Shown in pieces: positions 1-64,000 of a stretch of 64,000 nucleotides of DNA (within the stretch, counting starts at the first letter, position 1; every line of letters starts with the position of its first letter). The position numbers and the translations under genes are program-made. A model generated the notes under the pieces. It was not told the origin of the DNA. It did no database searches and saw only the letters and a program-made list of their open reading frames with translations. Origin of the DNA: Pseudomonadota bacterium (GTDB lineage Bacteria > Pseudomonadota > Gammaproteobacteria > Steroidobacterales > SZUA-146). Location: NCBI GenBank assembly GCA_039028935.1, contig JBCCHD010000009.1, positions 62,001 through 126,000 of the forward strand, written 5' to 3'.

Positions 1-1
1 G

Positions 2-877
2 GCTCATCGGATCGCCTACACGCTGGCGTCAGAATTTACTATTCCGTGGGTGGCGGACTTTCGTGATCTGATGGCGTGCGAAGACTGGCCGCTTGACGCG
101 CAAGAGCGCGACGCGCTGTTGGCGTTTCAAAGTAAGGTGGTGGCACGAGCGAACCGATGCGTTCTGACAACACCCGGCGCCACCCGCCACTATGCCGCAC
201 TTCATCCTGATGAACCTGAGAAGAAGTTTGTGTGCTTACCCAATGGTTACGACGAATCCTCTTTTCGCGATGTCACGGCGGCCAAGGCCGACAAAACGAA
301 TCGGATTGTGCTGTTGCACGCCGGAATCTTATATCCCTCTGAACGAGACCCGCGGCCGTTTTTTGAAGCGTTGGCGTCGATGAAACAGCAACAGAAAATA
401 AGTCATGAGAATTTCTGTGTGCGTTTGCGAGCCACTGGGCACGATGCGCACTACACGCCAATGCTCGCGCAATATGGTATCCAGGATCTGGTCGAGCTGG
501 CGCCGCCACTACCGTACAAGCAGGTGCTCAATGAAATGATCGCGAGCACGGGGCTGTTGATTTTTCAGGCGGCTAATTGCAATGAACAGATCCCAGCGAA
601 ACTGTATGAGTATTTTCGCGCAGGTCGTCCAATTGTTGCGTTGACTGACGCGCATGGGGATACCGCGGCGACTATTCGCGAAGAAAATGCGGGAGTCATC
701 GCTCAGATCGACGACGCGCGCGAAATCGAAGCTGCGCTGGACCGTTTTATTGCCGATGCGCAAAACGGCGCATTGAGTGTCATGCCACCCGATCGTGTGA
801 CGCACTATTCACGTGAGCACCAGGCTGGCGATCTGGCGCGTGTTCTCGACTCGCTGTGTTTAGCGGCATCAACGTAG
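2..877 (+). CDS. Glycosyltransferase, GT4-like, 5' end outside window
   Basis: This is the C-terminal part of a glycosyltransferase that probably adds a sugar during cell-surface glycan synthesis. The reading frame is open from base 2, and residues upstream of the first possible start (GTG at 50) continue the typical family stretch (IPWVADFRD). The true start therefore lies before the window. The visible part has the GT-B C-terminal Rossmann half. An LLHAG segment (about residues 88-92, counting from the GTG) is followed by a nucleotide-sugar-binding region in which E-x7-E-like spacing around the PAKLYEYFRAGRPIVAL segment is typical of GT4 enzymes. The donor and acceptor sugars cannot be told. 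It lies just upstream of a long leader region and the giant surface-protein gene. The glycosyltransferase fold is reasonably sure, the exact family less so. Confidence 0.8.
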   Translation, partial: AHRIAYTLASEFTIPWVADFRDLMACEDWPLDAQERDALLAFQSKVVARANRCVLTTPGATRHYAALHPDEPEKKFVCLPNGYDESSFRDVTAAKADKTNRIVLLHAGILYPSERDPRPFFEALASMKQQQKISHENFCVRLRATGHDAHYTPMLAQYGIQDLVELAPPLPYKQVLNEMIASTGLLIFQAANCNEQIPAKLYEYFRAGRPIVALTDAHGDTAATIREENAGVIAQIDDAREIEAALDRFIADAQNGALSVMPPDRVTHYSREHQAGDLARVLDSLCLAAST

Positions 878-1077
878 ACCGAAGAATGCGGCAAATTTAC
901 ACAGAAACAACGCTGTATCTGTGTCACCTATCGCAACACAATCGACTGTCGATCATGCGTGTGCGGCACTTACGCTACGCGCAATAATTGCCACATCCGG
1001 TTACGTGCAAAACCGGGTAGCATTTACTTTGTCAACGCCGTAAACCGTCCTTGATTTTGTTGGTTGGCACCGGTGGT

Positions 1078-1093
1078 TGACAGAGGTTTGTCA
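1078..1093. promoter_or_regulatory. Inverted repeat TGACA-N6-TGTCA
   Basis: A perfect 5-bp inverted repeat with a 6-bp spacer lies 22 bp upstream of the CRP-like site in the giant-gene leader. The spacing suits a dimeric transcription factor. The TTGACA at 1077-1082 also resembles a -35 hexamer, but no convincing -10 lies 16-18 bp away. No regulator is assigned. Confidence 0.25.
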
Positions 1094-1114
1094 TAACTTC
1101 AATTCGTCGGAGAA

Positions 1115-1157
1115 CGTGATCAATGTCACATACTGACCCCAAACCCGGGCGCATACT
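1115..1157 (+). promoter_or_regulatory. CRP-like site and -10, class II promoter geometry
   Basis: CGTGA-N6-TCACA at 1115-1130 matches the CRP/Vfr consensus TGTGA-N6-TCACA at 9 of 10 core positions. A -10-like hexamer, CATACT, lies at 1152-1157 (4 of 6 to TATAAT). This predicts transcription from about 1164. The CRP centre (1122.5) then falls at -41.5, the classical class II activator position. The predicted first base is next to the first paired base of the riboswitch aptamer, as expected for a leader RNA. The same spacing recurs upstream of the gene at 42871. The site is seen in sequence; activation by CRP is inferred. Confidence 0.55.
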
Positions 1158-1164
1158 CCGACCC

Positions 1165-1273
1165 GTAGTTGACAAAGGCTCACCCGTTGAAAGGCGGGGT
1201 CGCAAAGCCTCCGGTCTAAGGGATTTTATACGTTTGAGTCCTACGATAGCGGGGTTACCAAGGATGAACTTAC
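1165..1273 (+). promoter_or_regulatory. Cyclic di-GMP-I riboswitch (GEMM-I)
   Basis: The stretch carries the hallmark blocks of the GEMM-I aptamer in order. They are ACAAAGG-CTCACC, the GAAA tetraloop of the first hairpin (GTTGAAAGGC), GGTCGCAAAGCCTCCGG with the GCAAA/GCC-CCGG core, a variable second hairpin, and ATAGCGGGGTTACC at its 3' side. These align by eye with the Vibrio Vc2 aptamer almost without gaps. A closing P1 stem can be drawn between 1165-1170 and 1267-1273. The position equivalent to the ligand-reading G20 appears to be G, which favours c-di-GMP over the cGAMP-sensing variants, which carry A. The aptamer lies about 130 nt upstream of the giant surface-protein start, so it should tie that gene's expression to c-di-GMP. 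Whether ligand turns the gene on or off is not evident. Confidence 0.93.
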
Positions 1274-1341
1274 CGCGTTATCGCGCTGTGAGTGTGGTAT
1301 CAAAAGACAAAGAAACACAACAAGATAGGTGCATTGTGTGT

Positions 1342-1408
1342 CATTTGGTCCATCCGCTGCGACAGAGTCATTTGATCAGTTGTTAAACGCTATTACTGAG
1401 ATCAAATG
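1342..1408 (+). promoter_or_regulatory. Possible expression platform hiding the start codon
   Basis: CATTTGATC (1369-1377) is exactly complementary to GATCAAATG (1400-1408), which contains the ATG at 1406. A near copy, CATTTGGTC (1342-1350), could pair with the same strand using one G-U pair. Only one of the two upstream arms can pair at a time. The ribosome-binding site is weak (CTGAG ending at 1400) and its last G is in the same 3' arm. This arrangement downstream of a riboswitch aptamer suggests translational control. The complementarity is seen; the switching is inferred. Confidence 0.45.
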
Positions 1409-4400
1409 ATCATGCACCCTTCGAATGTGTTCGCCCGCTTTCTGCTGTTCGCTTCTGCGCTTTTTGCCTGCTTTTCGTACGCTGATCTGGCCAGTGACCT
1501 GACGCCCGGCCAGTGGTACGAAATTCCAAATTCTCGTATGGATTCTGTGGATCCGTGCCCCAGCAATAATTGCAATTACTCCGGTGTTCTGGGCTTTACC
1601 GCTATGATGGACGCGTGGAATGGTGGTGTGTTTGATACCGTTCAAAATCGCCTGATTATTTGGGGCGGTGGCCACCAAGATTATTACGGTAACGACATGT
1701 ACGGCTTTGACCTCGATACCGAATCGTGGGAAATGATCATGCCGCCATCACCGTATTCGGCGACGTCATCGCATGAGTCGGCTGGGCAATATCCAGACGG
1801 ACGCCCGGTTTCGAGGCACACCTATAACGCGTTGGTGTTTGTCGAATCACAAAACATGTTTTTGTCCACCGCATCCTATGCCAAGAGTCCGGGCGGATCG
1901 AGTGGCGACTCAAAAGTGTGGCGCCTCGATTTCGATAACAGCAATCTCGAGTGGACCCGCGGGGCAGACGGCGACAACAATGGCGCGATGGTAGTCGGCT
2001 ACTCTGCCTACAACCGCGTCACGGACACGGTGTATTACCATCGGTCTTTAGGTGGCCGGTTGTACAAATACGATCCGGCGGCGAATACACACAGTTATCT
2101 GGCGTCTAAAGCGCTCCATATCTATGCCACGGCCGCGATTGACACGTCGCGTAATCGCATGCTGGTGTTGGGTGGATCAGGTCAGCAAGCGTTTTATTGG
2201 AATCTCAATAGTTCGTCACCGAGCAACCATAACTTGTTGAGTAATTCGACATTTACCGGTAGCGGCGGACTGGAGCTGGCTAACTCCAGTCAAATGGGCC
2301 TTGATTACGATCCGATTAACGATAACTACATCGCCTGGACAGGTGGTAAAACCGTCTACATCATTGATGCTGAGACCATGGAGGTCGACAAAATTACCCC
2401 ACCGGGTGCAACGTCACCGGGTGCGAAAAACAGTAACGGGACGTTTGGTCGTTTCCGCTATGCGCCGTCCATTGGCGCGTTTGTATTGGTCAACAAGACC
2501 GATCGCAACGTGTTTGTGTATAAGCCAACCGGTGGCGGCGCGCCACCACCACAAGTGCCCACAGTGAATCTCAACGCCAGCGCAACGACAGTGGACGCGG
2601 GCAGCAATGTCACGTTGTCTTGGTCGAGCAGCAACGCCTCTAATTGCGTCGCCTCTGGAGACTGGTCAGGGAATAAAACTCTATCGGGCAGCCAGACGGT
2701 CAGTAATCTTCAAGCGGACAGCACGTTTGTGCTGACGTGCTCCGGCGCGGGTGGTGATGCATCGGATACCGCTGTGGTGTCTGTCAACGATGATGCCACG
2801 CCACCGCCGCCGCCAGGCGGATCGGACTGGTCGTCGCGCTCAACAGCGGCTGGTGTGCTAATGGCCACGCGCTTTGATACATCGGGTGACGTGCACAATT
2901 GGAAGCATCTCGATAACTCGCAAGGGAATGTTAAGTGGGAAACAGGCAATGTCGCGTCAGGCAACGGTGCACTGCGCATGGACATTCTCAAAACCGATGG
3001 CGCGGCGTCCGGCAGCTGGCGACGTTGGCTATCGGCCGATCAACGTGAGTTCGTTGAAGGCGATGAGTTTTACGTGTCGTATCGACAGTATTTTCCTGCG
3101 TATTACGCCACGCACGTGTTCAATGGTGGCGGCGGATGGAAGCAGTCGATTATCAGTCGCAACGCGTACGAGATGAATGGCGTTAGCCAGGATTGTCAAA
3201 CTAACGAATGTGGCTCGAATCAGCTTAATGAAATCGTTCTGCATAACAATCGCTATCGCGGTTTTCCGCAGGCGTACCATCGAAATTCGAACGGTGCGTA
3301 TCCGAGTATGGAGGTGTCGGCAAACACCGCGTGCTCGTCGACAGACTTTCGACATCAAAATGCGGTTGACCGTGGACCGCAGAGCGTGGGCAATGCGTGC
3401 GAAAATGATCGCGCTCGATACGGTGGTCTCTATTCTTATGGGTCGAGTACCGGGTCTCCTGATCCGTTGACCGGCGCATTTATTTACCACCCGAATGAGT
3501 GGATAACGTTCAAGGTTTACGTAAAGCTCGGTAGTCAAGGCACGAACACGGGTAATACGCATGTCAAGATTTGGGCGGCTCGTGAAGGTCAGGATTGGGA
3601 TCTGATCATCGATCGTAATAACATCGATTTAGGTAACGGACCCGCCCATAACGCGCTGTGGCTATTGCCTTACGATACGGGTAAGCAGCCTGATTCGAAT
3701 CGACAGGACACCTACACACTCTACGACGAAGTGATCGTTTCACTCAACGATATCCAGGCGCCAGGCACCAGCGGCGACGTGCCGCCGACGGTGCAGCTTA
3801 CGGCAAGTTCTCCCTCAGTGTTAGCGGGTGGTTCGGTGCAGCTTAGCTGGACGTCAAATGATGCCGACAGCTGTGCGGCAAGCGGCGATTGGAGCGGTAG
3901 TAAGGCGACAAGCGGCAGCGAATCGATCGGACCGATCTCCGGTGACAGTACGTTTGTTCTGTCCTGTACAAACGCCAACGGCACGCGTAGCGACGAGGTC
4001 GCGGTGACCATTGAAGAGGCGCTTAGTTATACCATTTCGCAAAGCTCCTCGGCGAGTCATGACGATTCGTTTGCGCTCGACGGCGCGACGGTGTCCGGCC
4101 CATTATTTGCGTACCTAACACCCGAAACAAATGTCGATATTGTTCGATTTTTTCTCGACAATACGAATGCAAGCGGCTCGCCTGATGGCATCGAGTACGT
4201 CGCACCGTATGATTTTTTATTTAGCGGCACGCAAGGGTTTGATACGACGAGTCTCCAAAACGGAACGCATTCGCTCACCGCCGAGGTAGTACTGCAAAAC
4301 GGCACAACGCAGCTCACAACCGTATATTTTGATGTTCAGAACCAGGTCATCGTGCCTGGGCCGGAGGTAACCTTTAGCGCTGACCCGGTCGGTATCGATT

Positions 4401-7400
4401 ACAACGGATTCACAACGTTAAGTTGGCAATCCACGTCCGCCGATTCGTGCGTGGCCAGTGGCGCGTGGGCCGGGGCTAGGCCCGTCAACGGCAGTGAGTC
4501 GATTGGGCCGTTACAAAGCAACCAGACGTTTTTTTTGAGCTGCTCTGGGGCGGGCGGAACCGAGAGTCGTAGTGTAACGGTGCTTGTCGCGCCACCAGAG
4601 CCCCCACAATTAACGTTAAATGCCTCGCCTACGTCAATTGATTACAACGGGTCGACAACGCTCGTCTGGAGCGCGCTGAATGCGTCGACCTGTTCGGCCT
4701 CCGGAAACTGGTCTGGGAGCCGTCCGATCAGTGGTAGCGAGACAGTGGGCGGGCTTCAATCAGATGCCAGTTTTACCCTATCGTGCACCGGTCCCGGCGG
4801 CACCATTCAACGCACCGCGACCGTCGATGTAGCACCCGTTCCGGCGCCCTCGGTCGCGTTGATCGCGTCCCCGAATTCAGTGGATTTTGATGGCGCCACG
4901 ACCCTCAGTTGGACAACCAGCAATGCCCAATCGTGTGTTGCTGCCGGCGGTTGGTCAGGCAGTCAGCCGTTAAACGGCTCCACTACGATTGGTCCACTGC
5001 AGGCGACAACCGCGTTTACACTCACGTGTACGGGCCTAGGCGGTTCCGGTAGCGACAGCACCACCGTGGCGGTTGGTGTCGCGCCGTCGCCGACACTTAG
5101 TTTCAGCGTGTCTCCGTCGAGCGTGGCGTTTAACGGAAGCTCGGTGGCCAGTTGGAGCACCACTCACGTTACGGCATGTACCGCGTCGGGTGATTGGGCC
5201 GGGGCGCGTGGCCCGTCGGGGCAGCAATCGTTTGGCCAGCTTCAAAGCAATCAGACCTTAACGTTGTCGTGCACCGGACCGGGGGGCAGTGTCAGCGATA
5301 CCAAGGTGATCAGTGTCGCCGCCGCACAGCTCCCGAACATCGACTTGTCTGCGACGCCAGGATCGGTCGCCTTTAATGGGGCGGCGCAGATCACGTGGAG
5401 TGTCGACAACGCAACATCGTGTATCGCGTCTGGTGCGTGGACGGGTGGACGCGCTTTGTCAGGCAGTGAAACGGTGGGCCCACTTCAGCAAGACAGTAGT
5501 TTTATATTGACCTGTACGGGTGTCGGGGGCACAGCGGCCGATAGCGTGTCGGTGGATGTCACCTCTCCAACACCGACTGTGGCACTGACCGCCGCACCCC
5601 TGTCGGTTGCCTTTGGCGACGAGACGAGCCTAAGCTGGATCAGTGAGCACGCGGATAGCTGTATCGCCAGCGGTGCATGGTCTGGCAACGTGGGCACCAG
5701 CGGCTTGTCGGTAGCGAGCGGCGCGCTGACCAGCGATAGCACGTTTACCATCACGTGTACTGGAGACGGTGGATCGACCAGTGACTCGGTGAACGTCAAT
5801 GTGTCGGCGGCCGGCGCGCCCTCAGTCAGTTTTGTTGCGACACCGAGCAGCGTTCAGTCTGGTGAGTCGACGACGTTGAGCTGGAGCTCGACCAACACCG
5901 ACTCCTGTAGCGCCTCCGGCGATTGGTCGGGCACGCTTGGCACGTCCGGTACCCAATCGGTCGGCCCGCTCACGTCGGACAGTACATTTGTGATCAATTG
6001 CAGCGGTGCAGGTGGCGACGCCGGTCAGTCGCTCACGGTTCCCATTTCGGTACCGTCCGCCAGCGTGACGATTTCGGCAAGCCCATCGAGCGTAGACTTC
6101 GATGGATCAACCACACTGACCTGGTCGACGCAAAACGCCACAAGCTGTGAGGCGTTCGGTAGCTGGTCGGGCACCAAAGCACTCAATGGCTCGCTGACCG
6201 TGTCTAATCTCACAAGCGATCGCTCCTACGCCTTATTCTGTGACGGCGATGGCGGCTCGGGCAGTGATTTGGTGACGGTCAATGTTGGTGATGCACCGTT
6301 GCCTTCTGTGTCGCTGAACGCAAGCAGTACGTCGATCGACTACGGCACGTTCGTTACGCTCTCTTGGTCGACGGACAACGCCACGGCATGTGAAGCGTTC
6401 GGTGGTTGGACTGGCGCGCGGTCGCTCAGTGGCAGCGAAGTGGTGGGTCCGGTTACGGCCAACAGTGAGTTTGTCTTGGTGTGTTCAGGTGCAGGTGGGC
6501 AGAATGACTCGTCGTTATCGGTGGATGTGTTGATTGATACGCCCACCTTGGCGCTCAACGCCGCGCCGACGCTGGTCGATTTCGACGGCACTACGGTTCT
6601 TACTTGGAGTTCGACCGGTGCCGATACGTGCGAGGCCTTTGGTGCTTGGTCGGGCGTTAAGCCAACCGCCGGCGCTGAACAGGTTTCCAACTTGATGGAC
6701 GATGCGGATTTTGTCTTGCTGTGCGATGGTCCGGGCGGTGAAGCAAACGAAACGGTTACGGTTGCGGTCGATCAAGCGCCGGTACCGCACATCGATTTGT
6801 TTGCGTCCCCGGAGTCCATCGCATTTGGTGATTCGGTGACGCTGAGCTGGTCGACCGACAATGCCACGAGTTGCGAGGCGTTTGGTGGATGGTCAGGTGA
6901 TCAACCGCTCGACGGTAGTTTGGTGGTGACCGATTTGCAAAGCGACACCAACTTCACGTTGCTATGCACGGGACCCGGTGGCGATCATGTGGAAACGCGT
7001 AACGTGACAGTGAGCGACGCGCCAGCACCCAATATCAACTTGAATTTAGAGCCTGGTTTCATTCCATATGGTGGCTCCGCGCAATTGAGCTGGTCAGTGG
7101 AAAGCGCCGACAGTTGTGTGGCGTCCGGCGACTGGAGCGGCGACAAGCCGATGTCGGGCACCGAAACCATCAATAACCTGTTTAATTCGGCGAACTTTAG
7201 TTTGACCTGTTCTGGAATTGGTGGTGGTGCCAGCGTTTCGGTGAGTGCCGACGTGGCCGCACTGGCTGACATGCCGCTACAGGATTTTGAGAACGATCTA
7301 ATGAACACCGATCCGGTCGGTTGGTTTGATACGGGTCCAAATTTCACGCAGGGCGCATCGCAAGCGTCTTTCCGCGTGCAAAGTGTGGGCGGCACTCAGG

Positions 7401-9844
7401 CGCTCGCCTTAACGGCCTTCGAGGGTGAAAATCTGCACTCGCACTACGTATTAAACAATGCATTTACGTGGCAGGACTATCGATATTCGGGCCGTATTCG
7501 GATCGATAACTATGAAGATAAAGCCGGCGTCACGTTCTTGTCGCAAATGCCATTGAGTCCGCATTACTATCGCTTGGGCGTTGACGAAACAGGCACAACC
7601 TTCGTGTTGAGCAGTCACGGCACCGGTCTCGCTTGTGTCGGAGATTTGGACACCGGTGTCGAAGTGGAGCCCGGTAACTGGTACCGCTTTGCCATCGAGG
7701 CAGAAAGCAGCGGCGATCGCACGATTCTTCGAAGCCGAGTGTGGGTGGATGAACAAACCGAGCCCACCCTCTGGCAGGCAACGTGCGAGGACGTTGGTGC
7801 CGCGCGACTGAATAAAGGCACGATCGGTGTATGGGCCAGTATTCAAGGCACCACCGGCGACGGGGCATGGGATGAACTGCTCGTGTCGCCGTTAAGCGCG
7901 CCGCCGGTTCAGCCGCCATCGCTGGCCTTTTCAGCGGCATCAGCAACGGTTTCAACGCTTTCTAGAACCACGCTTTACTGGGATGCCGATAATGCCGATA
8001 GCTGTGTCGCCAGTGGCGACTGGGTGGGCCCGCGAAGTACCGTCGGTTCAGAGCAGACGGATGCACTGACCAGTGACAGTACGTACACGCTCACGTGTAC
8101 CGGGCCGGGTGGTAGCGTGACCCGCTCGGTGGTAGTGGCGGTAGGCGAATCGACGCTGCCGGCGATCAGTCTGTCCGCGGATCCGGTGAGTCCCAACACA
8201 GGTGATACGGTCACCGTTAGCTGGACGGCGACGGATGCAGCGATTTGCACGGCGTCCGGAGATTGGTTTGGTGCGCGAGACGTTTCGGGCGCCCAAGTGT
8301 TCGAGAATATCGAGAAAGACTTGTCCTTGACGCTCGAGTGCATTGGCGCGGGCGGTACGATGTCCGACACGCTAAACATTGTGCTCGCCGATGTGATCCG
8401 TGACCCCGAACTCGAGTTTGCGGTATCGCCATTGGGACTGGGTATCGATGGGACCGCCGTCTTGACGTGGCAATCTGAACACACACTTGAGTGTGCCGCG
8501 TCGGGTAGTTGGAGCGGGACGCTATCGACCGGCGGTTTCCGTCTGGTGGGTCCCGTTGACGTGGCGGAAACGTATACCATCATCTGTAGCGGACGCGGTG
8601 GCGACATCAGCGATACGATTGAAATTTCTTATGTGGATGGCGATGCGGATGGCATGCCCGATATTTGGGAAAATGCGTTATTTGGCTCATTGCAAAACAA
8701 CGGTCTTGGCGATTTCGACGGTGATGGATTAACCGATCAGGAAGAATATCTCGCGGGTACAAACCCGATGATGGTCGACACCGATAATGATGGACAGAGC
8801 GACGGCGCTGAAGTCGAGTTTGGCAGTAATCCTCGTGACGCTAACGATAACTTCGAAAATGCGGCACCTGAGCGACCCATGCTTGAGCCCGAGAATGGAG
8901 CGGCTCTGTCGGAGTTGGTGTTGGATCCGGTCAACGGCTATGAAGACGTTGATGGCAGCGCGTTGGGCTATGCGGAATGGGAGCTCGCTCTGGATGACCA
9001 GTTCTTAAGTGTTGTGATGCATCGACTGGTGCCCGGGGCCACCGCGATCGTGGTACCGACGGGTGTCATGGATCCTGGCGTAACGTATTTTGTTCGCACG
9101 CGCCATTTTGACAACACAGACATTCCCTCTGCTTGGTCGGAAACGGTGTCGATGACAGCGGCGACCGAGTTTCCGAATGACGCGGACGGCGATGGAATCA
9201 ATGATGAGTACCAAGTGCCGGCGGGCGCGGACACCAACGCCAACGGCACGCCTGACGAGCTCGAAGGCATTTGCAATTTATACGATGCGCAAGGGCGTAA
9301 CGTGATTGGTTTGACCACCAATTCCGGCACGATTCGCTGTTACACCTCTGTGCCGAATTCGAGCATGGATCTTGGTAAACTCAGTAGCGATGCGGAACTG
9401 CCGCTCGGTATGTTCACCTTCCGGATCGAAGGACTCATCATTGATCCAAATGCGCCCACCGAGGTTTTTGTCAGCGTGTGGTTGCCGGAGAATTACGACC
9501 CGTCAAGCGGTTGGCAGAAATACGATGAGGCGACCGGCGAATTGGTTGACTACTCTGACTTTGTCACGTTCAACGGCAATCGCGCCACCGTCCGGTTGGT
9601 AGACGGCGGTTTGGGCGATCAGGACGGAATCGTTAATGGCATTATCGTGGATCCGAGCGGTCCGATGGTGATGACCGAGCAGGCACCGGCGCCCTTGCCG
9701 GCACCCACGCCGCCCCCGCCATCGCCCGTGACGCCTCCCGCTGCGGGCGGTGATTCTGGTGGCGGAGGCGCGGTACATTGGTTCATGCCGCTGCTGTTAT
9801 TCAGTGCGGCGCGGCGTCGTTTTGCCAATACGCCGACGGCATAA
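1406..9844 (+). CDS. Giant secreted Ig-like repeat surface protein
   Basis: A 2812-residue exported protein, probably an adhesin or matrix component. Order by residue: signal peptide (1-26); Kelch-like beta-propeller (about 27-380); Ig-like unit 1 (385-463); a concanavalin/lyase-like beta-sandwich (472-787); Ig unit 2 (792-870); a different Ig-like domain (872-980); Ig units 3-14 in a row (984-1952); a second jelly-roll domain (1955-2163); Ig units 15-17 (2168-2408); Asp-rich thrombospondin type 3-like calcium repeats (2410-2482 and 2590-2618); a FnIII-like domain (2490-2587); a choice-of-anchor-like domain (2620-2752); and a Pro-rich linker. The end is GGGGA, a hydrophobic stretch and AARRR, like GlyGly-CTERM sorting tails. 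Each Ig unit has two cysteines, probably a disulfide. An in-frame ATG at 1412 is an alternative start. It is preceded by a c-di-GMP riboswitch and followed by a terminator, so it is probably monocistronic. The ligand and any enzymatic activity are unknown. Confidence 0.93.
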   Translation: MIMHPSNVFARFLLFASALFACFSYADLASDLTPGQWYEIPNSRMDSVDPCPSNNCNYSGVLGFTAMMDAWNGGVFDTVQNRLIIWGGGHQDYYGNDMYGFDLDTESWEMIMPPSPYSATSSHESAGQYPDGRPVSRHTYNALVFVESQNMFLSTASYAKSPGGSSGDSKVWRLDFDNSNLEWTRGADGDNNGAMVVGYSAYNRVTDTVYYHRSLGGRLYKYDPAANTHSYLASKALHIYATAAIDTSRNRMLVLGGSGQQAFYWNLNSSSPSNHNLLSNSTFTGSGGLELANSSQMGLDYDPINDNYIAWTGGKTVYIIDAETMEVDKITPPGATSPGAKNSNGTFGRFRYAPSIGAFVLVNKTDRNVFVYKPTGGGAPPPQVPTVNLNASATTVDAGSNVTLSWSSSNASNCVASGDWSGNKTLSGSQTVSNLQADSTFVLTCSGAGGDASDTAVVSVNDDATPPPPPGGSDWSSRSTAAGVLMATRFDTSGDVHNWKHLDNSQGNVKWETGNVASGNGALRMDILKTDGAASGSWRRWLSADQREFVEGDEFYVSYRQYFPAYYATHVFNGGGGWKQSIISRNAYEMNGVSQDCQTNECGSNQLNEIVLHNNRYRGFPQAYHRNSNGAYPSMEVSANTACSSTDFRHQNAVDRGPQSVGNACENDRARYGGLYSYGSSTGSPDPLTGAFIYHPNEWITFKVYVKLGSQGTNTGNTHVKIWAAREGQDWDLIIDRNNIDLGNGPAHNALWLLPYDTGKQPDSNRQDTYTLYDEVIVSLNDIQAPGTSGDVPPTVQLTASSPSVLAGGSVQLSWTSNDADSCAASGDWSGSKATSGSESIGPISGDSTFVLSCTNANGTRSDEVAVTIEEALSYTISQSSSASHDDSFALDGATVSGPLFAYLTPETNVDIVRFFLDNTNASGSPDGIEYVAPYDFLFSGTQGFDTTSLQNGTHSLTAEVVLQNGTTQLTTVYFDVQNQVIVPGPEVTFSADPVGIDYNGFTTLSWQSTSADSCVASGAWAGARPVNGSESIGPLQSNQTFFLSCSGAGGTESRSVTVLVAPPEPPQLTLNASPTSIDYNGSTTLVWSALNASTCSASGNWSGSRPISGSETVGGLQSDASFTLSCTGPGGTIQRTATVDVAPVPAPSVALIASPNSVDFDGATTLSWTTSNAQSCVAAGGWSGSQPLNGSTTIGPLQATTAFTLTCTGLGGSGSDSTTVAVGVAPSPTLSFSVSPSSVAFNGSSVASWSTTHVTACTASGDWAGARGPSGQQSFGQLQSNQTLTLSCTGPGGSVSDTKVISVAAAQLPNIDLSATPGSVAFNGAAQITWSVDNATSCIASGAWTGGRALSGSETVGPLQQDSSFILTCTGVGGTAADSVSVDVTSPTPTVALTAAPLSVAFGDETSLSWISEHADSCIASGAWSGNVGTSGLSVASGALTSDSTFTITCTGDGGSTSDSVNVNVSAAGAPSVSFVATPSSVQSGESTTLSWSSTNTDSCSASGDWSGTLGTSGTQSVGPLTSDSTFVINCSGAGGDAGQSLTVPISVPSASVTISASPSSVDFDGSTTLTWSTQNATSCEAFGSWSGTKALNGSLTVSNLTSDRSYALFCDGDGGSGSDLVTVNVGDAPLPSVSLNASSTSIDYGTFVTLSWSTDNATACEAFGGWTGARSLSGSEVVGPVTANSEFVLVCSGAGGQNDSSLSVDVLIDTPTLALNAAPTLVDFDGTTVLTWSSTGADTCEAFGAWSGVKPTAGAEQVSNLMDDADFVLLCDGPGGEANETVTVAVDQAPVPHIDLFASPESIAFGDSVTLSWSTDNATSCEAFGGWSGDQPLDGSLVVTDLQSDTNFTLLCTGPGGDHVETRNVTVSDAPAPNINLNLEPGFIPYGGSAQLSWSVESADSCVASGDWSGDKPMSGTETINNLFNSANFSLTCSGIGGGASVSVSADVAALADMPLQDFENDLMNTDPVGWFDTGPNFTQGASQASFRVQSVGGTQALALTAFEGENLHSHYVLNNAFTWQDYRYSGRIRIDNYEDKAGVTFLSQMPLSPHYYRLGVDETGTTFVLSSHGTGLACVGDLDTGVEVEPGNWYRFAIEAESSGDRTILRSRVWVDEQTEPTLWQATCEDVGAARLNKGTIGVWASIQGTTGDGAWDELLVSPLSAPPVQPPSLAFSAASATVSTLSRTTLYWDADNADSCVASGDWVGPRSTVGSEQTDALTSDSTYTLTCTGPGGSVTRSVVVAVGESTLPAISLSADPVSPNTGDTVTVSWTATDAAICTASGDWFGARDVSGAQVFENIEKDLSLTLECIGAGGTMSDTLNIVLADVIRDPELEFAVSPLGLGIDGTAVLTWQSEHTLECAASGSWSGTLSTGGFRLVGPVDVAETYTIICSGRGGDISDTIEISYVDGDADGMPDIWENALFGSLQNNGLGDFDGDGLTDQEEYLAGTNPMMVDTDNDGQSDGAEVEFGSNPRDANDNFENAAPERPMLEPENGAALSELVLDPVNGYEDVDGSALGYAEWELALDDQFLSVVMHRLVPGATAIVVPTGVMDPGVTYFVRTRHFDNTDIPSAWSETVSMTAATEFPNDADGDGINDEYQVPAGADTNANGTPDELEGICNLYDAQGRNVIGLTTNSGTIRCYTSVPNSSMDLGKLSSDAELPLGMFTFRIEGLIIDPNAPTEVFVSVWLPENYDPSSGWQKYDEATGELVDYSDFVTFNGNRATVRLVDGGLGDQDGIVNGIIVDPSGPMVMTEQAPAPLPAPTPPPPSPVTPPAAGGDSGGGGAVHWFMPLLLFSAARRRFANTPTA
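4357..7260 (+). repeat. Twelve contiguous Ig-like coding repeats, ~240 bp period
   Basis: Units 3 to 14 of the giant protein form an unbroken array. Each unit has the pattern P-x-(hydrophobic), S-P/T, L-S-W, a first Cys, A/F-S/G-x-W-(S/A)-G, a G/S-rich turn, L-x-x-(D/N), and a second Cys followed by G-x-G-G. The units are clearly related in protein but differ widely in DNA. This points to old duplications kept by selection rather than recent slippage. Units 10-13 share a C-E-A-F-G variant of the first-cysteine motif where most others have C-x-A-S-G. They therefore form a subfamily that probably arose by duplicating a block. Confidence 0.9.
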
Positions 9845-9846
9845 TG

Positions 9847-9873
9847 AAAAACCGGCCTTAGGCCGGTTTTTTC
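9847..9873 (+). terminator. Rho-independent terminator after giant gene
   Basis: AAAACCGGCC-TTA-GGCCGGTTTT followed by more T residues forms a 10-bp stem with a 3-nt loop. It starts two bases after the stop codon of the giant gene. Confidence 0.92.
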
Positions 9874-9965
9874 TTGCTCAACGTAGACCGTTCGCGGGTT
9901 TCTGCTCATCGTGCTTTGCTATATGCTGTGCACGGTTTTCTTAATGGCCTCAGCTCACTGTTCGT

Positions 9966-11393
9966 ATGTCCGATACCCCTCGAATCCTCTATCAAAGCGC
10001 CAAATTCGGTGAATCGTCTCCCTATCTGGTCGCGCATAGCGCAAACATTGTCGAGTCGTTTCCGGATGCGGTGAGCGCCCTGTCCACACGACGACTCGAC
10101 ACGGCGGCCATCGTTTCATTACTGAATTTCAATTATGTCGTGGGTGATCGCACTTTGATCAAGGGCCTAAGCCGCTTTCCATGGCATTCGACCTTGACAG
10201 AGGAGGGTCGAATTGAGCGCGGACCGCCGTTCGCGCATGGCTCGACAGTTTTATCTGAAGCGGCAATCGCCGATGTGTTTGAAGACATTATGGGCGAATA
10301 CGTCACCGAGATCGCATCGAGACACGCCACGCTGTGGCTGACGCTTTCCGGCGGATACGACAGTCGGGTCATTGCCGGCCTGCTGCAAAAATACGCCAAA
10401 GGTAACGAAATTCGCGTGCTCAACTGGGGACACCCCGAAAGCCGCGATGTGTGTTACGCACGAGATATCGCCGGTCACTACGGATGGTCGTTTACTTTAG
10501 TCCCGTATGATCCGGATAAGAATCTCGACTCGGTGTACTACGCGGTGGAGCATGCGGGGGCTGAAATGTCTCCGCTGGATTATAATCCGCTCGAGGTCGA
10601 TCCTGCGTTACTGAGTCAATTGCAACCCGATCATGCCATCTTATTTGCGCATTATGGTGACGGCATGGGGCGTGCGTCTTACTCGCACCGGCATGTTACG
10701 GAACGCGCACCGTTTCGAGTGGGTAATCCCTATTTCCTATACAACGTCAACACGCTGCCGCAGCAGGCGCGGATCGTTAGCGATGACCGGGCGTTGGCGT
10801 GGTCCACGGATCAGAGTCCGCCAGGGACGATTGCGGTGAACGAGCTCGATATGAACGAAAACTATCTTCGTCGCATGCTCACCAAGCGCTTTGCGCATTG
10901 CCATAAATACGATCCGTTTTGCTACCCGCCACTGGCGGAGTTTGTGTACTCACTGGATGTGGTCAATCGTACCGATGATGTTTATCGACATTTGCTTAAA
11001 AATCTGGACCCGTTTTTACATGACTATCCATGGGCGCGCACTGGCGTGTCGTTCAGTGGTCGGGTTGACGAATCGGGCGCTTTATTTCGTCAACACAGCA
11101 AGCAGCGCGACTATCTTAAGCTGCGCGAGATGTTCGCGGATTTGCTGTTTGATGGCGCCTTGTGCCAGCAGGGCGTGATCAATGCGAGCGCCCTGCGTTC
11201 AGTGATGAGTCTCTGGCCAAAGGACTTGACGCTGTCGACCGTGGTCGCCAAGCTGGCGGCGATTGAGATTCTTGTGCAGCGCTATGATGTGGAGGTTGAG
11301 AGCGAGACAAGTACCCCTTGGTCGCGACTTCAAAATACACTGGGATCACGCGCCTATGGCACCGCCAAACGGATGCGCCAGTGGCTGCGCTAA
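9966..11393 (+). CDS. Asparagine synthase-like ATP-dependent amidation enzyme
   Basis: A 475-residue protein of the asparagine synthase family. The ATP-binding PP-loop is seen as LTLSGGYDSR (about residues 121-130). Before it is a shortened N-terminal part that keeps the family's later beta-strands (GDRTLIKGLSRFP) but has no N-terminal catalytic Cys, so glutamine-hydrolysing activity is not expected. Related proteins in exopolysaccharide and exosortase loci are thought to use adenylation chemistry on a surface glycan or peptide, though their substrates are mostly unknown. It starts 92 bases after the terminator of the giant gene and is convergent with the EamA gene. No clear ribosome-binding site precedes the ATG. 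The family is sure, the reaction unknown. Confidence 0.82.
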   Translation: MSDTPRILYQSAKFGESSPYLVAHSANIVESFPDAVSALSTRRLDTAAIVSLLNFNYVVGDRTLIKGLSRFPWHSTLTEEGRIERGPPFAHGSTVLSEAAIADVFEDIMGEYVTEIASRHATLWLTLSGGYDSRVIAGLLQKYAKGNEIRVLNWGHPESRDVCYARDIAGHYGWSFTLVPYDPDKNLDSVYYAVEHAGAEMSPLDYNPLEVDPALLSQLQPDHAILFAHYGDGMGRASYSHRHVTERAPFRVGNPYFLYNVNTLPQQARIVSDDRALAWSTDQSPPGTIAVNELDMNENYLRRMLTKRFAHCHKYDPFCYPPLAEFVYSLDVVNRTDDVYRHLLKNLDPFLHDYPWARTGVSFSGRVDESGALFRQHSKQRDYLKLREMFADLLFDGALCQQGVINASALRSVMSLWPKDLTLSTVVAKLAAIEILVQRYDVEVESETSTPWSRLQNTLGSRAYGTAKRMRQWLR

Positions 11394-11471
11394 CGCACTG
11401 GATGGAAAGATTATTCTATACTTGGTGTGGGCCCTACCGAAACCCGCGATACTCAGCAGGCAGCTTGCTTG

Positions 11472-12350
11472 TCATTGAGAATTGCGTTTACTCAGCACGT
11501 AGTAGTTGCCGGCCAACACCATCATCATTCCCGCCAGCATCACGCCAGTGATTTCGAGATCTTCAAATAGCACGGACAACACGATCGCGACCAACGGCGA
11601 CAAAATGGTGATGTAGCCAGCACGAGCCGCGCCAATGCGACCCAGTAGCGTCAGGTAAGCGCCAAAGGCAATCACCGAGCCAAACACGGCTAAATAAATC
11701 AGTGACGAAACGTACTGCGCGGACGGATCAAATACAAATTCGCGGCCTAATACCCATGCAATCAGTCCATTGAATAGCGCGCCATACGCCATTCCCCACG
11801 CGTTCGACTGCACGATAGGCAGCTGCTCGCGTTGGGCGAGCTGCGCCGCCATATTGCCAAGCGAGGCTAGATACGTGGCAGTGAGGCCCAGCAACGCGCC
11901 GATAATTGTATCGTCTTCGAGTGTGAGGTGTTGAACAGCGGGCGCGAACATTAGCGTCATGCCAAGGATGCCGAGAGTTGCGCCTACCACCACCGGCCAG
12001 CCGGTGCGTTCTTTGAAGAATAATCGCAAGTTAATGATGTTGAGCCAGACCATCGTCGAAAACGCGATGGACATAAGGGCCGACGTGATGAATCGTTGAC
12101 CTTGGTAGGTGAGTAGATAATTGAGACTGAATAACATCAATCCCAGTAGAGCGAAACGCGAATGTGCTTTGAGGTCGAAACGCATCGGGATTTGTCGAAA
12201 CAAGCACCAGCCAAATAACACTGCCGCCGCGATCAGATAGCGATAAAAGACCGAGACTTCGGGTGGAACGACGCCGAGCTGATACTCGATCGCAAGCCAT
12301 GTTGAGCCCCAGATGATGACGGCAGTCAAATACAGCGATGCGGTATTCAC
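11472..12350 (-). CDS. EamA/DMT-family transporter
   Basis: A 292-residue inner-membrane protein with about ten hydrophobic segments in two EamA halves. The first half opens with the typical IIWGSTWLAIEYQLG, and the second half holds the repeated LALFG/SLAxFGAYL-type motif (about residues 215-240). Members of this superfamily export or import small metabolites such as amino acids, nucleosides or drugs. The substrate cannot be read from sequence. It is the last gene of a minus-strand run. It starts 22 bases after the end of the PLP decarboxylase gene, which suggests it may move a product of the ligase/decarboxylase pair. Confidence 0.88.
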   Translation of the reverse strand: MNTASLYLTAVIIWGSTWLAIEYQLGVVPPEVSVFYRYLIAAAVLFGWCLFRQIPMRFDLKAHSRFALLGLMLFSLNYLLTYQGQRFITSALMSIAFSTMVWLNIINLRLFFKERTGWPVVVGATLGILGMTLMFAPAVQHLTLEDDTIIGALLGLTATYLASLGNMAAQLAQREQLPIVQSNAWGMAYGALFNGLIAWVLGREFVFDPSAQYVSSLIYLAVFGSVIAFGAYLTLLGRIGAARAGYITILSPLVAIVLSVLFEDLEITGVMLAGMMMVLAGNYYVLSKRNSQ

Positions 12351-12372
12351 GCGGCGAACTCCGCGTAGGCGT

Positions 12373-13611
12373 TCACAGAAAGATTTCGCGGGGGGCGGGA
12401 TGACTCAAAAAGTAATGCGGACTGGCTGTGTAGCCGTAGGCGCCGGACTGAAACACGGCGACCAGGTCGTCAATGTCGCAAGTGGCGAGATCCATTTTTG
12501 CAGCCAGTAGGTCAAGCGGCGTACACAATGGACCGACGACAGACGCGTTAGTCGTGTTATCTGACAACATCTTAGTAGCGATGCAGACGGGATAATTCTT
12601 GCGCAATATTTGCCCGAAGTTTCCGCTGGCCGCCAGATGATGGTGGAGTCCGCCATTGCTGATCAAGAATGTGTGATCGCGAGAGATTTTCTTGTCGGTA
12701 ATGCGGCACAGATAGACGCCGCTCTCGGCCACGAAAAATCGGCCGAGCTCGATCATCAGCTGCGCTTCCGGTAATCGATCTTTCATCGAGGCGGCAAGTT
12801 CATGCAGATGTTCACCAATCGGCGCGACGTCAATCGGTTGTTCGCCGGGGAAATAGGGCACTCCCAGGCCGCCGCCAATGTTGAGCATGTGTACGGGTGC
12901 TGGCGCGTGATGCGCGAGCCGTTCGGCCAGTTCGCAAGCCTTGTTTTGACTTTCGATGATGGCATCAGCGCTTAGATTTTGAGAGCCGCTGAAAATATGA
13001 AAGCCATGAAACGTCAAGTGCATGTCGGCCATGCTCGATAACACATCCGGTACCGTTTCGGCATCTATGCCAAACTGTTGTGGACCCCCAGCCATCTTCA
13101 TGCCGGAGTTTTGCAATTGAAAATCAGGATTGACGCGAATGGCGACAAGTGGTTTCTTGTCGAGCTCGCGCGCGATGCGATCAATGCGCGCCAGTTCGGT
13201 GGTGCTCTCGCAGTTGATCACAATGTCGTGTTCAATTGCCGCGCGTAGCTCCTCGGGCTGTTTTCCAGGGCCGGCAAAGCTAATTTCGTCGCGTGGCGTA
13301 TGGGTGGAGGCAGCAACCGTTAATTCACGTGCCGAAGCCACGTCCAGTCCGTCGACCAGACCCGCCAAAAATTGCACGACCTCTGGGTGGGAATTGGCTT
13401 TGATGGCGTAATGCAGTTTGACCGACTCGGGGAAATGTTCTCGAAGCAATTCGACCTTGGCCTGCATAATTTTACGATCGTAGACGTAGACGGGAAGGCC
13501 ATCCGCCATAGCGACCAGCTCGCTTGCCCGCTTGCCACCAACAACCAGTTCGTCCCCGTCGATGTCGAAATGCGTAATATCAGCGTGCTTAGTGAAACGG
13601 ATCGTATGCAT
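12373..13611 (-). CDS. PLP decarboxylase, exosortase-locus type
   Basis: A 412-residue fold-type III PLP enzyme of the diaminopimelate/ornithine decarboxylase superfamily. The Schiff-base lysine sits in HYAIKANSHPEV (K71). The phosphate-binding GGGLGVP lies near residue 245, and the C-terminal half has CTPLDLLA and FQSGAYG motifs. It resembles the subfamily annotated as pyridoxal-dependent decarboxylase of exosortase A systems. The ATG overlaps the stop codon of the AMP-ligase gene by one base (TAATG), so translation is probably coupled. In known loci this pair sits beside an acyl carrier protein and XrtA, and neither is visible here. The substrate is unknown. The reaction type is sure, the pathway role inferred. 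Confidence 0.87.
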   Translation of the reverse strand: MHTIRFTKHADITHFDIDGDELVVGGKRASELVAMADGLPVYVYDRKIMQAKVELLREHFPESVKLHYAIKANSHPEVVQFLAGLVDGLDVASARELTVAASTHTPRDEISFAGPGKQPEELRAAIEHDIVINCESTTELARIDRIARELDKKPLVAIRVNPDFQLQNSGMKMAGGPQQFGIDAETVPDVLSSMADMHLTFHGFHIFSGSQNLSADAIIESQNKACELAERLAHHAPAPVHMLNIGGGLGVPYFPGEQPIDVAPIGEHLHELAASMKDRLPEAQLMIELGRFFVAESGVYLCRITDKKISRDHTFLISNGGLHHHLAASGNFGQILRKNYPVCIATKMLSDNTTNASVVGPLCTPLDLLAAKMDLATCDIDDLVAVFQSGAYGYTASPHYFLSHPAPREIFL

Positions 13612-15188
13612 TAGCCGGCGTCCTTGAGCAGATCAGGCAGTGATTGAGCAATACCGCTTCGATCGATTTTGCCGTTGGCGTTGCGCGGCATCTCATCGAG
13701 CCAAAGCACGTGTTTGGGCAGCATAAAATTAGCGAGCTCCTGGCGTAAGGCTTGCATTAGGGCAGCGGTGTCTTTGGCGCCGTTGGGCGCCGGCATAACC
13801 ACCACCGCGATGGCCTGGCCGAGCTGCTCGTCAGCCGCCCCGAGTGCCACCGCTTCGCTGACCAGACCGGTCGAAAACAGTGCTTCTTCCACTTCGTTTG
13901 GACTGACGCGATAGCCGCTGGTTTTAATCATCTCATCACGTCGGCCGACGAAAAAGAGATAGCCTTCGTCATCGATGCGAACTCGATCGCCCGACCACAC
14001 GGCAATCTCATCCATCACGAGGCCGTCTTTGATCGCCGGAACCGGTTTAAAGCGCTCAGCGGTTTTCTCCGGACTATTCCAATACCCCAGTGACACCAGC
14101 GAACCACGGTGCACGAGTTCACCGGTTTCGCCGGGTTGAGCGAGTTGTCCGTCGTCGTTGACCACCATGATTTCGGCATTCGGAATGGCCTTGCCCATGG
14201 ATTCTGGCCGTTGGTCAATCTGCTCAGGCGGAAGAAAGGTTGAGCGGAACGCCTCCGTCAGGCCGTACATGAGATAGGGTTTGGTCTGCGGTAATGCGCT
14301 ACGCAGCGCGCCCAAGGTGACTTTGGGCATGGCACCGCCGGAGTTGGTGATATAGCGAAGGTGGTTTGTCACGTCGCCAGGCCAGTCTAGCGCCGCGAGC
14401 TGATTCCATAGAGGCGGCACACCCGCCAGTCCCGTTATGCGCTCATCGGCCACTTTGCGAATAACATCATTGGGCATCAAGTATTCCATCAGCACGACGC
14501 TTGCGCCTCGGCAAAATGCGGTGGACAGCTGACTGAATCCGTAGTCAAAACTAAAAGGCAAAACGGCCAGCAGTTTGTCATCAGGTGTGTTCTCAAGGTA
14601 TTCCGACACGCTAAACGCGCCCGTCACCATATTTTTATGACTCAGCACGACGCCTTTGGGTTTACCGGTGCTGCCCGAGGTATACAGGATCGATACCACA
14701 TCGGTATCGATGATTCGGTGAGGCGTCACGGCTGGCGCGCCGGTAAAGTCTTGCCAGGTGGCGAGCGCCTGAGGCACAGCCAAGTCTTTGGGCTCGTCAA
14801 TCAGGACGATTTGCTCAAGCTTTGGGCAGTTGCCGAGAATGTCCTTGAGGCCAGCGGCGCGGCTCCGCGAGGTCACCAAGATGCGAACATCGCAGTCGGT
14901 GAGAATGTGCTGCACTTGTGCCGGTTTTAGCAGCGGATTGACCGGGACAAACACGCAGCCCGCATGGGCCGTGCCGAACATGGTCGCCACCGTCTCAATT
15001 TGCTTGGGCAGATATACCGCGACACGGTCGTGATGTCGGGCGCCGGCCGCGATCACGCCGTGCGAGACCTTGTGTACAAGATCGATCAGTTCACCATAAC
15101 TCAGCGTGCCGCTGCGGTCGCTGATGGCGGGCGCACTATCGCTGGTTTTTCCTCCATGCGTGAGAAGCTGGGATAGGCACAGGGTCAC
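13611..15188 (-). CDS. Acyl-CoA/AMP ligase, exosortase-locus type
   Basis: A 525-residue adenylate-forming enzyme. The A3 core motif is LYTSGSTGKPKGV (about residues 170-182), followed by the GLTEAFR motif, the hinge-region FFVGRRDEMIKTSGYRV, and a C-terminal NGKIDR whose Lys catalyses adenylation. It activates a carboxylic acid as acyl-AMP for transfer to CoA or a carrier protein. The closest named family is the acyl-CoA ligase of exosortase A systems. It starts with GTG, with GGAGAGAG about 6-8 bases upstream. A good sigma-70 promoter lies upstream and the PLP decarboxylase follows with a one-base overlap. The acid used is not known. Confidence 0.88.
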   Translation of the reverse strand: MTLCLSQLLTHGGKTSDSAPAISDRSGTLSYGELIDLVHKVSHGVIAAGARHHDRVAVYLPKQIETVATMFGTAHAGCVFVPVNPLLKPAQVQHILTDCDVRILVTSRSRAAGLKDILGNCPKLEQIVLIDEPKDLAVPQALATWQDFTGAPAVTPHRIIDTDVVSILYTSGSTGKPKGVVLSHKNMVTGAFSVSEYLENTPDDKLLAVLPFSFDYGFSQLSTAFCRGASVVLMEYLMPNDVIRKVADERITGLAGVPPLWNQLAALDWPGDVTNHLRYITNSGGAMPKVTLGALRSALPQTKPYLMYGLTEAFRSTFLPPEQIDQRPESMGKAIPNAEIMVVNDDGQLAQPGETGELVHRGSLVSLGYWNSPEKTAERFKPVPAIKDGLVMDEIAVWSGDRVRIDDEGYLFFVGRRDEMIKTSGYRVSPNEVEEALFSTGLVSEAVALGAADEQLGQAIAVVVMPAPNGAKDTAALMQALRQELANFMLPKHVLWLDEMPRNANGKIDRSGIAQSLPDLLKDAG

Positions 15189-15216
15189 GAGTCTCTCTCC
15201 ATGTAAAATCGCCGGA

Positions 15217-15245
15217 ATTATACCTGAGCGTCCCTGGATTGTTCA
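15217..15245 (-). promoter_or_regulatory. Sigma-70 promoter for the ligase-decarboxylase-EamA operon
   Basis: On the minus strand a perfect TATAAT (15222-15217) lies 17 bp downstream of TGAACA (15245-15240), which matches 4 of 6 bases of TTGACA. It sits 28 bases upstream of the ligase start codon. A weaker TATAGT (15266-15271) on the plus strand could serve the divergent oxidase gene, but its -35 is poor. Confidence 0.6.
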
Positions 15246-15302
15246 GTCGGACGTCACAAAAAAGGTATAGTGGGCCATTTGATTCGACAGGGAGATCTTC
15301 GC

Positions 15303-16502
15303 GTGAGTCTAACTAAGGCCGATTTTGTCATTATCGGTGGTGGCGTGGCCGGTATCACCGTCGCGCTCGAAATCCGTCGTCGTCAGCCCCAAGCCTCCAT
15401 TGTCGTGTTCGATAAGGAACATGAGTGTGGCTATCACGCGAGCGGTCGCAACAGTGGTGTGCTTCACGCCGGTTTCTATTACACCGCGGACAGTCTAAAG
15501 GCCCGGTTCACACGCGACGGCAGTCGCAAAATGGCGGCCTATTGTGAATCGCGTGGGCTTGCGCTGAATCGCTGCGGCAAGCTTGTGGTCGCGCGTCAGG
15601 AGGCGGATATTCCGGTGTTGGATACGCTGCTTGAGCGAGGCGCCGCGAACGGTGTTCGCCTTGAGCGTATGTCCCTTGACGAGGCACGCAAAATCGAACC
15701 ACGCGTGAAATCGAAAGGTGATTGCCTATGGTCCCCCGACACGGTTTCGGTGAACCCACGCGAGGTAATGGCGGCTCTGGTTGAAGATGCGCGCAATAGT
15801 CATATCGAGATCGTGACGAATTGCGCGTTTGTTGAGCGTCAGCACGACACGTTGATTTTTTCTGATCGCAAGGTTCAGGCTGGCTTTGTCGTGAACGCGG
15901 CTGGCCTTTATGCGGACCAGGTGGCGCGCCAGTTTGGCTTTAGCGAACATTACACAATCATGCCCTTTAAGGGGCTGTATTTGAACGCCGGTCGCAAAGG
16001 CACGGTGGCGACCAATATCTATCCCGTGCCCGATATAGCGAATCCGTTTTTGGGTGTGCATTACACCGTGGCGGCCGATGGACAGGTGAGCATTGGCCCG
16101 ACCGCAATCCCCGCATTTTGGCGCGAACACTATCAAGGCGTGTCGCGATTCCGGCTGGGTGAGATGGCGCGCATCGTATCGAAGCAGGCCGGGCTATTTG
16201 TGCGTAACGACTTCGGTTTTCGCGATCTTGCCATCGCTGAACTGCCCAAGTACCTCAAGTCCACGATGATTCGGCTGGCGAGCGAATTGGCAGAAGACGT
16301 CGAGGAGGATGACTTTTCCGAGTGGGGGCCGTCTGGAATTCGAGCGCAGCTGATCGATAAGCGCACGAACAAACTGGAGATGGACTTTGTCTACGAAGGT
16401 GACCAGGGGTCGTTCCATGTGCTGAACGCCGTATCACCCGCGTTCACCTGTTCGCTTTCTCTGGCTGAGTATTTCGTCGACCAATTTGCCGTGCAGCTCT
16501 AA
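15303..16502 (+). CDS. lhgO: L-2-hydroxyglutarate oxidase-like flavoprotein
   Basis: A 399-residue FAD-dependent oxidoreductase of the DAO family. An N-terminal Rossmann motif VIIGGGVAG is followed by HASGRNSGV-LHAGFYY and SLKA. Further on are YPVPD-PFLGVHYT and DGQVSIGPTA, and near the C-terminus SGIRAQL. All of these follow E. coli LhgO closely. The expected reaction is oxidation of L-2-hydroxyglutarate to 2-oxoglutarate with electrons passed to quinone. The GTG at 15303 is chosen because GGGAG ends eight bases before it. An in-frame upstream start at 15270 has no ribosome-binding site. Its place in a glycan region may be coincidental, or it may act on another 2-hydroxy acid. Confidence 0.85.
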   Translation: MSLTKADFVIIGGGVAGITVALEIRRRQPQASIVVFDKEHECGYHASGRNSGVLHAGFYYTADSLKARFTRDGSRKMAAYCESRGLALNRCGKLVVARQEADIPVLDTLLERGAANGVRLERMSLDEARKIEPRVKSKGDCLWSPDTVSVNPREVMAALVEDARNSHIEIVTNCAFVERQHDTLIFSDRKVQAGFVVNAAGLYADQVARQFGFSEHYTIMPFKGLYLNAGRKGTVATNIYPVPDIANPFLGVHYTVAADGQVSIGPTAIPAFWREHYQGVSRFRLGEMARIVSKQAGLFVRNDFGFRDLAIAELPKYLKSTMIRLASELAEDVEEDDFSEWGPSGIRAQLIDKRTNKLEMDFVYEGDQGSFHVLNAVSPAFTCSLSLAEYFVDQFAVQL

Positions 16503-16792
16503 GCCTGGATGACCCTGACCTCTGGGCATCACGCTTCCGGCGTGACGGGGATTGTCGGTATCAAAAAGGGTAGATGCGGGTCGCAGTCGCCGAAGACAGA
16601 TGTCCCAAAGGTGTCCCCGCGCGCCGAGTCGGGCCGTGCAAAATGTCGCCGTGCTGCGCCGCAATGTAGCAGAACTGAGACGTGCGTGTTGGACAGAACC
16701 CGTTGAGTGGCCTACCATTCCGCGCTATTAAAAGCCTGCGCCATCTTTGCGATGCGCGCGTGTTTAGCGCCCACTGATAACAAGGATACGAC

Positions 16793-17569
16793 ATGAAAGT
16801 TGTTCTGTTTTGTGGCGGACTTGGCACCCGCCTCCGCGAGCATTCCGGCACGATTCCTAAACCGCTGGTGCCGATCGGTGATCGTCCGATTATGTGGCAC
16901 ATGATGAAATTTTATGCGCACTACGGGCACACCGATTTTATTTTGTGCCTTGGCTACAAGGGCGACATGATCAAGGACTATTTCTTGAACTATGAACCGT
17001 ACTCGGGTGCGGATGTGGTTCACAAGAAAAAGGGCGAGGTGATCGTTCCCTCTGGTTCCGATGTTGATGACTGGAATATCACGTTCGTCAATACTGGACT
17101 GCATTCGAATATCGGTCAGCGATTGATGCGCGTCAAACATCTTCTCGAGGGCGAGGATATGTTCTTGTGTAACTACAGTGATCAACTGTCGGACGTGAAC
17201 TTGGCCGACTATCTTGATGAGTTTCAACAGCGCGATGCCGTGGCCGGCATGGTCGGTGTACGCCCCGCGCAGTCCTTTCATAGCGTAGTGATTGATGATG
17301 ACGGCGATGTAAACCGTATTGAGCCGTCCTCAATGTCGGATTTTTGGATCAACGGCGGATACATTGCACTACGAAAAGAGATCTTTAATTACATCGAGGA
17401 AGGCGATGAGCTTGTCGAACAGCCTTTTCAGCGCTTAATCAAGGAAAACAAACTCTGGGCCTATCGATATGATGGCTTTTGGGCGGCGATGGATACGTTC
17501 AAGGATAAGATCACGTTTGACCGCATGGATGGCCGGGGCGATCGACCCTGGAAAGTCTGGGATACCTGA
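16793..17569 (+). CDS. rfbF: Glucose-1-phosphate cytidylyltransferase-like
   Basis: A 258-residue sugar-1-phosphate nucleotidyltransferase. The N-terminal signature is GGLGTRLREH-PKPLVPIG, with the pyrophosphorylase Lys in PKP. IMWHMMKFYAHYG and LGYKGDMIKDYF match the glucose-1-phosphate cytidylyltransferase branch, and WINGGY (about residues 183-188) is the sugar-binding motif. It would make CDP-glucose, the entry to CDP-deoxysugars, though no CDP-glucose dehydratase is present in the window. A good ribosome-binding site (AAGGA) precedes the ATG. The next gene starts two bases after its stop, so the two form an operon. The 290 bp before it show only one short GC-rich hairpin (TCACGC-TTCCG-GCGTGA). 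Confidence 0.75.
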   Translation: MKVVLFCGGLGTRLREHSGTIPKPLVPIGDRPIMWHMMKFYAHYGHTDFILCLGYKGDMIKDYFLNYEPYSGADVVHKKKGEVIVPSGSDVDDWNITFVNTGLHSNIGQRLMRVKHLLEGEDMFLCNYSDQLSDVNLADYLDEFQQRDAVAGMVGVRPAQSFHSVVIDDDGDVNRIEPSSMSDFWINGGYIALRKEIFNYIEEGDELVEQPFQRLIKENKLWAYRYDGFWAAMDTFKDKITFDRMDGRGDRPWKVWDT

Positions 17570-17571
17570 TC

Positions 17572-18231
17572 ATGGAGGCGTTTGCCGCGATCGATCAGCG
17601 ATTGCAGCAGGGCGGTGGCCATGTGCTGTGTCTCGGTGCGCATTGTGACGATATTGATATCGGCGCCGGCGGCGCGCTGCTGACCTGGCTGAATCGCTGG
17701 CCCGATACACGAGTCACGTGGGTGGCGCTCACGAGTAACGATGAACGCGCTGCCGAGCTGCGCGAGTCTGCTAGCCTGTTTTTGGCCGAAGCCGGTCGCT
17801 TCGAGGTGCTGACGCAGACGTTCCGCAATGGTTTTTTTCCCACTGAATTTAACGGCATTAAAGCGTTTTTCGAATCCCTTAAGGCACTGCCCAACCCGGA
17901 TCTTATACTCACCCACCAACGCGATGATCGACATCAGGATCATCGCACCGTCTGCGATCTGACGTGGAATACGTTTCGCAACCACTGTGTGCTGGAATAC
18001 GAAATCGCCAAGTTCGACGGTGAGCTTGAGCGGCCTAATGCTTTCGTCGCGCTCAGCGAAGACATCATGCAGCGAAAAATCGATATTTTGATGCAATGCT
18101 ATCGCTCGCAGCTTGATAAGCAGTGGTTTGATGAAGATTTGTTTCGCGGTTTGGCGCGATTGCGCGGCGTGGAGTGCGCAAGCCCAACCCGCTTTGCCGA
18201 GGCCTTTGTGGCGCGCAAGCTGTTGCTGTAG
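17572..18231 (+). CDS. PIG-L/LmbE family zinc deacetylase
   Basis: A 219-residue member of the PIG-L family, which removes N-acetyl groups from glycans or glycolipids with a zinc ion. The metal motif is LGAHCDDIDIGAGG (about residues 21-34), a variant of AHPDDxxxGxGG with Cys in place of Pro. The second motif, HQRDDRHQDH, is near residues 114-123. It is translationally linked to the nucleotidylyltransferase (2-base gap), which suggests that both act on one sugar building block or glycan. Similar small PIG-L proteins occur in polysaccharide clusters beside nucleotide-sugar genes. The acetylated substrate cannot be named. Confidence 0.85.
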   Translation: MEAFAAIDQRLQQGGGHVLCLGAHCDDIDIGAGGALLTWLNRWPDTRVTWVALTSNDERAAELRESASLFLAEAGRFEVLTQTFRNGFFPTEFNGIKAFFESLKALPNPDLILTHQRDDRHQDHRTVCDLTWNTFRNHCVLEYEIAKFDGELERPNAFVALSEDIMQRKIDILMQCYRSQLDKQWFDEDLFRGLARLRGVECASPTRFAEAFVARKLLL

Positions 18232-18341
18232 ACATTACATACAGGCGCAAGGCACCTTACAACGATCGATTAACACACCGCGCTAGCGCGAGCCGAATCG
18301 GATGACGTCCGTGTGTGAGCGGCCGAGCGTAGCGCCGCGCT

Positions 18342-19841
18342 TTAACCGCCCGGCAGTCGTCGTCGGATCACCGGCCACACGCGCTCGATCAAATCCACCT
18401 CTGCCCCCGGCGGCCGACCCGCGGCGAGCCACAGAAACAGTGCCGTCAGTCCGTATACAAGCGCACCAAAGACAACCGCAATGAGCAGTTGAATGACCAG
18501 TCCCATTCCAGTGGATGTCATCCATTGAATCAGCAGATGAACACAGCCGTACATGGCCGCCATCGCGAGTACCGGTCGAATGATCACCGCAATAAAACGC
18601 ATGGCGTTCAGTTCGATCAAATGAAAAAGAAAGCCGTACTGGATTGGATTGATGACCAGTGACGTCAAAATATAGGCCCACGCCGCGCCGACCGCGCCGT
18701 ACTCTTTGGTCAATGGGATAATGAGTGCGACCAGCAGCACGACATAGGCGCCGCCGAGCAGGGCCAGTTTGCGCGGTTGTCCCATCGCCAGAAACACTGA
18801 GCCCGCGTTGGTCATGATGGCCGTAAGCGCGCCTGAGAAGGCCAGGACTTGCATCAGTGGGATCGTGTCGAGCCACTTTTCTCCCAGCCATACCGGCACG
18901 AGCAATGGCGCGACAACACCGATTCCTGCCGCTGCTGGAAGTGCCACGAGTGCAATGATGCCAATGACCTTGAGATAGCCCTGACGCATTTGCGACAAAT
19001 CATTTTTGATTTTAGCGTAACCGGGGAAGACTGCTCGGTTGATCGGCGCGACGAGTTCGGTGGTGGGCATGTTTGAAATTTCATACCCCATGTTGAAATG
19101 CCCCAATGCTGTTGGTCCGGCCATACGTCCCAGAATGGGTTCGGCGATGCGTGTGCGAATTGAGAAAAACAGCGTATTGAGAAACAGCCATTTTGAAAAG
19201 GCGAAGAGTTCACCGGCTTTTTTGAGCGTGAATCGAGGTCGAAATGGCGACAGCACATAGCTGATGAGCGTACCGCCAATGCGGCTGGCCAACACGCCGA
19301 CCACAAGTGCCCAGTAGTTGCGCCACAGATAAGCGAGTGGAATCGTCACCACAAAGGCGATGATCTTCTTCGACAACATGAACTGGAAATCCTTCTCGTA
19401 CAGCATGTGTTTGCGAAAGTCGACGGTACCAATGTTCTCGAAGCCAAAGGCAAACGCGCCGAGTGCCATCACATACAAAATGTCTTCAACGCGCGGCTCG
19501 CGATAGTAGCCAGCAGCCGGTTGAGCGAGCACGACCAGAAGCAATGCAACCGCAGAGTAAAACAGCACGTTAAAGGTGAATGCGGTGTTGTAATGATCGG
19601 CGTCGGCTTCTTGGTTCTGTATCAAGGCACTGTCAAAACCGAACCAGGCGATGGAATCCAGCACGGCATAGACGAACATCGCCATCGCCACCACACCGAA
19701 GTCTTCCGGGCTCAAGAGGCGCGCCAAAATGGTCAGACTGATCAGCGCCAGTCCGCGAATGGCGATCTTCAGGAGCACCATCCAGATAACACCAATTATC
19801 ACGCGGGTTCCGACGCTGTCGGGTTTCGAGGATTCTGTCAT
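18342..19841 (-). CDS. WzxC-type polysaccharide flippase
   Basis: A 499-residue inner-membrane protein of the MOP exporter superfamily with about 12-14 hydrophobic segments. The N-terminal LARLLSPEDFGVVAMA and the following FGFDSALIQ are typical of the WzxC branch, which moves lipid-linked oligosaccharide repeats across the inner membrane. It is convergent with the PIG-L gene and divergent from wecB. The short gap toward PIG-L has a 12-bp GC palindrome (18279-18290) but no T-tract terminator. It fits a Wzx/Wzy-type exopolysaccharide pathway, though no wzy or wza is seen here. Confidence 0.88.
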   Translation of the reverse strand: MTESSKPDSVGTRVIIGVIWMVLLKIAIRGLALISLTILARLLSPEDFGVVAMAMFVYAVLDSIAWFGFDSALIQNQEADADHYNTAFTFNVLFYSAVALLLVVLAQPAAGYYREPRVEDILYVMALGAFAFGFENIGTVDFRKHMLYEKDFQFMLSKKIIAFVVTIPLAYLWRNYWALVVGVLASRIGGTLISYVLSPFRPRFTLKKAGELFAFSKWLFLNTLFFSIRTRIAEPILGRMAGPTALGHFNMGYEISNMPTTELVAPINRAVFPGYAKIKNDLSQMRQGYLKVIGIIALVALPAAAGIGVVAPLLVPVWLGEKWLDTIPLMQVLAFSGALTAIMTNAGSVFLAMGQPRKLALLGGAYVVLLVALIIPLTKEYGAVGAAWAYILTSLVINPIQYGFLFHLIELNAMRFIAVIIRPVLAMAAMYGCVHLLIQWMTSTGMGLVIQLLIAVVFGALVYGLTALFLWLAAGRPPGAEVDLIERVWPVIRRRLPGG

Positions 19842-19999
19842 GAGCGGGTAGAGGCTTGTCAGCGGCGAAGAGTGCGCGTGAGTATAACACCCCTATGTGC
19901 CTGAGCCGACAGCACTATTTTAACTTTTGTCAAGGAACTGATCGCTTTGCGTTGCCGTCGCATCACGATTACACTGCTCTTTTTTTCGGCAGGATTGAC

Positions 20000-21106
20000 A
20001 TGGAACCCATCGTTGTCCACCTCATCGCCGCGGCGCGACCAAACTTTATGAAAGTGGCCCCGCTTTACCACGAGCTCAACAGCAAAGAGTGGTGTCAGCC
20101 CGTGATCGTGCATACCGGTCAGCATTACGACAAGAATATGTCGGATGCGTTTTTCACCGATTTGCGTTTGCCTAAGCCCGACGTGCATTTGGGCGTGGGC
20201 AGCGGAACGCATGCGGAGCAAACCGGTGGCGTAATGATCGAGTATGAGAAAGTGTGTATGGCGTCTCGCCCAGACTGGATTATCGTGGCGGGAGACGTTA
20301 ATTCGACCATTGCCTGCGCGATGGTGGGGGCTAAGCTCTGGATACCCGTCATTCACCTTGAAGCGGGTTTGCGCAGTGGCGATCGAAAGATGCCCGAAGA
20401 AATCAATCGGCTTCTTACCGACGCCATTGCCGATGTGCTCTGGACGCCATCGCCCGATGGCGATGAGCATTTGCTCTCTGAGGGCGTGCATCCTGACAAA
20501 ATAACGCGCATTGGCAACATTATGCTCGACTCATTTGAATTGATGCGTGAGCAGATCGAGAGTGATACAACGCGCTCCGATCTCGGTCTCGTGGAAAACG
20601 GTTATGGCGTTGTCACGCTGCACCGGCCATCAAACGTCGATACCGCGCCAGCTCTTACGACGCTGGTCGATCAGATCGAGCTTGCCGCGGCCCGCATTCC
20701 GCTGGTATTCGCTGTGCATCCAAGAACGCGCGCAAGGCTGAATGAGTTTGGCCTGTCAGACAGGTTAGCTTCCATTGAGGGCCTCACATTGTGTGAACCA
20801 TTGGGCTATATTCAATTTATGAACGTCGTGACGGGTGCGCGCTTAGTGATCACCGACTCGGGTGGGATTCAGGAAGAAACCACCTATCTCAACGTACCGT
20901 GTCTGACGTTGCGGGACTCCACCGAGCGCCCCATCACCATCGAACAAGGTACGAACGAGCTAACGGTTGTTGGTGAACTGATGAACAATGTGCAACGTGT
21001 TCTCGACAATCAGTGGCCAACTGGACGCTGCCCGGACCGGTGGGATGGCAAAACCGCTGCACGCGCGGCCGATGACCTATGGGCTCGCCATCAAGCGCTG
21101 CGCTAG
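20000..21106 (+). CDS. wecB: UDP-N-acetylglucosamine 2-epimerase
   Basis: A 368-residue non-hydrolysing epimerase that interconverts UDP-GlcNAc and UDP-ManNAc. Signature parts are RPNFMKVAPL near the N-terminus, HTGQHYDKNMSD, GDVNSTIACA, HLEAGLRSGDRKMPEEINR and ITDSGGIQEE near residue 290. The ATG at 20000 is chosen because AGGA sits five bases before it and the protein then starts at the conserved first strand. An open frame runs 48 codons further upstream but looks unlike the family. The product would supply ManNAc or ManNAcA for surface polysaccharide, in line with the neighbouring flippase. Confidence 0.93.
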   Translation: MEPIVVHLIAAARPNFMKVAPLYHELNSKEWCQPVIVHTGQHYDKNMSDAFFTDLRLPKPDVHLGVGSGTHAEQTGGVMIEYEKVCMASRPDWIIVAGDVNSTIACAMVGAKLWIPVIHLEAGLRSGDRKMPEEINRLLTDAIADVLWTPSPDGDEHLLSEGVHPDKITRIGNIMLDSFELMREQIESDTTRSDLGLVENGYGVVTLHRPSNVDTAPALTTLVDQIELAAARIPLVFAVHPRTRARLNEFGLSDRLASIEGLTLCEPLGYIQFMNVVTGARLVITDSGGIQEETTYLNVPCLTLRDSTERPITIEQGTNELTVVGELMNNVQRVLDNQWPTGRCPDRWDGKTAARAADDLWARHQALR

Positions 21107-21126
21107 CGATTGGCGCGACAGGGGCG

Positions 21127-22473
21127 CTAGTGGCCCGCCGTGTGTTTGAAGACTTCCGGATCCAGTTGGTGACGCGACAATAACTTATAAAAATCGGTAC
21201 GGTTGCGTTTGGCCATGCGCGCCGCCTGACTGACATTGCCGCCCGTCATTTTCAAAAGTTGCGATAGATAGTTGCGGATAAACTCGTCGCGCGCGTCCGT
21301 AAACGAGGGCAGCACCGTCGCGTGTTCGCCAAGACTGTCCTGAACCAACTCAACGCTGATGACCGGTGTACGACACTGTTCGACATGCTCCGCTACCTTG
21401 TTCTTGAGTTGCCGAACATTGCCTGGCCATTTGGCGCTCATTAGCGCCTCGATGGCTTCAGGCGCGTACACCATGCGCGGTCGATTCTGTGCGGCTATCG
21501 ACTGCTCTAAAAAGTAGTTGGCCAGTATTGGGATGTCCTCTGGATGCTCGTTGAGCGTGGGAATGTGCAGTGAACTCTGACTTAATCGATAGTACAGATC
21601 CTCGCGAAACTTGCCGTCCATGATCAGCGCTTTGAGATCTTTGTGCGTTGTGGAGATCAGGCGAGCGTCAACCGGCACGCCGTCGGCCGCGCCCACTGGG
21701 CGCACGCTTTGCTCCTCAATTACGCGCAGCAACTTGACCTGAAGACGCATCGGCATATCGGCGACTTCATCAAGAATCAACGTGCCGCCCTGTGCGAGCT
21801 GGTACAGGCCGGGTTGAGAGGTGGGTGCGTCCGCGAACGTGTCGGCGGCACGCCCAAAGAGTTCCGCCTCGAGAAGATTCTCGGCCATGGTGCTGCATTT
21901 CATAACCACCAATTTGCCTTGCCGATGTGTGCTGGCTTTGTGAATGGCGGTGGCCAAGATTTCCTTGCCGGCACCACTTTCGCCGGTGATGAGCACGCGC
22001 GAGTCGCCTTGTGCCAGCGCGTGAGCTTTGTCGAGCAAACGATTAATCAGCGGGCTACGAGTGACGATGGCGTCGCGCCAGGCGTCTGTCGTTTCAGGTG
22101 GCCGGGATACTTTGATGGCTCGGCTGATCAGGTCAAGCAATTCGTTCTTGTCGATCGGTTTGGTGATAAAGCCAAACGCACCACTTTGTGTGGCGGTGAC
22201 CGCGTCCGGGATGGTTCCGTGGGCCGTCATCATCACCACGGGTAACCCCGGCCAGTCTCGCTGAATCGACTGCAACAGCTCAATGCCGTTGACTTGCTCC
22301 ATCTGCAAATCAGTGAGCACGACGTCCGGTCGAAACGACGCAGTGGCATCCAGTGCCGCCTTTCCGTTATCGACCCCTTCTACTTCGTAACCTTCGGCCA
22401 GAAGTCGAATGCTCAGCAACCTCAATAGGCCTGGATCATCGTCAACCAATAATATGCGAGGTGGCGTCTTCAT
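21127..22473 (-). CDS. glrR: GlrR/QseF-like response regulator lacking GAFTGA
   Basis: A 448-residue NtrC-type regulator. The receiver domain has LVDDDP and phospho-acceptor D55 (LTDLQM). The AAA+ domain has Walker A GESGAGKE and Walker B GGTLILDE. A Fis-type helix-turn-helix closes the protein (NVSQAARMAKRNRTDFYKLL). The loop that contacts sigma-54 in relatives, GAFTGA directly after ELFG plus three residues, reads DTFADA here (residues 211-216) with no gap in the alignment. Both glycines and the threonine are lost. Known NtrC-family proteins without this loop work with sigma-70 or as repressors. It begins four bases after the qseG-like gene and is the last gene of the galE-glrK-qseG-glrR run. 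Confidence 0.88.
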   Translation of the reverse strand: MKTPPRILLVDDDPGLLRLLSIRLLAEGYEVEGVDNGKAALDATASFRPDVVLTDLQMEQVNGIELLQSIQRDWPGLPVVMMTAHGTIPDAVTATQSGAFGFITKPIDKNELLDLISRAIKVSRPPETTDAWRDAIVTRSPLINRLLDKAHALAQGDSRVLITGESGAGKEILATAIHKASTHRQGKLVVMKCSTMAENLLEAELFGRAADTFADAPTSQPGLYQLAQGGTLILDEVADMPMRLQVKLLRVIEEQSVRPVGAADGVPVDARLISTTHKDLKALIMDGKFREDLYYRLSQSSLHIPTLNEHPEDIPILANYFLEQSIAAQNRPRMVYAPEAIEALMSAKWPGNVRQLKNKVAEHVEQCRTPVISVELVQDSLGEHATVLPSFTDARDEFIRNYLSQLLKMTGGNVSQAARMAKRNRTDFYKLLSRHQLDPEVFKHTAGH

Positions 22474-22477
22474 AACA

Positions 22478-23080
22478 TTACTCGGAAGTCACCTCGATCT
22501 GCTTTATGGCCTCGAGTTTTGCGCGGGCCTCGGCGAGTTCAGATTCGAGGGCGTCGATTTCCTGTTGCGCCGCTTCCAGCGCGCGGCGCGCCTGACCGAG
22601 GTTGCGTCGGTCGGATGAGCCACGCGTCGCGACGGATTGCGAATTAGACAGATCGGTAGAGAGTTCCGCGTTTTGTGCTTCGAGTATCATCGCGTTTTCG
22701 GTTTCATTCAGGACCACAGCGGCAAGATGCCGTTCGAGTTCGGTTAGATCGTTTGCGGTGTCGAGCAACCGTGTAAGTGCCGAGTAGCCTTTGCCGCGAT
22801 CGGAGTTTGGGTGCCCCGAGGTGATCAGAACCAATGCCTCTCTCAGGCGATGCTGTGTCGTGGCATCCAGTTCACGTTGGCGGACGACAAAATCGTACAG
22901 ATCGAGTTGTTCTTGATAGTTCCCGGACGTGACATCGCGCATCAGCTGCAAATGGCTGTCGAGCAGACTGAGTTGTCGCGCGTTGTTGTCGATAGCGGGC
23001 TTTCGCCACGCGCTAAGGCCGGTGCAGCCTTGAACGGTCGCCAGCACCACTACAAAAAACAGAATTCGCGCGAGTGTCAT
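22478..23080 (-). CDS. qseG: QseG-like outer-membrane lipoprotein
   Basis: A 200-residue lipoprotein. The signal peptide ends in a lipobox (TVQGC), and the mature part is mostly helical. The last 60 residues form a likely coiled coil (ALEAAQQEIDALESELAEAR). Sequence similarity to E. coli QseG is weak by eye. The call rests on its place between the sensor kinase and the response regulator, the same order as glrK-qseG-glrR in enterobacteria, where QseG binds and modulates the kinase. It is packed nine bases from the kinase gene and four from the regulator gene. Confidence 0.7.
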   Translation of the reverse strand: MTLARILFFVVVLATVQGCTGLSAWRKPAIDNNARQLSLLDSHLQLMRDVTSGNYQEQLDLYDFVVRQRELDATTQHRLREALVLITSGHPNSDRGKGYSALTRLLDTANDLTELERHLAAVVLNETENAMILEAQNAELSTDLSNSQSVATRGSSDRRNLGQARRALEAAQQEIDALESELAEARAKLEAIKQIEVTSE

Positions 23081-23089
23081 AGGTGGCCA

Positions 23090-24535
23090 TTAACTCCCTG
23101 TTGCCGTCACGGGTATTTTGGGCAGGCTGATCTGAAAATGGGCGCCTCGTTTGCTATCAATCATACTGATTTTACCGCCATGTGCATTGATGCACTCCAG
23201 CACCACCGACAGGCCGATTCCGGTGCCCTTCACATGTCCGGCCTGTGCTGTCGAACCTTGGTAGAACGGTTCAAAGATCCGGGCCTGCTCAGTGGCCGGC
23301 ACACCGGGTCCCTCGTCGCTGATCTCGATCACGTAACCGTCGCCCGAAGCCCGGGTAATCAAGCGAATAATACCGCCGTCAGGACTGAATTTTATGGCAT
23401 TGGTTAACAGATTATCGACCACCATGCGGAGTTTGGCGGCGTCGGCCAGCACCGTCAGCGACGCAAGCTTGCCTTTGACCTTCAGGTGACGAGACGCGAG
23501 TGTGAGCCGTTGTTGGTCGACAACCGACTGGATCAGTGGCGCCAGTTCGAACTCCTCCAGATGCAAATCGGATAGCTGCGATTGCCAAGCACTGAAGCTC
23601 AGCAAGTTCTCGATCAGCTTTTGCAGGCTAAGACTGTTCTCACGCAAGATGTCGGTGACTTCAATTTGAGCCGGTTTTAGGTCGCCGACGGCGCCATCGA
23701 TGAGCAGCTCCGTGCCCTCGCGAATGTTGGCCAGCGGTGTTTTCAGCTCGTGAGACATGTGGCGGAGAAACTTGTCTTTTTCACGTTCTTGTTCTTGCAG
23801 GCGCTCACGTAGCCACTCGAGCTGGCGACCGAGGGCTTCGAGGTCTTCGGGTCCCGACACTTCGATGGGGCTAGAAAACTGACCATCACCCAGTGTGCTG
23901 ATGGCGGTATCGATTTGCCGCAGCGGTCGGGCAAGTAGGCCGGTAAAAATCACCACGACAATCAGTGTGAAGGGGACGAGTAGCGCGGTTTGAATTGCGA
24001 GCTGTCGCTGCACCTCGCGCGCGCTTTCACGTAGTTCGCTGAGACCGGAGTCAATAAAGCGATTACTGTCGCGCGACATGTCGTCAACCATGTCGCGCAA
24101 CTCGGAAAGATTGTTCAGCGCGTTGTTTACTTCGGTGGAATCGCGTTCGGCGCTGCGTATCGTTGTGTCAAAGGCGCTAAGACGGCGCTGAAGCGCGCGA
24201 ATTTGCTCGTTGCGTGTCGCGTCGGCGCTGTCGGTCGCAATTTGGTCGAGTGTTGCGCGCACTTTGTCTAGCCGCTCTTCATAGGTTGCGAGCAGCTCGA
24301 CTTCGCCGATCACTTGATAAACCCGTGCGCTTCGTTCCATTGAGCTGAGCTCTTTGCGCAACGATTGATTTTGATCGGTGTCCTGCACACCCTGAATAAC
24401 CAGCGCCTCGGACTCGGTCGCAAACTCATTGAGCTGCGTCGCGGCGCGCACGATCGCCAAGATCAATGGCAAGGATACGAGCACGAAGCCGAGTACCAGC
24501 AGTCCATTGAGTGACTTGGGACGCGGGATTCGCAT
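23090..24535 (-). CDS. glrK: GlrK/QseE-like sensor histidine kinase
   Basis: A 481-residue inner-membrane kinase. A first membrane segment (about residues 9-28) is followed by a helical periplasmic domain of about 160 residues and a second membrane segment (about 190-212). Then come a HAMP domain, an H-box FLRHMSHELKTPLANIREG, and an ATPase domain with N (VVDNLLTNAIKF), DEGPG and GTGIGLSV boxes. The H-box is the form seen in GlrK/QseE. It probably senses an envelope signal and phosphorylates the adjacent GlrR homologue. Its start lies only five bases after the galE stop codon, so kinase expression is likely tied to galE. Confidence 0.88.
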   Translation of the reverse strand: MRIPRPKSLNGLLVLGFVLVSLPLILAIVRAATQLNEFATESEALVIQGVQDTDQNQSLRKELSSMERSARVYQVIGEVELLATYEERLDKVRATLDQIATDSADATRNEQIRALQRRLSAFDTTIRSAERDSTEVNNALNNLSELRDMVDDMSRDSNRFIDSGLSELRESAREVQRQLAIQTALLVPFTLIVVVIFTGLLARPLRQIDTAISTLGDGQFSSPIEVSGPEDLEALGRQLEWLRERLQEQEREKDKFLRHMSHELKTPLANIREGTELLIDGAVGDLKPAQIEVTDILRENSLSLQKLIENLLSFSAWQSQLSDLHLEEFELAPLIQSVVDQQRLTLASRHLKVKGKLASLTVLADAAKLRMVVDNLLTNAIKFSPDGGIIRLITRASGDGYVIEISDEGPGVPATEQARIFEPFYQGSTAQAGHVKGTGIGLSVVLECINAHGGKISMIDSKRGAHFQISLPKIPVTATGS

Positions 24536-24540
24536 GTGGG

Positions 24541-25539
24541 TCAGGTCGCGGTCTGTCGTTTTTTGTGGAGCTTGTGTTCCCAGTTAAGCGCCGTGCGCGC
24601 AATGGTTTCAAGATCATCGTGTCTGGGTTCCCAGCCTAGCACCGTGCGGGCCACATCCGCCTTGGCGACAAGTGCCGGAGGGTCGCCCGCGCGTCGCGGT
24701 TCTTCGACGGTCTTGAGTGGTTGTCCATGCACCTTTTGCACCATGTCGATCACTTCGCGCACGCTGTAACCGTGCCCGTAGCCGCAGTTCGCCGTGAGTG
24801 ATGCGCCACCATCGCGCAAGTAGTCAAGTGCACGCAAGTGGGCGGCCGCCAGGTCTTCGACATGGATATAATCACGCACACCCGTCCCATCCGGTGTGTC
24901 GTAATCCGTACCGAAGATCGACACATGGGAACGCGTACCCACCGCGACTTCACACGCAACCTTGGTGAGGAGCGTGGCTTTTGCTGTGGACTGACCAAGA
25001 CGACCGCCTGGGTCGGCGCCCGCTACATTGAAATAACGCAGAATGACGTGGCGCAACGGTTCAACGGCAGACAGGTCGCGCAGCATCACTTCGCTCATCA
25101 GTTTGGAGGTGCCGTAGGCGTTAATCGGTGCCGTCGGCGATTGTTCATCGATGAGCGCCTCATTGGGTTCGCCGTAGACCGCCGCCGTTGAAGAGAATAT
25201 AAAATGCTCAACACCCGCGTCGCGGCAACACTCGAGTAAGTTCCGAGTGTTGGATGTGTTATTTCGGTAATACTTGAGTGGGTTGGCCACTGACTCGGGG
25301 ACGATTGTATGGGCGGCAAAATGCATGACCGATTTGATCTGGTGCTCGCTCAATAGGCGCGCGACAAGTGCTTGATCGCCGGTATCGCCGACCACCAACT
25401 CCCCGTTCAGTACCGCATCAGCAAAACCCGTACTCAAGTTGTCAAGCACAATCACTTTGGCGCCGGTATCGCCGAGTTGGCGCACTACGTGACTACCGAT
25501 ATAACCGGCGCCGCCGGTAACCAGAATTGTGTTACTCAT
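24541..25539 (-). CDS. galE: UDP-glucose 4-epimerase
   Basis: A 332-residue short-chain dehydrogenase-type epimerase. NAD binds at TGGAGYIGSH. The catalytic Ser is in SSTAAVYG and the Tyr-x3-Lys is YGTSK. RYFNVAGADP and the C-terminal NCGYGHGYSV match GalE. It makes UDP-galactose from UDP-glucose for surface glycans. A start three codons... more precisely two codons earlier (ATG at 25545) would overlap the ribosome-binding site, whereas the ATG at 25539 has AGGA five bases upstream and is preferred. It heads a tight run with the kinase, QseG-like and regulator genes, an unusual partner for that two-component set. Confidence 0.95.
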   Translation of the reverse strand: MSNTILVTGGAGYIGSHVVRQLGDTGAKVIVLDNLSTGFADAVLNGELVVGDTGDQALVARLLSEHQIKSVMHFAAHTIVPESVANPLKYYRNNTSNTRNLLECCRDAGVEHFIFSSTAAVYGEPNEALIDEQSPTAPINAYGTSKLMSEVMLRDLSAVEPLRHVILRYFNVAGADPGGRLGQSTAKATLLTKVACEVAVGTRSHVSIFGTDYDTPDGTGVRDYIHVEDLAAAHLRALDYLRDGGASLTANCGYGHGYSVREVIDMVQKVHGQPLKTVEEPRRAGDPPALVAKADVARTVLGWEPRHDDLETIARTALNWEHKLHKKRQTAT

Positions 25540-25559
25540 CGTCATCCTTTTTCTGATCA

Positions 25560-25576
25560 GCCTGATAGTATCAGGC
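25560..25576. other. Perfect hairpin in srkA-galE gap
   Basis: GCCTGATA-N-TATCAGGC is a perfect 8-bp inverted repeat with a one-base centre. It sits 21 bases upstream of the galE start. No T-tract follows on the minus strand, so it is not a standard terminator. It could be an RNA-processing hairpin or an operator. Confidence 0.35.
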
Positions 25577-25606
25577 GAATCTGGCCATTCCTATGTGACC
25601 GGCTTC

Positions 25607-26605
25607 TCATCTTACGCGTAGCGTCGGGGGGTCGCGCAGCAGGGCGAGTTGTTCCTTCAGCGTCAGTATTTGCTCTTGCCAGTACTTCTGCGTATTAAAC
25701 CACGGAAAGGCCCGCGGAAAGGCCGGATCAGACCAGCGGCGAGCGAGCCAAGCTGAGTGGTAGAGAATGCGCATCGCGCGGAGCGCCTCCACTTGGTCCA
25801 AGCTGCCAGACGGGAACGGACGAAATAGCGTGTAGCCTTCGGCCAGCGCATCCAAATTACGCTGCATTTCACCGGCATGGCCGCTGAGGAACATCCAGAG
25901 GTCCTGGATGGCCGGCCCATTGCAGGCGTCGTCAAAGTCCAACACGGCCGGTGTGCCGCTTTGCCACAGCAGATTACCGACATGCATGTCACCATGCAGT
26001 CGACCCCCGTCGAGCGCGGCGTGGTCCAACTGATCATCAATCGCGCTGAGTAGATCTTCGGCGATGGCTTCGTAGGCGTCGCGCAGATCGTCTGGAATCC
26101 ATCCGCCATCCAGCAAAAAGCGCGCAGACTCGACCGCGCGATGTTCAAATTCAAGGGTCTCTCGGTGCGCAAATGCCCGTTGACTGCCAACATTGTGAAT
26201 GCGAGCGATGAGGCGGCCGATTTGCGTGAGCGCATCGACATCGTCCAGGTAGGGCGCGTGTCCGCGCGCGTGTGGATACACGGCAAAGCGGAAGCGCTCG
26301 TGGTGACACAACACGGCACCTTCAGGCGAACGCAGCGGGGTCAGAACCGGTAATTCCAACTCCGACAGCGCGTCAGTAAACGAAAACTCTTCGAGGATTT
26401 GATCATCGGTCCATCGGCCAGGTCGATAGAATTTCGCTACCACTGGTGTGGCGGAATCGGTGAGGCCGATTTGATACACCCGATTCTCATAACTCGCCAG
26501 CGCCTGGATGCGTCCATCGCAAGACCAGCCCACCGCATCGAGACAGTTAACAATATCGTCGGGCAGAAGCTGATTAAACGAGTCGTTTTGCGGCATGACG
26601 TGCAT
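25607..26605 (-). CDS. srkA: Stress-response Ser/Thr kinase SrkA (YihE)
   Basis: A 332-residue APH-fold kinase. The nucleotide Lys is in VVAKFYRPGRW. The catalytic loop is LHGDMHVGNLLW (about residues 203-214), and the metal-binding DFDDA follows 12-13 residues later. The C-terminal LAEGY-LFR and ARRW segments follow the E. coli YihE family, which protects cells from envelope and oxidative stress. The start is uncertain because no strong ribosome-binding site precedes ATG 26605; an in-frame ATG four codons on (M4) is possible. It is divergent from the metalloprotease gene, with about 76 bp between them, and could be co-transcribed with galE downstream. Confidence 0.9.
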   Translation of the reverse strand: MHVMPQNDSFNQLLPDDIVNCLDAVGWSCDGRIQALASYENRVYQIGLTDSATPVVAKFYRPGRWTDDQILEEFSFTDALSELELPVLTPLRSPEGAVLCHHERFRFAVYPHARGHAPYLDDVDALTQIGRLIARIHNVGSQRAFAHRETLEFEHRAVESARFLLDGGWIPDDLRDAYEAIAEDLLSAIDDQLDHAALDGGRLHGDMHVGNLLWQSGTPAVLDFDDACNGPAIQDLWMFLSGHAGEMQRNLDALAEGYTLFRPFPSGSLDQVEALRAMRILYHSAWLARRWSDPAFPRAFPWFNTQKYWQEQILTLKEQLALLRDPPTLRVR

Positions 26606-26681
26606 AATATGGAAAATGTAACCTGCTCGAGTCGCCGAAGTATAGAATAATGTCTCCAGAGTTTCCCGAGGTTGGAATACG

Positions 26682-28346
26682 TTGGAATTTGTTATTGCTC
26701 ACCGGACGCTTTACCTCGCTGCGCGTTGCGCAGCGATCAGTGGCGTGCTCGCGCTCGCGAGCTGCGGCGGCAGTGACCAGCAGACATTGAGTCCCCAGAT
26801 CCCGGCGCCTAGCCTGCCATCGACGACCGTCATCAGCGGTAAAGCCAGTTATGAGCGTGTGCCGCACGATGCCTACAATAATGGTCTGGCCTACAGCGCG
26901 TCGTTCAGTCTGCCGATACGCGGTGCACGCGTTGAGTTGGTGGCCGACGGGCAAACGATCGAGGCCACGTCAACGAGCGACACGGGTGACTTCGCCTTTG
27001 AAATTGAGTCCGATCGCCAAGTGTCGATTCGCGTTAAGGCCGAGTCAATCAAAAGCGGTATGCCAGCATGGGATTTTCGGGTGGTGGATAACGTGCGCGG
27101 GGACGCACTGTATGCGCTGACCTCAGAAATCTTCACCGCGCGCGGTGCGCGGATGACCGTCGACTTAGAGGCGGCCAGCGGTTGGACCGGGAGCGACTAC
27201 ACGCAGCCACGAGCCGCCGCGCCGTTTGCTGTGCTCGACACCATCTACGGTGCCGTACAAAACGTGCTGCGAGTTCGTGGTATGACGGAGTTTCCAGCGC
27301 TCGAGTTGAACTGGAGTCCACAAAATCGACCGACGCTTGGCGTGGTCAGTGACGGGGAAATCGGCGGTAGCTTCTTCCGTGCGGCGGGCAGCAGTGAGAT
27401 CTATCTGCTCGGTGCGGCCAATGCCGATACCGATGAATACGATGAGCACATTATCGTTCACGAATTTACCCACTATCTGCATCATCACTTCGGGCGATCA
27501 GATAGCTTGGGGGGTAATCATTCGATAGATGATCGTCTCGATCCGCGGGTCGCGTTCAGTGAAGGCCTGGCCAGCGCCTTCGCGGCCATTATTCTGGGTG
27601 ACGCTCAGTATGTGGATGCGCTTGGCTTTCGGCAAGCCGCCGGTGCGAGCATCAATATTGAGGACAATCAGCTGCGCAATCCCGGCTGGTATAACGAAGG
27701 CTCGGTACAGGCGTTGCTGTATGATTTGTACGACGCGCGCGATGATGAGGGTGACTCGCTTGCCTTAGGGTTTGCGCCATTGTTTGAAGCCTTGACCGGA
27801 CCGCTGCGCAGCCAAACAGCCTTTGTCACGGTGCATGCGTATCTGGATGCACTGAAGCGCGCGCAACCAGCGTTTGCCGATTCGATCGATCAGATGGCGG
27901 CGGTTCAGCGCATTCACACACAGAATTCTGACGCCTATGGTCTGGGTGAGTGGAACAACGCGCGACGCGAACGCGGTGTGTTGCCGATGTATCTGACGTT
28001 GCCATTCGACGGCTCGAGTATCGAAGTGTGTACGCTGGCCGGTGATAGTGCGTTTGGGGTTGGCAATAAACTCGGCAATCGTCGGTTTTTGCGTTTCACC
28101 GTCCGCGACGAGCAGGCCTTTCGAACGACGCGGATTCGCGCAGAGGGTCCGGCGGATGCGGATCCGGATATGGTCCTGCATCGCATCGGAATCGTTCAGT
28201 CCGCGCTCACCGCCGGTGTGGGTGAGGAAGTGCTTCGACGAATCTTTACGCCCGGCGACTATGTTCTCGAAGTCTATGATTACCGTAACATCACGGACGA
28301 TCCGTACGGAGATGTCTGTTTTAGTTTGAGTGTGGAGGTTGAATAG
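26682..28346 (+). CDS. Lipoprotein zinc metalloprotease, family not recognised
   Basis: A 554-residue exported lipoprotein. A signal peptide ends in ALASCGG, which predicts lipidation of the Cys near residue 28. A carboxypeptidase-regulatory-like beta-sandwich follows (about 50-150). Next is a zincin domain with HEFTH at 260-264 and a candidate third ligand E294 in FSEGLASAF. This is the HExxH-E arrangement of gluzincins, with a 30-residue gap. The C-terminal 120 residues look like another beta-sandwich. The only plausible start is TTG at 26682, with GAGG ten bases upstream, since in-frame ATG codons come after the signal peptide. The next gene starts four bases after its stop, so they are an operon. 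Peptidase activity is likely, the substrate unknown. Confidence 0.75.
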   Translation: MEFVIAHRTLYLAARCAAISGVLALASCGGSDQQTLSPQIPAPSLPSTTVISGKASYERVPHDAYNNGLAYSASFSLPIRGARVELVADGQTIEATSTSDTGDFAFEIESDRQVSIRVKAESIKSGMPAWDFRVVDNVRGDALYALTSEIFTARGARMTVDLEAASGWTGSDYTQPRAAAPFAVLDTIYGAVQNVLRVRGMTEFPALELNWSPQNRPTLGVVSDGEIGGSFFRAAGSSEIYLLGAANADTDEYDEHIIVHEFTHYLHHHFGRSDSLGGNHSIDDRLDPRVAFSEGLASAFAAIILGDAQYVDALGFRQAAGASINIEDNQLRNPGWYNEGSVQALLYDLYDARDDEGDSLALGFAPLFEALTGPLRSQTAFVTVHAYLDALKRAQPAFADSIDQMAAVQRIHTQNSDAYGLGEWNNARRERGVLPMYLTLPFDGSSIEVCTLAGDSAFGVGNKLGNRRFLRFTVRDEQAFRTTRIRAEGPADADPDMVLHRIGIVQSALTAGVGEEVLRRIFTPGDYVLEVYDYRNITDDPYGDVCFSLSVEVE

Positions 28347-28350
28347 TGCG

Positions 28351-28920
28351 ATGAAGTGGCAGGCAAAAAACAGCGTCCTCGCCGTGTTGTATTGGCTGGC
28401 ATTCATTGGACTTGCTCAGGCTCACACGGTCGAATCACTGGACCCGCGCGGGCATGAGACGCAACGGGTGCCAGCCAAACCGTTATCCAAATTGCATTTT
28501 GTGCGGCATGCGCGCTATCAACTGACGGCGGGGCAGCCTCAACGCATCGCGGTGTCGATCCAGTCGTCAACCGCGGTAACCGGTGTACACCTCGAGGCGC
28601 ATACGGATGCCGGCTTGATGTTGACGCAGTCAGCCACGCATTATCGGTCGACGCTGACTCCCGGGGAGACGTACACCGTGTTTTTTGATGTCGTCGCTCA
28701 GCACGACGGACGACACTATCTTACGGTATTGGCGTCTGCGAGCGTCGACGGGCACGACACTCTGAGCGTGTATGCGGTGCCCGTAACGGTCGGCGCCGAG
28801 CAACTGACGGATGCGGCCGCTGCCCCAAAGAAGCGGTCGCACGACACGGCTGACGGAGTGACCGAGGCGCAGGGTGAGCGCCTAATTTTACTGCCGGCGC
28901 GGTCGTCTCTGGGGCGCTAA
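28351..28920 (+). CDS. Small secreted protein paired with metalloprotease
   Basis: A 189-residue protein with a signal peptide (cleavage likely after LAQA, about residue 24), so it is periplasmic or extracellular. The middle is beta-rich with Thr/Ser-Pro-Gly turns (LTPGETYTVFFDVVA). The last 40 residues are polar and probably disordered. No family is recognised. The ATG at 28351 lies 13 bases after a GGAGG that is inside the end of the metalloprotease gene, which suggests coupled translation. It could be a partner, inhibitor or substrate of the metalloprotease, but the sequence does not decide. Confidence 0.7.
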   Translation: MKWQAKNSVLAVLYWLAFIGLAQAHTVESLDPRGHETQRVPAKPLSKLHFVRHARYQLTAGQPQRIAVSIQSSTAVTGVHLEAHTDAGLMLTQSATHYRSTLTPGETYTVFFDVVAQHDGRHYLTVLASASVDGHDTLSVYAVPVTVGAEQLTDAAAAPKKRSHDTADGVTEAQGERLILLPARSSLGR

Positions 28921-29025
28921 AACCACGGGTTGAGAGCGAAGGCTTGGCGCGGTGTGAATCGGCCTACCTGGTCGGGGTCGCACTCTGTATAATCCGCCCG
29001 ACTTAGTGTTAACCAGGGCTCCTCC

Positions 29026-30882
29026 ATGTCAGTCTTTCTTCGCAATGTCGCCATCATTGCCCATGTCGATCACGGCAAGACCACGCTTGTTGATCAGTTA
29101 CTTAAAATGTCGGGCACGCTCGGAGAGCGTGACGAAGTGCCCAGTCGTGCGATGGATTCCAATGATCTTGAAAAAGAACGCGGCATTACGATTCTGTCAA
29201 AGAATACCGCGATCAGCTGGACCGACTATCGAATCAACATTGTGGATACGCCCGGTCACGCTGATTTTGGCGGCGAGGTAGAGCGCGTACTCAGTATGGT
29301 TGACTCGGTGCTGCTGGTGGTCGATGCGGTTGATGGCCCGATGCCGCAGACGCGCTTTGTGACGCGCAAGGCGTTCGATCATGGTCTCAACCCGATCGTG
29401 ATCGTCAACAAGGTCGATCGACCTGGTAGTCGCCCAGATTGGGTGATCGACCAAGTGTTTGAATTATTCGACCGTCTGGATGCCAGCGATGAGCAGCTCG
29501 ATTTTCCAATCGTCTATACCTCAGCTCTTAACGGGACATCGGGTATGGCACCCGACACGCAACACGCCAATATGGATGCGGTGTTCAGTGCGGTGGTCGA
29601 ACACTGTCCGCCACCGGATGTTGATCTCGATGGTCCCTTTCAGATGCAGGTTACGTCTTTGGATTATTCCAGTTACCTGGGTGCGATCGCGATTGGCCGA
29701 ATTTATCGCGGGAGCGTTGCGCGCAATCAGAGCATCCGTGTGGTCGATACCGACGGTCAGGTGCGTCGCGAAAAAATTTCGCAGATTCTTGGCTTCAACG
29801 GCTTGCAGCGAGTTGAGGTGGAGAATGCCTCGGCGGGCGATATTGTCGCGCTTGCCGGCATCGCTCGGCCCCATATTTCGGAGACGTTGTGCCATCCGGA
29901 TGCGCCGGAAGCATTGCCGATGCTCGCGGTCGATGAGCCGACGATCAGCGTGATGTTCGAGACCAACAATTCACCGTTTGCTGGGCGCGATGGCAAGTTC
30001 GTCACCAGCCGGCAAATTCGCGACCGCCTGCTGCGCGAAACGCTGCACAATGTGGCTTTGCGCGTCGAGGATACCGATGACCCAGAGCGATTTCGTGTGT
30101 CGGGTCGGGGTGAACTGCATTTGTCTATTTTGCTCGAGACCATGCGGCGCGAGGGCTTTGAGATGGCGGTGTCGCGTCCCGAAGTGATCTTTAAAGAGAT
30201 AGACGGTGTGCGTCATGAGCCGTTCGAGCGAATGACCGTCGACATTGAGGATTCGGATCAGGGCGCGGTCATGGAGGCCCTCGGCGAGCGGGGTGGCCAG
30301 CTCATGGACATGATGCCCGACGGCAAAGGTCGAGTCCGTCTCGACTACACCATTACGTCGCGCGGCCTCATCGGGTTTCAAACACTCTTTCGTACGCTAA
30401 CCTCGGGCAATGGTCTGATGTATCACGTGTTCGATGAGTATCGCCCCGCGCTGACCCAAGCGGTTGCGCAGCGACAGGCTGGCGCGCTGGTGTCTAATGC
30501 GCAGGGCAAAGTGCTCGCTTTTGCGCTGTTTAATCTCCAAGAGCGTGGACGAATGTTTGTGAAGCCTGGCGACGAGGTCTACGAGGGCCAAGTGGTTGGG
30601 CAAAACAGTCGGGATAACGATTTGCCAGTCAATCCGTTAAAAGGCAAGCAGTTGACCAATATTCGTGCCGCCGGACGAGACGAGAAGATCATTCTCACAC
30701 CTCCCGTGTTGTTTTCTCTTGAGCAGGCGTTGGAGTTCATCGATGACGACGAGCTAGTCGAAATCACGCCGAACTACATTCGGATTCGCAAGCGCTTTCT
30801 CAAAGAACATGAGCGCAAACGCGCGTCGCGAGAGAAAAAAGCGTTGAGCAAAGCGGCCGAGCAAAACGCCAATCCGAATTAA
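29026..30882 (+). CDS. typA: Ribosome-binding GTPase TypA/BipA
   Basis: A 618-residue translational GTPase that binds ribosomes and aids 50S assembly and stress adaptation. G-motifs are [10 protein letters not shown] (G1), RGITI (G2), [11 protein letters not shown] (G3), NKVD (G4) and TSALNG (G5). EF-G-like domains III and V follow ([32 protein letters not shown]), and the C-terminal TypA-specific domain ends in a basic tail. The length is normal. It stands alone and is convergent with the lipoprotein gene, with 72 bp between them and no clear T-tract hairpin. Confidence 0.97.
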
Positions 30883-30954
30883 CGCGCCATCGCGCGCCGC
30901 ACGCTGAGTCGGTTGGATGGTGATGCCGCACTGAGCATCGTGCACCGCGTCGGC

Positions 30955-31611
30955 TTAGCGTTCGGTGCGACGCGGTTCGTTGGTCCGTTGAGTGCGGGTG
31001 GGCGCCGGTGCTGGCGGCGCAGTATGCCGGCGTGTCGAGCGAGGCGGTGCCGCGGGACGAGGACTGGGCGGCGCTGTGCTCTGTCCGCTGCTTTGAGCAC
31101 CACCGCCTGTGTTGTTCCCCGATGAATCGGATTGATTCGCTGGCGGCGGCGGTTGGTTTTGAGGTAGGTACACGACGCGACCCCGTCGCGTTTGGAAGTA
31201 CGTGTTATCACGGCTGCCGCGGAGCGTTTGACTGTGAAGCGGTGAGCCATAGGTCGAGACGAGTACCGGTGACGATCCATAGCCTCTGCCGTTTTGGCCG
31301 TAAGTCGTATCATTGACGTAGAGGTAGCGGATGTCGCCGATGTAGTAAGCGTCCGGCCCGCCATTTCGATCAAGGCGATTGAGTAAATAGACCCGATTAC
31401 CGTCTTCGTCTTCATCCCATTGGCTGTTGCCACTACCAAATAGGCTGGTTTCGTCGGATTGCGCGGAGTAATGATCGATACCATCGTCGATCATCGCCTC
31501 AGGTGGCAAATTCTCCGGGTTTTTCCACGGCTCGGTGACACAGCCGCTCGCCAAGGCGGTGACTAGCAGCGCCGCGAGGGCGCGAAGGGCAGGGGCTACG
31601 CTCAACTTCAT
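30955..31611 (-). CDS. Predicted lipoprotein with disordered Pro-rich tail
   Basis: A 218-residue lipoprotein of unknown function. The signal peptide ends with the lipobox ALASGC. The next 110 residues are polar with Asp/Tyr-rich stretches (YYIGDIRYLYVND) that look beta-structured. The last 70 residues are low-complexity Pro, Ala, Thr and Arg, and end strongly basic. Such a tail could reach through or bind peptidoglycan. It is convergent with typA and divergent from the GGDEF-EAL gene. No family is recognised. Confidence 0.75.
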   Translation of the reverse strand: MKLSVAPALRALAALLVTALASGCVTEPWKNPENLPPEAMIDDGIDHYSAQSDETSLFGSGNSQWDEDEDGNRVYLLNRLDRNGGPDAYYIGDIRYLYVNDTTYGQNGRGYGSSPVLVSTYGSPLHSQTLRGSRDNTYFQTRRGRVVYLPQNQPPPPANQSDSSGNNTGGGAQSSGQSTAPPSPRPAAPPRSTRRHTAPPAPAPTRTQRTNEPRRTER

Positions 31612-32005
31612 TCTCCGTCAGTCTCTACGCCAAAGGTAACACATCTTTATAGACCGTCTGTTACGTCGGTAGTTTCCTCCCCATTTTTCGCCTGGCGTGG
31701 CCGGTCCGCCTCGCAGATTGGCCGCATGCGGTCAGCAACGCGCCATTCGGGGTGTGCGGCGCTCGGTTACATCTGAGTCAGGTGGGTTGTCGCATGCCGC
31801 CGCTCAGTGCGCGAGCGGGTGTTTCGCGCAGCCTGTGTAACGGTCGGCGGCGAGCGAGCCTCAGAGCCAATTATTGTTAAAACGGAGCCGGTCAAAACGT
31901 GCACACGGTCACAGTCCGTCGGCCTTGGATTTCGTATGGTCGGGACCTCAGGTTGGGATATTTTTCCCATCCGTACTTTCCCTGATAGCCAGGAATGGAC
32001 GCGTC
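31612..32005. other. Intergenic region between divergent lipoprotein and GGDEF-EAL genes
   Basis: These 394 bp hold the promoters of two divergent genes but no hexamer pair stands out. GTAACA (31636-31641) and TGTTAC (31659-31664) form an inverted repeat with a 17-bp spacer just upstream of the lipoprotein gene. GTTAC (31766-31770) and GTAAC (31837-31841) recur further on. An open frame joins the GGDEF-EAL frame from 31874, but its residues do not look conserved and it has no ribosome-binding site. No RNA gene is seen. Confidence 0.4.
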
Positions 32006-33760
32006 GTGACCCAGAACATCAAGGATAAACCGGTCAATCAGGCCACTCGGCGACCCGCACCGCACTTTGGTTCGCGCACGGCGTTACAGGCTGTGAGCGA
32101 CGGAGTAGTGGTGGTGAGCGCCCGCGGTACCGTTGAATTTCTCAACCCAGCGGCGGAAGCCCTATCAGGTTGGGGATTGGATGAAGCCACGAATCAGCCT
32201 GTTGACGCGGTAGTGTCGTTGCACGATGACGCGGAGGGGCTCACGTTGGACAACCTCTTGAGTGACGGTCCAACGCAAATGGATTTCGGTCGCTGTACGA
32301 TGACGACGCGTACCGGTGATATTAAGTGTATCGACGCGAATGTTTCGCCCGTGATCAATCAAGACGGCACCATTACCGGCAAGGTTTTGGTCCTCAAAGA
32401 TCGCAGCGAGGAAAAGGGTCTCCAGGCTCGCTTGGACCATCAAAGTACGCACGATGCCCTCACTGGGCTGCTCAATCGCAAGGCTTTTGAGCAAAAACTA
32501 AGTGACCTGTTTTCAGACAATATTGCGACAACTGAAGAGCATGCCCTGCTCTATCTTGATCTCGATCAATTCAAGATTATTAACGATACTTGCGGCCATG
32601 CGGCCGGTGATCATTACCTGCTTCAGCTTACCCAGCTATTGCAAAAACGCGTGCGCAACAGTGATGTGCTGGCGCGGCTCGGCGGTGATGAGTTTGGTGT
32701 CTTGCTCCATGGTTGTAATGAGGAACAGGCGAAAGAACTGGCCGGTGAACTGTGTGAAAGCGTCGCCGCTATGAACTTCTCATGGCGCGAACGCATTCAT
32801 CGTCACACGGTGAGTATCGGCATTATTGCGATAGAGCCTGCGGATGATGCGGCGGCGGTGTTAAGCGCCGCAGATGTGGCGTGCTTTACCGCCAAGGACA
32901 TGGGCCGAAATCGGCTGCACGTGTACCACGATGACAAAGTGCCCAATCGGCATGTTGAAATGCAGTGGGTGGCACGTATTTCGCGGGCGCTTGACGAGGA
33001 GCGGTTGGTCGTTTACTCGCAGCCCATCGTGAATATTGGATCCGAAACCGACAATGACATCCCGCACTATGAGCTTTTGGTGCGCCTCACCGATCGCTTT
33101 GGGCAAGTGATTGTCCCGCAGTATTTTATCTCTGCTGCCGAACGCTACAATCTGATGCCTCGCGTCGACGCCTGGATGGTGTCACATGTGCTCAAGCACT
33201 TGGTTTGGCGTCCCGATTGCGCCGACTGCGGTCCCCGATACAAGCTGTCGCTCAATCTGTCCGGCACGTCGTTGAGCGATGGCGGCTTTATGGATCATCT
33301 CGAAGCACTATTTGACGAGCATTCGCTAGCGCCCGGCACACTGTGCTTTGAGATTACCGAGACGGCAACCATCACCAATATGGCCCAAGTAGCGCAATTT
33401 ATGCATCGGATGAAGGCGCGAGGCTGCGAGTTCTCGCTCGATGATTTTGGCAGTGGCTTGTCATCGTTTGCGTACCTCAAGGAACTGCCGGTCGACCTGC
33501 TCAAGATTGACGGCGATTTCGTTGCCGACATTCTGACGTCCCCCTCGGATGCGGCCGTCGTGGATGCGATCACGCGTGTGGGCAAAGCGATGGGCATTCG
33601 CACCGTCGCGGAACGGGTCGAAAATCAGGCGCTGCTCGATGCGCTGATATCGATCGGTGTGGATTTCGCTCAAGGCTTTTACTTCGCCCGACCGCGGCCT
33701 GTACGAAATCGTAGTAGTTTCAATGGTGTGACGACGTACCGAAACTCCGCGCTGGCGTAA
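32006..33760 (+). CDS. PAS-GGDEF-EAL c-di-GMP enzyme
   Basis: A protein of about 584 residues with an N-terminal PAS domain (TALQAVSDGVVVVSARG onward), a GGDEF domain and an EAL domain. The diguanylate cyclase site is intact (RLGGDEFGVLL), and an RxxD inhibitory site (RNSD) lies five residues before it. The phosphodiesterase motif reads YELLVRL rather than EAL, but it keeps the catalytic Glu. NLSG, EITET, DDFGSG, LLKIDG, ERVE and AQGF also carry the usual metal and catalytic residues. Both activities are therefore possible. No membrane segment is seen, so it is cytosolic. GTG at 32006 is chosen because AGGAA lies ten bases upstream. It is a candidate source or sink for the ligand of the riboswitch at 1165. 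Confidence 0.92.
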   Translation: MTQNIKDKPVNQATRRPAPHFGSRTALQAVSDGVVVVSARGTVEFLNPAAEALSGWGLDEATNQPVDAVVSLHDDAEGLTLDNLLSDGPTQMDFGRCTMTTRTGDIKCIDANVSPVINQDGTITGKVLVLKDRSEEKGLQARLDHQSTHDALTGLLNRKAFEQKLSDLFSDNIATTEEHALLYLDLDQFKIINDTCGHAAGDHYLLQLTQLLQKRVRNSDVLARLGGDEFGVLLHGCNEEQAKELAGELCESVAAMNFSWRERIHRHTVSIGIIAIEPADDAAAVLSAADVACFTAKDMGRNRLHVYHDDKVPNRHVEMQWVARISRALDEERLVVYSQPIVNIGSETDNDIPHYELLVRLTDRFGQVIVPQYFISAAERYNLMPRVDAWMVSHVLKHLVWRPDCADCGPRYKLSLNLSGTSLSDGGFMDHLEALFDEHSLAPGTLCFEITETATITNMAQVAQFMHRMKARGCEFSLDDFGSGLSSFAYLKELPVDLLKIDGDFVADILTSPSDAAVVDAITRVGKAMGIRTVAERVENQALLDALISIGVDFAQGFYFARPRPVRNRSSFNGVTTYRNSALA

Positions 33761-33898
33761 CGCACAACCCGTCCAAACCCGGTCGCCTTAGTCTGGCTTT
33801 AATGCGTGGCTGAATACGCGTATTCTTAGACGCTTTGGGGCGATTCGCCCCCTCGCGAGGCCGTCAGCAGCGCCTCTTCTGGAGCACACGACACACCC

Positions 33899-34705
33899 AT
33901 GGATTCTTCTGTCCGGCACAGCGACACAGTGCTACGCGCCAACGACCCGCCGGCTTCGCGCACGCTCAATCCGGATTCCCGGCGCCCCGTGCTCTTTGTC
34001 TGCGATCACGCTAGTAACGTGATTCCACCGTCGCTCAATGATCTCGGTCTAGGTCCGCACGAACTGGGGCGGCACATTGCGTTTGATAAGGGTTCGGCGG
34101 CGCTGACCGAGCGTCTGTGTGAACAGCTCAATTTCATGGCCGTTCTGTGTAATTACTCGCGGCTTGTGATCGATTGCAATCGTCGTATTGAAGACCCGAC
34201 CTACATGCCGCTGGTGAGCGACGACGTGACTGTCCCAGGCAATCATGATCTCACACCCGTTCACCGTCAGGCGCGCTACGACGAAATCTACGTGCCCTAC
34301 CACGCCGCGATCACAGACGCCCTCGACTGCCTAGAGCAGGACTGTCCGGGGCCGGCCGTCGTGGCGATTCACTCGTTCACGCCAAAACTTGAAACGGGTG
34401 TGCAGCGGCCCTGGCATGTCGGCGTGCTTTGGGACCAAGATCCTCGCATCGCCGATCGTCTCAAGGACTATTTGCAGGGGTTCCCATCGCTCTGTGTGGG
34501 TGACAATGAGCCTTACTCGGGCAAACATATGGCAGACTATACAATCGATCACCATGGCGAGGGGCGACGCCTGCCGTGTGTATCGATCGAAATACGACAG
34601 GACACGCTCAATAGTGAGGACGGCGTTAGTGCATGGGCCGACCGGCTTGTCCCGTTTTTTCGGGCGCTCGAAACGGATACCACGCTGTTCAAAAAACGTC
34701 TTTGA
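33899..34705 (+). CDS. N-formylglutamate amidohydrolase family protein
   Basis: A 268-residue zinc hydrolase of the N-formylglutamate amidohydrolase family. The early VLFVCDHASNVIP carries the metal-binding D and H residues. HIAFDKGSAALTERL, SRLVIDCNR and AIHSFTP follow as in the family, with VSIEIRQD near the C-terminus. Relatives finish histidine breakdown or act on other N-acyl amino acids. No hut gene is seen, so the substrate is open. No clear ribosome-binding site precedes the ATG at 33899. The YbdK-like ligase gene follows on the same strand after 120 bp. Confidence 0.85.
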   Translation: MDSSVRHSDTVLRANDPPASRTLNPDSRRPVLFVCDHASNVIPPSLNDLGLGPHELGRHIAFDKGSAALTERLCEQLNFMAVLCNYSRLVIDCNRRIEDPTYMPLVSDDVTVPGNHDLTPVHRQARYDEIYVPYHAAITDALDCLEQDCPGPAVVAIHSFTPKLETGVQRPWHVGVLWDQDPRIADRLKDYLQGFPSLCVGDNEPYSGKHMADYTIDHHGEGRRLPCVSIEIRQDTLNSEDGVSAWADRLVPFFRALETDTTLFKKRL

Positions 34706-34825
34706 TGAGCCGCCTAGCCGTATGACGCAAGGCGTATGCAGCGCGCGCAGGCGGGCTGTCGAGTGGGTAATGACCACTACGCCAGACAATCAGTCGTCTG
34801 AATCAGGCATCGATGGGGGAGCCTT

Positions 34826-35971
34826 ATGATCAGCAAACCACCGTTCACGATCGGCGTAGAGGAAGAGTATCTACTGGTCGATAAATCCACGCGAGATGTA
34901 GCCACCGAGCCACCGGAAGAAATGCTCGAAGCCTGCCAAGAGGCGCGTCCGGGGCAAATCACACCAGAGTTTTTGCGCGCGCAGATCGAGGTTGGCACAA
35001 AAGTGTGTCAAAACGTCACCGAAGCGCGCGAAGAACTGGGCGCATTACGCGGCTGCATCGCCTCGATCGGCGACCGATACAATCTGGCACCCATCGCTGC
35101 GTCGACGCATCCGTTTGCGAGTTGGCACGTGCAAAAACGCACCGACCACGCTCGATATCACGATCTCGATCGCGACATGCAGGCCTCGGCCCGTCGTCTG
35201 TTGATCTGTGGCATGCATGTGCATGTTGGAATCGATGATGATGAAATGCGTATCGATCTAATGAATCAGTTCGCCTACTTCTTGCCGCATCTGCTGGCTT
35301 TGAGCTGTTCATCGCCCTTTTGGGCAGGCGATGATTCTGGGTTGCAGTCGTATCGCTTGACGGTGTTTGACGGCATGCCGCGAACCCGTTTGCCGGAGAA
35401 ATTTTCAAGTTACAAAGAATACCAGCGTCATTTGGATATTCTTGTTGAATCGGGTGTGATGGAAGACGCCACCAAACTGTGGTGGGACGTTCGACCAAGT
35501 GCCCGATATTCGACGCTGGAGATGCGCGTCACCGATGTGTGTACGCGGATCGATGATGCCTTGACGATCGCTGCCCTGTCGCAGTCGATCATGAGCATGC
35601 TGTATCGCCTTCGACGCGACAACATGCGTTGGCGCCAATATGCGCCGATGCTTGTCGCCGAAAACCGCTGGCGGGCCATGCGGTACGGTACGGAGCAAGG
35701 ACTGATCGATTTCGGCCGCGGTAAACTCGTGCCTTACGATGCGTTGTTTGAGGAGATTTTTAGTTTGATTCGAGACGATGCGGAGGAGCTCGGCTGCCTA
35801 GATGAAGTGTTGCATGCGCGGCGCATCATCGAGCGCGGCAACAGCGCTCGACAACAGCGCGAGGTGTTTAAGGCGGCGATTGATGAGGGCGCGGAGCGCA
35901 GCGAGGCGCTTCAACGCGTCGTGGATCATCTGATTGTCGAAACGCGAAAAGGCAGTACCGCCAACGCATGA
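34826..35971 (+). CDS. YbdK-type carboxylate-amine ligase (GCS2 family)
   Basis: A 381-residue ATP-dependent ligase of the glutamate-cysteine ligase type 2 family. The N-terminal FTIGVEEEYLLVD is the signature, with metal-binding glutamates. CGMHVHVGI (about residues 131-139) is the conserved substrate/metal motif. ENRWRAMRYG and the C-terminal helices match YbdK. Family members join an amine to a carboxylate, and YbdK itself has weak glutamate-cysteine ligase activity. A strong ribosome-binding site (GGGGGAG) precedes the ATG. It probably forms a unit with the N-formylglutamate hydrolase upstream and the thioesterase downstream. Confidence 0.88.
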   Translation: MISKPPFTIGVEEEYLLVDKSTRDVATEPPEEMLEACQEARPGQITPEFLRAQIEVGTKVCQNVTEAREELGALRGCIASIGDRYNLAPIAASTHPFASWHVQKRTDHARYHDLDRDMQASARRLLICGMHVHVGIDDDEMRIDLMNQFAYFLPHLLALSCSSPFWAGDDSGLQSYRLTVFDGMPRTRLPEKFSSYKEYQRHLDILVESGVMEDATKLWWDVRPSARYSTLEMRVTDVCTRIDDALTIAALSQSIMSMLYRLRRDNMRWRQYAPMLVAENRWRAMRYGTEQGLIDFGRGKLVPYDALFEEIFSLIRDDAEELGCLDEVLHARRIIERGNSARQQREVFKAAIDEGAERSEALQRVVDHLIVETRKGSTANA

Positions 35972-36020
35972 CAAGAGTGAATCGACGCCCGCGCCAAATA
36001 ATAACCATCAGGCGGTGTAC

Positions 36021-36830
36021 ATGAGTGAGAATACCTTTTCGTTGTTAGAAGCCATTGCGCTTCGACGCACGGGTGATAGCGTGTATGAGGTCGATACCCA
36101 TCCGCACTTTTGGACGATCGTCAGCCCTTTTGGCGGTTGGTCAGCAGCGGTCGCCCTGCGAGCGGTGCTCACTGAGTGCCAACACCCCCTCGTGCCGATT
36201 TCGATGTCGATACATTTTGCGGGACGCATCGACGCCGGTACGGTGCAAGTCGTGCCGACACGGGTGCGCGAGAACAAGCGCACCGCATTTTGGCGCTGCG
36301 AGTTGAGGCAGGGAGGTCGGTGTACCTTGAGCGCGCAAATTGCGCTAGCGCAGCACCGTCCAACACGGCGAGTGATCGAAACGGTGCGGCCGGATGCGCC
36401 GGATCCAACGTCGCTCTCGACGACGGAGGTTCCCGGTATACCCTGGACCACGACCTATGACAGCCGGTTCGTGACGGCGCCACCCGGTTCCGATAGCGGC
36501 TCGCTCAACTCGGTGTTCTGGGTTCGGTTGCGGCATGAGGAAGCGGTGACCTTTGAGTCGCTAGTGTCGTTGTGCGATGCGTGTTTCCCGAGACTGTTTT
36601 TTCGAACCAGCGAGGTCTTCAACGCCGCGTCGCTGTCCATGAACATTCAGTTTCATGTTGATCATGAACAGCTCGCGCAAATGGGCCATGGGTTCTTGCT
36701 AGTCGAAGCATTTGGCAACAAAGCGGAGCGCGGTTTTTTTGATCAGAACCTACGCGTGTGGACGGCGGATGGTGAGTTGATCGCGACAAGTGAGCAACTT
36801 TTCTACTATGCGCTTGATGCGAGTTCATGA
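36021..36830 (+). CDS. TesB-like double-hotdog acyl-CoA thioesterase
   Basis: A 269-residue protein of the acyl-CoA thioesterase II-like family. The N-terminal hotdog has HFWTIVSPFGGWSAAVALRA, in which FGG is the usual turn before the long helix. The C-terminal hotdog has SMNIQFHVD and ends with EAFGNKAERGFFDQNLRVWTADGELIATSEQL, which is typical of the family. It would hydrolyse acyl-CoA to free acid and CoA. The ATG at 36021 is chosen because the hotdog starts soon after it. The longer frame from 35934 overlaps the ligase gene and adds unlike residues. The native acyl chain is unknown. Confidence 0.8.
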   Translation: MSENTFSLLEAIALRRTGDSVYEVDTHPHFWTIVSPFGGWSAAVALRAVLTECQHPLVPISMSIHFAGRIDAGTVQVVPTRVRENKRTAFWRCELRQGGRCTLSAQIALAQHRPTRRVIETVRPDAPDPTSLSTTEVPGIPWTTTYDSRFVTAPPGSDSGSLNSVFWVRLRHEEAVTFESLVSLCDACFPRLFFRTSEVFNAASLSMNIQFHVDHEQLAQMGHGFLLVEAFGNKAERGFFDQNLRVWTADGELIATSEQLFYYALDASS

Positions 36831-36854
36831 TGGGTGGGCTGATGAGTGTCATTG

Positions 36855-37898
36855 ATGGCCGAAAGAGGTGTCGATGCGTCACGAACCGTTAGGCGACAAA
36901 CGGTGGTAACGGTCGACGAGCAAAGCAAGACTGAGTGGCCCACATTTGAACTCAGCGTCGCGCCGATGATGGACTGGACCGACCGCCACTGCCGATATTT
37001 TCATCGCCTTTTGCATCCCCGCGTCCGGTTGTTTACCGAAATGATCCATGCGAATGCTGTGATCAAAGGCGACCGTGAGTATTTGCTGGGGTTTGATCCG
37101 GCGGAGCATCCGGTAGCCGTACAACTGGGTGGAAATGAACCAACGCTGCTCGCCGAGGCGGCGCGCATTTGTGCCGATTATGGTTACGATGAAATCAATC
37201 TGAATGTCGGGTGCCCGAGCGATCGTGTGCAGACAGGCGCATTTGGTGCGTGCTTAATGGCGCAGCCCGAGCGTGTTGCCGCGTGTGTTACGGCGATGAA
37301 GCAGGCGGTGGACATACCGGTTACGGTCAAGACTCGGATCGGGATTGACGATTTGGACAGCGACACATTTCTGCGCGCGTTTATCGAGCACTTAATGCGG
37401 GCGCCTACCGATGGTCTCATCGTTCACGCGCGTATTGCCCTGCTCTCAGGGCTCTCGCCAAAGCAAAACCGTGAAATTCCTCCGCTCAACTATCAGCGGG
37501 TAGTGCGTATGCAAGATGCGTTTCCCACTCTGCCGATTGTGTTGAACGGAGGGATTACCGAGCTTGTCGACGTGCAACGTTTCGCCCACGTGTTTACCGG
37601 TGTGATGCTGGGGCGAGCGGCTTACCAAAACCCGTGGCTGTTGGCCCAAGTGGGCAAGGCGCAGGGCCTGAGCGACCGTGCAACGCGGGCCGACATTGTG
37701 CGCGCCTTTTTACCCTATGCGGAAAAACAGCTCACTCGAGGTGTACGGTTGCATGCTATGACCCGGCATTTATTGGGCTTGTTTGCCGGTCAACCTGGAG
37801 CGCGCGCCTGGCGACGTTATTTGAGCGAAAACAGTCATCACGCGGGCGCGGGAATTGACATCCTTGAGCAGGCGCTGGAGAGAGTGGACCCTCCTTAA
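36855..37898 (+). CDS. dusA: tRNA-dihydrouridine synthase A
   Basis: A 347-residue flavoenzyme that reduces U20/U20a in tRNA. The TIM-barrel FMN site starts with VAPMMDWTDRHCRYFHR. LFTEMIHANAVI, the catalytic Cys in NLNVGCPSDRVQ, TVKTRIGIDD, IVHARIALLSGLSPKQN and LNGGI complete the DusA pattern. The start is not certain: ATG 36855 and GTG 36846 are both in frame and neither has a strong ribosome-binding site. The roughly 30 residues before the conserved core are not conserved. It follows the thioesterase by about 25 bp. Confidence 0.95.
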   Translation: MAERGVDASRTVRRQTVVTVDEQSKTEWPTFELSVAPMMDWTDRHCRYFHRLLHPRVRLFTEMIHANAVIKGDREYLLGFDPAEHPVAVQLGGNEPTLLAEAARICADYGYDEINLNVGCPSDRVQTGAFGACLMAQPERVAACVTAMKQAVDIPVTVKTRIGIDDLDSDTFLRAFIEHLMRAPTDGLIVHARIALLSGLSPKQNREIPPLNYQRVVRMQDAFPTLPIVLNGGITELVDVQRFAHVFTGVMLGRAAYQNPWLLAQVGKAQGLSDRATRADIVRAFLPYAEKQLTRGVRLHAMTRHLLGLFAGQPGARAWRRYLSENSHHAGAGIDILEQALERVDPP

Positions 37899-37958
37899 TT
37901 AATCACGTATAAGTAGCATCTTTTAATCGCGACCCAGTATTACGAGGAACTGCAACGC

Positions 37959-38801
37959 ATGGCAAAGCCCAAGAAACTTCACAAAGAGCGCAAGAAAAAA
38001 GGCCTGCCGCCACTGGCTGATTTGGCAGATCGGCACGACCTATATGAGCAGTCTGTACAAAGTGTTGAAACGGAGGTTGAGTTTCTCCGTGATACGTTTC
38101 GCACGGTTCGGGGTCGACCTGCGGCGTCGCTGCGCGAAGATTTTTGTGGCACGGCCGCGGCGGCGTGCGAATGGGTTAAAGACAATCCCAATCACACGGC
38201 GCAGGCCGTCGACTTTGATCAAGAAGTGCTTGAGTGGGGACGCAATCGCCATGTGAGTAAACTCGATGCGGAGCAGCAGTCGCGTGTGAAACTGATCGAA
38301 GACAACGTGCTGTCGGCGGAGCTCGATCCGGTTGATCTGCTTGTGGCGTTTAATTTCAGCTATTGGATTTTCGACACGCGCGCAACGCTGCGTCATTATT
38401 TCGAAAAGGCCCGCGCCAATCTCAAAGACGATGGACTGTTTATTCTTGATGCGTTCGGTGGTTCTGAGGCCCATGATGAAATGGAAGAAGAAACCGAGCA
38501 CGACAATTTCACCTATATTTGGGAGCAGGGCTCGTTTGATCCGATCAGTCATGCCATGCAGTGTTACATCCATTTTGAGTTTCCGGACGGTTCCCGCCTA
38601 AAACGCGCATTCAGCTATCACTGGCGCTTTTGGATGTTGCCCGAAATTCGCGAACTGCTTGAAGAGGCCGGTTTTTCGAAATCGACCGTTTACTGGCAGC
38701 AAGACGATGATGATGACAATGATGAAGAGGGCGATTTCGAGCCCGCGGAGCGAGGCGAGCCGGATCCGGCCTGGATTGCTTATATTGTCGCTGAGAAATA
38801 A
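37959..38801 (+). CDS. Class I SAM-dependent methyltransferase
   Basis: A 280-residue methyltransferase. The basic first 20 residues (KPKKLHKERKKK) look like an RNA- or ribosome-binding tail. The SAM site is the variant SLREDFCGTAAAACEW (motif I), followed by AVDFDQEVLEWG (motif II) and LLVAFNFSYWIF (motif IV). A run of acidic residues (about 248-258) separates the catalytic core from the C-terminal WIAYIVAEK strand. The target is not known. AGGA precedes the ATG by about ten bases. A GNRA-type hairpin downstream may end the transcript. Confidence 0.82.
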   Translation: MAKPKKLHKERKKKGLPPLADLADRHDLYEQSVQSVETEVEFLRDTFRTVRGRPAASLREDFCGTAAAACEWVKDNPNHTAQAVDFDQEVLEWGRNRHVSKLDAEQQSRVKLIEDNVLSAELDPVDLLVAFNFSYWIFDTRATLRHYFEKARANLKDDGLFILDAFGGSEAHDEMEEETEHDNFTYIWEQGSFDPISHAMQCYIHFEFPDGSRLKRAFSYHWRFWMLPEIRELLEEAGFSKSTVYWQQDDDDDNDEEGDFEPAERGEPDPAWIAYIVAEK

Positions 38802-38832
38802 TCGCCTGATCCCCTGAGACCCATCGATTGCC

Positions 38833-38848
38833 CAGGCGCAAGCCTGGT
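38833..38848. other. CCAGGC-GCAA-GCCTGG hairpin
   Basis: A 6-bp GC-rich stem capped by a GCAA tetraloop lies 31 bases after the methyltransferase stop. No T-tract follows, so it may be a Rho-dependent terminator's RNA-stability hairpin or unrelated. Confidence 0.35.
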
Positions 38849-39016
38849 CGGCAGACCGTTGAGGGGCGATACCCCGTTGTTGGCGTTACCGTCCGAGCGC
38901 TATTGTCGTTATACTTAACCTTAATGGTAATGCTGCCCGTCGCTTGATGGGTGGTCCGAGTCGGGCAAAAATCCCGGGTGTTTTGGCCCGCTTGCCCATC
39001 AGTGCAACGGAGTACG

Positions 39017-39913
39017 ATGGTCAGTCACGCTGAACTTGCAATTTTGTTTGCCGATGTTGTGGGCAGCACCAAGCTCTATGAGCTCATGGGTGACGCACGC
39101 GCGCGGGAAACGGTGCAAGACTGCATTGATCGAATGACACGCGCGACTGAGAATCATGGTGGCAGCGTGATCAAAACCATGGGCGATGAGGTCATGAGCA
39201 CCTTCGACTCGGTGGGCGATGCGGTCGAAGCGGCGGCGCAGATGCAGCAGATGATCAGCGATGATCTGAGCGTTGACGATGTACCGGTCGCCATTCGAGT
39301 CGGGTTTCATTATGGCCCCGTTATGCTGGAGGACGGTGATGTATTCGGGGGTGCTGTGCACACCGCCAGTCGCATGACCAATCAGGCCAAGGCGGCACAG
39401 ATCATCACCACAGCGGTGGCCGTGGGCAAAATGTCGTCCGAATGGCAGTCGTGGACGCGGCAAATTGACCTCACCATCGTCAAAGGGGTAAAGGACGAAA
39501 TCGCGCTATTCGAAGTCCTGTGGCAGCGCGAGGACAATACCCGCATGCTGCCGACGATCAACTGGAGTCAGGCGACGGATGTGCGCAATCAGCGTTTGCG
39601 GCTGACCTATCGCGGCCAAGAGGTCGTTGTGGATCACGGGCACCCGTTTGTCAGTATCGGGCGGGCGGAAGACAGCGATATCGTGGTCAAGGACACACTG
39701 ATCTCCCGTCTGCACGCGCGCATCGAATTTGTGCGTGGACGCTTCGTGCTGTACGACGAAAGTACGAACGGCACATGCGTCAAAAAGAGTGACGGCGAGG
39801 AAAGCTTCGTGCGCCGTGACAGCTTACAGTTGTCGGGAGAAGGGGCAATTGGACTTGGCCGCGTGCCGTTGCCGGGTTCGCCACAAGCGATCCACTTTAC
39901 GTACGAGGACTAG
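39017..39913 (+). CDS. Class III adenylate cyclase domain fused to FHA domain
   Basis: A 298-residue protein. The cyclase domain (about residues 5-175) has metal-binding Asp13 (LFADVVGST) and Asp57 (KTMGDEV), the adenine-selecting Lys53 and Asp108 (GDVFG), and the transition-state Arg119. The usual transition-state Asn is His115 (AVHTASRM), which could weaken or change activity. The C-terminal FHA domain (about 200-285) has IGR, SRLHARIEF and STNGT, which together bind phosphothreonine. No membrane segment is present. The ATG at 39017 follows CGGAG. It is a possible cAMP source for the CRP-like sites in this window. FHA suggests control by a Ser/Thr kinase, and none of the PknB type is seen here. 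Confidence 0.9.
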   Translation: MVSHAELAILFADVVGSTKLYELMGDARARETVQDCIDRMTRATENHGGSVIKTMGDEVMSTFDSVGDAVEAAAQMQQMISDDLSVDDVPVAIRVGFHYGPVMLEDGDVFGGAVHTASRMTNQAKAAQIITTAVAVGKMSSEWQSWTRQIDLTIVKGVKDEIALFEVLWQREDNTRMLPTINWSQATDVRNQRLRLTYRGQEVVVDHGHPFVSIGRAEDSDIVVKDTLISRLHARIEFVRGRFVLYDESTNGTCVKKSDGEESFVRRDSLQLSGEGAIGLGRVPLPGSPQAIHFTYED

Positions 39914-40046
39914 TGCGCCCGATCGCGCGGCGCGTTGTCGTTCCACCCTCTGATCGTGCCGTCGTCAGCCCAGTCTCATGCTGGCTGTGGGACCACTGGG
40001 CCACCGACTCCCAAACGAGAAGGTCAGCCCAGGTCACTCGATTGGG

Positions 40047-41786
40047 CTACCCAAGCTCTGCCAGAATTGCCTGTTGCTTGGCGCGCAGTGCGTCGGGCAG
40101 GCGATCGCCATAACTGTCGAGGTATTCGCCAATCGCCGTCATCTCGTCCCGCCATTTTCCTGCATCGATTGACAAAAGCTCAGCTAGGACGTCCGGCTCG
40201 ATGTCGAGGCCATCGGTATCGAGGCTCGCTTCGGTTGGGAGAAAGCCGATGGGCGTTTCGACACCGTCAGCCTCGTTCTTGCAGCGCCCGACTATCCAGC
40301 GCAAGACGCGGAGGTTTTCGCCAAACCCAGGCCACAGAAAATTGTCGTCCGCATCTTGTCGGAACCAATTGACATGGAACATCTTTGGTAAGTTGTCGGA
40401 CCGCTCGCTGAGGCTCAGCCAGTGATTCCAGTAGTCGGCAAAGTTGTAACCGCAGAAGGGTTTCATGGCCATCGGATCGCGGCGGACAACGCCCACAGCG
40501 CCGGTTGCGGCGGCGGTGGTTTCAGAAGCCACCCCGGCGCCCACTAGCACGCCGTGTTCCCAGTTTTTCGCCTGATACACAAGCGGTGCGGTTTCACGAC
40601 GACGACCACCGAATACAATGGCTGAAATCGGCACGCCCTGAGGATCGTCGGTCATCGGCGAATAGGCCGGGTTGTTGCGCGCGCTCACCGTAAAGCGTGA
40701 ATTGGGGTGCGCCGCCGGTGATTGATCACCATTGATCGCCGCGCCTTTCCAGTTGGTCACGGGCGTGGTGTTTGGTCGACCTTCCCACCACGGCTCGTTG
40801 TCGGCCGTCACCGCGACGTTGGTGAAAATCGTGTCCTTTTGAATCATGTCGAACGCGTGTGGGTTCGTTTTAGGGCTCGTGCCCGGCACTACCCCAAAGT
40901 ATCCCGCTTCGGGATTAATCGCGTAGAGTCGACCGTCATCACCCATATGCAGCCACGCGATATCATCGCCAACCGTCCATATCTTCCAACCTGCTTGCGT
41001 TTCGGGGGGCACCATCATCGCCAGATTGGTTTTCCCACAGGCCGACGGAAACGCCGCAGCGATGTAATGGGTTTCGCCTTCAGGACTTTCCATGCCGAGA
41101 ATTAGCATGTGCTCGGCGAGCCAGCCTTCCTGTCGAGCTTGGTAGCTGGCGATACGAAGTGCATGACATTTTTTGCCCAGCAGCGCATTACCGCCATAGC
41201 CTGATCCGTAGCTTTTGATGCTCAATTCGTCAGGAAAATGCATGATGAAACGACGATCGGGGTCGAGTTCACCGGTGGAGTGCAGGCCCTTCACGAAGGT
41301 GCCGTCGCGTTCAATGCGTGCCAGCGCGTCGCTGCCCATTCTCGTCATGATGCGCATGTTGGCCACAACGTAGGGGCTGTCGGTAATTTCGACGCCGCAT
41401 CGTGACAGAGGCGAGTCGATTGGGCCCATGCAATAGGGGATCACATAAAGCGTGCGGCCCGCCATGCACCCGTCGAATAGTGCGTCCATTTTGGCGTGAC
41501 CGTCCAATGGCGCCATCCAGTGATTATTCGGCCCGGCATCCGCCTCTTCGGGTGTGCAGATAAATGTGAGATGTTCAACGCGGGCGACGTCTTGTTGGTC
41601 GGACAGGTGAAGATAGCAATTTGGAAAGGATGTTTCGTTGAGTTTCGACAAGCTGCCATTGTTGAGCATCAGGTCCGTCAGCATCTGGTTCTCGGCATCG
41701 TCGCCTGTGCACCAGTGAATCTGATCCGGACGCGTGAGTGCCGCGCACTCATCAACCCATTGTTTTAGCGCCTGATTAGTTGTCAT
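40047..41786 (-). CDS. pckG: Phosphoenolpyruvate carboxykinase (GTP)
   Basis: A 579-residue GTP-type enzyme that converts oxaloacetate to phosphoenolpyruvate for gluconeogenesis. The P-loop is FPSACGKTN (about residues 251-259). Family markers include SYGSGYGGNALLGKKCHALRIAS, the mobile-lid region with SARNNPAYSP, and IVFGGRRRETAPLV. GLHSTGELDPDR and the C-terminal NWFRQD are also typical. It has its own promoter with a perfect -10 and an AGGA site eight bases before the ATG. It is convergent with the cyclase-FHA gene. A gluconeogenic enzyme next to a phasin fits a lifestyle of growth on organic acids or stored polyester. Confidence 0.97.
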   Translation of the reverse strand: MTTNQALKQWVDECAALTRPDQIHWCTGDDAENQMLTDLMLNNGSLSKLNETSFPNCYLHLSDQQDVARVEHLTFICTPEEADAGPNNHWMAPLDGHAKMDALFDGCMAGRTLYVIPYCMGPIDSPLSRCGVEITDSPYVVANMRIMTRMGSDALARIERDGTFVKGLHSTGELDPDRRFIMHFPDELSIKSYGSGYGGNALLGKKCHALRIASYQARQEGWLAEHMLILGMESPEGETHYIAAAFPSACGKTNLAMMVPPETQAGWKIWTVGDDIAWLHMGDDGRLYAINPEAGYFGVVPGTSPKTNPHAFDMIQKDTIFTNVAVTADNEPWWEGRPNTTPVTNWKGAAINGDQSPAAHPNSRFTVSARNNPAYSPMTDDPQGVPISAIVFGGRRRETAPLVYQAKNWEHGVLVGAGVASETTAAATGAVGVVRRDPMAMKPFCGYNFADYWNHWLSLSERSDNLPKMFHVNWFRQDADDNFLWPGFGENLRVLRWIVGRCKNEADGVETPIGFLPTEASLDTDGLDIEPDVLAELLSIDAGKWRDEMTAIGEYLDSYGDRLPDALRAKQQAILAELG

Positions 41787-41826
41787 AAGTCTGTTCCTGC
41801 CGCCGGCTCTTAAAGGTTGGGGGGAG

Positions 41827-41832
41827 ATTATA
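41827..41832 (-). promoter_or_regulatory. -10 element of pckG
   Basis: A perfect TATAAT on the minus strand, 40 bases upstream of the pckG start. No good -35 lies 16-18 bp further up, so an activator may be needed. Confidence 0.5.
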
Positions 41833-41861
41833 CGCAGGTAGTTTCACGAGTCACTAAATGC

Positions 41862-41892
41862 AAAAAAAAACGCCCTCATTTCGAGGGCGTTT
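41862..41892 (-). terminator. Rho-independent terminator after phasin gene
   Basis: Read on the minus strand, AAACGCCCTC-GAAAT-GAGGGCGTTT followed by a run of T residues forms a strong stem-loop 53 bases after the phasin stop codon. It separates the phasin from pckG. Confidence 0.93.
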
Positions 41893-41944
41893 GAATTGGC
41901 TTGACCATACGCTCGAGAGAGAAAAGCGTCGGTATGCCGCTACC

Positions 41945-42526
41945 TTAGCGCTTACGCGAGGTGGTTTTCTTAGCCGTTTTGCGAGCGCGTGTGGCGGTTT
42001 TCTTCGCTGCTTTTTTGACCGTCGCGGTCTTTTTGCGCGCTTTTTTCACCACTTTCGCCTTGGCCTTAGTGGCTTTCTTCGCCACGGTTTCGCCGCGGTT
42101 ACCAAATTCAGTCACGGTTTCCGATACCAGTCCAGACAGGTCTTCGCGTGTGTCAACGAGCACGTTGAGTACTTTCTTGGCGTCGCGCGTCAGACGCTGA
42201 CGGCTTTTCGGCATCAGGTCGATTTGATCGGCCCACAGGTCCTGCAGGCTCTCGGCGTTAGCCGCTACGTCAAGGCGCTTCGCCGCAGCGGTCAGCGTAC
42301 CTTCGAGCATGTCAGCTTGCTCGCTGACGAGCTTGGCGACCGACTTGTGCGTGATTTTGTTCAGCTTCAGCACTTTGTCCGACGCAAACGCAACGGTTGA
42401 GGTGCTGGCGCCGATCAGGTTTGAGCCAGTAGAGGCCAAGCGGCGGCTGTTCTTAATACCCAGAGCGGCCAGATTCAGCGAGCGATCCACGACAGGCTGA
42501 ACAATGTTTTCAACGATGGGGTTCAT
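41945..42526 (-). CDS. PhaF-like phasin with histone-like tail
   Basis: A 193-residue protein. Residues 1-135 are an amphipathic helical phasin-type domain (MNPIVENIVQPVVDRSLNLAAL onward) that would coat polyhydroxyalkanoate granules. Residues about 140-193 are almost only Lys, Ala, Thr and Arg in KKA/KKTA-type repeats, like histone H1 and the C-terminal half of PhaF, which binds DNA and helps share granules between daughter cells. ATG 42526 is chosen because a perfect AAGGAG lies six bases upstream. A longer open frame to 42664 would run through the promoter region. No PHA synthase lies in the window. TGCA-rich repeats upstream may bind PhaR. Confidence 0.85.
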   Translation of the reverse strand: MNPIVENIVQPVVDRSLNLAALGIKNSRRLASTGSNLIGASTSTVAFASDKVLKLNKITHKSVAKLVSEQADMLEGTLTAAAKRLDVAANAESLQDLWADQIDLMPKSRQRLTRDAKKVLNVLVDTREDLSGLVSETVTEFGNRGETVAKKATKAKAKVVKKARKKTATVKKAAKKTATRARKTAKKTTSRKR

Positions 42527-42550
42527 AACGATCTCCTTGAGGATGTATAG

Positions 42551-42595
42551 TGCAGTGCAATATGTTGCGATGCAGAATAACACAATGGTGCAGTG
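42551..42595. promoter_or_regulatory. TGCA-rich repeats, candidate PhaR operator
   Basis: TGCAGTGCA (42551-42559), TTGCGATGCA (42565-42574) and GGTGCAGTG (42587-42595) lie within 45 bp directly upstream of the phasin ribosome-binding site. PhaR repressors of phasin genes are known to bind TGC-rich repeated sequences. The match is by pattern only. Confidence 0.45.
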
Positions 42596-42609
42596 TGTCA
42601 ATACCCATC

Positions 42610-42625
42610 TGTGATCGGTGTCACG
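42610..42625. promoter_or_regulatory. CRP-like site between phasin and DUF11 operon
   Basis: TGTGA-N6-TCACG matches 9 of 10 core positions of the CRP/Vfr consensus. It lies between the phasin gene (minus strand) and the DUF11 operon (plus strand), 84 bp from the phasin start. It has no matched -10 at class II distance on either strand, so it may be an upstream (class I or III) site. Confidence 0.5.
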
Positions 42626-42670
42626 TTTTCCTCGTATCGACCGATCTTTTCGTCCCATCTTCATGAATTA

Positions 42671-42727
42671 TCACAGTATTCCGTCAAATATTTGACGCGT
42701 TCTGTGACCGTTCTCACAGGTCAAATA
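42671..42727. promoter_or_regulatory. Nested palindrome and GTCAAATA repeats
   Basis: CGTCAAATATTTGACG (42682-42697) is a perfect 16-bp palindrome. It is framed by TCACAG (42671-42676) and CTGTGA (42702-42707), which form an outer inverted repeat with almost the same centre. GTCAAATA occurs again at 42720-42727. The CTGTGA arm is also the left half of the CRP-like site at 42703-42718. A regulator bound to the palindrome would therefore probably compete or cooperate with CRP. No regulator is assigned. Confidence 0.55.
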
Positions 42728-42745
42728 GGGGTTTTTACTTATCAT
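42702..42745 (+). promoter_or_regulatory. Perfect CRP-like site and -10 of DUF11 operon
   Basis: CTGTGA-CCGTTC-TCACAG (42702-42719) holds the full TGTGA-N6-TCACA consensus. TATCAT at 42740-42745 matches TATAAT at five of six positions and predicts a start near 42752. This puts the site centre at -41.5, the class II position. No -35 is visible, as expected for an activator-dependent promoter. The leader to the first start codon would be about 119 nt. Confidence 0.65.
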
Positions 42746-42870
42746 CCCGAACGTCGAAATCAGACTTTTACTGGTCACCGATCTTCGAATTGCGGCGAAT
42801 CCCCGCGCCAATGGGGCTCTCCGCTTGCGATCACGGCCGTTTTGAGCGGCACACACGTAAGGATGAGGAC

Positions 42871-43884
42871 ATGTCACCACTCGTATCCGAGCCACGAACA
42901 GGCCTTTTTGCCTGGCTGGCCTCCACGATTCTCGTTGTCACCGTTGCCTTGAGTCCGGCGGCCCTCGCCGTTGGCACGGTCGCGGGAACGGATATCTCCA
43001 ACACGGCCAGCGTGAGCTACGAGCTCAACGGCACACCGGTTACCGCCGATTCACCACCGGTTGTTGTGACGGTGGCGGAGATCATCGACGTGGATGTCAC
43101 GCTGCAAAGTCCCCAGCTGCCGGTTGCACCGGGAGACACGAATCAGGCGATCGTTTTTACGGTGACGAATACGGGTAATGGCACGGAAACGTTTACGCTC
43201 GCCGGACTGAGTACGCTCGCGGGGGATGACTTCGATCCTGTGCTGTCAGCACCCAATGCACTGTTTTTTGATACCGACAACAGCGGTGACCTCTCACCGG
43301 GTGACACGCCATACAACCCCGGCACGAATGACCCGGTCTTAGCCCCGGATGAAGTGATTACGGTATTGCTGGCCAACGACATTCCGGCTGGATTGCTGGA
43401 CACCAATCTTGGTCAAACGCAGCTTACGGCCACCTCGACAACCGGTACAGGCGCGGCAGGCACTGTGTTTGCCGGAGCCGGCGATGGCGGCGTGGATGCC
43501 ATGACGGGCTCGACCGAAGGTGAAGACAACGATGTCGGTGAGTACATCATCGAAACGATCAGTGTCGCTGTCGCCAAGAGCGCCACCGTTAGCGATCCGT
43601 TCGGTGGCACCACACCGGTGCCGGGCGCTCAGATCACCTATCAGATCACCACCACCGTAACCGGCACAGGCACGGCGGTGGGTGTCGTCGTCGACGACCC
43701 AATTCCGACGAATACCACTTTTTTACCGGCGTCAATCACTCTGAATGGCGCCAATCTCACGGACGCCGCCGACGGTGACGTGGGTGAGTTCGATGCAGGC
43801 GTGCCCGGTATTTCGGTTGCACTGGGCGATCTGGCGGCGGCGGACGGTCCGCAGGTCGTCGAATTTATCGTTGTTATTGATTAA
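42871..43884 (+). CDS. Secreted DUF11-type protein, first gene of surface operon
   Basis: A 337-residue exported protein. The hydrophobic signal (FAWLASTILVVTVALSPAALA) suggests cleavage near residue 35. The mature start (GTVAGTDISNTASVSYELNG) is a short module also found at the mature start of the third and fourth operon genes. A beta-sandwich follows, then an Asp-rich stretch (DTDNSGDLSPGDT) that may bind calcium. A C-terminal DUF11-type domain closes it (VPGAQITYQITTTVTGTGTAVGVVVDDPIPTNTTFLP). It is very poor in Lys, Arg and Cys, as is usual for extracellular structural proteins. AAGGATGAGG precedes the ATG. It is a likely paralogue of the third gene. The function is unknown; a fibre or matrix subunit is inferred. 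Confidence 0.85.
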   Translation: MSPLVSEPRTGLFAWLASTILVVTVALSPAALAVGTVAGTDISNTASVSYELNGTPVTADSPPVVVTVAEIIDVDVTLQSPQLPVAPGDTNQAIVFTVTNTGNGTETFTLAGLSTLAGDDFDPVLSAPNALFFDTDNSGDLSPGDTPYNPGTNDPVLAPDEVITVLLANDIPAGLLDTNLGQTQLTATSTTGTGAAGTVFAGAGDGGVDAMTGSTEGEDNDVGEYIIETISVAVAKSATVSDPFGGTTPVPGAQITYQITTTVTGTGTAVGVVVDDPIPTNTTFLPASITLNGANLTDAADGDVGEFDAGVPGISVALGDLAAADGPQVVEFIVVID

Positions 43885-43904
43885 TCCACTTTGGGGGAAA
43901 CGTT

Positions 43905-44387
43905 ATGAACCTCGTTAGAACGTTAGTTTTATTCACGCTCGCGACTGTGGCGACCAATGTCATGGCTGAATCTCAGCCGATCAGCGTCAACACGGCAGCA
44001 GAGAAAGAAGAGCGCTACGTGGATGCAGACGGTGTTGAGCGATCGCGCCTAGTGCCTGTTACCACGGTGATTCCAGGCGATCAGGTGGTATACACCATCA
44101 CCTTCGCGAATCAAGGCACACAGCGGGCGGACGGCATCAAGATCGTCGACCCCATACCCGCGCAAATGCGCTACATCGAAAGCTCTGCCTTCGGGCCGGG
44201 CACAACCATTTCGTTCTCAGCCGATGGCGGGCAGACGTTTGCTGCGGCGAATGCCGTGATGATCGAGGACAACGGCACCGCACGCGTGGCGTCGCCGACC
44301 GAATACACGCACATCCAGTGGCTGTTCAACAGTTCGCTTGAACCGGGCGCGCAAGGCTACGCCCAGTTTAAAGCGCAACTGAAGTAA
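43905..44387 (+). CDS. Single-domain secreted DUF11 protein
   Basis: A 160-residue exported protein with a cleaved signal (TNVMA, about residue 21) and one DUF11 domain (VVYTITFANQGTQRADGIKIVDPIPAQMRYIE). It starts 20 bases after the first gene of the operon, with GGGGGA eight bases before the ATG. It is the smallest member of the set and may be a cap, linker or minor subunit. DUF11 domains are beta-sandwiches common in large bacterial and archaeal surface proteins. No enzymatic motif is seen. Confidence 0.85.
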   Translation: MNLVRTLVLFTLATVATNVMAESQPISVNTAAEKEERYVDADGVERSRLVPVTTVIPGDQVVYTITFANQGTQRADGIKIVDPIPAQMRYIESSAFGPGTTISFSADGGQTFAAANAVMIEDNGTARVASPTEYTHIQWLFNSSLEPGAQGYAQFKAQLK

Positions 44388-44470
44388 GCCTTTGGGGGAT
44401 TCGCCTGTTGTTGTTAGTCACCCAAGTCGCACGACGCGACGGACGGTGAGAGTTTAGGAGTGAAGTTGTG

Positions 44471-45727
44471 ATGAACCATCGAGTAACCGGAACCTACGGC
44501 CTCAAGCTGACGTTGTTGTCGGCTTTGTTGGCGTTGGCTCCTTATGCAATGAGCGCCGGCACCGATCCAGGTGGCACGGCGGCGGGACAGACTGTCTCGA
44601 ACCAGGCGACCCTGGATTACCAGGTCGGCGGCGTCAGTCAAACGCAAATTTTGAGTGATAACGACGGCAACCCGATTAACGGCATTAGTGCGACGACGTT
44701 TGTCGTTGATCGTAAGCTTGATTCATCGGTGACCGAGCTTAGCACCACTTACAATAGCGCCACGACCACCACGGTAGGTCCTGGCCTGTCTCAGGGTGCT
44801 GGCAGCACGGGCGCGGTGTTGGCGTTCACGTTGACCAACGAAGGTAACGAGATCCAAGACTTTTCACTGACGGCGCAAGCGACCACATTTGATCCGTTTG
44901 GCGGAGCCGATAACTTCGACGCCACAAACGTTAATGTGTTTGTCGACGCGGACGGTAACGGTGTTTACGATCCGGCGGTCGATACGGCAACCTTTGTGGA
45001 TGAGTTGGACTACGTGGGCAACCCGGGTGGTAACTCCAGCTCTGTCGTCGTCTTCATCGTGTCGGATATCCCGATCGCACAGACGAACGGCGACATCGCG
45101 GCGTACGTGCTCAATGCACAGGTCGCCGAGGGTGGCGCAGCGGGTCAAGGTGCGGACATCACGACCGATGACTCCGGCACCGCGGATGATCCCAATACGG
45201 TGCAGGATGTGTTCGCTGACGAAGACAATGCCAACAACGGCGGTGACGGAGATCGCGATGGTATATCGTCGGCCGAAGATGCGTATCTGGTGGGCGCGCC
45301 CCAGTTGTCGATTAATAAGACGTCTGCGGTGATTGCCGATCCATTTACCTGTCCGGGCTTCCCGGGAACCGCTTGTCCAGGCGGCGCCAATCCGAAAGCG
45401 ATTCCGGGCGGCATCATCGAGTACACCATCACTGTTGCGAATGCCGCTGGATCGGCGTCGGCCACATCGGTGAGCATCGGTGATGATCTGTCGGCGGAAA
45501 TTGTCGGCGGCGGTGGCACCGAAGCCATCGACTTCATTGCAGGCCAATTTGGCGGCAATGACATCGAACTCACCTCAATTGTCGGCGGTGTCCCCACCGT
45601 CACCAACCTGACCGCGGCATCCGACGCCGATGTTGGCCAGTTTGTTGCCAATGTGCTGTCGGTGACCGTCGCCAGCCTGGCAGCCGGCGATAGCGCAGAA
45701 GTGCGTTTCCGGGTAGAGATTCAGTAA
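44471..45727 (+). CDS. Secreted DUF11-type protein, paralogue of first operon gene
   Basis: A 418-residue exported protein with a signal ending near APYAMSA (about residue 28). The same starting module follows (GQTVSNQATLDYQVGG). Then come a beta-sandwich, an Asp-rich segment (NVFVDADGNGVYD) and a longer acidic stretch (DEDNANNGGDGDRDG). A DUF11-type domain with one Cys pair (FTCPGFPGTACPGG) closes the protein. AGGAG lies ten bases before ATG 44471, and GTG 44468, seven bases after it, is an equally good start. The order of modules matches the gene at 42871, so the two arose by duplication. It probably works with the big outer-membrane protein that starts seven bases after its stop. Confidence 0.85.
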   Translation: MNHRVTGTYGLKLTLLSALLALAPYAMSAGTDPGGTAAGQTVSNQATLDYQVGGVSQTQILSDNDGNPINGISATTFVVDRKLDSSVTELSTTYNSATTTTVGPGLSQGAGSTGAVLAFTLTNEGNEIQDFSLTAQATTFDPFGGADNFDATNVNVFVDADGNGVYDPAVDTATFVDELDYVGNPGGNSSSVVVFIVSDIPIAQTNGDIAAYVLNAQVAEGGAAGQGADITTDDSGTADDPNTVQDVFADEDNANNGGDGDRDGISSAEDAYLVGAPQLSINKTSAVIADPFTCPGFPGTACPGGANPKAIPGGIIEYTITVANAAGSASATSVSIGDDLSAEIVGGGGTEAIDFIAGQFGGNDIELTSIVGGVPTVTNLTAASDADVGQFVANVLSVTVASLAAGDSAEVRFRVEIQ

Positions 45728-45734
45728 CCCGAAA

Positions 45735-48700
45735 ATGCAGGCGATTCATCACAACACGCTTGCTGGCGTGCGTCCGGGCATGAGCCCGGACGCGCGCCGT
45801 GCGGCTTGTGCGGAATCGTCTGAGATGAAGGTTGCGACGCCGCCTTTACCAAGCGGTGCGGTGCCTCATTTGCCGGATAAGCAGGGGCGCTTGTGCACCG
45901 GCACTGTTCATCCCAAAAAGAATCCTTCAACGCGTCACAATCTGACGCGTTTAGTGGTCTATGCGCTGGGGATTTTCGTCATCGGTTTGTCTACCGCTCA
46001 CGCGCAGACGCTACCGGGGACCGCCGTCGACAATGTCGCGGAAGTGCGCTTCACAACGCCACTGGGAATTGCAGCCGCCATCGATAGCAATGTCGTTTCG
46101 CTGACAACCCAGCTCGCTCCGACCGACGCCGAGATTGCCTTTGTGCAGGTTGGTGAGGCAGGTGGTGACCAATCGATTCACCCCACTGAGTGCGTGTCGG
46201 CCACCGGCGCGCAGATGTTGCCGGATCCAAAGTTGTTTTCAGGCGCGACGGTCGATTCGAACGGATTGTTCACCATTGACGACGCCGCTTTTTTTCATGG
46301 CGGTGATCCGCTGTTTGTGCAACTGGATGATCAGGACCAAAATCTAGACGCGACGGCACTGGATACCATCGCCGTGACGATTTCCTTTGCGGCAACGGGC
46401 GACAGCGAGGACCTAAACCTCACCGAAACGGACGTCAATACGGGGCTATTTGTGGGGTACATTCCCACCGCAGTGAGTGTGGCGAGCGCGAACGACTGCG
46501 TGCTGCAGGTCGAGTTAGGCGGTCAAGCTCAGGCGAGTTATACCGATCCCAATGATGCAACCGATGTTTCAGCCAGCAGCGCGCTGGTCGATCCATTAGG
46601 TATTGTGTTTGATTCGGGTAACGGTGCGCCCATCAACGGCGCTGAAGTTCGCCTGATTAATCAGGCCACCGGTCTTCCGGCCACCGTGTTTGGTGACGAT
46701 GGGGTCAGCACCTATCCATCGGAGGTCATCACCGGGGGGTCGGTCACAGACAGCGGTGGCACCCAGTATATTTTTGATGACGGCGCATTTCGCTTTCCAC
46801 TGATTGCACCAGGTCGCTATCGTCTTGAGGTCATTCCACCTCCGGGCTACACGGGGCCCTCCATTGTCGCAATCAATGATCTGCAGCAGTTACCGGGCGC
46901 ACCGTTTACCTTAGTGCCGGCGTCATTCGGTGCCGAGTTTGTGGTCAACCCCGGGCCAGTTGTGCGCATTGATGTGCCACTGGATCCATCTTCTGCAGCG
47001 CTTTTCTTGCAGAAAACCTCGCCGCTTAACGTGGCGGCACCCGGCGACTTCGTGCCCTACGAGTTGCGAGTTGATAATGCTGACGGCGTGGCGCGGGTCG
47101 ATGATGTTCGCATTACGGATAATCTGCCGGCAGGGTTTCGCTTGGTGAGCGACTCTGTGCGAATTGATGGCCAGCCGGCGCCAGACCCGGTGATCGATAG
47201 CACGGGTCGCGGTTTAACGTTCTTGCTGGGCACGCTCAACGGCGGTCAGAGTCAACGCGTCAGCTATGTAACAGAAGTGACCAACGCCATCCGTGGCGAG
47301 GAAGCGGTCAATAGCGCAGTGGCCGCTGGCAACGGCGGTATTGAATCGAATGTAGCGAGCGCCACCAATACACTCACTGAAGATCTGTTTGCGTCCAATA
47401 GTTTTCTAATCGGCCGTGTCATCAACGGTAGTTGCGACGATACGGTCGACAATGATCTTGAAGGCGTCGCCAACACGCGCATCTATCTCGAAGATGGTCG
47501 CTACGCCATCACCGATGAAGGCGGGCGCTTCCACTTTGAAGGCGTGGAACCAGGCGCGCATGTGGTTCAACTGGATGTCGATAGTATTCCGACGCATATG
47601 GAAGTGATTCCCTGTCAAAACAACTCCCGGTTTGCCGGTCGGGCGTTCTCTCAGTTTGTTGATCTACGCGCCGGCTCATTGTGGCGAGCGGATTTTTACT
47701 TGCAGCCCATACCACCAGCGGATGGCGCGGTGGACGTATTATTGGAATCGCGTCCGGTTGCGGATGGCGTGGACTACTCGCTGACCGTGCTCGGTCGCGG
47801 TGATGTCGTTATTGGTGATCTTGAGGCATTGGTGCTGATGCCGGATGGCGCTGAATATGTCGCCGGTAGCGCCGCCCGCAACGGCCAGGCACTGGATAAC
47901 CCAGCCGTTAACGGAAGCCTGTTGACGTTTCGCTTGGGCACTCGTGAGGGTGACTGGCAAGAGATTGTGACGTTTCGCGCGCGCTATGGTGCAGGGGGTC
48001 GCGAGTGGCTTACCAAGGCGATGGCCTCGTTCGAGGCTGGCGATGAGAAGAAGCGTACGCCACTCGTGGACAATCTGCTTGTATTCGAACCATCGGTTGA
48101 GGAGCGTGTTGAATTCACGCTTACGCCAAAATTTGGTACGCGTCGGGCACAACTAAGTGAGGCCGATCGCCGCGATATCGATAACGTCATTGCCCAGATC
48201 AAAGGTGCACGGGATATTCGTGTGCACATCGTCGGTCACACGGACAATGTCCCCATTGCCCCGCAAAACAGGACCGAATTCGCGGACAATCGTGTGCTGT
48301 CACACGCGCGTGCCGCGGGTGTGGCGCGCTACGTGCGCGATGAGCTAGGGCTTTTACCAAGTCAAATGACCGTAGAGGGAAAAGGCGCCGACCAACCCCG
48401 CGAGAGTAACGCCACCCCCGAGGGCCGCAAAGCTAATCGCCGCGTGGCGCTGTCGATTTGGGGTGAAAAGCCGGTGCTCAATTCGCGTCGACAAGTGGCG
48501 GCTGGCAGTCGGCTATTAAGTGATCTGCAGTCGCTCACGGTGACCGGGACAACGTCGGCGCCGAGCGAACCACTTAGTCGCGCGCAGGCCGTAACGTCGG
48601 CGGGCCCCGATTACTTTGCAGATGAGACGCTCGTTGAAACGCTCGAACCTGGTTTTGAACTGCTGCAACCCGCAGCGGATGAGAACCTTGCTATTCCGAG

Positions 48701-51700
48701 TCTTAAAATTGCGGTGAAACACGCGCCTGATCAACGGGTGCAACTTGAGCTGAATGATCAGCCAGTAAATGGCATTCACTATGAAGGTAAAAACCGTAAT
48801 GGCGCTCGCACGGTCGCGGTGAGTCGATGGCGTGGCGTTAACGTCGAGCCCGGTCAGAACCGTTTGTCGGTGGTGTTGTTAGATCGAAATAACCACGAGC
48901 TGGAGCGTATTGAGCGAATTGTTCACTTTAGCGGTGGACCGGTACGCGCAGAGCTTGATGTGAACGCGTCAACGCTGATTGCCGATGGTCGACAGCGCCC
49001 AGTGATCGTGCTGAATACGTTTGACCGTGAACAGTACCCGGGACGGCCGGAAGCGGTTGGCGTTTATCATGTCGAGCCACCGTATCGCTCAATGTGGGAA
49101 GTTAATGCCGCGCGTGAAAATCAATTGGTGGTGGTTGGCGATCGCGACCCGGTTTACACGCTCAACGCGAAAGGGCAGGCCATCATCGAACTGGAGCCGA
49201 CGTCGCAGGCGGGCGAAGTAGTGCTCAATCTTGAGTTTGAGAACGGCCTGGAGCAGGAAATTCGGGCTTGGCTCAAGCCGGCTGCGCGCGATTGGATTTT
49301 GGTGGGTCTAGCCGAAGGTACCGTTGGCTACAACACGCTGCGCGATAACCTCGAGAACGCGTCGGATGATGGCCTCGAGGACGACTTTTATGAAGAGGGG
49401 CGTTTGGCGTTTTTTGCCAAAGGGCGAATTCGTGGCGACTTTCTGTTAACGCTTGCCTACGACACACGTGGGCGATCACGTGATCGCCTTTTTGGCACAA
49501 TCGACCCCGATCGGTTTTACACACTGTATGGTGATGCAACGGAACAGCGCTTCGATGCCGCCAGCCAGGAAAAACTCTTTCTCAAGATCGAGCGAAATCA
49601 ATTCTATGCGCTGTTTGGCGACCACCAAACGGGGCTTACCGTCACCGAACTCTCGCGCTACAACCGATCGCTCACGGGCGTTAAAAGCGAATACGTCGGG
49701 GAGCGCTTTGGCTACAATGTGTTTGCCGCGGAGACCAATCAAGCGTTTGTAAAAGACGAAATTGCCGGCGACGGGACGTCAGGCCTTTATCAGCTTAGCC
49801 GCCGACCGATCATTATCAATAGTGAAAAGGTTACGCTTGAGGTACGAGATCGTTTTCGAACAGAAGTGATTGTCGAGAGTCGCAGCTTGGCTCGCCATCT
49901 TGACTACAATATTGACTATTTGCAGGGCACGCTCTTTTTCAAGCAACCAGTGCTCAGCCGCGACGCGCAGTTTAATCCCGTGTTTATTGTGGTGGACTAT
50001 GAGAGTCGCGATGACGGTGACGACGAGCTCATCGCCGGTGGTCGTGCATCGTATCGTCCGGTTGCGAATGTGGAACTGGGAGCAACGGCGATACGCGAAG
50101 GCATGGCCGGCGGCACGGGTGAACTCATGGGTGCCGATCTGACGGTGATCGTGCGCCCGGGTACCGAGCTTCGCGCTGAGTACGCCACAAGCGATTCGAC
50201 GCAAAATGGTGTTGCGTCGGAGGGAGACGCCTATTCACTGGAGTTGCGACATCAGGGCGAGAAGCTCGATGGCGTGGTGTACACCCGCGAGCAGCAATCC
50301 GGCTTTGGTCTAGGGCAGCAGCGCGGAACGGAGAGCGGAACACGCAAAACAGGGTTTGCGGGTCGTCTTCGTATGAGTCGAACACTGACCCTAAACACCG
50401 ATGTCTATACGCAAAAGAACCTTGGCAATGGCGCAACGCGCGATGTGGTTCAAGGCGAAGTGCGCTACCAGAGTGGCCGCGCGACCGTGGGTGTCGGTTT
50501 GCGTTCGGCCGCCGATGAAGATGAAACGGGCGTGAGCCGAAAATCAGAGCAAGCCTTTGTAAATGGTAGCTATCAGTTGCTTGATAATCGATTAACATTG
50601 CGCGGCAGTACGGATTTTTCACTGGGCGACAACGCGAGCGGCGACTTTCCTCGACGCACATTGCTTGGCATGGATTATCGACTAAACGATCGCGTCACCG
50701 TGTTTGGCGAGTATGAAGTTGCCGAAGGGGACAACATCGAGGCGCAGACGTCACGCGGCGGGATCAAAGTCACCCCATGGGAACGTGCCAACGTCAATGC
50801 GTCAGTGAATCGTGCGATTTCCGAGTACGGACCACGCGTGTTTGCAAATGTGGGTTTGGTACAGGGCTTTCAACTCAATGACAAGGTGACGCTGGACGCG
50901 GGCTTCGATCATGGCAATACCCTAGCGACACCAGAGTTTAATGATTTTAATATCGATACACCGCCCACGTCGGGCGCGATTGGTGAAGACTTTACCAGCG
51001 TGTTTGTTGGTGGTGTGTACCGCAGTGAAGACTGGTCTGCCACTTCACGCCTCGAGCTCCGTCGCTCTGATCTGGAAGATCGCGAAACGCTGCAGGTTGG
51101 CTTCTATCGCGAGGAAAAAGAAGGCGTCGGCTTTAGCCTCAACGCCCAGGTGTTCAACAGTGAATCGGGTGATGTGAATAACCTCAATGCCGATGTCCGA
51201 CTTGGACTGGCCTATCGGCCCGCCGATAGCGAGTGGGCAATTTTCGACCGCCTCGATCTTGGGTACGACGATTTCGATTCATTGAGTGATTCGCGACGGT
51301 CATGGAAAGTCGTGAATAATCTCAATCTCAACTGGATGATGAGTCGCGACACACAAATCGATTTTCAGTACGGCGCCAAGTTTGTTCGCAGTAATATCGC
51401 TGATCAGAGCTATACCGGTTTCTCCGACTTAGTGGGTGTGGCCTGGCGACACGACGTCAATGACCGTTTCGATGTTGGTTTGCACGGTCATGTGCGTCAC
51501 GCCTGGCGCTCTGACGTCTACGATTACTCGATTGGTTTTGAGGCGGGGGTTACGGTAATGCGCAACGCCTGGGTAAGTGTTGGCTACAACGTAACAGGAT
51601 TTGAGGATGACGACTTTAGCCAAGCAGGCTATCTCGCCTCGGGTCCGTATATTCGATTCCGTCTAAAAGCCGATCAACATACGTTTGATGATTTTCGTCG

Positions 51701-51764
51701 CGGCATGTTGTTCCGCCGCGAAGACGTGGCGGTCAATACGGCACGACGACGCGCACGACAATAG
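45735..51764 (+). CDS. Giant DUF11-OmpA-beta-barrel outer-membrane protein
   Basis: A 2009-residue protein. A signal peptide ends at AHA-Q (residue 90). The 65 residues before its hydrophobic core are unusual, so a later start (ATG 45825 or TTG near 45891) is possible. Modules in order: the operon's shared mature-start module (92-140); a CnaB-like domain (288-376); DUF11 (423-546); an SdrD/carboxypeptidase-regulatory-like domain (556-629); a second DUF11-like domain (666-752); an OmpA-type peptidoglycan-binding domain (791-912) with HTDN and NRVLSHARAAGV; an Ig-like region (969-1186); and a long C-terminal beta-barrel (about 1190-1990) with alternating strands and GYNVTGF-type turns. Having the OmpA domain before the barrel is the reverse of OmpA. 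It may anchor or export the three small DUF11 proteins; this is inferred. Confidence 0.88.
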   Translation: MQAIHHNTLAGVRPGMSPDARRAACAESSEMKVATPPLPSGAVPHLPDKQGRLCTGTVHPKKNPSTRHNLTRLVVYALGIFVIGLSTAHAQTLPGTAVDNVAEVRFTTPLGIAAAIDSNVVSLTTQLAPTDAEIAFVQVGEAGGDQSIHPTECVSATGAQMLPDPKLFSGATVDSNGLFTIDDAAFFHGGDPLFVQLDDQDQNLDATALDTIAVTISFAATGDSEDLNLTETDVNTGLFVGYIPTAVSVASANDCVLQVELGGQAQASYTDPNDATDVSASSALVDPLGIVFDSGNGAPINGAEVRLINQATGLPATVFGDDGVSTYPSEVITGGSVTDSGGTQYIFDDGAFRFPLIAPGRYRLEVIPPPGYTGPSIVAINDLQQLPGAPFTLVPASFGAEFVVNPGPVVRIDVPLDPSSAALFLQKTSPLNVAAPGDFVPYELRVDNADGVARVDDVRITDNLPAGFRLVSDSVRIDGQPAPDPVIDSTGRGLTFLLGTLNGGQSQRVSYVTEVTNAIRGEEAVNSAVAAGNGGIESNVASATNTLTEDLFASNSFLIGRVINGSCDDTVDNDLEGVANTRIYLEDGRYAITDEGGRFHFEGVEPGAHVVQLDVDSIPTHMEVIPCQNNSRFAGRAFSQFVDLRAGSLWRADFYLQPIPPADGAVDVLLESRPVADGVDYSLTVLGRGDVVIGDLEALVLMPDGAEYVAGSAARNGQALDNPAVNGSLLTFRLGTREGDWQEIVTFRARYGAGGREWLTKAMASFEAGDEKKRTPLVDNLLVFEPSVEERVEFTLTPKFGTRRAQLSEADRRDIDNVIAQIKGARDIRVHIVGHTDNVPIAPQNRTEFADNRVLSHARAAGVARYVRDELGLLPSQMTVEGKGADQPRESNATPEGRKANRRVALSIWGEKPVLNSRRQVAAGSRLLSDLQSLTVTGTTSAPSEPLSRAQAVTSAGPDYFADETLVETLEPGFELLQPAADENLAIPSLKIAVKHAPDQRVQLELNDQPVNGIHYEGKNRNGARTVAVSRWRGVNVEPGQNRLSVVLLDRNNHELERIERIVHFSGGPVRAELDVNASTLIADGRQRPVIVLNTFDREQYPGRPEAVGVYHVEPPYRSMWEVNAARENQLVVVGDRDPVYTLNAKGQAIIELEPTSQAGEVVLNLEFENGLEQEIRAWLKPAARDWILVGLAEGTVGYNTLRDNLENASDDGLEDDFYEEGRLAFFAKGRIRGDFLLTLAYDTRGRSRDRLFGTIDPDRFYTLYGDATEQRFDAASQEKLFLKIERNQFYALFGDHQTGLTVTELSRYNRSLTGVKSEYVGERFGYNVFAAETNQAFVKDEIAGDGTSGLYQLSRRPIIINSEKVTLEVRDRFRTEVIVESRSLARHLDYNIDYLQGTLFFKQPVLSRDAQFNPVFIVVDYESRDDGDDELIAGGRASYRPVANVELGATAIREGMAGGTGELMGADLTVIVRPGTELRAEYATSDSTQNGVASEGDAYSLELRHQGEKLDGVVYTREQQSGFGLGQQRGTESGTRKTGFAGRLRMSRTLTLNTDVYTQKNLGNGATRDVVQGEVRYQSGRATVGVGLRSAADEDETGVSRKSEQAFVNGSYQLLDNRLTLRGSTDFSLGDNASGDFPRRTLLGMDYRLNDRVTVFGEYEVAEGDNIEAQTSRGGIKVTPWERANVNASVNRAISEYGPRVFANVGLVQGFQLNDKVTLDAGFDHGNTLATPEFNDFNIDTPPTSGAIGEDFTSVFVGGVYRSEDWSATSRLELRRSDLEDRETLQVGFYREEKEGVGFSLNAQVFNSESGDVNNLNADVRLGLAYRPADSEWAIFDRLDLGYDDFDSLSDSRRSWKVVNNLNLNWMMSRDTQIDFQYGAKFVRSNIADQSYTGFSDLVGVAWRHDVNDRFDVGLHGHVRHAWRSDVYDYSIGFEAGVTVMRNAWVSVGYNVTGFEDDDFSQAGYLASGPYIRFRLKADQHTFDDFRRGMLFRREDVAVNTARRRARQ

Positions 51765-51805
51765 AATTGACACCGTGCCACGGCAATTGTGGCAATCCTG
51801 TGATC

Positions 51806-51837
51806 AATCCAGTCAATCGGCCGACTGTGACTGGATT
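51806..51837. terminator. 10-bp perfect stem-loop after surface operon
   Basis: AATCCAGTCA (51806-51815) and TGACTGGATT (51828-51837) pair perfectly around a 12-nt loop. The hairpin lies 41 bases after the operon's last stop and 40 bases before mrcB. No T-tract follows, so it may attenuate or protect RNA rather than end transcription. Confidence 0.45.
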
Positions 51838-51877
51838 ACCTCGCGACTTCGGTGGTCGTCAATGGTAAGGTCCGCGC

Positions 51878-54250
51878 ATGAAAGCGCGCGGTACATCGCC
51901 TACTCACGCTAAACGCAGTAAGACTGCGCCACGCGCGCGTGCCGGGACTCGATCGAAAAAGCGCAAGACCAAAAAGAAAAAGACACTGAAGTCAACGCGC
52001 AAGCCCGCTCGGAAGCGTGTGCGGGCCAAGCGTACACCCTCTGTTCGTCGCCGACTTCTAACCGGACTGCTGGCGCTGATGGGCGTTGCACTGCTCATGA
52101 CGGCACTCTATGGATTGGTGCTCGATGCGCAGATAAAAGAGCGTTTTGCGGGGCAACCGTGGGCGCAACCGGCCAGGGTTTTCGCCAGGCCGATCGATTT
52201 GTATGCCGGCCTGTCGCTCGCACCGGCTGAGTTAGTCGCGCACCTCAACCAGCTTGGTTATCGTCGCGTCGAACAGCCGACGTCACCCGGAGAGTACCGA
52301 CTCGCTGGACAACAACTGCGATTAGTTACGCGCGGCGATTCTCTGTTGACTATTTCAGTACAGGCACTGGATGTGTATTTCGCCGGTGACGTCATCGTCG
52401 AGTTAAACGATGGTCGAGGTGATGCGCTGCCGCTCGCGACCTTGGAACCGCAGATGATCGGAAGCCTGCTGCCCCGAAGCGGCGTCGATCGCAATGTAAT
52501 CGGTGCTGATGCCGTACCCACGCTACTGCGCGCGGCACTGGTCGCCGTTGAAGATCGACGATTTCATTCACATCATGGCATCGATTTTCGAGGCATAGCA
52601 CGCGCCGCGCTTGCCAATCTGCGTGCGGGGCGCGTCAGGCAGGGTGGTAGTACCATCACGCAACAGCTTATTAAAAGTCATTTTCTATCGAATGCGCAGA
52701 CTTGGCGGCGCAAGTTTAAAGAAGCGTTGATGGCCGTTTCGATTGATGCACGGCTAAGCAAAGACGACATCATGTTGGCCTACGTTAACGAAATCTATCT
52801 GGGACAAGACGGTGGGCGCGCTATTCATGGCTTTGATCTAGCCAGTCGATTTTATTTTTCACGACGACTCAGTGAGCTTGAGATCCACCATATCGCTATG
52901 TTGACCGGTATGGTCAAGGGGCCTTCACAGTTCAATCCAAGACGCTACCCGGAGGCGGCGCGGAAACGACGCGACCTTGTTTTGGATATCCTGAGTGACG
53001 AGGGGGTAATCAGTGCGGAGGCCGCCCTTCAAGCCAAAGCCGAGCCGTTGGACGTGGTGGCTGACCGCACCGGGCATTTTGGTGGTTATCCGGCCATTAT
53101 GGCGATGGTGCGCCAGCAGCTGCTGCGCGACTATGAACCCGATGATCTGGTGTCAGCCGGCCTGAGTGTCTATACATCGCTTGATGTGGTGGCTCAGCAG
53201 CGGGTTGAGCAACAAGTAGGCCAGGCGTTGGCGCAGGTGGAACGCGAGCATGATGTTGCGGAGCAGCTTCAAACATCGGCCGTTGTGTTGGCGCCCGATA
53301 CCGGCGAATTGATGGCATTGGTGGGGGGGCGCCAAATTGGGTTTGATGGGTTCAATCGCGCGCTCGACATGCGCCGCCCGATTGGGTCGTTAATCAAGCC
53401 GTTTGTGTATCTAACGGCGCTTGAGCATGGTCAATTTGATCTCGATACTGAGCTTAGCAATGCACCGTTAGACGTAACACTCGATACGGGCCAGATTTGG
53501 TCGCCCCGAAACTTCGACGATGAGTACGGCGGTGACGTGCCGATATTCAAAGCGCTCGCGCAGTCTTACAACACGCCTGCCGTGCGCGTTGGGCTGGAGA
53601 TCGGTGTGCAAAATGTGATCGAGACGTTGCAACGTCTGGGCATGGCGCATGATCCAGACGCCTTTCCATCGTTGTTGCTCGGGGCGCTGGAGCTGACGCC
53701 GCTTGAAGTCGCCCAACTGTATCTTGGGCTGGCTGGCAGCGGCTTTATCACGCCACCGCGCATCGTAAAGACGGTCACGGATGCCAACGGCAGGGCGCTA
53801 CGCGCCTATCCGCTCGAAGTGGAGGATGCTGTTTCCCCCGTCAGCACGTACCAGATTATGCGCACACTACGGTTGGCGGCGACGCACGGCACCGCACGCA
53901 GTCTGTCGTGGCGGCTTCCTGGCCTACCGGTGGCTGGTAAGACCGGGAGTACGAACGATCTGCGCGACAGCTGGTTCGCTGGCGTGAGTCAGTCCTCTGT
54001 CGCTGTGGTGTGGGTGGGGCGTGACGATAACGAGTCCACGGGCTTAACCGGTGCGCAGGGCGCATTGCCCGTGTGGGTGAGCGCAATGCGCGCATTGGAC
54101 AACGCACCGCTTGCACCGTATCCGCCTGAAGACCTGCACAATGTGCCGTTTGACTACACGACTGGACAGCCCTTGCCATACTGTGATTCAGCAGTTCTGA
54201 TACCATTGCGGCGCCAGTCGGAACCGCCTCCGCTTGCCGTGTGCCGATAA
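51878..54250 (+). CDS. mrcB: Penicillin-binding protein 1B
   Basis: A 790-residue bifunctional peptidoglycan synthase. A very basic cytoplasmic tail (1-58) and one membrane helix (about 59-82) lead to a UB2H domain (about 95-175). The GT51 glycosyltransferase domain has catalytic Glu near residue 225 (VAVEDRRFHSHHG), GGSTITQQL and RKFKEA. The transpeptidase has SxxK (GSLIKP, near 504), SYNTP (near 562) and KTGS (near 688). The UB2H domain is the docking site for the activator lipoprotein, and a candidate LpoP follows directly. It polymerises and crosslinks peptidoglycan in the periplasm. Confidence 0.96.
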   Translation: MKARGTSPTHAKRSKTAPRARAGTRSKKRKTKKKKTLKSTRKPARKRVRAKRTPSVRRRLLTGLLALMGVALLMTALYGLVLDAQIKERFAGQPWAQPARVFARPIDLYAGLSLAPAELVAHLNQLGYRRVEQPTSPGEYRLAGQQLRLVTRGDSLLTISVQALDVYFAGDVIVELNDGRGDALPLATLEPQMIGSLLPRSGVDRNVIGADAVPTLLRAALVAVEDRRFHSHHGIDFRGIARAALANLRAGRVRQGGSTITQQLIKSHFLSNAQTWRRKFKEALMAVSIDARLSKDDIMLAYVNEIYLGQDGGRAIHGFDLASRFYFSRRLSELEIHHIAMLTGMVKGPSQFNPRRYPEAARKRRDLVLDILSDEGVISAEAALQAKAEPLDVVADRTGHFGGYPAIMAMVRQQLLRDYEPDDLVSAGLSVYTSLDVVAQQRVEQQVGQALAQVEREHDVAEQLQTSAVVLAPDTGELMALVGGRQIGFDGFNRALDMRRPIGSLIKPFVYLTALEHGQFDLDTELSNAPLDVTLDTGQIWSPRNFDDEYGGDVPIFKALAQSYNTPAVRVGLEIGVQNVIETLQRLGMAHDPDAFPSLLLGALELTPLEVAQLYLGLAGSGFITPPRIVKTVTDANGRALRAYPLEVEDAVSPVSTYQIMRTLRLAATHGTARSLSWRLPGLPVAGKTGSTNDLRDSWFAGVSQSSVAVVWVGRDDNESTGLTGAQGALPVWVSAMRALDNAPLAPYPPEDLHNVPFDYTTGQPLPYCDSAVLIPLRRQSEPPPLAVCR

Positions 54251-54350
54251 GTGGTGCTCCCGACGCAAACGGACGGCCCATCCGGTTAGATGGCGTGTGA
54301 ACAATGATGATGGCGTTTGGCGACAATTCGCGACACGCGGCGAGTGCAAG

Positions 54351-54878
54351 ATGAAACCACAGCGATTACTTTTTCTTTTGGTGTTGAGTTTGCCGGCCTG
54401 TTCAGTCTATGAGTCTTGGCCAGGCAGTTCGCGCGGTGACGAACCGCCGGCACCGGTTCAACGAGTGCCGCCCCAGTCTGAATCGCCGCCGGGCACCCTC
54501 GATTCGGGTCCGGACGATTCCCCGATGGGTACAGCCTCGGTGCCCACCCAGGTGGCCCGGCCGACGGGGCCGGCGGGGTTTTTACTGGACGGTGCTCATC
54601 GTCAGCGCGAATCGGGCGATCTTGCCGGCGCGGCGCAGTCGATCGAACGGGCCATGCGAATTCAGCCTGGTAATCCGTGGCTGAGTCTGGAGCTCGGGCA
54701 GGTGCGGCTCGCCCAGGGTAATGCCACCCAGGCGGAGCTCATGGCGCGGCGTGCATTGGCCCAAGCGAGTGGCGATCCATCGCTGCGCACCGCCGGTTGG
54801 ACGCTCACCGCTCAGGCGCGCGAGCTTCGCGGAGATCGAGTCGGTGCCGCGGAAGCGCGCGCGATGGCAGGTCAGTAG
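54351..54878 (+). CDS. lpoP: LpoP-like TPR lipoprotein, candidate PBP1B activator
   Basis: A 175-residue lipoprotein. The lipobox is SLPAC (Cys about residue 18). A Pro/Ser-rich linker (about 20-75) is followed by two TPR-like helical pairs (GAHRQRESGDLAGAAQSIERA and the next repeat with LELGQVRLAQGNATQAELMA). In Pseudomonas aeruginosa the PBP1b activator LpoP is a TPR lipoprotein encoded next to the PBP1b gene. The same size, modules and position are seen here. ATG 54351 begins the signal peptide; a longer open frame from 54234 overlaps mrcB and has no signal at its start. The activator role is inferred from these matches. Confidence 0.8.
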   Translation: MKPQRLLFLLVLSLPACSVYESWPGSSRGDEPPAPVQRVPPQSESPPGTLDSGPDDSPMGTASVPTQVARPTGPAGFLLDGAHRQRESGDLAGAAQSIERAMRIQPGNPWLSLELGQVRLAQGNATQAELMARRALAQASGDPSLRTAGWTLTAQARELRGDRVGAAEARAMAGQ

Positions 54879-54906
54879 CCGGCGCCGTGTGTGTTGGTAG
54901 GATCGC

Positions 54907-56829
54907 GTGTCGTTGACTAACGACCTGACGGTGGCGCAGACCTGGTTCGCGCACGATGGCCCGCTCGCTCGGCAGGTCGAACGGTATGAGCCTCGGCCCG
55001 GCCAAATTCAAATGGCGCAGGCGGTGCGCGATGCGATGCGTGACGGGGAGCACCTGGTCGTGGAGGCTGGCACCGGCACGGGCAAGACCTTTGCGTATCT
55101 TTTGCCTGCCTTGATGGCGGGTCGTCGTGTCGTGGTGTCGACCGGCACTCGTAATCTTCAGGATCAGTTGTTTCATCGAGACTTACCCACCGTTACGCAG
55201 GCGTTTGGCCAGCCGGTGTCTGTGGCGCTTTTAAAAGGGCGCAGTAATTACGTGTGCCTGTATCGACTGGAGCAGGCGGGTGTGCAAAGCGATGGAAAGC
55301 TTAACCGCGCACAGCTTGGCAAAATCATGAGTTGGTCACGAAGCACCCAAACGGGCGACACCGCCGAGCTCACCGACGTCGCTGAGGGCGCGCCGATCTG
55401 GTCGTGGGTAACGTCAACCGCGGACAATTGTCTTGGGCAGGAGTGTCCGGCCTTTGGCGAGTGTCACGTGATGAATGCGCGTCGCGTCGCTCAGGCGGCC
55501 GATGTGGTGGTTGTTAATCACCATTTGCTGCTCGCAGACATTCGGCTCAAAGAAGACGGATTCGGCGAGTTATTGCCGGGTGCCGATGTGGTGGTGCTCG
55601 ATGAGGCCCATCAATTTCCAGAAACCGCTGCGCAGTTTTTCGGTTCGCGTTTCAGTTCACGGCAGGTCAGTGGCATCACGCGTGATGTGGCATCGGAGAG
55701 TTTTGCTGCTGGCATTGAGCGCAGCGGTCTAGAGGCGCAAACCCTGACGGTCAATCGTGCCGCGGCTAGGCTGCGGTCATCGCTGCCACATAGCGGGCGG
55801 CGCAATCTGACGGCGGTCGGTACGGTCACACTTGATGCCATTGCCGACCTGAATTCAGCGTTGTTGGGATTAGTCGACGCGTTAGAAACCTATGACGGCG
55901 TGAGTTCTGGTCTCGACAGTTGCCGTCGCCGCGCAAGCGATGGGGCGCGCACTCTTGAGCACATGTTAACGACCGACGACAATGCGGTCGCGTGGATCGA
56001 GGCGACGCACGCCGGTTTTCATCTTCAACGCTCGCCGCTGGATGTTTCCGAGCAGCTGGCTCAGGTAATCAATACTCAAAAGGCAGCGTGGATATTTACT
56101 TCCGCCACGTTGGCGGTGGGCGATAACTTTAATCACTTTGCTCGACGGGTCGGGCTTGATGAACCGGAAGTGCTCAAAATTGACAGTGAGTTCGATTACC
56201 GAAATCATGCGATGCTCTACGTGCCGATGAATATGCCCGAGCCCGCTGAGGATGGGTACACAGAACGTGTGGTGTCGCTGAGTATCGAGCTATTAAGCGC
56301 ACTCAAAGGCGGCGCGTTTTTACTCTTTACCAGTTATCGCGCGCTGAACATTGCCAAAGCGATTCTGACGCGCGAGCCGTTGCCCAATCGCTCTCTGCTT
56401 GTACAAGGAGAACAACCACGCGACGAGTTATTGAGGCGCTTTCGCGAGGATGGGCGTGGTGTGTTACTGGGTACCAGTAGTTTTTGGGAAGGTGTGGATG
56501 TACGCGGCGGGGCACTGGGTATGGTCATCATTGATAAACTGCCGTTCGCCTCACCAGGCGATCCGCTTCTTCAAGCACGCCTTGATGCGATGCGAAAACA
56601 AGGTGGCAACCCGTTTATGGACTATCAACTTCCAACCGCTGTGTTGGCACTCAAGCAGGGCGTCGGGCGACTGATTCGTGATGAGAGCGATAAGGGCTTA
56701 TGCGTGATTTGCGATCCGCGCCTGTTTGCGAAACCGTACGGTCGCCTGTTTTTAAACAGTCTGCCGCCGATGCCGGTCGAACGTGAGCTGCCGGTAGCCA
56801 GGCGTTTCGCGCGAAGTCTACCGGCATGA
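54907..56829 (+). CDS. yoaA: DinG-family ATP-dependent helicase YoaA
   Basis: A 640-residue superfamily 2 (XPD-like) DNA helicase. Walker A is EAGTGTGKTFAYLLP. The iron-sulfur cluster cysteines are in YVCLYRL and CLGQECPAFGEC. The DEAH box is VVLDEAHQFPE (about residues 228-238). Motifs V and VI are in LGTSSFWEGVDVRGG and QGVGRLIRDESDKG. The family unwinds damaged or stalled-fork DNA and depends on its 4Fe-4S cluster. The start is GTG with AGGA upstream. The stop codon overlaps the tsaB start (ATGA), as is common for yoaA-tsaB. Confidence 0.94.
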   Translation: MSLTNDLTVAQTWFAHDGPLARQVERYEPRPGQIQMAQAVRDAMRDGEHLVVEAGTGTGKTFAYLLPALMAGRRVVVSTGTRNLQDQLFHRDLPTVTQAFGQPVSVALLKGRSNYVCLYRLEQAGVQSDGKLNRAQLGKIMSWSRSTQTGDTAELTDVAEGAPIWSWVTSTADNCLGQECPAFGECHVMNARRVAQAADVVVVNHHLLLADIRLKEDGFGELLPGADVVVLDEAHQFPETAAQFFGSRFSSRQVSGITRDVASESFAAGIERSGLEAQTLTVNRAAARLRSSLPHSGRRNLTAVGTVTLDAIADLNSALLGLVDALETYDGVSSGLDSCRRRASDGARTLEHMLTTDDNAVAWIEATHAGFHLQRSPLDVSEQLAQVINTQKAAWIFTSATLAVGDNFNHFARRVGLDEPEVLKIDSEFDYRNHAMLYVPMNMPEPAEDGYTERVVSLSIELLSALKGGAFLLFTSYRALNIAKAILTREPLPNRSLLVQGEQPRDELLRRFREDGRGVLLGTSSFWEGVDVRGGALGMVIIDKLPFASPGDPLLQARLDAMRKQGGNPFMDYQLPTAVLALKQGVGRLIRDESDKGLCVICDPRLFAKPYGRLFLNSLPPMPVERELPVARRFARSLPA

Positions 56830-57488
56830 AACTGTTGAGCATAGAAGCGGCGGCTAGCCCGGCTTCTGTGGCGCTGTCGATTGATGGCCACGTTGTCGAA
56901 CACACGAGTGACGACCCAAAGGCACAAGCGGAACAGCTACTCGCGCTGACGAACGAACTGCTGCGCGACGCCGGCATGACGCTGAGCGATCTCGATGGTG
57001 TGGTCGTTGGGCGTGGGCCCGGCAGTTTCACTGGATTACGTGTGGCGACCGCCGTTGCGCAGGGGTTGGCCTACAGTGCCGGACTACCGGTGGCGGCCGT
57101 GTCAACCTTGGCGGCGGTGGCGCATCAGGTAGGCGCCGCGCGCGCGATTATGCCGTCAAATTCGCTGCTGGTGTGTTTGGACGCGCGTAAGGAGCAAGTA
57201 TACTGCGCACACTATCGCTTTAATGAACTTGCGCAACCTGAGTCAGTCTCAGACGAGGCGGTGCTCGACCCGGCAGAGGTCGTGCGGCGATTTCGCGATC
57301 AAGTCTCGGTCGTCGCCAGTGACGCGATAGCCCACCACCCAATATTGTCGACGCTGGGTGACGTCTTGGAGATCGCGCCTTCGGCGACCGCTGTGGCCCG
57401 GCGCGCTGACAGTGGTGTGGTGGCGTTTGAATCGCCATATGCGGCGGTGCCTCGCTATGTGCGCGACAATGTGACGCATGGCGGTTAG
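56826..57488 (+). CDS. tsaB: tRNA t6A biosynthesis protein TsaB
   Basis: A 220-residue ASKHA-fold protein. MKLLSIEAAASPASVALS is the first strand pair, and VVVGRGPGSFTGLRVATAVAQGLAYSAG is the family signature. It binds TsaD and TsaE to form the threonylcarbamoyl transferase that makes t6A at position 37 of ANN-decoding tRNAs. The length is typical. The four-base overlap with the helicase gene means translation is probably coupled. Confidence 0.95.
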   Translation: MKLLSIEAAASPASVALSIDGHVVEHTSDDPKAQAEQLLALTNELLRDAGMTLSDLDGVVVGRGPGSFTGLRVATAVAQGLAYSAGLPVAAVSTLAAVAHQVGAARAIMPSNSLLVCLDARKEQVYCAHYRFNELAQPESVSDEAVLDPAEVVRRFRDQVSVVASDAIAHHPILSTLGDVLEIAPSATAVARRADSGVVAFESPYAAVPRYVRDNVTHGG

Positions 57489-57642
57489 TCGGCGCCAGCA
57501 CGCGGCGCGCGGCGTGCGTCATGGTATTGTGTTTTTAAAAATAACGACAGCGGTGCGCTAGGACGAGACCGATGGAGTTGCAACGGCGATTAATCGGACT
57601 GCGGAACGCCGCTCAACAAGAAAAAAAGGGGAGTACAACCAC

Positions 57643-58143
57643 ATGCTGAACATTTCACGGACACAGGGTAATTGGTTGGGATTTGCGGTGTGCCTGGGCA
57701 TGATGGCGTATGCGCTGTATGCGCAATATGTACTGCTGCTAGAGCCTTGCAATCTATGCATCTTTCAGCGCATTGCGGTGATTGCGATGGGACTTGTATT
57801 TTTGATTGCGGCGCTGCACCGCGGTGCTGGTCGTGCCGTGCGACGCGTCTATGGTGCGTTGGTCGGTCTGTTCGCCGCGTTTGGTGTCGCTGTGGCGGGT
57901 CGTCATGTCTATATTCAGAGTTTGCCCGCGGATGAAGTGCCCGCCTGCGGGCCGAGTCTCGATTACTTGATGGATGCCTTTCCGATGACCGAAGCGCTGC
58001 GTCTCGTGTTCTTTGGCTCGGGCCGGTGCGCCGAAATCGACTGGTCTCTATTTGGTTTAAGTATGCCCGCGTGGGTACTGATCAGTGTCCTGCCGTTGGG
58101 GTTGGCAGGTATTTGGTGGAACTGGCGCGACACAACAGTTTGA
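57643..58143 (+). CDS. dsbB: Disulfide bond formation protein DsbB
   Basis: A 166-residue inner-membrane protein with four membrane helices. The first periplasmic loop has the quinone-linked CNLC (in EPCNLCIFQR), where the flanking Gln-Arg is conserved. The second loop has the Cys pair that reoxidises DsbA (PACGPSLDY and SGRCAEI). It passes electrons from DsbA to quinones. GGGGAG lies about nine bases upstream of the ATG. The disulfides predicted in the giant Ig-repeat protein would depend on this pathway. Confidence 0.95.
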   Translation: MLNISRTQGNWLGFAVCLGMMAYALYAQYVLLLEPCNLCIFQRIAVIAMGLVFLIAALHRGAGRAVRRVYGALVGLFAAFGVAVAGRHVYIQSLPADEVPACGPSLDYLMDAFPMTEALRLVFFGSGRCAEIDWSLFGLSMPAWVLISVLPLGLAGIWWNWRDTTV

Positions 58144-58319
58144 CGCCAACACCTTTTTATTTCGTTCATTAAGCGTGCCCTTTTTTGTGTTGCCGAACGC
58201 ACCCAGCGCAAGTCGCTGTGCCGCGCGGAGCGTTGGCGCGGCCGTGCCATCGACGAGACGCGTCATCGTGCAAACGCGTTGAGTGCATGAACGTGCGATT
58301 GCAGCCGACTGAGCGGCGG

Positions 58320-58637
58320 TCAGCGGTTCGGCATTTCAAACATCTCGCGTACTTCGATCACACCGATTTCAGTGTGTGGGCAGCTCTGTGCAATCGACAC
58401 CGCCTCCTCTAGGCTGGCGGCGGAAAGTGCCGTAAAACCATTGGTTACCGTTGACTCAACGACCTCGGTTATCCCGTCGGATGATACGGCCTTGGCGGGA
58501 CCCACCGGCGAATTAGCGATGACAATTCGATCGCTGATGGTGTTCACCCACTCGCGCCATCGATTCATGAGTTGTTGGCCTTCCTCAGGGTTGTCGGGCT
58601 GGGTTGCGCCTTTGTACGTGAACAAATAGGTGGGCAT
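58320..58637 (-). CDS. YCII-related domain protein
   Basis: A 105-residue dimeric alpha-beta barrel protein of the YCII/DGPF family. The start MPTYLFTYKG and the pattern of a final charged strand (TEIGVIEVREMFEM) fit the fold. The family includes chlorolactone dehydrochlorinase-like and sigma-factor-linked proteins, but most members have no known reaction. AGGAG lies ten bases before the ATG at 58637. It is convergent with dsbB and divergent from the aminotransferase gene. Confidence 0.8.
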   Translation of the reverse strand: MPTYLFTYKGATQPDNPEEGQQLMNRWREWVNTISDRIVIANSPVGPAKAVSSDGITEVVESTVTNGFTALSAASLEEAVSIAQSCPHTEIGVIEVREMFEMPNR

Positions 58638-58760
58638 GGCATGGAGTCTCCTGTCGCGGATCCGAGACCAAAACCTATCAGGTTATGGTGAATCGACACA
58701 ATTCCGGCACGCGCCGACAGACTTCGCTACACTGTCGCCTTTTCATACTGAGATGCCGTA

Positions 58761-59915
58761 ATGGACACGATCGCCGTCAGCTCACCGCCCTCGATCTCAT
58801 CGTTCCGTCCCACACAAAAAACGTTGATGGGTCCGGGGCCGTCTGATGTTTCGCCGAGGGTGCTGGCCGCCATGGGACGCGCGACGCTAGGTCATCTCGA
58901 TCCTGATTTTACGGCGCTCATGGATGAGATTAAGCAGCTATTGGGTTATGCGTTTCAAACGGAGAATGCGCTGACGTTTGCCGTTTCTGCGCCGGGATCG
59001 GCGGGTATGGAAACGGCCTTTGTCAATTTAGTTGAGCCCGGTGACACCGTTCTCGTATGCATCAATGGAGTCTTCGGCTCGCGCATGAAAGAGAACGTTG
59101 AACGTATTGGCGGCACGGCCATCGTCGTCGAAGACGAATGGGGTGAGCCGGTCGATCCGCACAAAGTTGAGGAGGCCTTACGTCAACATCCGGAGATAAA
59201 AATTGTTGCGTTTGTTCATGCGGAAACATCGACCGGCGTGTGTTCTGATGCCGCAACGCTGTGTCGCCTTGCGCATGAGTTCGATTGTCTGACGCTGGTC
59301 GACGCGGTGACATCGCTGGGTGGTGTGCCAGTGCTCGTTGACGAGTGGGGTATCGACGCGATTTATTCGGGCAGCCAAAAGTGTTTGTCCGCGCCTCCTG
59401 GCATCTCTCCGGTGAGTTTTTCTCCGCGCGCAGTCGCGGCCATTTCAAGTCGTAAAACCAAAGTACAGAGTTGGTTTCTCGATTTAAATTTGGTCATGGG
59501 CTATTGGGATGGCGACGGCGGTCGAACCTATCATCATACGGCGCCGGTAAACGCGATGTACGGACTCCATGAAGCCTTGGTGATGCTGAACGAAGAGGGC
59601 CTCGAAGCGGCGTGGGAACGTCATCGCCATCATCATGGGGCGCTTCGAGAGGGCTTGTCCGGCCTTGGCATCGATTTTTTAGTCGACGAGCCATTTCGAC
59701 TGCCGCAACTGAACTCCGTGCACATTCCGGCCGCCGTGCAGTCGGAGGAGGCAGCTATTCGTCGCGATTTGCTCGCGCAGCATGAGCTTGAAATCGGTGC
59801 AGGACTCGGCGCACTCGCTGGACGCGTTTGGCGCATTGGCCTAATGGGTCACAGCGCAAACGATGGCAACGTGCGCAAGTGCTTGGGAGCGCTCGAGGAT
59901 GTGCTGGGTAAATAA
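58761..59915 (+). CDS. Alanine-glyoxylate/serine-pyruvate-type aminotransferase
   Basis: A 384-residue class V aminotransferase. MGPGPSDVSPRVLAAMG opens the family, the PLP-binding Lys is in SGSQKCLSAPPG (about residue 210), and the Asp/His pocket is LVDAVTSLGG. HHTAPVNAMYGLHEAL is the usual helix leading to the small domain. It would move an amino group from alanine or serine to glyoxylate or pyruvate. It is convergent with dapE. It is not the DapC-type enzyme often seen in dap clusters, which is a class I aminotransferase. Confidence 0.92.
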   Translation: MDTIAVSSPPSISSFRPTQKTLMGPGPSDVSPRVLAAMGRATLGHLDPDFTALMDEIKQLLGYAFQTENALTFAVSAPGSAGMETAFVNLVEPGDTVLVCINGVFGSRMKENVERIGGTAIVVEDEWGEPVDPHKVEEALRQHPEIKIVAFVHAETSTGVCSDAATLCRLAHEFDCLTLVDAVTSLGGVPVLVDEWGIDAIYSGSQKCLSAPPGISPVSFSPRAVAAISSRKTKVQSWFLDLNLVMGYWDGDGGRTYHHTAPVNAMYGLHEALVMLNEEGLEAAWERHRHHHGALREGLSGLGIDFLVDEPFRLPQLNSVHIPAAVQSEEAAIRRDLLAQHELEIGAGLGALAGRVWRIGLMGHSANDGNVRKCLGALEDVLGK

Positions 59916-59921
59916 CGCGCG

Positions 59922-61058
59922 CTAGGGCTCACCACCCAGCAACGCGAGCATGACATCTTCATACAGCAACGCCAGCGTATCGAGATCGGCCAAATCGACC
60001 CGCTCATCAATTTGGTGGATGGATTGGTTAATGGGACCCAACTCAATCACCTCGGTGCCGCTGGGTGCGATAAATCGGCCATCGGATGTCCCGCCACCGG
60101 TCGACAGTTCGGTGTCTAAGCCGGTGCGGTGCTTAATGGCGGCGGCCACGGCCTGAGTCAATGGACCGTGTTCGCTCAAAAACGGTTCGCCCGACAGCGA
60201 CCACGTAATGCGCGCGTCAATGCCTAGCGCATCGATCATCGCCTCGCAGCGGCGCTTAAGGTCATCCGCGGTAACCGCCGTCGAGTAGCGAAAATTCGCG
60301 ACGAATCGCAAGCTGCCGGGAATCACATTATTTGCGCCTGTGCCCGCCTCGATGTTGGATATTTGAAACGTGGTGGGCGGAAAATGCGCGTTACCCTCGT
60401 CCCAGACTTCATTGCTCAGCGCACTGATCAGGGGCGCTGACGCATGTATCGGGTTAAGTGCCTTATCGGGGTAAGCGACATGTCCTTGTTTGCCATCTAC
60501 GTCGAAAATGGCATGCAGCGAGCCTCGTCGACCGATGCGAACGACGTCGCCGAGCGCTTTGGATGAGCTGGGTTCGCCGACCACACAGTAGTCCAAACGC
60601 TCATTGCGCGCCGCCAAACGCGCCATCACCTCTCGCGTGCCGTGTCGCGCGGGCCCTTCTTCATCACTGGTGATGATCATGGCGATCGCGCCTGCATGGT
60701 CGGGAACGCGGTGCGTAAACGACTCAATGGCGCAGATCATCGCCGCGATGCTGCCTTTCATGTCGGCCGTGCCCCGACCAAACAGGCAGCCGTCACGAAT
60801 TTCGGGGGTAAACGGTGGACTTTGCCATTCATCCAGCGGGCCTGCCGGTACGACATCGGTGTGTCCGGCGAAGCACACCACGGGCTGTGCGTCACCACGG
60901 CGTGCGTAGAGGTTGGTGACACCCCCCGCGTCCATGCTCTCGCACGTAAACCCAATCGCCTCGAGCCGAGCCTGTAAAAGTGCCTGACAGCCTGCGTCTT
61001 CGGGGGTAACCGAGGGGCGACTCACCAGTTCGCGTACGAGTTGTTCGAGTGTGTTCAT
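59922..61058 (-). CDS. dapE: Succinyl-diaminopimelate desuccinylase
   Basis: A 378-residue M20-family zinc hydrolase for lysine and peptidoglycan precursor synthesis. Metal motifs are CFAGHTDVVPAG, GRGTADMKG, the general-base Glu in TSDEEGPA, and the C-terminal IHQIDERV. TGGGTSDGRF matches bacterial DapE. It is the last gene of a glnD-dapD-arsC-like-dapE run and starts 21 bases after the ArsC-family gene. Confidence 0.97.
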   Translation of the reverse strand: MNTLEQLVRELVSRPSVTPEDAGCQALLQARLEAIGFTCESMDAGGVTNLYARRGDAQPVVCFAGHTDVVPAGPLDEWQSPPFTPEIRDGCLFGRGTADMKGSIAAMICAIESFTHRVPDHAGAIAMIITSDEEGPARHGTREVMARLAARNERLDYCVVGEPSSSKALGDVVRIGRRGSLHAIFDVDGKQGHVAYPDKALNPIHASAPLISALSNEVWDEGNAHFPPTTFQISNIEAGTGANNVIPGSLRFVANFRYSTAVTADDLKRRCEAMIDALGIDARITWSLSGEPFLSEHGPLTQAVAAAIKHRTGLDTELSTGGGTSDGRFIAPSGTEVIELGPINQSIHQIDERVDLADLDTLALLYEDVMLALLGGEP

Positions 61059-61079
61059 AATCCGTAGCGACGAGTCTAG

Positions 61080-61430
61080 TTAGCGATCTAAAAACGCGTC
61101 GAGTTCATCAGCATTGAAACCCAATAACGCGTGGTCTTGAGTCTCGATGACAGGGCGTTTCATTAAAGTGGGTTGGGCAACGAGCAGAGCGACAGCGTCC
61201 TCATCGCTCAAAATGTGCTTATCGTTGTCGGTTAGATTGCGCCACGTCGTGCTTCGTTTATTGACGAGCGCGTCGCGTCCAAATCGAACGCACCAGGCGC
61301 GAAGTTGTTGGGCGGTCGGCGGTGTCGCTCGAACGTCGATCAGCGCTGCCTCGATTGTTCGTTCAGCAAGATGGCGCAGTGCTTTTTTGCAGCTGTCGCA
61401 ATTCTTCAGTCCGTACACGACGATGGTCAC
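61080..61430 (-). CDS. ArsC/Spx-family protein (YffB type)
   Basis: A 116-residue thioredoxin-fold protein of the ArsC family. VYGLKNCDSCKKA has the CxxC pair and LIDVRATPP follows. The cis-Pro strand LMKRPVIE is near residue 92. The YffB branch in E. coli lies next to dapE, as here. It has no proven arsenate role, and glutathione-linked reduction is one proposal. It is packed between dapD and dapE with 32- and 21-base gaps, so it is in their operon. Confidence 0.92.
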   Translation of the reverse strand: MTIVVYGLKNCDSCKKALRHLAERTIEAALIDVRATPPTAQQLRAWCVRFGRDALVNKRSTTWRNLTDNDKHILSDEDAVALLVAQPTLMKRPVIETQDHALLGFNADELDAFLDR

Positions 61431-61462
61431 GATTGACTCCTAGTAGGTGATTCGATTGGTGT

Positions 61463-62311
61463 TTAGTCCCAGGCACGCAGCAAGTTATTGATGCCCACTT
61501 TGTCACGAGTTTTGGCATCCACACGTTTGACAATGACCGCACACGCCAAGCTGTATCGACCGTCGTTTGACGGCAGCGAACCGGGTACCACTACCGCTCC
61601 TTCGGGCACCCGCCCGAACGTGACTTCATCGCGTTCCCGATCATAGATGCGCGTGCTTTGCCCAATAAACACGCCCATTGACAAGACAGCATTGTCTTCC
61701 ACCACCACACCTTCTACGACCTCAGAACGCGCGCCGATAAAACAATTGTTGCCGATGATTGTCGGTGTCGCCTGAAGAGGCTCCAGCACGCCGCCAATCC
61801 CGGCCCCGCCGCTAAGGTGCACATTGCGGCCGATTTGCGCGCAAGAACCCACCGTCGCCCAGGTGTCGACCATGGTCCCCGTATCGATATAAGCGCCGAT
61901 GTTCACATAGGAGGGCATGAGTACGCAGCCGCTGCCAATGTACGCACCTCGTCGTACAGTGGCGTGTGGCACAACCCGAACACCGCCGTCTTGAAAGTCT
62001 TGCTCAGCGGAGTTCGCGTACTTGAGTGGCACTTTGTCGAAATAGCGAGTGGTGTCGTCGCCACTCACAGTGTTGTGATGCGTGCGAAAGTACAGCAACA
62101 CGGCTTTTTTTAACCACTCATTGACTTGCCAGGCGCCATCCATTGGTTCGGCGACACGTTGCGTGCCATTGTCCAGTGCGTCGATCACGCGTTCGATGGC
62201 ATGGATGATGTCTGGCTCAGATTCAGGCGAAAGCTGATCGCGTTGTTCCCAGGCGTCTTCAATTACTGACTGGTCGGTGCTGCGTACTGTTGTTGTCATA
62301 TTGATGTCCAT
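61463..62311 (-). CDS. dapD: Tetrahydrodipicolinate N-succinyltransferase
   Basis: A protein of about 282 residues with an alpha-helical N-terminal domain and a left-handed beta-helix of hexapeptide repeats ([31 protein letters not shown]). The C-terminal [21 protein letters not shown] is typical. It adds succinyl from succinyl-CoA in the lysine/diaminopimelate pathway. In-frame starts at 62311 (ATG) and 62299 (ATG) are both possible, and 62320 (TTG) is less likely. None has a strong ribosome-binding site. Confidence 0.96.
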
Positions 62312-62465
62312 TAAGTGCAAGGCGTATTAGAGCGCATGCATTGGCAAAGGAAAAGCGCCTTGTTCGACCCAAGTTGGGGCGAATGTTGCGTCTTGGGTCA
62401 CACACGGTACGGCGAGATGCGGGTTTCGTAAGACGCAAGACGGGTCGCCATTGGCGTCATCGCGA

Positions 62466-64000
62466 TCAGGCCGCGGAGGGCAGCAAATCATCAAGCGCTT
62501 GCTCCAGCGCGGCGCATGTTGCTGGTGAGAGCGGTTTTCCGTCGGAGCTGGTGAGATAAAACACGTCTTCGGCGCGTTCGCCAATGGTCGTGATCTTGGC
62601 GGCCGACACCATGACATCACAGGCCAAAAAGGCTTGTCCGATGCGGGACAACAGGCCGGGCTGATCGGCGGCAGTGATATCCATCACGGTGAATCGTCCG
62701 TTTGGATCGTCCGCAAAATCGGTCATGGTCGGCGTGGAGAAAACCTTGACGGCACGGGACGCCGATCGCGTCACAGCCGGTGTCGCATCAGCGGCAAAGG
62801 CTCGAAGAATCGCTTGCTCGATGCGTTCTGCGCGTTCGTCCTCATCATGCGATGACGTGGATGTGCCCATGATGCGATAGGTGTCGAGATTAAAATCGCG
62901 CGCCACGTTGGTTATGCGCGCGTCGAGAATCGTGAGTCCTTGTTGTTCCAGCACCGCCGTGATCCGCGCAAAACTCTCACCGGAACGCGGCGCCAGTACC
63001 ATCAGGCTGCCGCCCGATGGGCTCGCTAGATCGCGCACAGCCGCGACGACATTGTGCACCACAGGGTGTTCGATCAACACTTGCGTATGCCAGGCGACTT
63101 CGTCTGCCGAATGACGCAGGAAATATGAATCGTCAAAGTTGGTCCACGCGGTATCGCGCATCGTATCGTCAATGCCAAGTTGAGTGATTCGCTCGCGCGC
63201 CTGTCGCCGTGTCGCGGTGATCAATTCGTCTCGATCGATCGGGTTTTCGAGCCCCCGGTCGAGAGCGCGACGAGTTTGGCGGTACAAATTCTCAAACAAG
63301 CTGGCTTTCCAGCTGTTCCACATATTGGGGTTGGTGCCGTGTACGTCGGCGACGGTAAGCACATACAGGTATTTCAAATGCATATCATCTCGCACAAGTT
63401 GCGAAAACTCGTGAATGACGTTGGGGTCGTCAATGTCTTTTTTCTGGGCGGTCACGGACAGCACCAGGTGGTGTCGCACCAGCCACGCAACCAATCGTGC
63501 GTCGTAGGCGTCAAGACCGATCTGTTCGCAGAACTGCTGGGCGTCATCGGCGCCCAGTTCGGAATGATCGCCACCACGGCCTTTGGCGATGTCATGAAAC
63601 AACCCCGCGAGATAGGCCAGTTCTGGTCGGCGCAGCGACTGCATAATTTGGCTGCAGTACGGAAACTCATGATCGTACTTACTGAGACTGAAGCGACGTA
63701 AATTGCTTACAACAAAGAGTGTGTGGGCATCCACCGTATAGGCGTGGAACAGGTCGTACTGCATCAGGCCTACAATCTTGCCAAACGCTGGAATAAAACG
63801 ACCGAGCAATCCATAGCGATTCATTCGGCGCAATTCGAGGATGACGCCCTCCGGCGCTTTAAGGATATCGAGAAACAGTGCGTGGTTTGTCGGATCAGCG
63901 CGAAAGCGATCGTCAATCAGTTCCCGCTTTTGACGAATGAGGCGAATGGTTTTGGCAGTGACGCCGGTTACCTCACTTTGTCGTTGGATGTGCGTAAACA
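62466..64000 (-). CDS. glnD: PII uridylyltransferase GlnD, N-terminal part outside window
   Basis: This is the C-terminal portion of the PII uridylyltransferase/uridylyl-removing enzyme, a nitrogen sensor. Coding continues past the apparent TTG start at 63833 to the window edge with family-like residues (DPTNHALFLDILKAPEGVILELRRMNRYG). The gene is therefore cut by the window and the nucleotidyltransferase domain is not visible. The HD domain has HAYTVDAHTL and LFHDIAKGRGGDHS. Two ACT domains end the protein (about the last 180 residues), where glutamine binds. dapD follows 154 bases downstream, the usual gammaproteobacterial order. Confidence 0.97.
   Translation of the reverse strand, partial: FTHIQRQSEVTGVTAKTIRLIRQKRELIDDRFRADPTNHALFLDILKAPEGVILELRRMNRYGLLGRFIPAFGKIVGLMQYDLFHAYTVDAHTLFVVSNLRRFSLSKYDHEFPYCSQIMQSLRRPELAYLAGLFHDIAKGRGGDHSELGADDAQQFCEQIGLDAYDARLVAWLVRHHLVLSVTAQKKDIDDPNVIHEFSQLVRDDMHLKYLYVLTVADVHGTNPNMWNSWKASLFENLYRQTRRALDRGLENPIDRDELITATRRQARERITQLGIDDTMRDTAWTNFDDSYFLRHSADEVAWHTQVLIEHPVVHNVVAAVRDLASPSGGSLMVLAPRSGESFARITAVLEQQGLTILDARITNVARDFNLDTYRIMGTSTSSHDEDERAERIEQAILRAFAADATPAVTRSASRAVKVFSTPTMTDFADDPNGRFTVMDITAADQPGLLSRIGQAFLACDVMVSAAKITTIGERAEDVFYLTSSDGKPLSPATCAALEQALDDLLPSAA

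Follow-up and report, generated by a model that had tools for sequence, protein, structure and literature searches.

The locus examined here raises the question of what four adjacent genes for exported proteins with DUF11 domains build together. The genes, here called A to D, lie in the window (the whole 64,000-nucleotide stretch of DNA analyzed), which belongs to the genome assembly of an uncultured gammaproteobacterium (G000, whose 91 contigs total 4.1 Mb). The first-pass annotation had read them as two paralogous secreted proteins, a single-DUF11 protein, and a large outer membrane protein, and it had proposed an undescribed surface system. The features on which our analysis draws are as follows.

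42871..43884, + strand: gene A, secreted subunit with a predicted donor strand, an Ig-like middle, and a C-terminal truncated DUF11 domain (donor and acceptor)
42970..43080, + strand: putative donor module of A at the mature N terminus; Asn codon 43000-43002
43558..43881, + strand: putative acceptor of A, a C-terminal DUF11 domain that stops short of its final strand(s); Lys codon 43576-43578, Asp codon 43696-43698
43905..44387, + strand: gene B, small secreted protein with one truncated DUF11 domain, without the donor module and without the isopeptide Lys (predicted acceptor only)
44468..45727, + strand: gene C, secreted subunit with a predicted donor, an Ig-like middle, and a C-terminal truncated DUF11 domain (donor and acceptor)
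44555..44713, + strand: putative donor module of C; Asn codon 44600-44602
45299..45724, + strand: putative acceptor of C, a truncated DUF11 domain; Lys codon 45317-45319, Asp codon 45482-45484
45735..51764, + strand: gene D, 2009-residue outer membrane base protein (predicted donor only)
46005..46112, + strand: putative donor module of D, preceded by a signal peptide and, before that, a long N-terminal extension; Asn codon 46032-46034
47007..47390, + strand: complete internal DUF11 domain of D, with Lys427, Asp462, and Asn526 in one chain; a natural control
47448..47573, + strand: carboxypeptidase-regulatory-like domain of D (CarboxypepD_reg match, D 572-613)
48132..48440, + strand: OmpA-type peptidoglycan-binding domain of D (match D 800-902, 1.8e-14)
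49290..51689, + strand: predicted C-terminal giant beta-barrel of D, about 36 to 38 long strands
49767..49976, + strand: small beta-rich insert between barrel strands of D (D 1345-1414), in what may be a usher-plug-like position

The order, strand, and sizes of the four co-directional genes agree with the first description. The intergenic gaps are 20 bp between A and B and 7 bp between C and D, and the 83 bp previously given for the B-C gap holds only for an ATG start of C, a GTG start giving 80 bp. Reading by eye, we recognized a signal peptide at the start of each protein. In D, an unusually long extension (~69 residues) precedes the signal peptide within positions 45735-46004 and is also found in orthologues. 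All four proteins contain DUF11, for which the NCBIfam repeat model gives the strongest matches: A (Pfam 7.7e-5, NCBIfam 3.9e-9) and C (0.023 and 4.2e-7) pass the NCBIfam cutoff only, and B (1.6e-8 and 3.1e-12) and the internal domain of D (1.9e-8) pass both. A and C are indeed homologous (27% identity, E 7.6e-10), B is the single-DUF11 protein, and the OmpA domain and C-terminal barrel (~800 residues, the barrel predicted by the model) that had been assigned to D were both recovered. A PHROGs search returned OmpA-type matches only, and a sigma-70-type promoter scan gave fewer matches than in shuffled sequences. The nearest named record with D is the MAG SZUA-146, with 74% identity across the barrel part.

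The four genes form one conserved unit. Scanning 84,980 species genomes with the C-terminal part of D, we found 317 stretches that encode relatives and kept the best 80 loci; the start of D was uncut in 58 of these, 52 of which had at least 3.6 kb upstream. In those 52 loci, C was found upstream of D in 50, B in 49, and A in 44, with all three present in 44. Among 147 genomes of the order to which the window belongs, 25 encode a full-length D, and 23 of the 25 also encode B; in the remaining two, the assembly is fragmented. In a set of 39 relatives, D orthologues occurred in several other families, with the small genes in the same order wherever upstream DNA was present. Neighborhood co-occurrence, which had been suggested as a check, therefore came out in favor of a single system, D being almost always accompanied by the small genes. 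The recurrence of the A-B-C-D order across many families and phyla puts the gene set far beyond chance. Apart from a single cultured species, Desulfatibacillum alkenivorans DSM 16219 (L136), the hosts are uncultured members of the Gamma- and Betaproteobacteria, Desulfobacterota, and Nitrospirota, and they include Woeseiaceae, Steroidobacter, Gallionella, Sideroxydans, Methylotenera, and Sulfuriferula.

Gene B also occurs alone in four genomes (G024, G101, G150, and G161; loci L172, L173, L178, and L179), where it adjoins a DinG/YoaA-type helicase gene on one side and, on the other, a 579- to 640-residue gene that is a candidate pckA judging from its size and the look of its sequence. A 579-residue candidate pckA gene and a helicase gene flank the A-B-C-D operon of the window at some distance, and the slot of the lone B is apparently the place taken by the full operon there. 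Since B stands alone in several genomes, it may have another role.

What joins the products of this unit is suggested by their chain ends, a point absent from the first-pass annotation. The C termini of A, B, and C fall inside the DUF11 domain, at a strand of the form F-x-V-x-I or similar, and the last strand or strands are absent. The mature N termini of A, C, and D share a module, I-x-N-x-A-x-V-x-Y, which begins within about 10 to 16 residues of the signal cleavage site; this module had been noticed in three of the four proteins from the start, and its resemblance to the missing piece of DUF11 had not. Around its Asn, positions -2, +2, +4, and +6 are hydrophobic in 93 to 100% of the sequences of the A, C, and D families, and the residues between them are mostly polar, an alternation that, as far as sequence can tell, is the pattern of a donor strand. 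Because B lacks the module and the C terminus of D is a barrel, there would be three donors (A, C, and D) and three acceptors (A, B, and C). Large proteins of the acceptor-only type also lie near some operons (L074, L100, L124, L125, L127, and L135), with Lys and Asp intact. At L100, this protein combines an L-type lectin domain with a complete DUF11 domain and, after it, a truncated one that has Lys and Asp; at L135, it has 383 residues and is encoded downstream of the operon. The predicted build of these large partners is that of a two-part tip adhesin.

Crystallography has shown DUF11 to be an isopeptide domain with a Lys-Asp-Asn triad (in 9IFR, Lys715, the catalytic Asp748, and Asn806; PMC12617251). 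In the complete DUF11 domain inside D, the triad occupies a single chain and is nearly invariant (Lys427, 54/55; Asp462, 55/55; Asn526, 54/55). In the C family, Lys and Asp are present in the C-terminal domain of all 53 sequences and Asn at the N terminus of 52, and the A family has Lys in 43 and Asp in 44 of 44 sequences at the C-terminal end and Asn in 39 of 44 at the N-terminal end. The donor Asn of D is found in 53 of 54 sequences. In the last strands of A and C, there is no Asn conserved in at least 75% of the sequences. The putative triad is split, with Lys and Asp at one chain end of A and C and Asn at the other, and partly across different proteins. B lacks the Lys, and Asn replaces its Asp in 41 of 52 sequences (the B of the window retains Asp); without the isopeptide Lys, B would therefore at most bind a strand without forming a covalent bond. 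Four true A donors are without Asn. The lower Asn conservation in the A donor is not significant (Fisher p 0.057, from related sequences), and this least-conserved Asn would fit an A strand that enters B.

Comparisons with DUF11 profiles bear on whether the module can stand for the missing part. When real donors were added to the A acceptor of the window, Pfam coverage grew from 10-57 to 10-98 of 114 positions, and a shuffled donor gave no extension; adding the A donor to B raised its DUF7619 score from 22.9 to 39.4 bits. Real donors outscored shuffled ones each time in five other loci, by small margins. When the DUF11 profile was an independent one, acceptors of A and B joined to a donor of A or C outscored each of ten shuffles in 19 to 25 of 41 loci (3.7 expected), with mean gains of 2 to 3 bits for A and B acceptors versus about 1 for decoys. 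With the same profile, C acceptors gained nothing from donors, and D donors gained little. Alignment of the donor profiles to DUF11 with hhalign brought the module Asn into register with that of DUF11 every time, at very low probability. A 37-column HMM from the last hairpin of the internal DUF11 domain of D picked up none of the N-terminal modules, a result that its shortness makes uninformative, and neither the composite A sequence nor the L065 composite had a PDB relative by sequence. Overall, these comparisons lend modest support to the module being the missing DUF11 piece.

We also modeled one joint with AlphaFold, using as input an orthologue of C (L065) continued past its stop codon into the N terminus of D, with the strands of both C and D present. 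The model has a pLDDT of 80.5 and a pTM of 0.70; the D strand is well predicted (about 84), unlike the linker, which is disordered and of low confidence. High confidence is likewise given to the donor of C itself (pLDDT ~90). The top structural matches are isopeptide pilin domains: with BcpA, 135 residues within model 236..474 align at Z 13.7 and rmsd 2.6, and with SpaD, 131 residues within model 238..472 align at Z 12.8 and rmsd 2.5. Since the aligned range runs from the last domain of C to the D strand, the N terminus of D completes the last domain of C in the model, although this docking is favored by the input, a single chain whose parts follow each other as in a complete DUF11 domain. By the range ends, which gaps could shift, model Lys243 (from C) falls on SpaD Lys187, and Asn447 (from D) falls within one residue of SpaD Asn299.

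We propose, with a probability of about 0.62, that A, B, C, and D make up a surface fiber, or a short chain, held together by split DUF11 (CLIPPER) domains, with joints at A and C that are capable of isopeptide formation and with D as the base. The N-terminal strand of A, C, or D would fill the incomplete C-terminal DUF11 groove of the next subunit outward. In the grooves of A and C, the strand that enters would bring its Asn to Lys and the catalytic Asp, and a Lys-Asn isopeptide bond could then form autocatalytically, so that the subunits are probably locked covalently. A and C would be the links of the chain. The outer end would be closed by an acceptor-only protein, either B or, in some species, a large protein of the lectin or DUF11 type, and D, as a donor only, would hold the inner end through its OmpA domain, bound to peptidoglycan, and its giant outer membrane barrel. 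The genes, their conservation, the truncated domains, and the residue patterns are read directly from sequence, the barrel and the completion of C by D come from models, and the covalent bond, the polarity of the chain, and its display on the surface are inferred, as is a possible passage through the D barrel. The idea of an undescribed surface system with an outer membrane anchor and small subunits is supported, and the unspecified coat first suggested gives way to donor strand complementation by split DUF11 domains with a probable isopeptide lock. If the fiber reading is correct, it would be a natural, evolved counterpart of SpyTag/SpyCatcher that builds a surface fiber across several phyla of environmental bacteria, it would give a function to one widespread form of DUF11 protein, in which a truncated C-terminal domain goes with an "N-x-A" module at the N terminus, and it would provide further orthogonal peptide ligation pairs.

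The base of such a fiber would be unusual in its size. The AlphaFold model of D 1060-1985, built with 57 sequences (pLDDT 79.9, pTM 0.79), contains a barrel, as had been expected from the sequence, with about 36 to 38 long strands that would place it among the largest single-chain barrels. The small beta insert follows roughly eight strands, in the best-conserved part of the barrel. The domains of D that had been called extracellular more likely reside in the periplasm, since they come before the peptidoglycan-binding OmpA domain, on the same side of the barrel.

Whether D also exports and assembles the subunits, as a usher-like secretion pore, is a question compatible with the fiber reading rather than opposed to it, and the model makes such a pore possible at somewhat less than even odds. 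FimD ushers were the top three matches of the D barrel in VIA, with Z 14.2 (353 aligned, rmsd 8.0) and Z 13.8 (323 aligned, rmsd 6.3), the insert after about eight strands resembles a plug, and the genome has no match to the PF00577 usher family. However, generic barrels scored nearly as high (TOM40, 13.2; VDAC, 12.9), as did SlpA (Z 12.9, 420 aligned), the operon has no PapD-type chaperone, and D shows no sequence relation to ushers. Membership of D in the usher family was rejected: D has no Pfam Usher match up to E 1, and hhalign of D against a thin usher profile gave a probability of 2.4%. Foldseek matched the barrel to MtrB (of the Mtr complex), SlpA (7.5e-9), BtuB, SprA (2.4e-6, among many barrels), FimD, and PapC. 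The matches to SlpA, MtrB, and SprA show similarity at the fold level only.

Chaperone-usher pili (type 1 and P pili) are among the closest known systems to the proposed chain. They share with it incomplete Ig-like subunits, an N-terminal strand that completes a neighbor (here predicted from sequence and model), an acceptor-only tip, and a large outer membrane barrel, the model of the D barrel being most similar to FimD in VIA. By this analogy, the chain would have the polarity of chaperone-usher pili, which is the most economical model. In contrast to those pili, the operon has no PapD-like chaperone and no usher family match, its DUF11 subunits are unrelated, the isopeptide triad appears split, and the base has its own donor strand, an OmpA domain, and a larger barrel. 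None of the four operon proteins matched a chaperone family in Pfam or NCBIfam, and the C termini of A, B, and C, which stop within DUF11, carry no sortase-type sorting signal or membrane anchor. A more ambitious reading, in which these genes represent a new, self-ligating class of Gram-negative pili that uses a natural split isopeptide domain, with no dedicated chaperone or sortase, to assemble onto and possibly through a usher-like, peptidoglycan-gripping barrel of ~36 to 38 strands, is tentative and slightly less probable than the pore function itself.

Other known systems share single elements of the proposed fiber. Sulfolobus threads (Saci_0406) combine head-to-tail donor strand complementation with an intersubunit isopeptide bond, which links the N-terminal alpha-amino group to an Asn of another subunit two positions along (PMC9715654). 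Compared with their published description, the present system differs in a Lys-Asp-Asn triad predicted to be split between neighbors and in being bacterial, outer membrane anchored, and heteromeric. The DUF11/CLIPPER domains of fibrillar adhesins share the domain family and the Lys, Asp, and Asn positions, but the bond there is intramolecular (PMC12617251), whereas here Lys/Asp and Asn are at opposite chain ends and partly in different proteins. SpyTag/SpyCatcher and DogTag/DogCatcher (PMC8878318) also rely on a split isopeptide domain, as predicted here, but these domains were cut in the laboratory, whereas the A-B-C-D arrangement occurs in nature and is conserved. A very large outer membrane barrel is also found in Deinococcus SlpA (SDBC) and in SprA of the T9SS, with a likeness to D at the fold level only and no DUF11 partner system. 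A literature search for DUF11, in which subscription journals and preprints were thinly covered, returned no description of the A-B-C-D gene set. Donor strand fibers and isopeptide pilins are already known, and it is their combination with a split triad and a giant OmpA-barrel base that is undescribed in the literature searched.

Two readings without a chain deserve consideration. In the first, A and C would be closed monomers, the N-terminal hairpin of each folding into its own truncated DUF11 domain in a circularly permuted fashion, and the proteins would act as separate secreted or surface factors. Both halves are present in A and in C, and the Asn is conserved in the same protein as Lys and Asp, as this reading would predict. 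Yet it leaves B with a groove and no strand and D with a strand and no open groove, an arrangement conserved across loci, and in the C-D model it is the D strand, not that of C, that completes the C domain, subject to the bias of chain order; we therefore regard closed monomers as unlikely. Slightly less probable still is a tether and coat, in which D would resemble Deinococcus SlpA and the products of A, B, and C would form an attached layer, with neither polymerization nor passage through D. SlpA also joins peptidoglycan, and the OmpA domain and giant barrel of D, together with the place of SlpA among its best structural matches, agree with such a role, but the split isopeptide triad and the bookkeeping of donors and acceptors are left unexplained. 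An intramolecular-only DUF11 reading as the full story was ruled out because D is donor only and B is acceptor only.

D-like barrels also occur in other settings, and the barrel family is wider than the A-B-C-D system. At two loci (L176, 6677-12091, and L180, 7359-10682), the D-like barrel belongs to a lone large protein, in one case with Invasin_D3/Big_1 matches, and A, B, and C are absent nearby. The genome of the window itself has a second locus (L009, G000:C40, 3725-17446) that encodes a 2999-residue DUF11-matching protein and a 1457-residue OmpA/barrel protein, the latter 31 to 50% identical to parts of D; this pair is without donor or acceptor ends. Loci L053 to L057 carry a two-gene unit with overlapping ends, in which a gene for a 1600- to 2200-residue protein is followed by one for a ~1700-residue protein with a D-like barrel; these giant variants are related in barrel and OmpA domain, but they were rejected as the same system, with no donor/acceptor pattern seen. 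A divergent locus (L060, G030:C29, 4549-11775) encodes two ~225-residue proteins with truncated DUF11-like ends and a 1928-residue Big_1/OmpA/barrel protein, and it adjoins genes resembling a sensor kinase and response regulators. Elsewhere in the window, positions 1406-9844 hold a 2812-residue open reading frame whose product, a second candidate surface giant, combines TSP3_bac and a stretch resembling a beta-propeller with a weak match to DUF5979, another isopeptide family.
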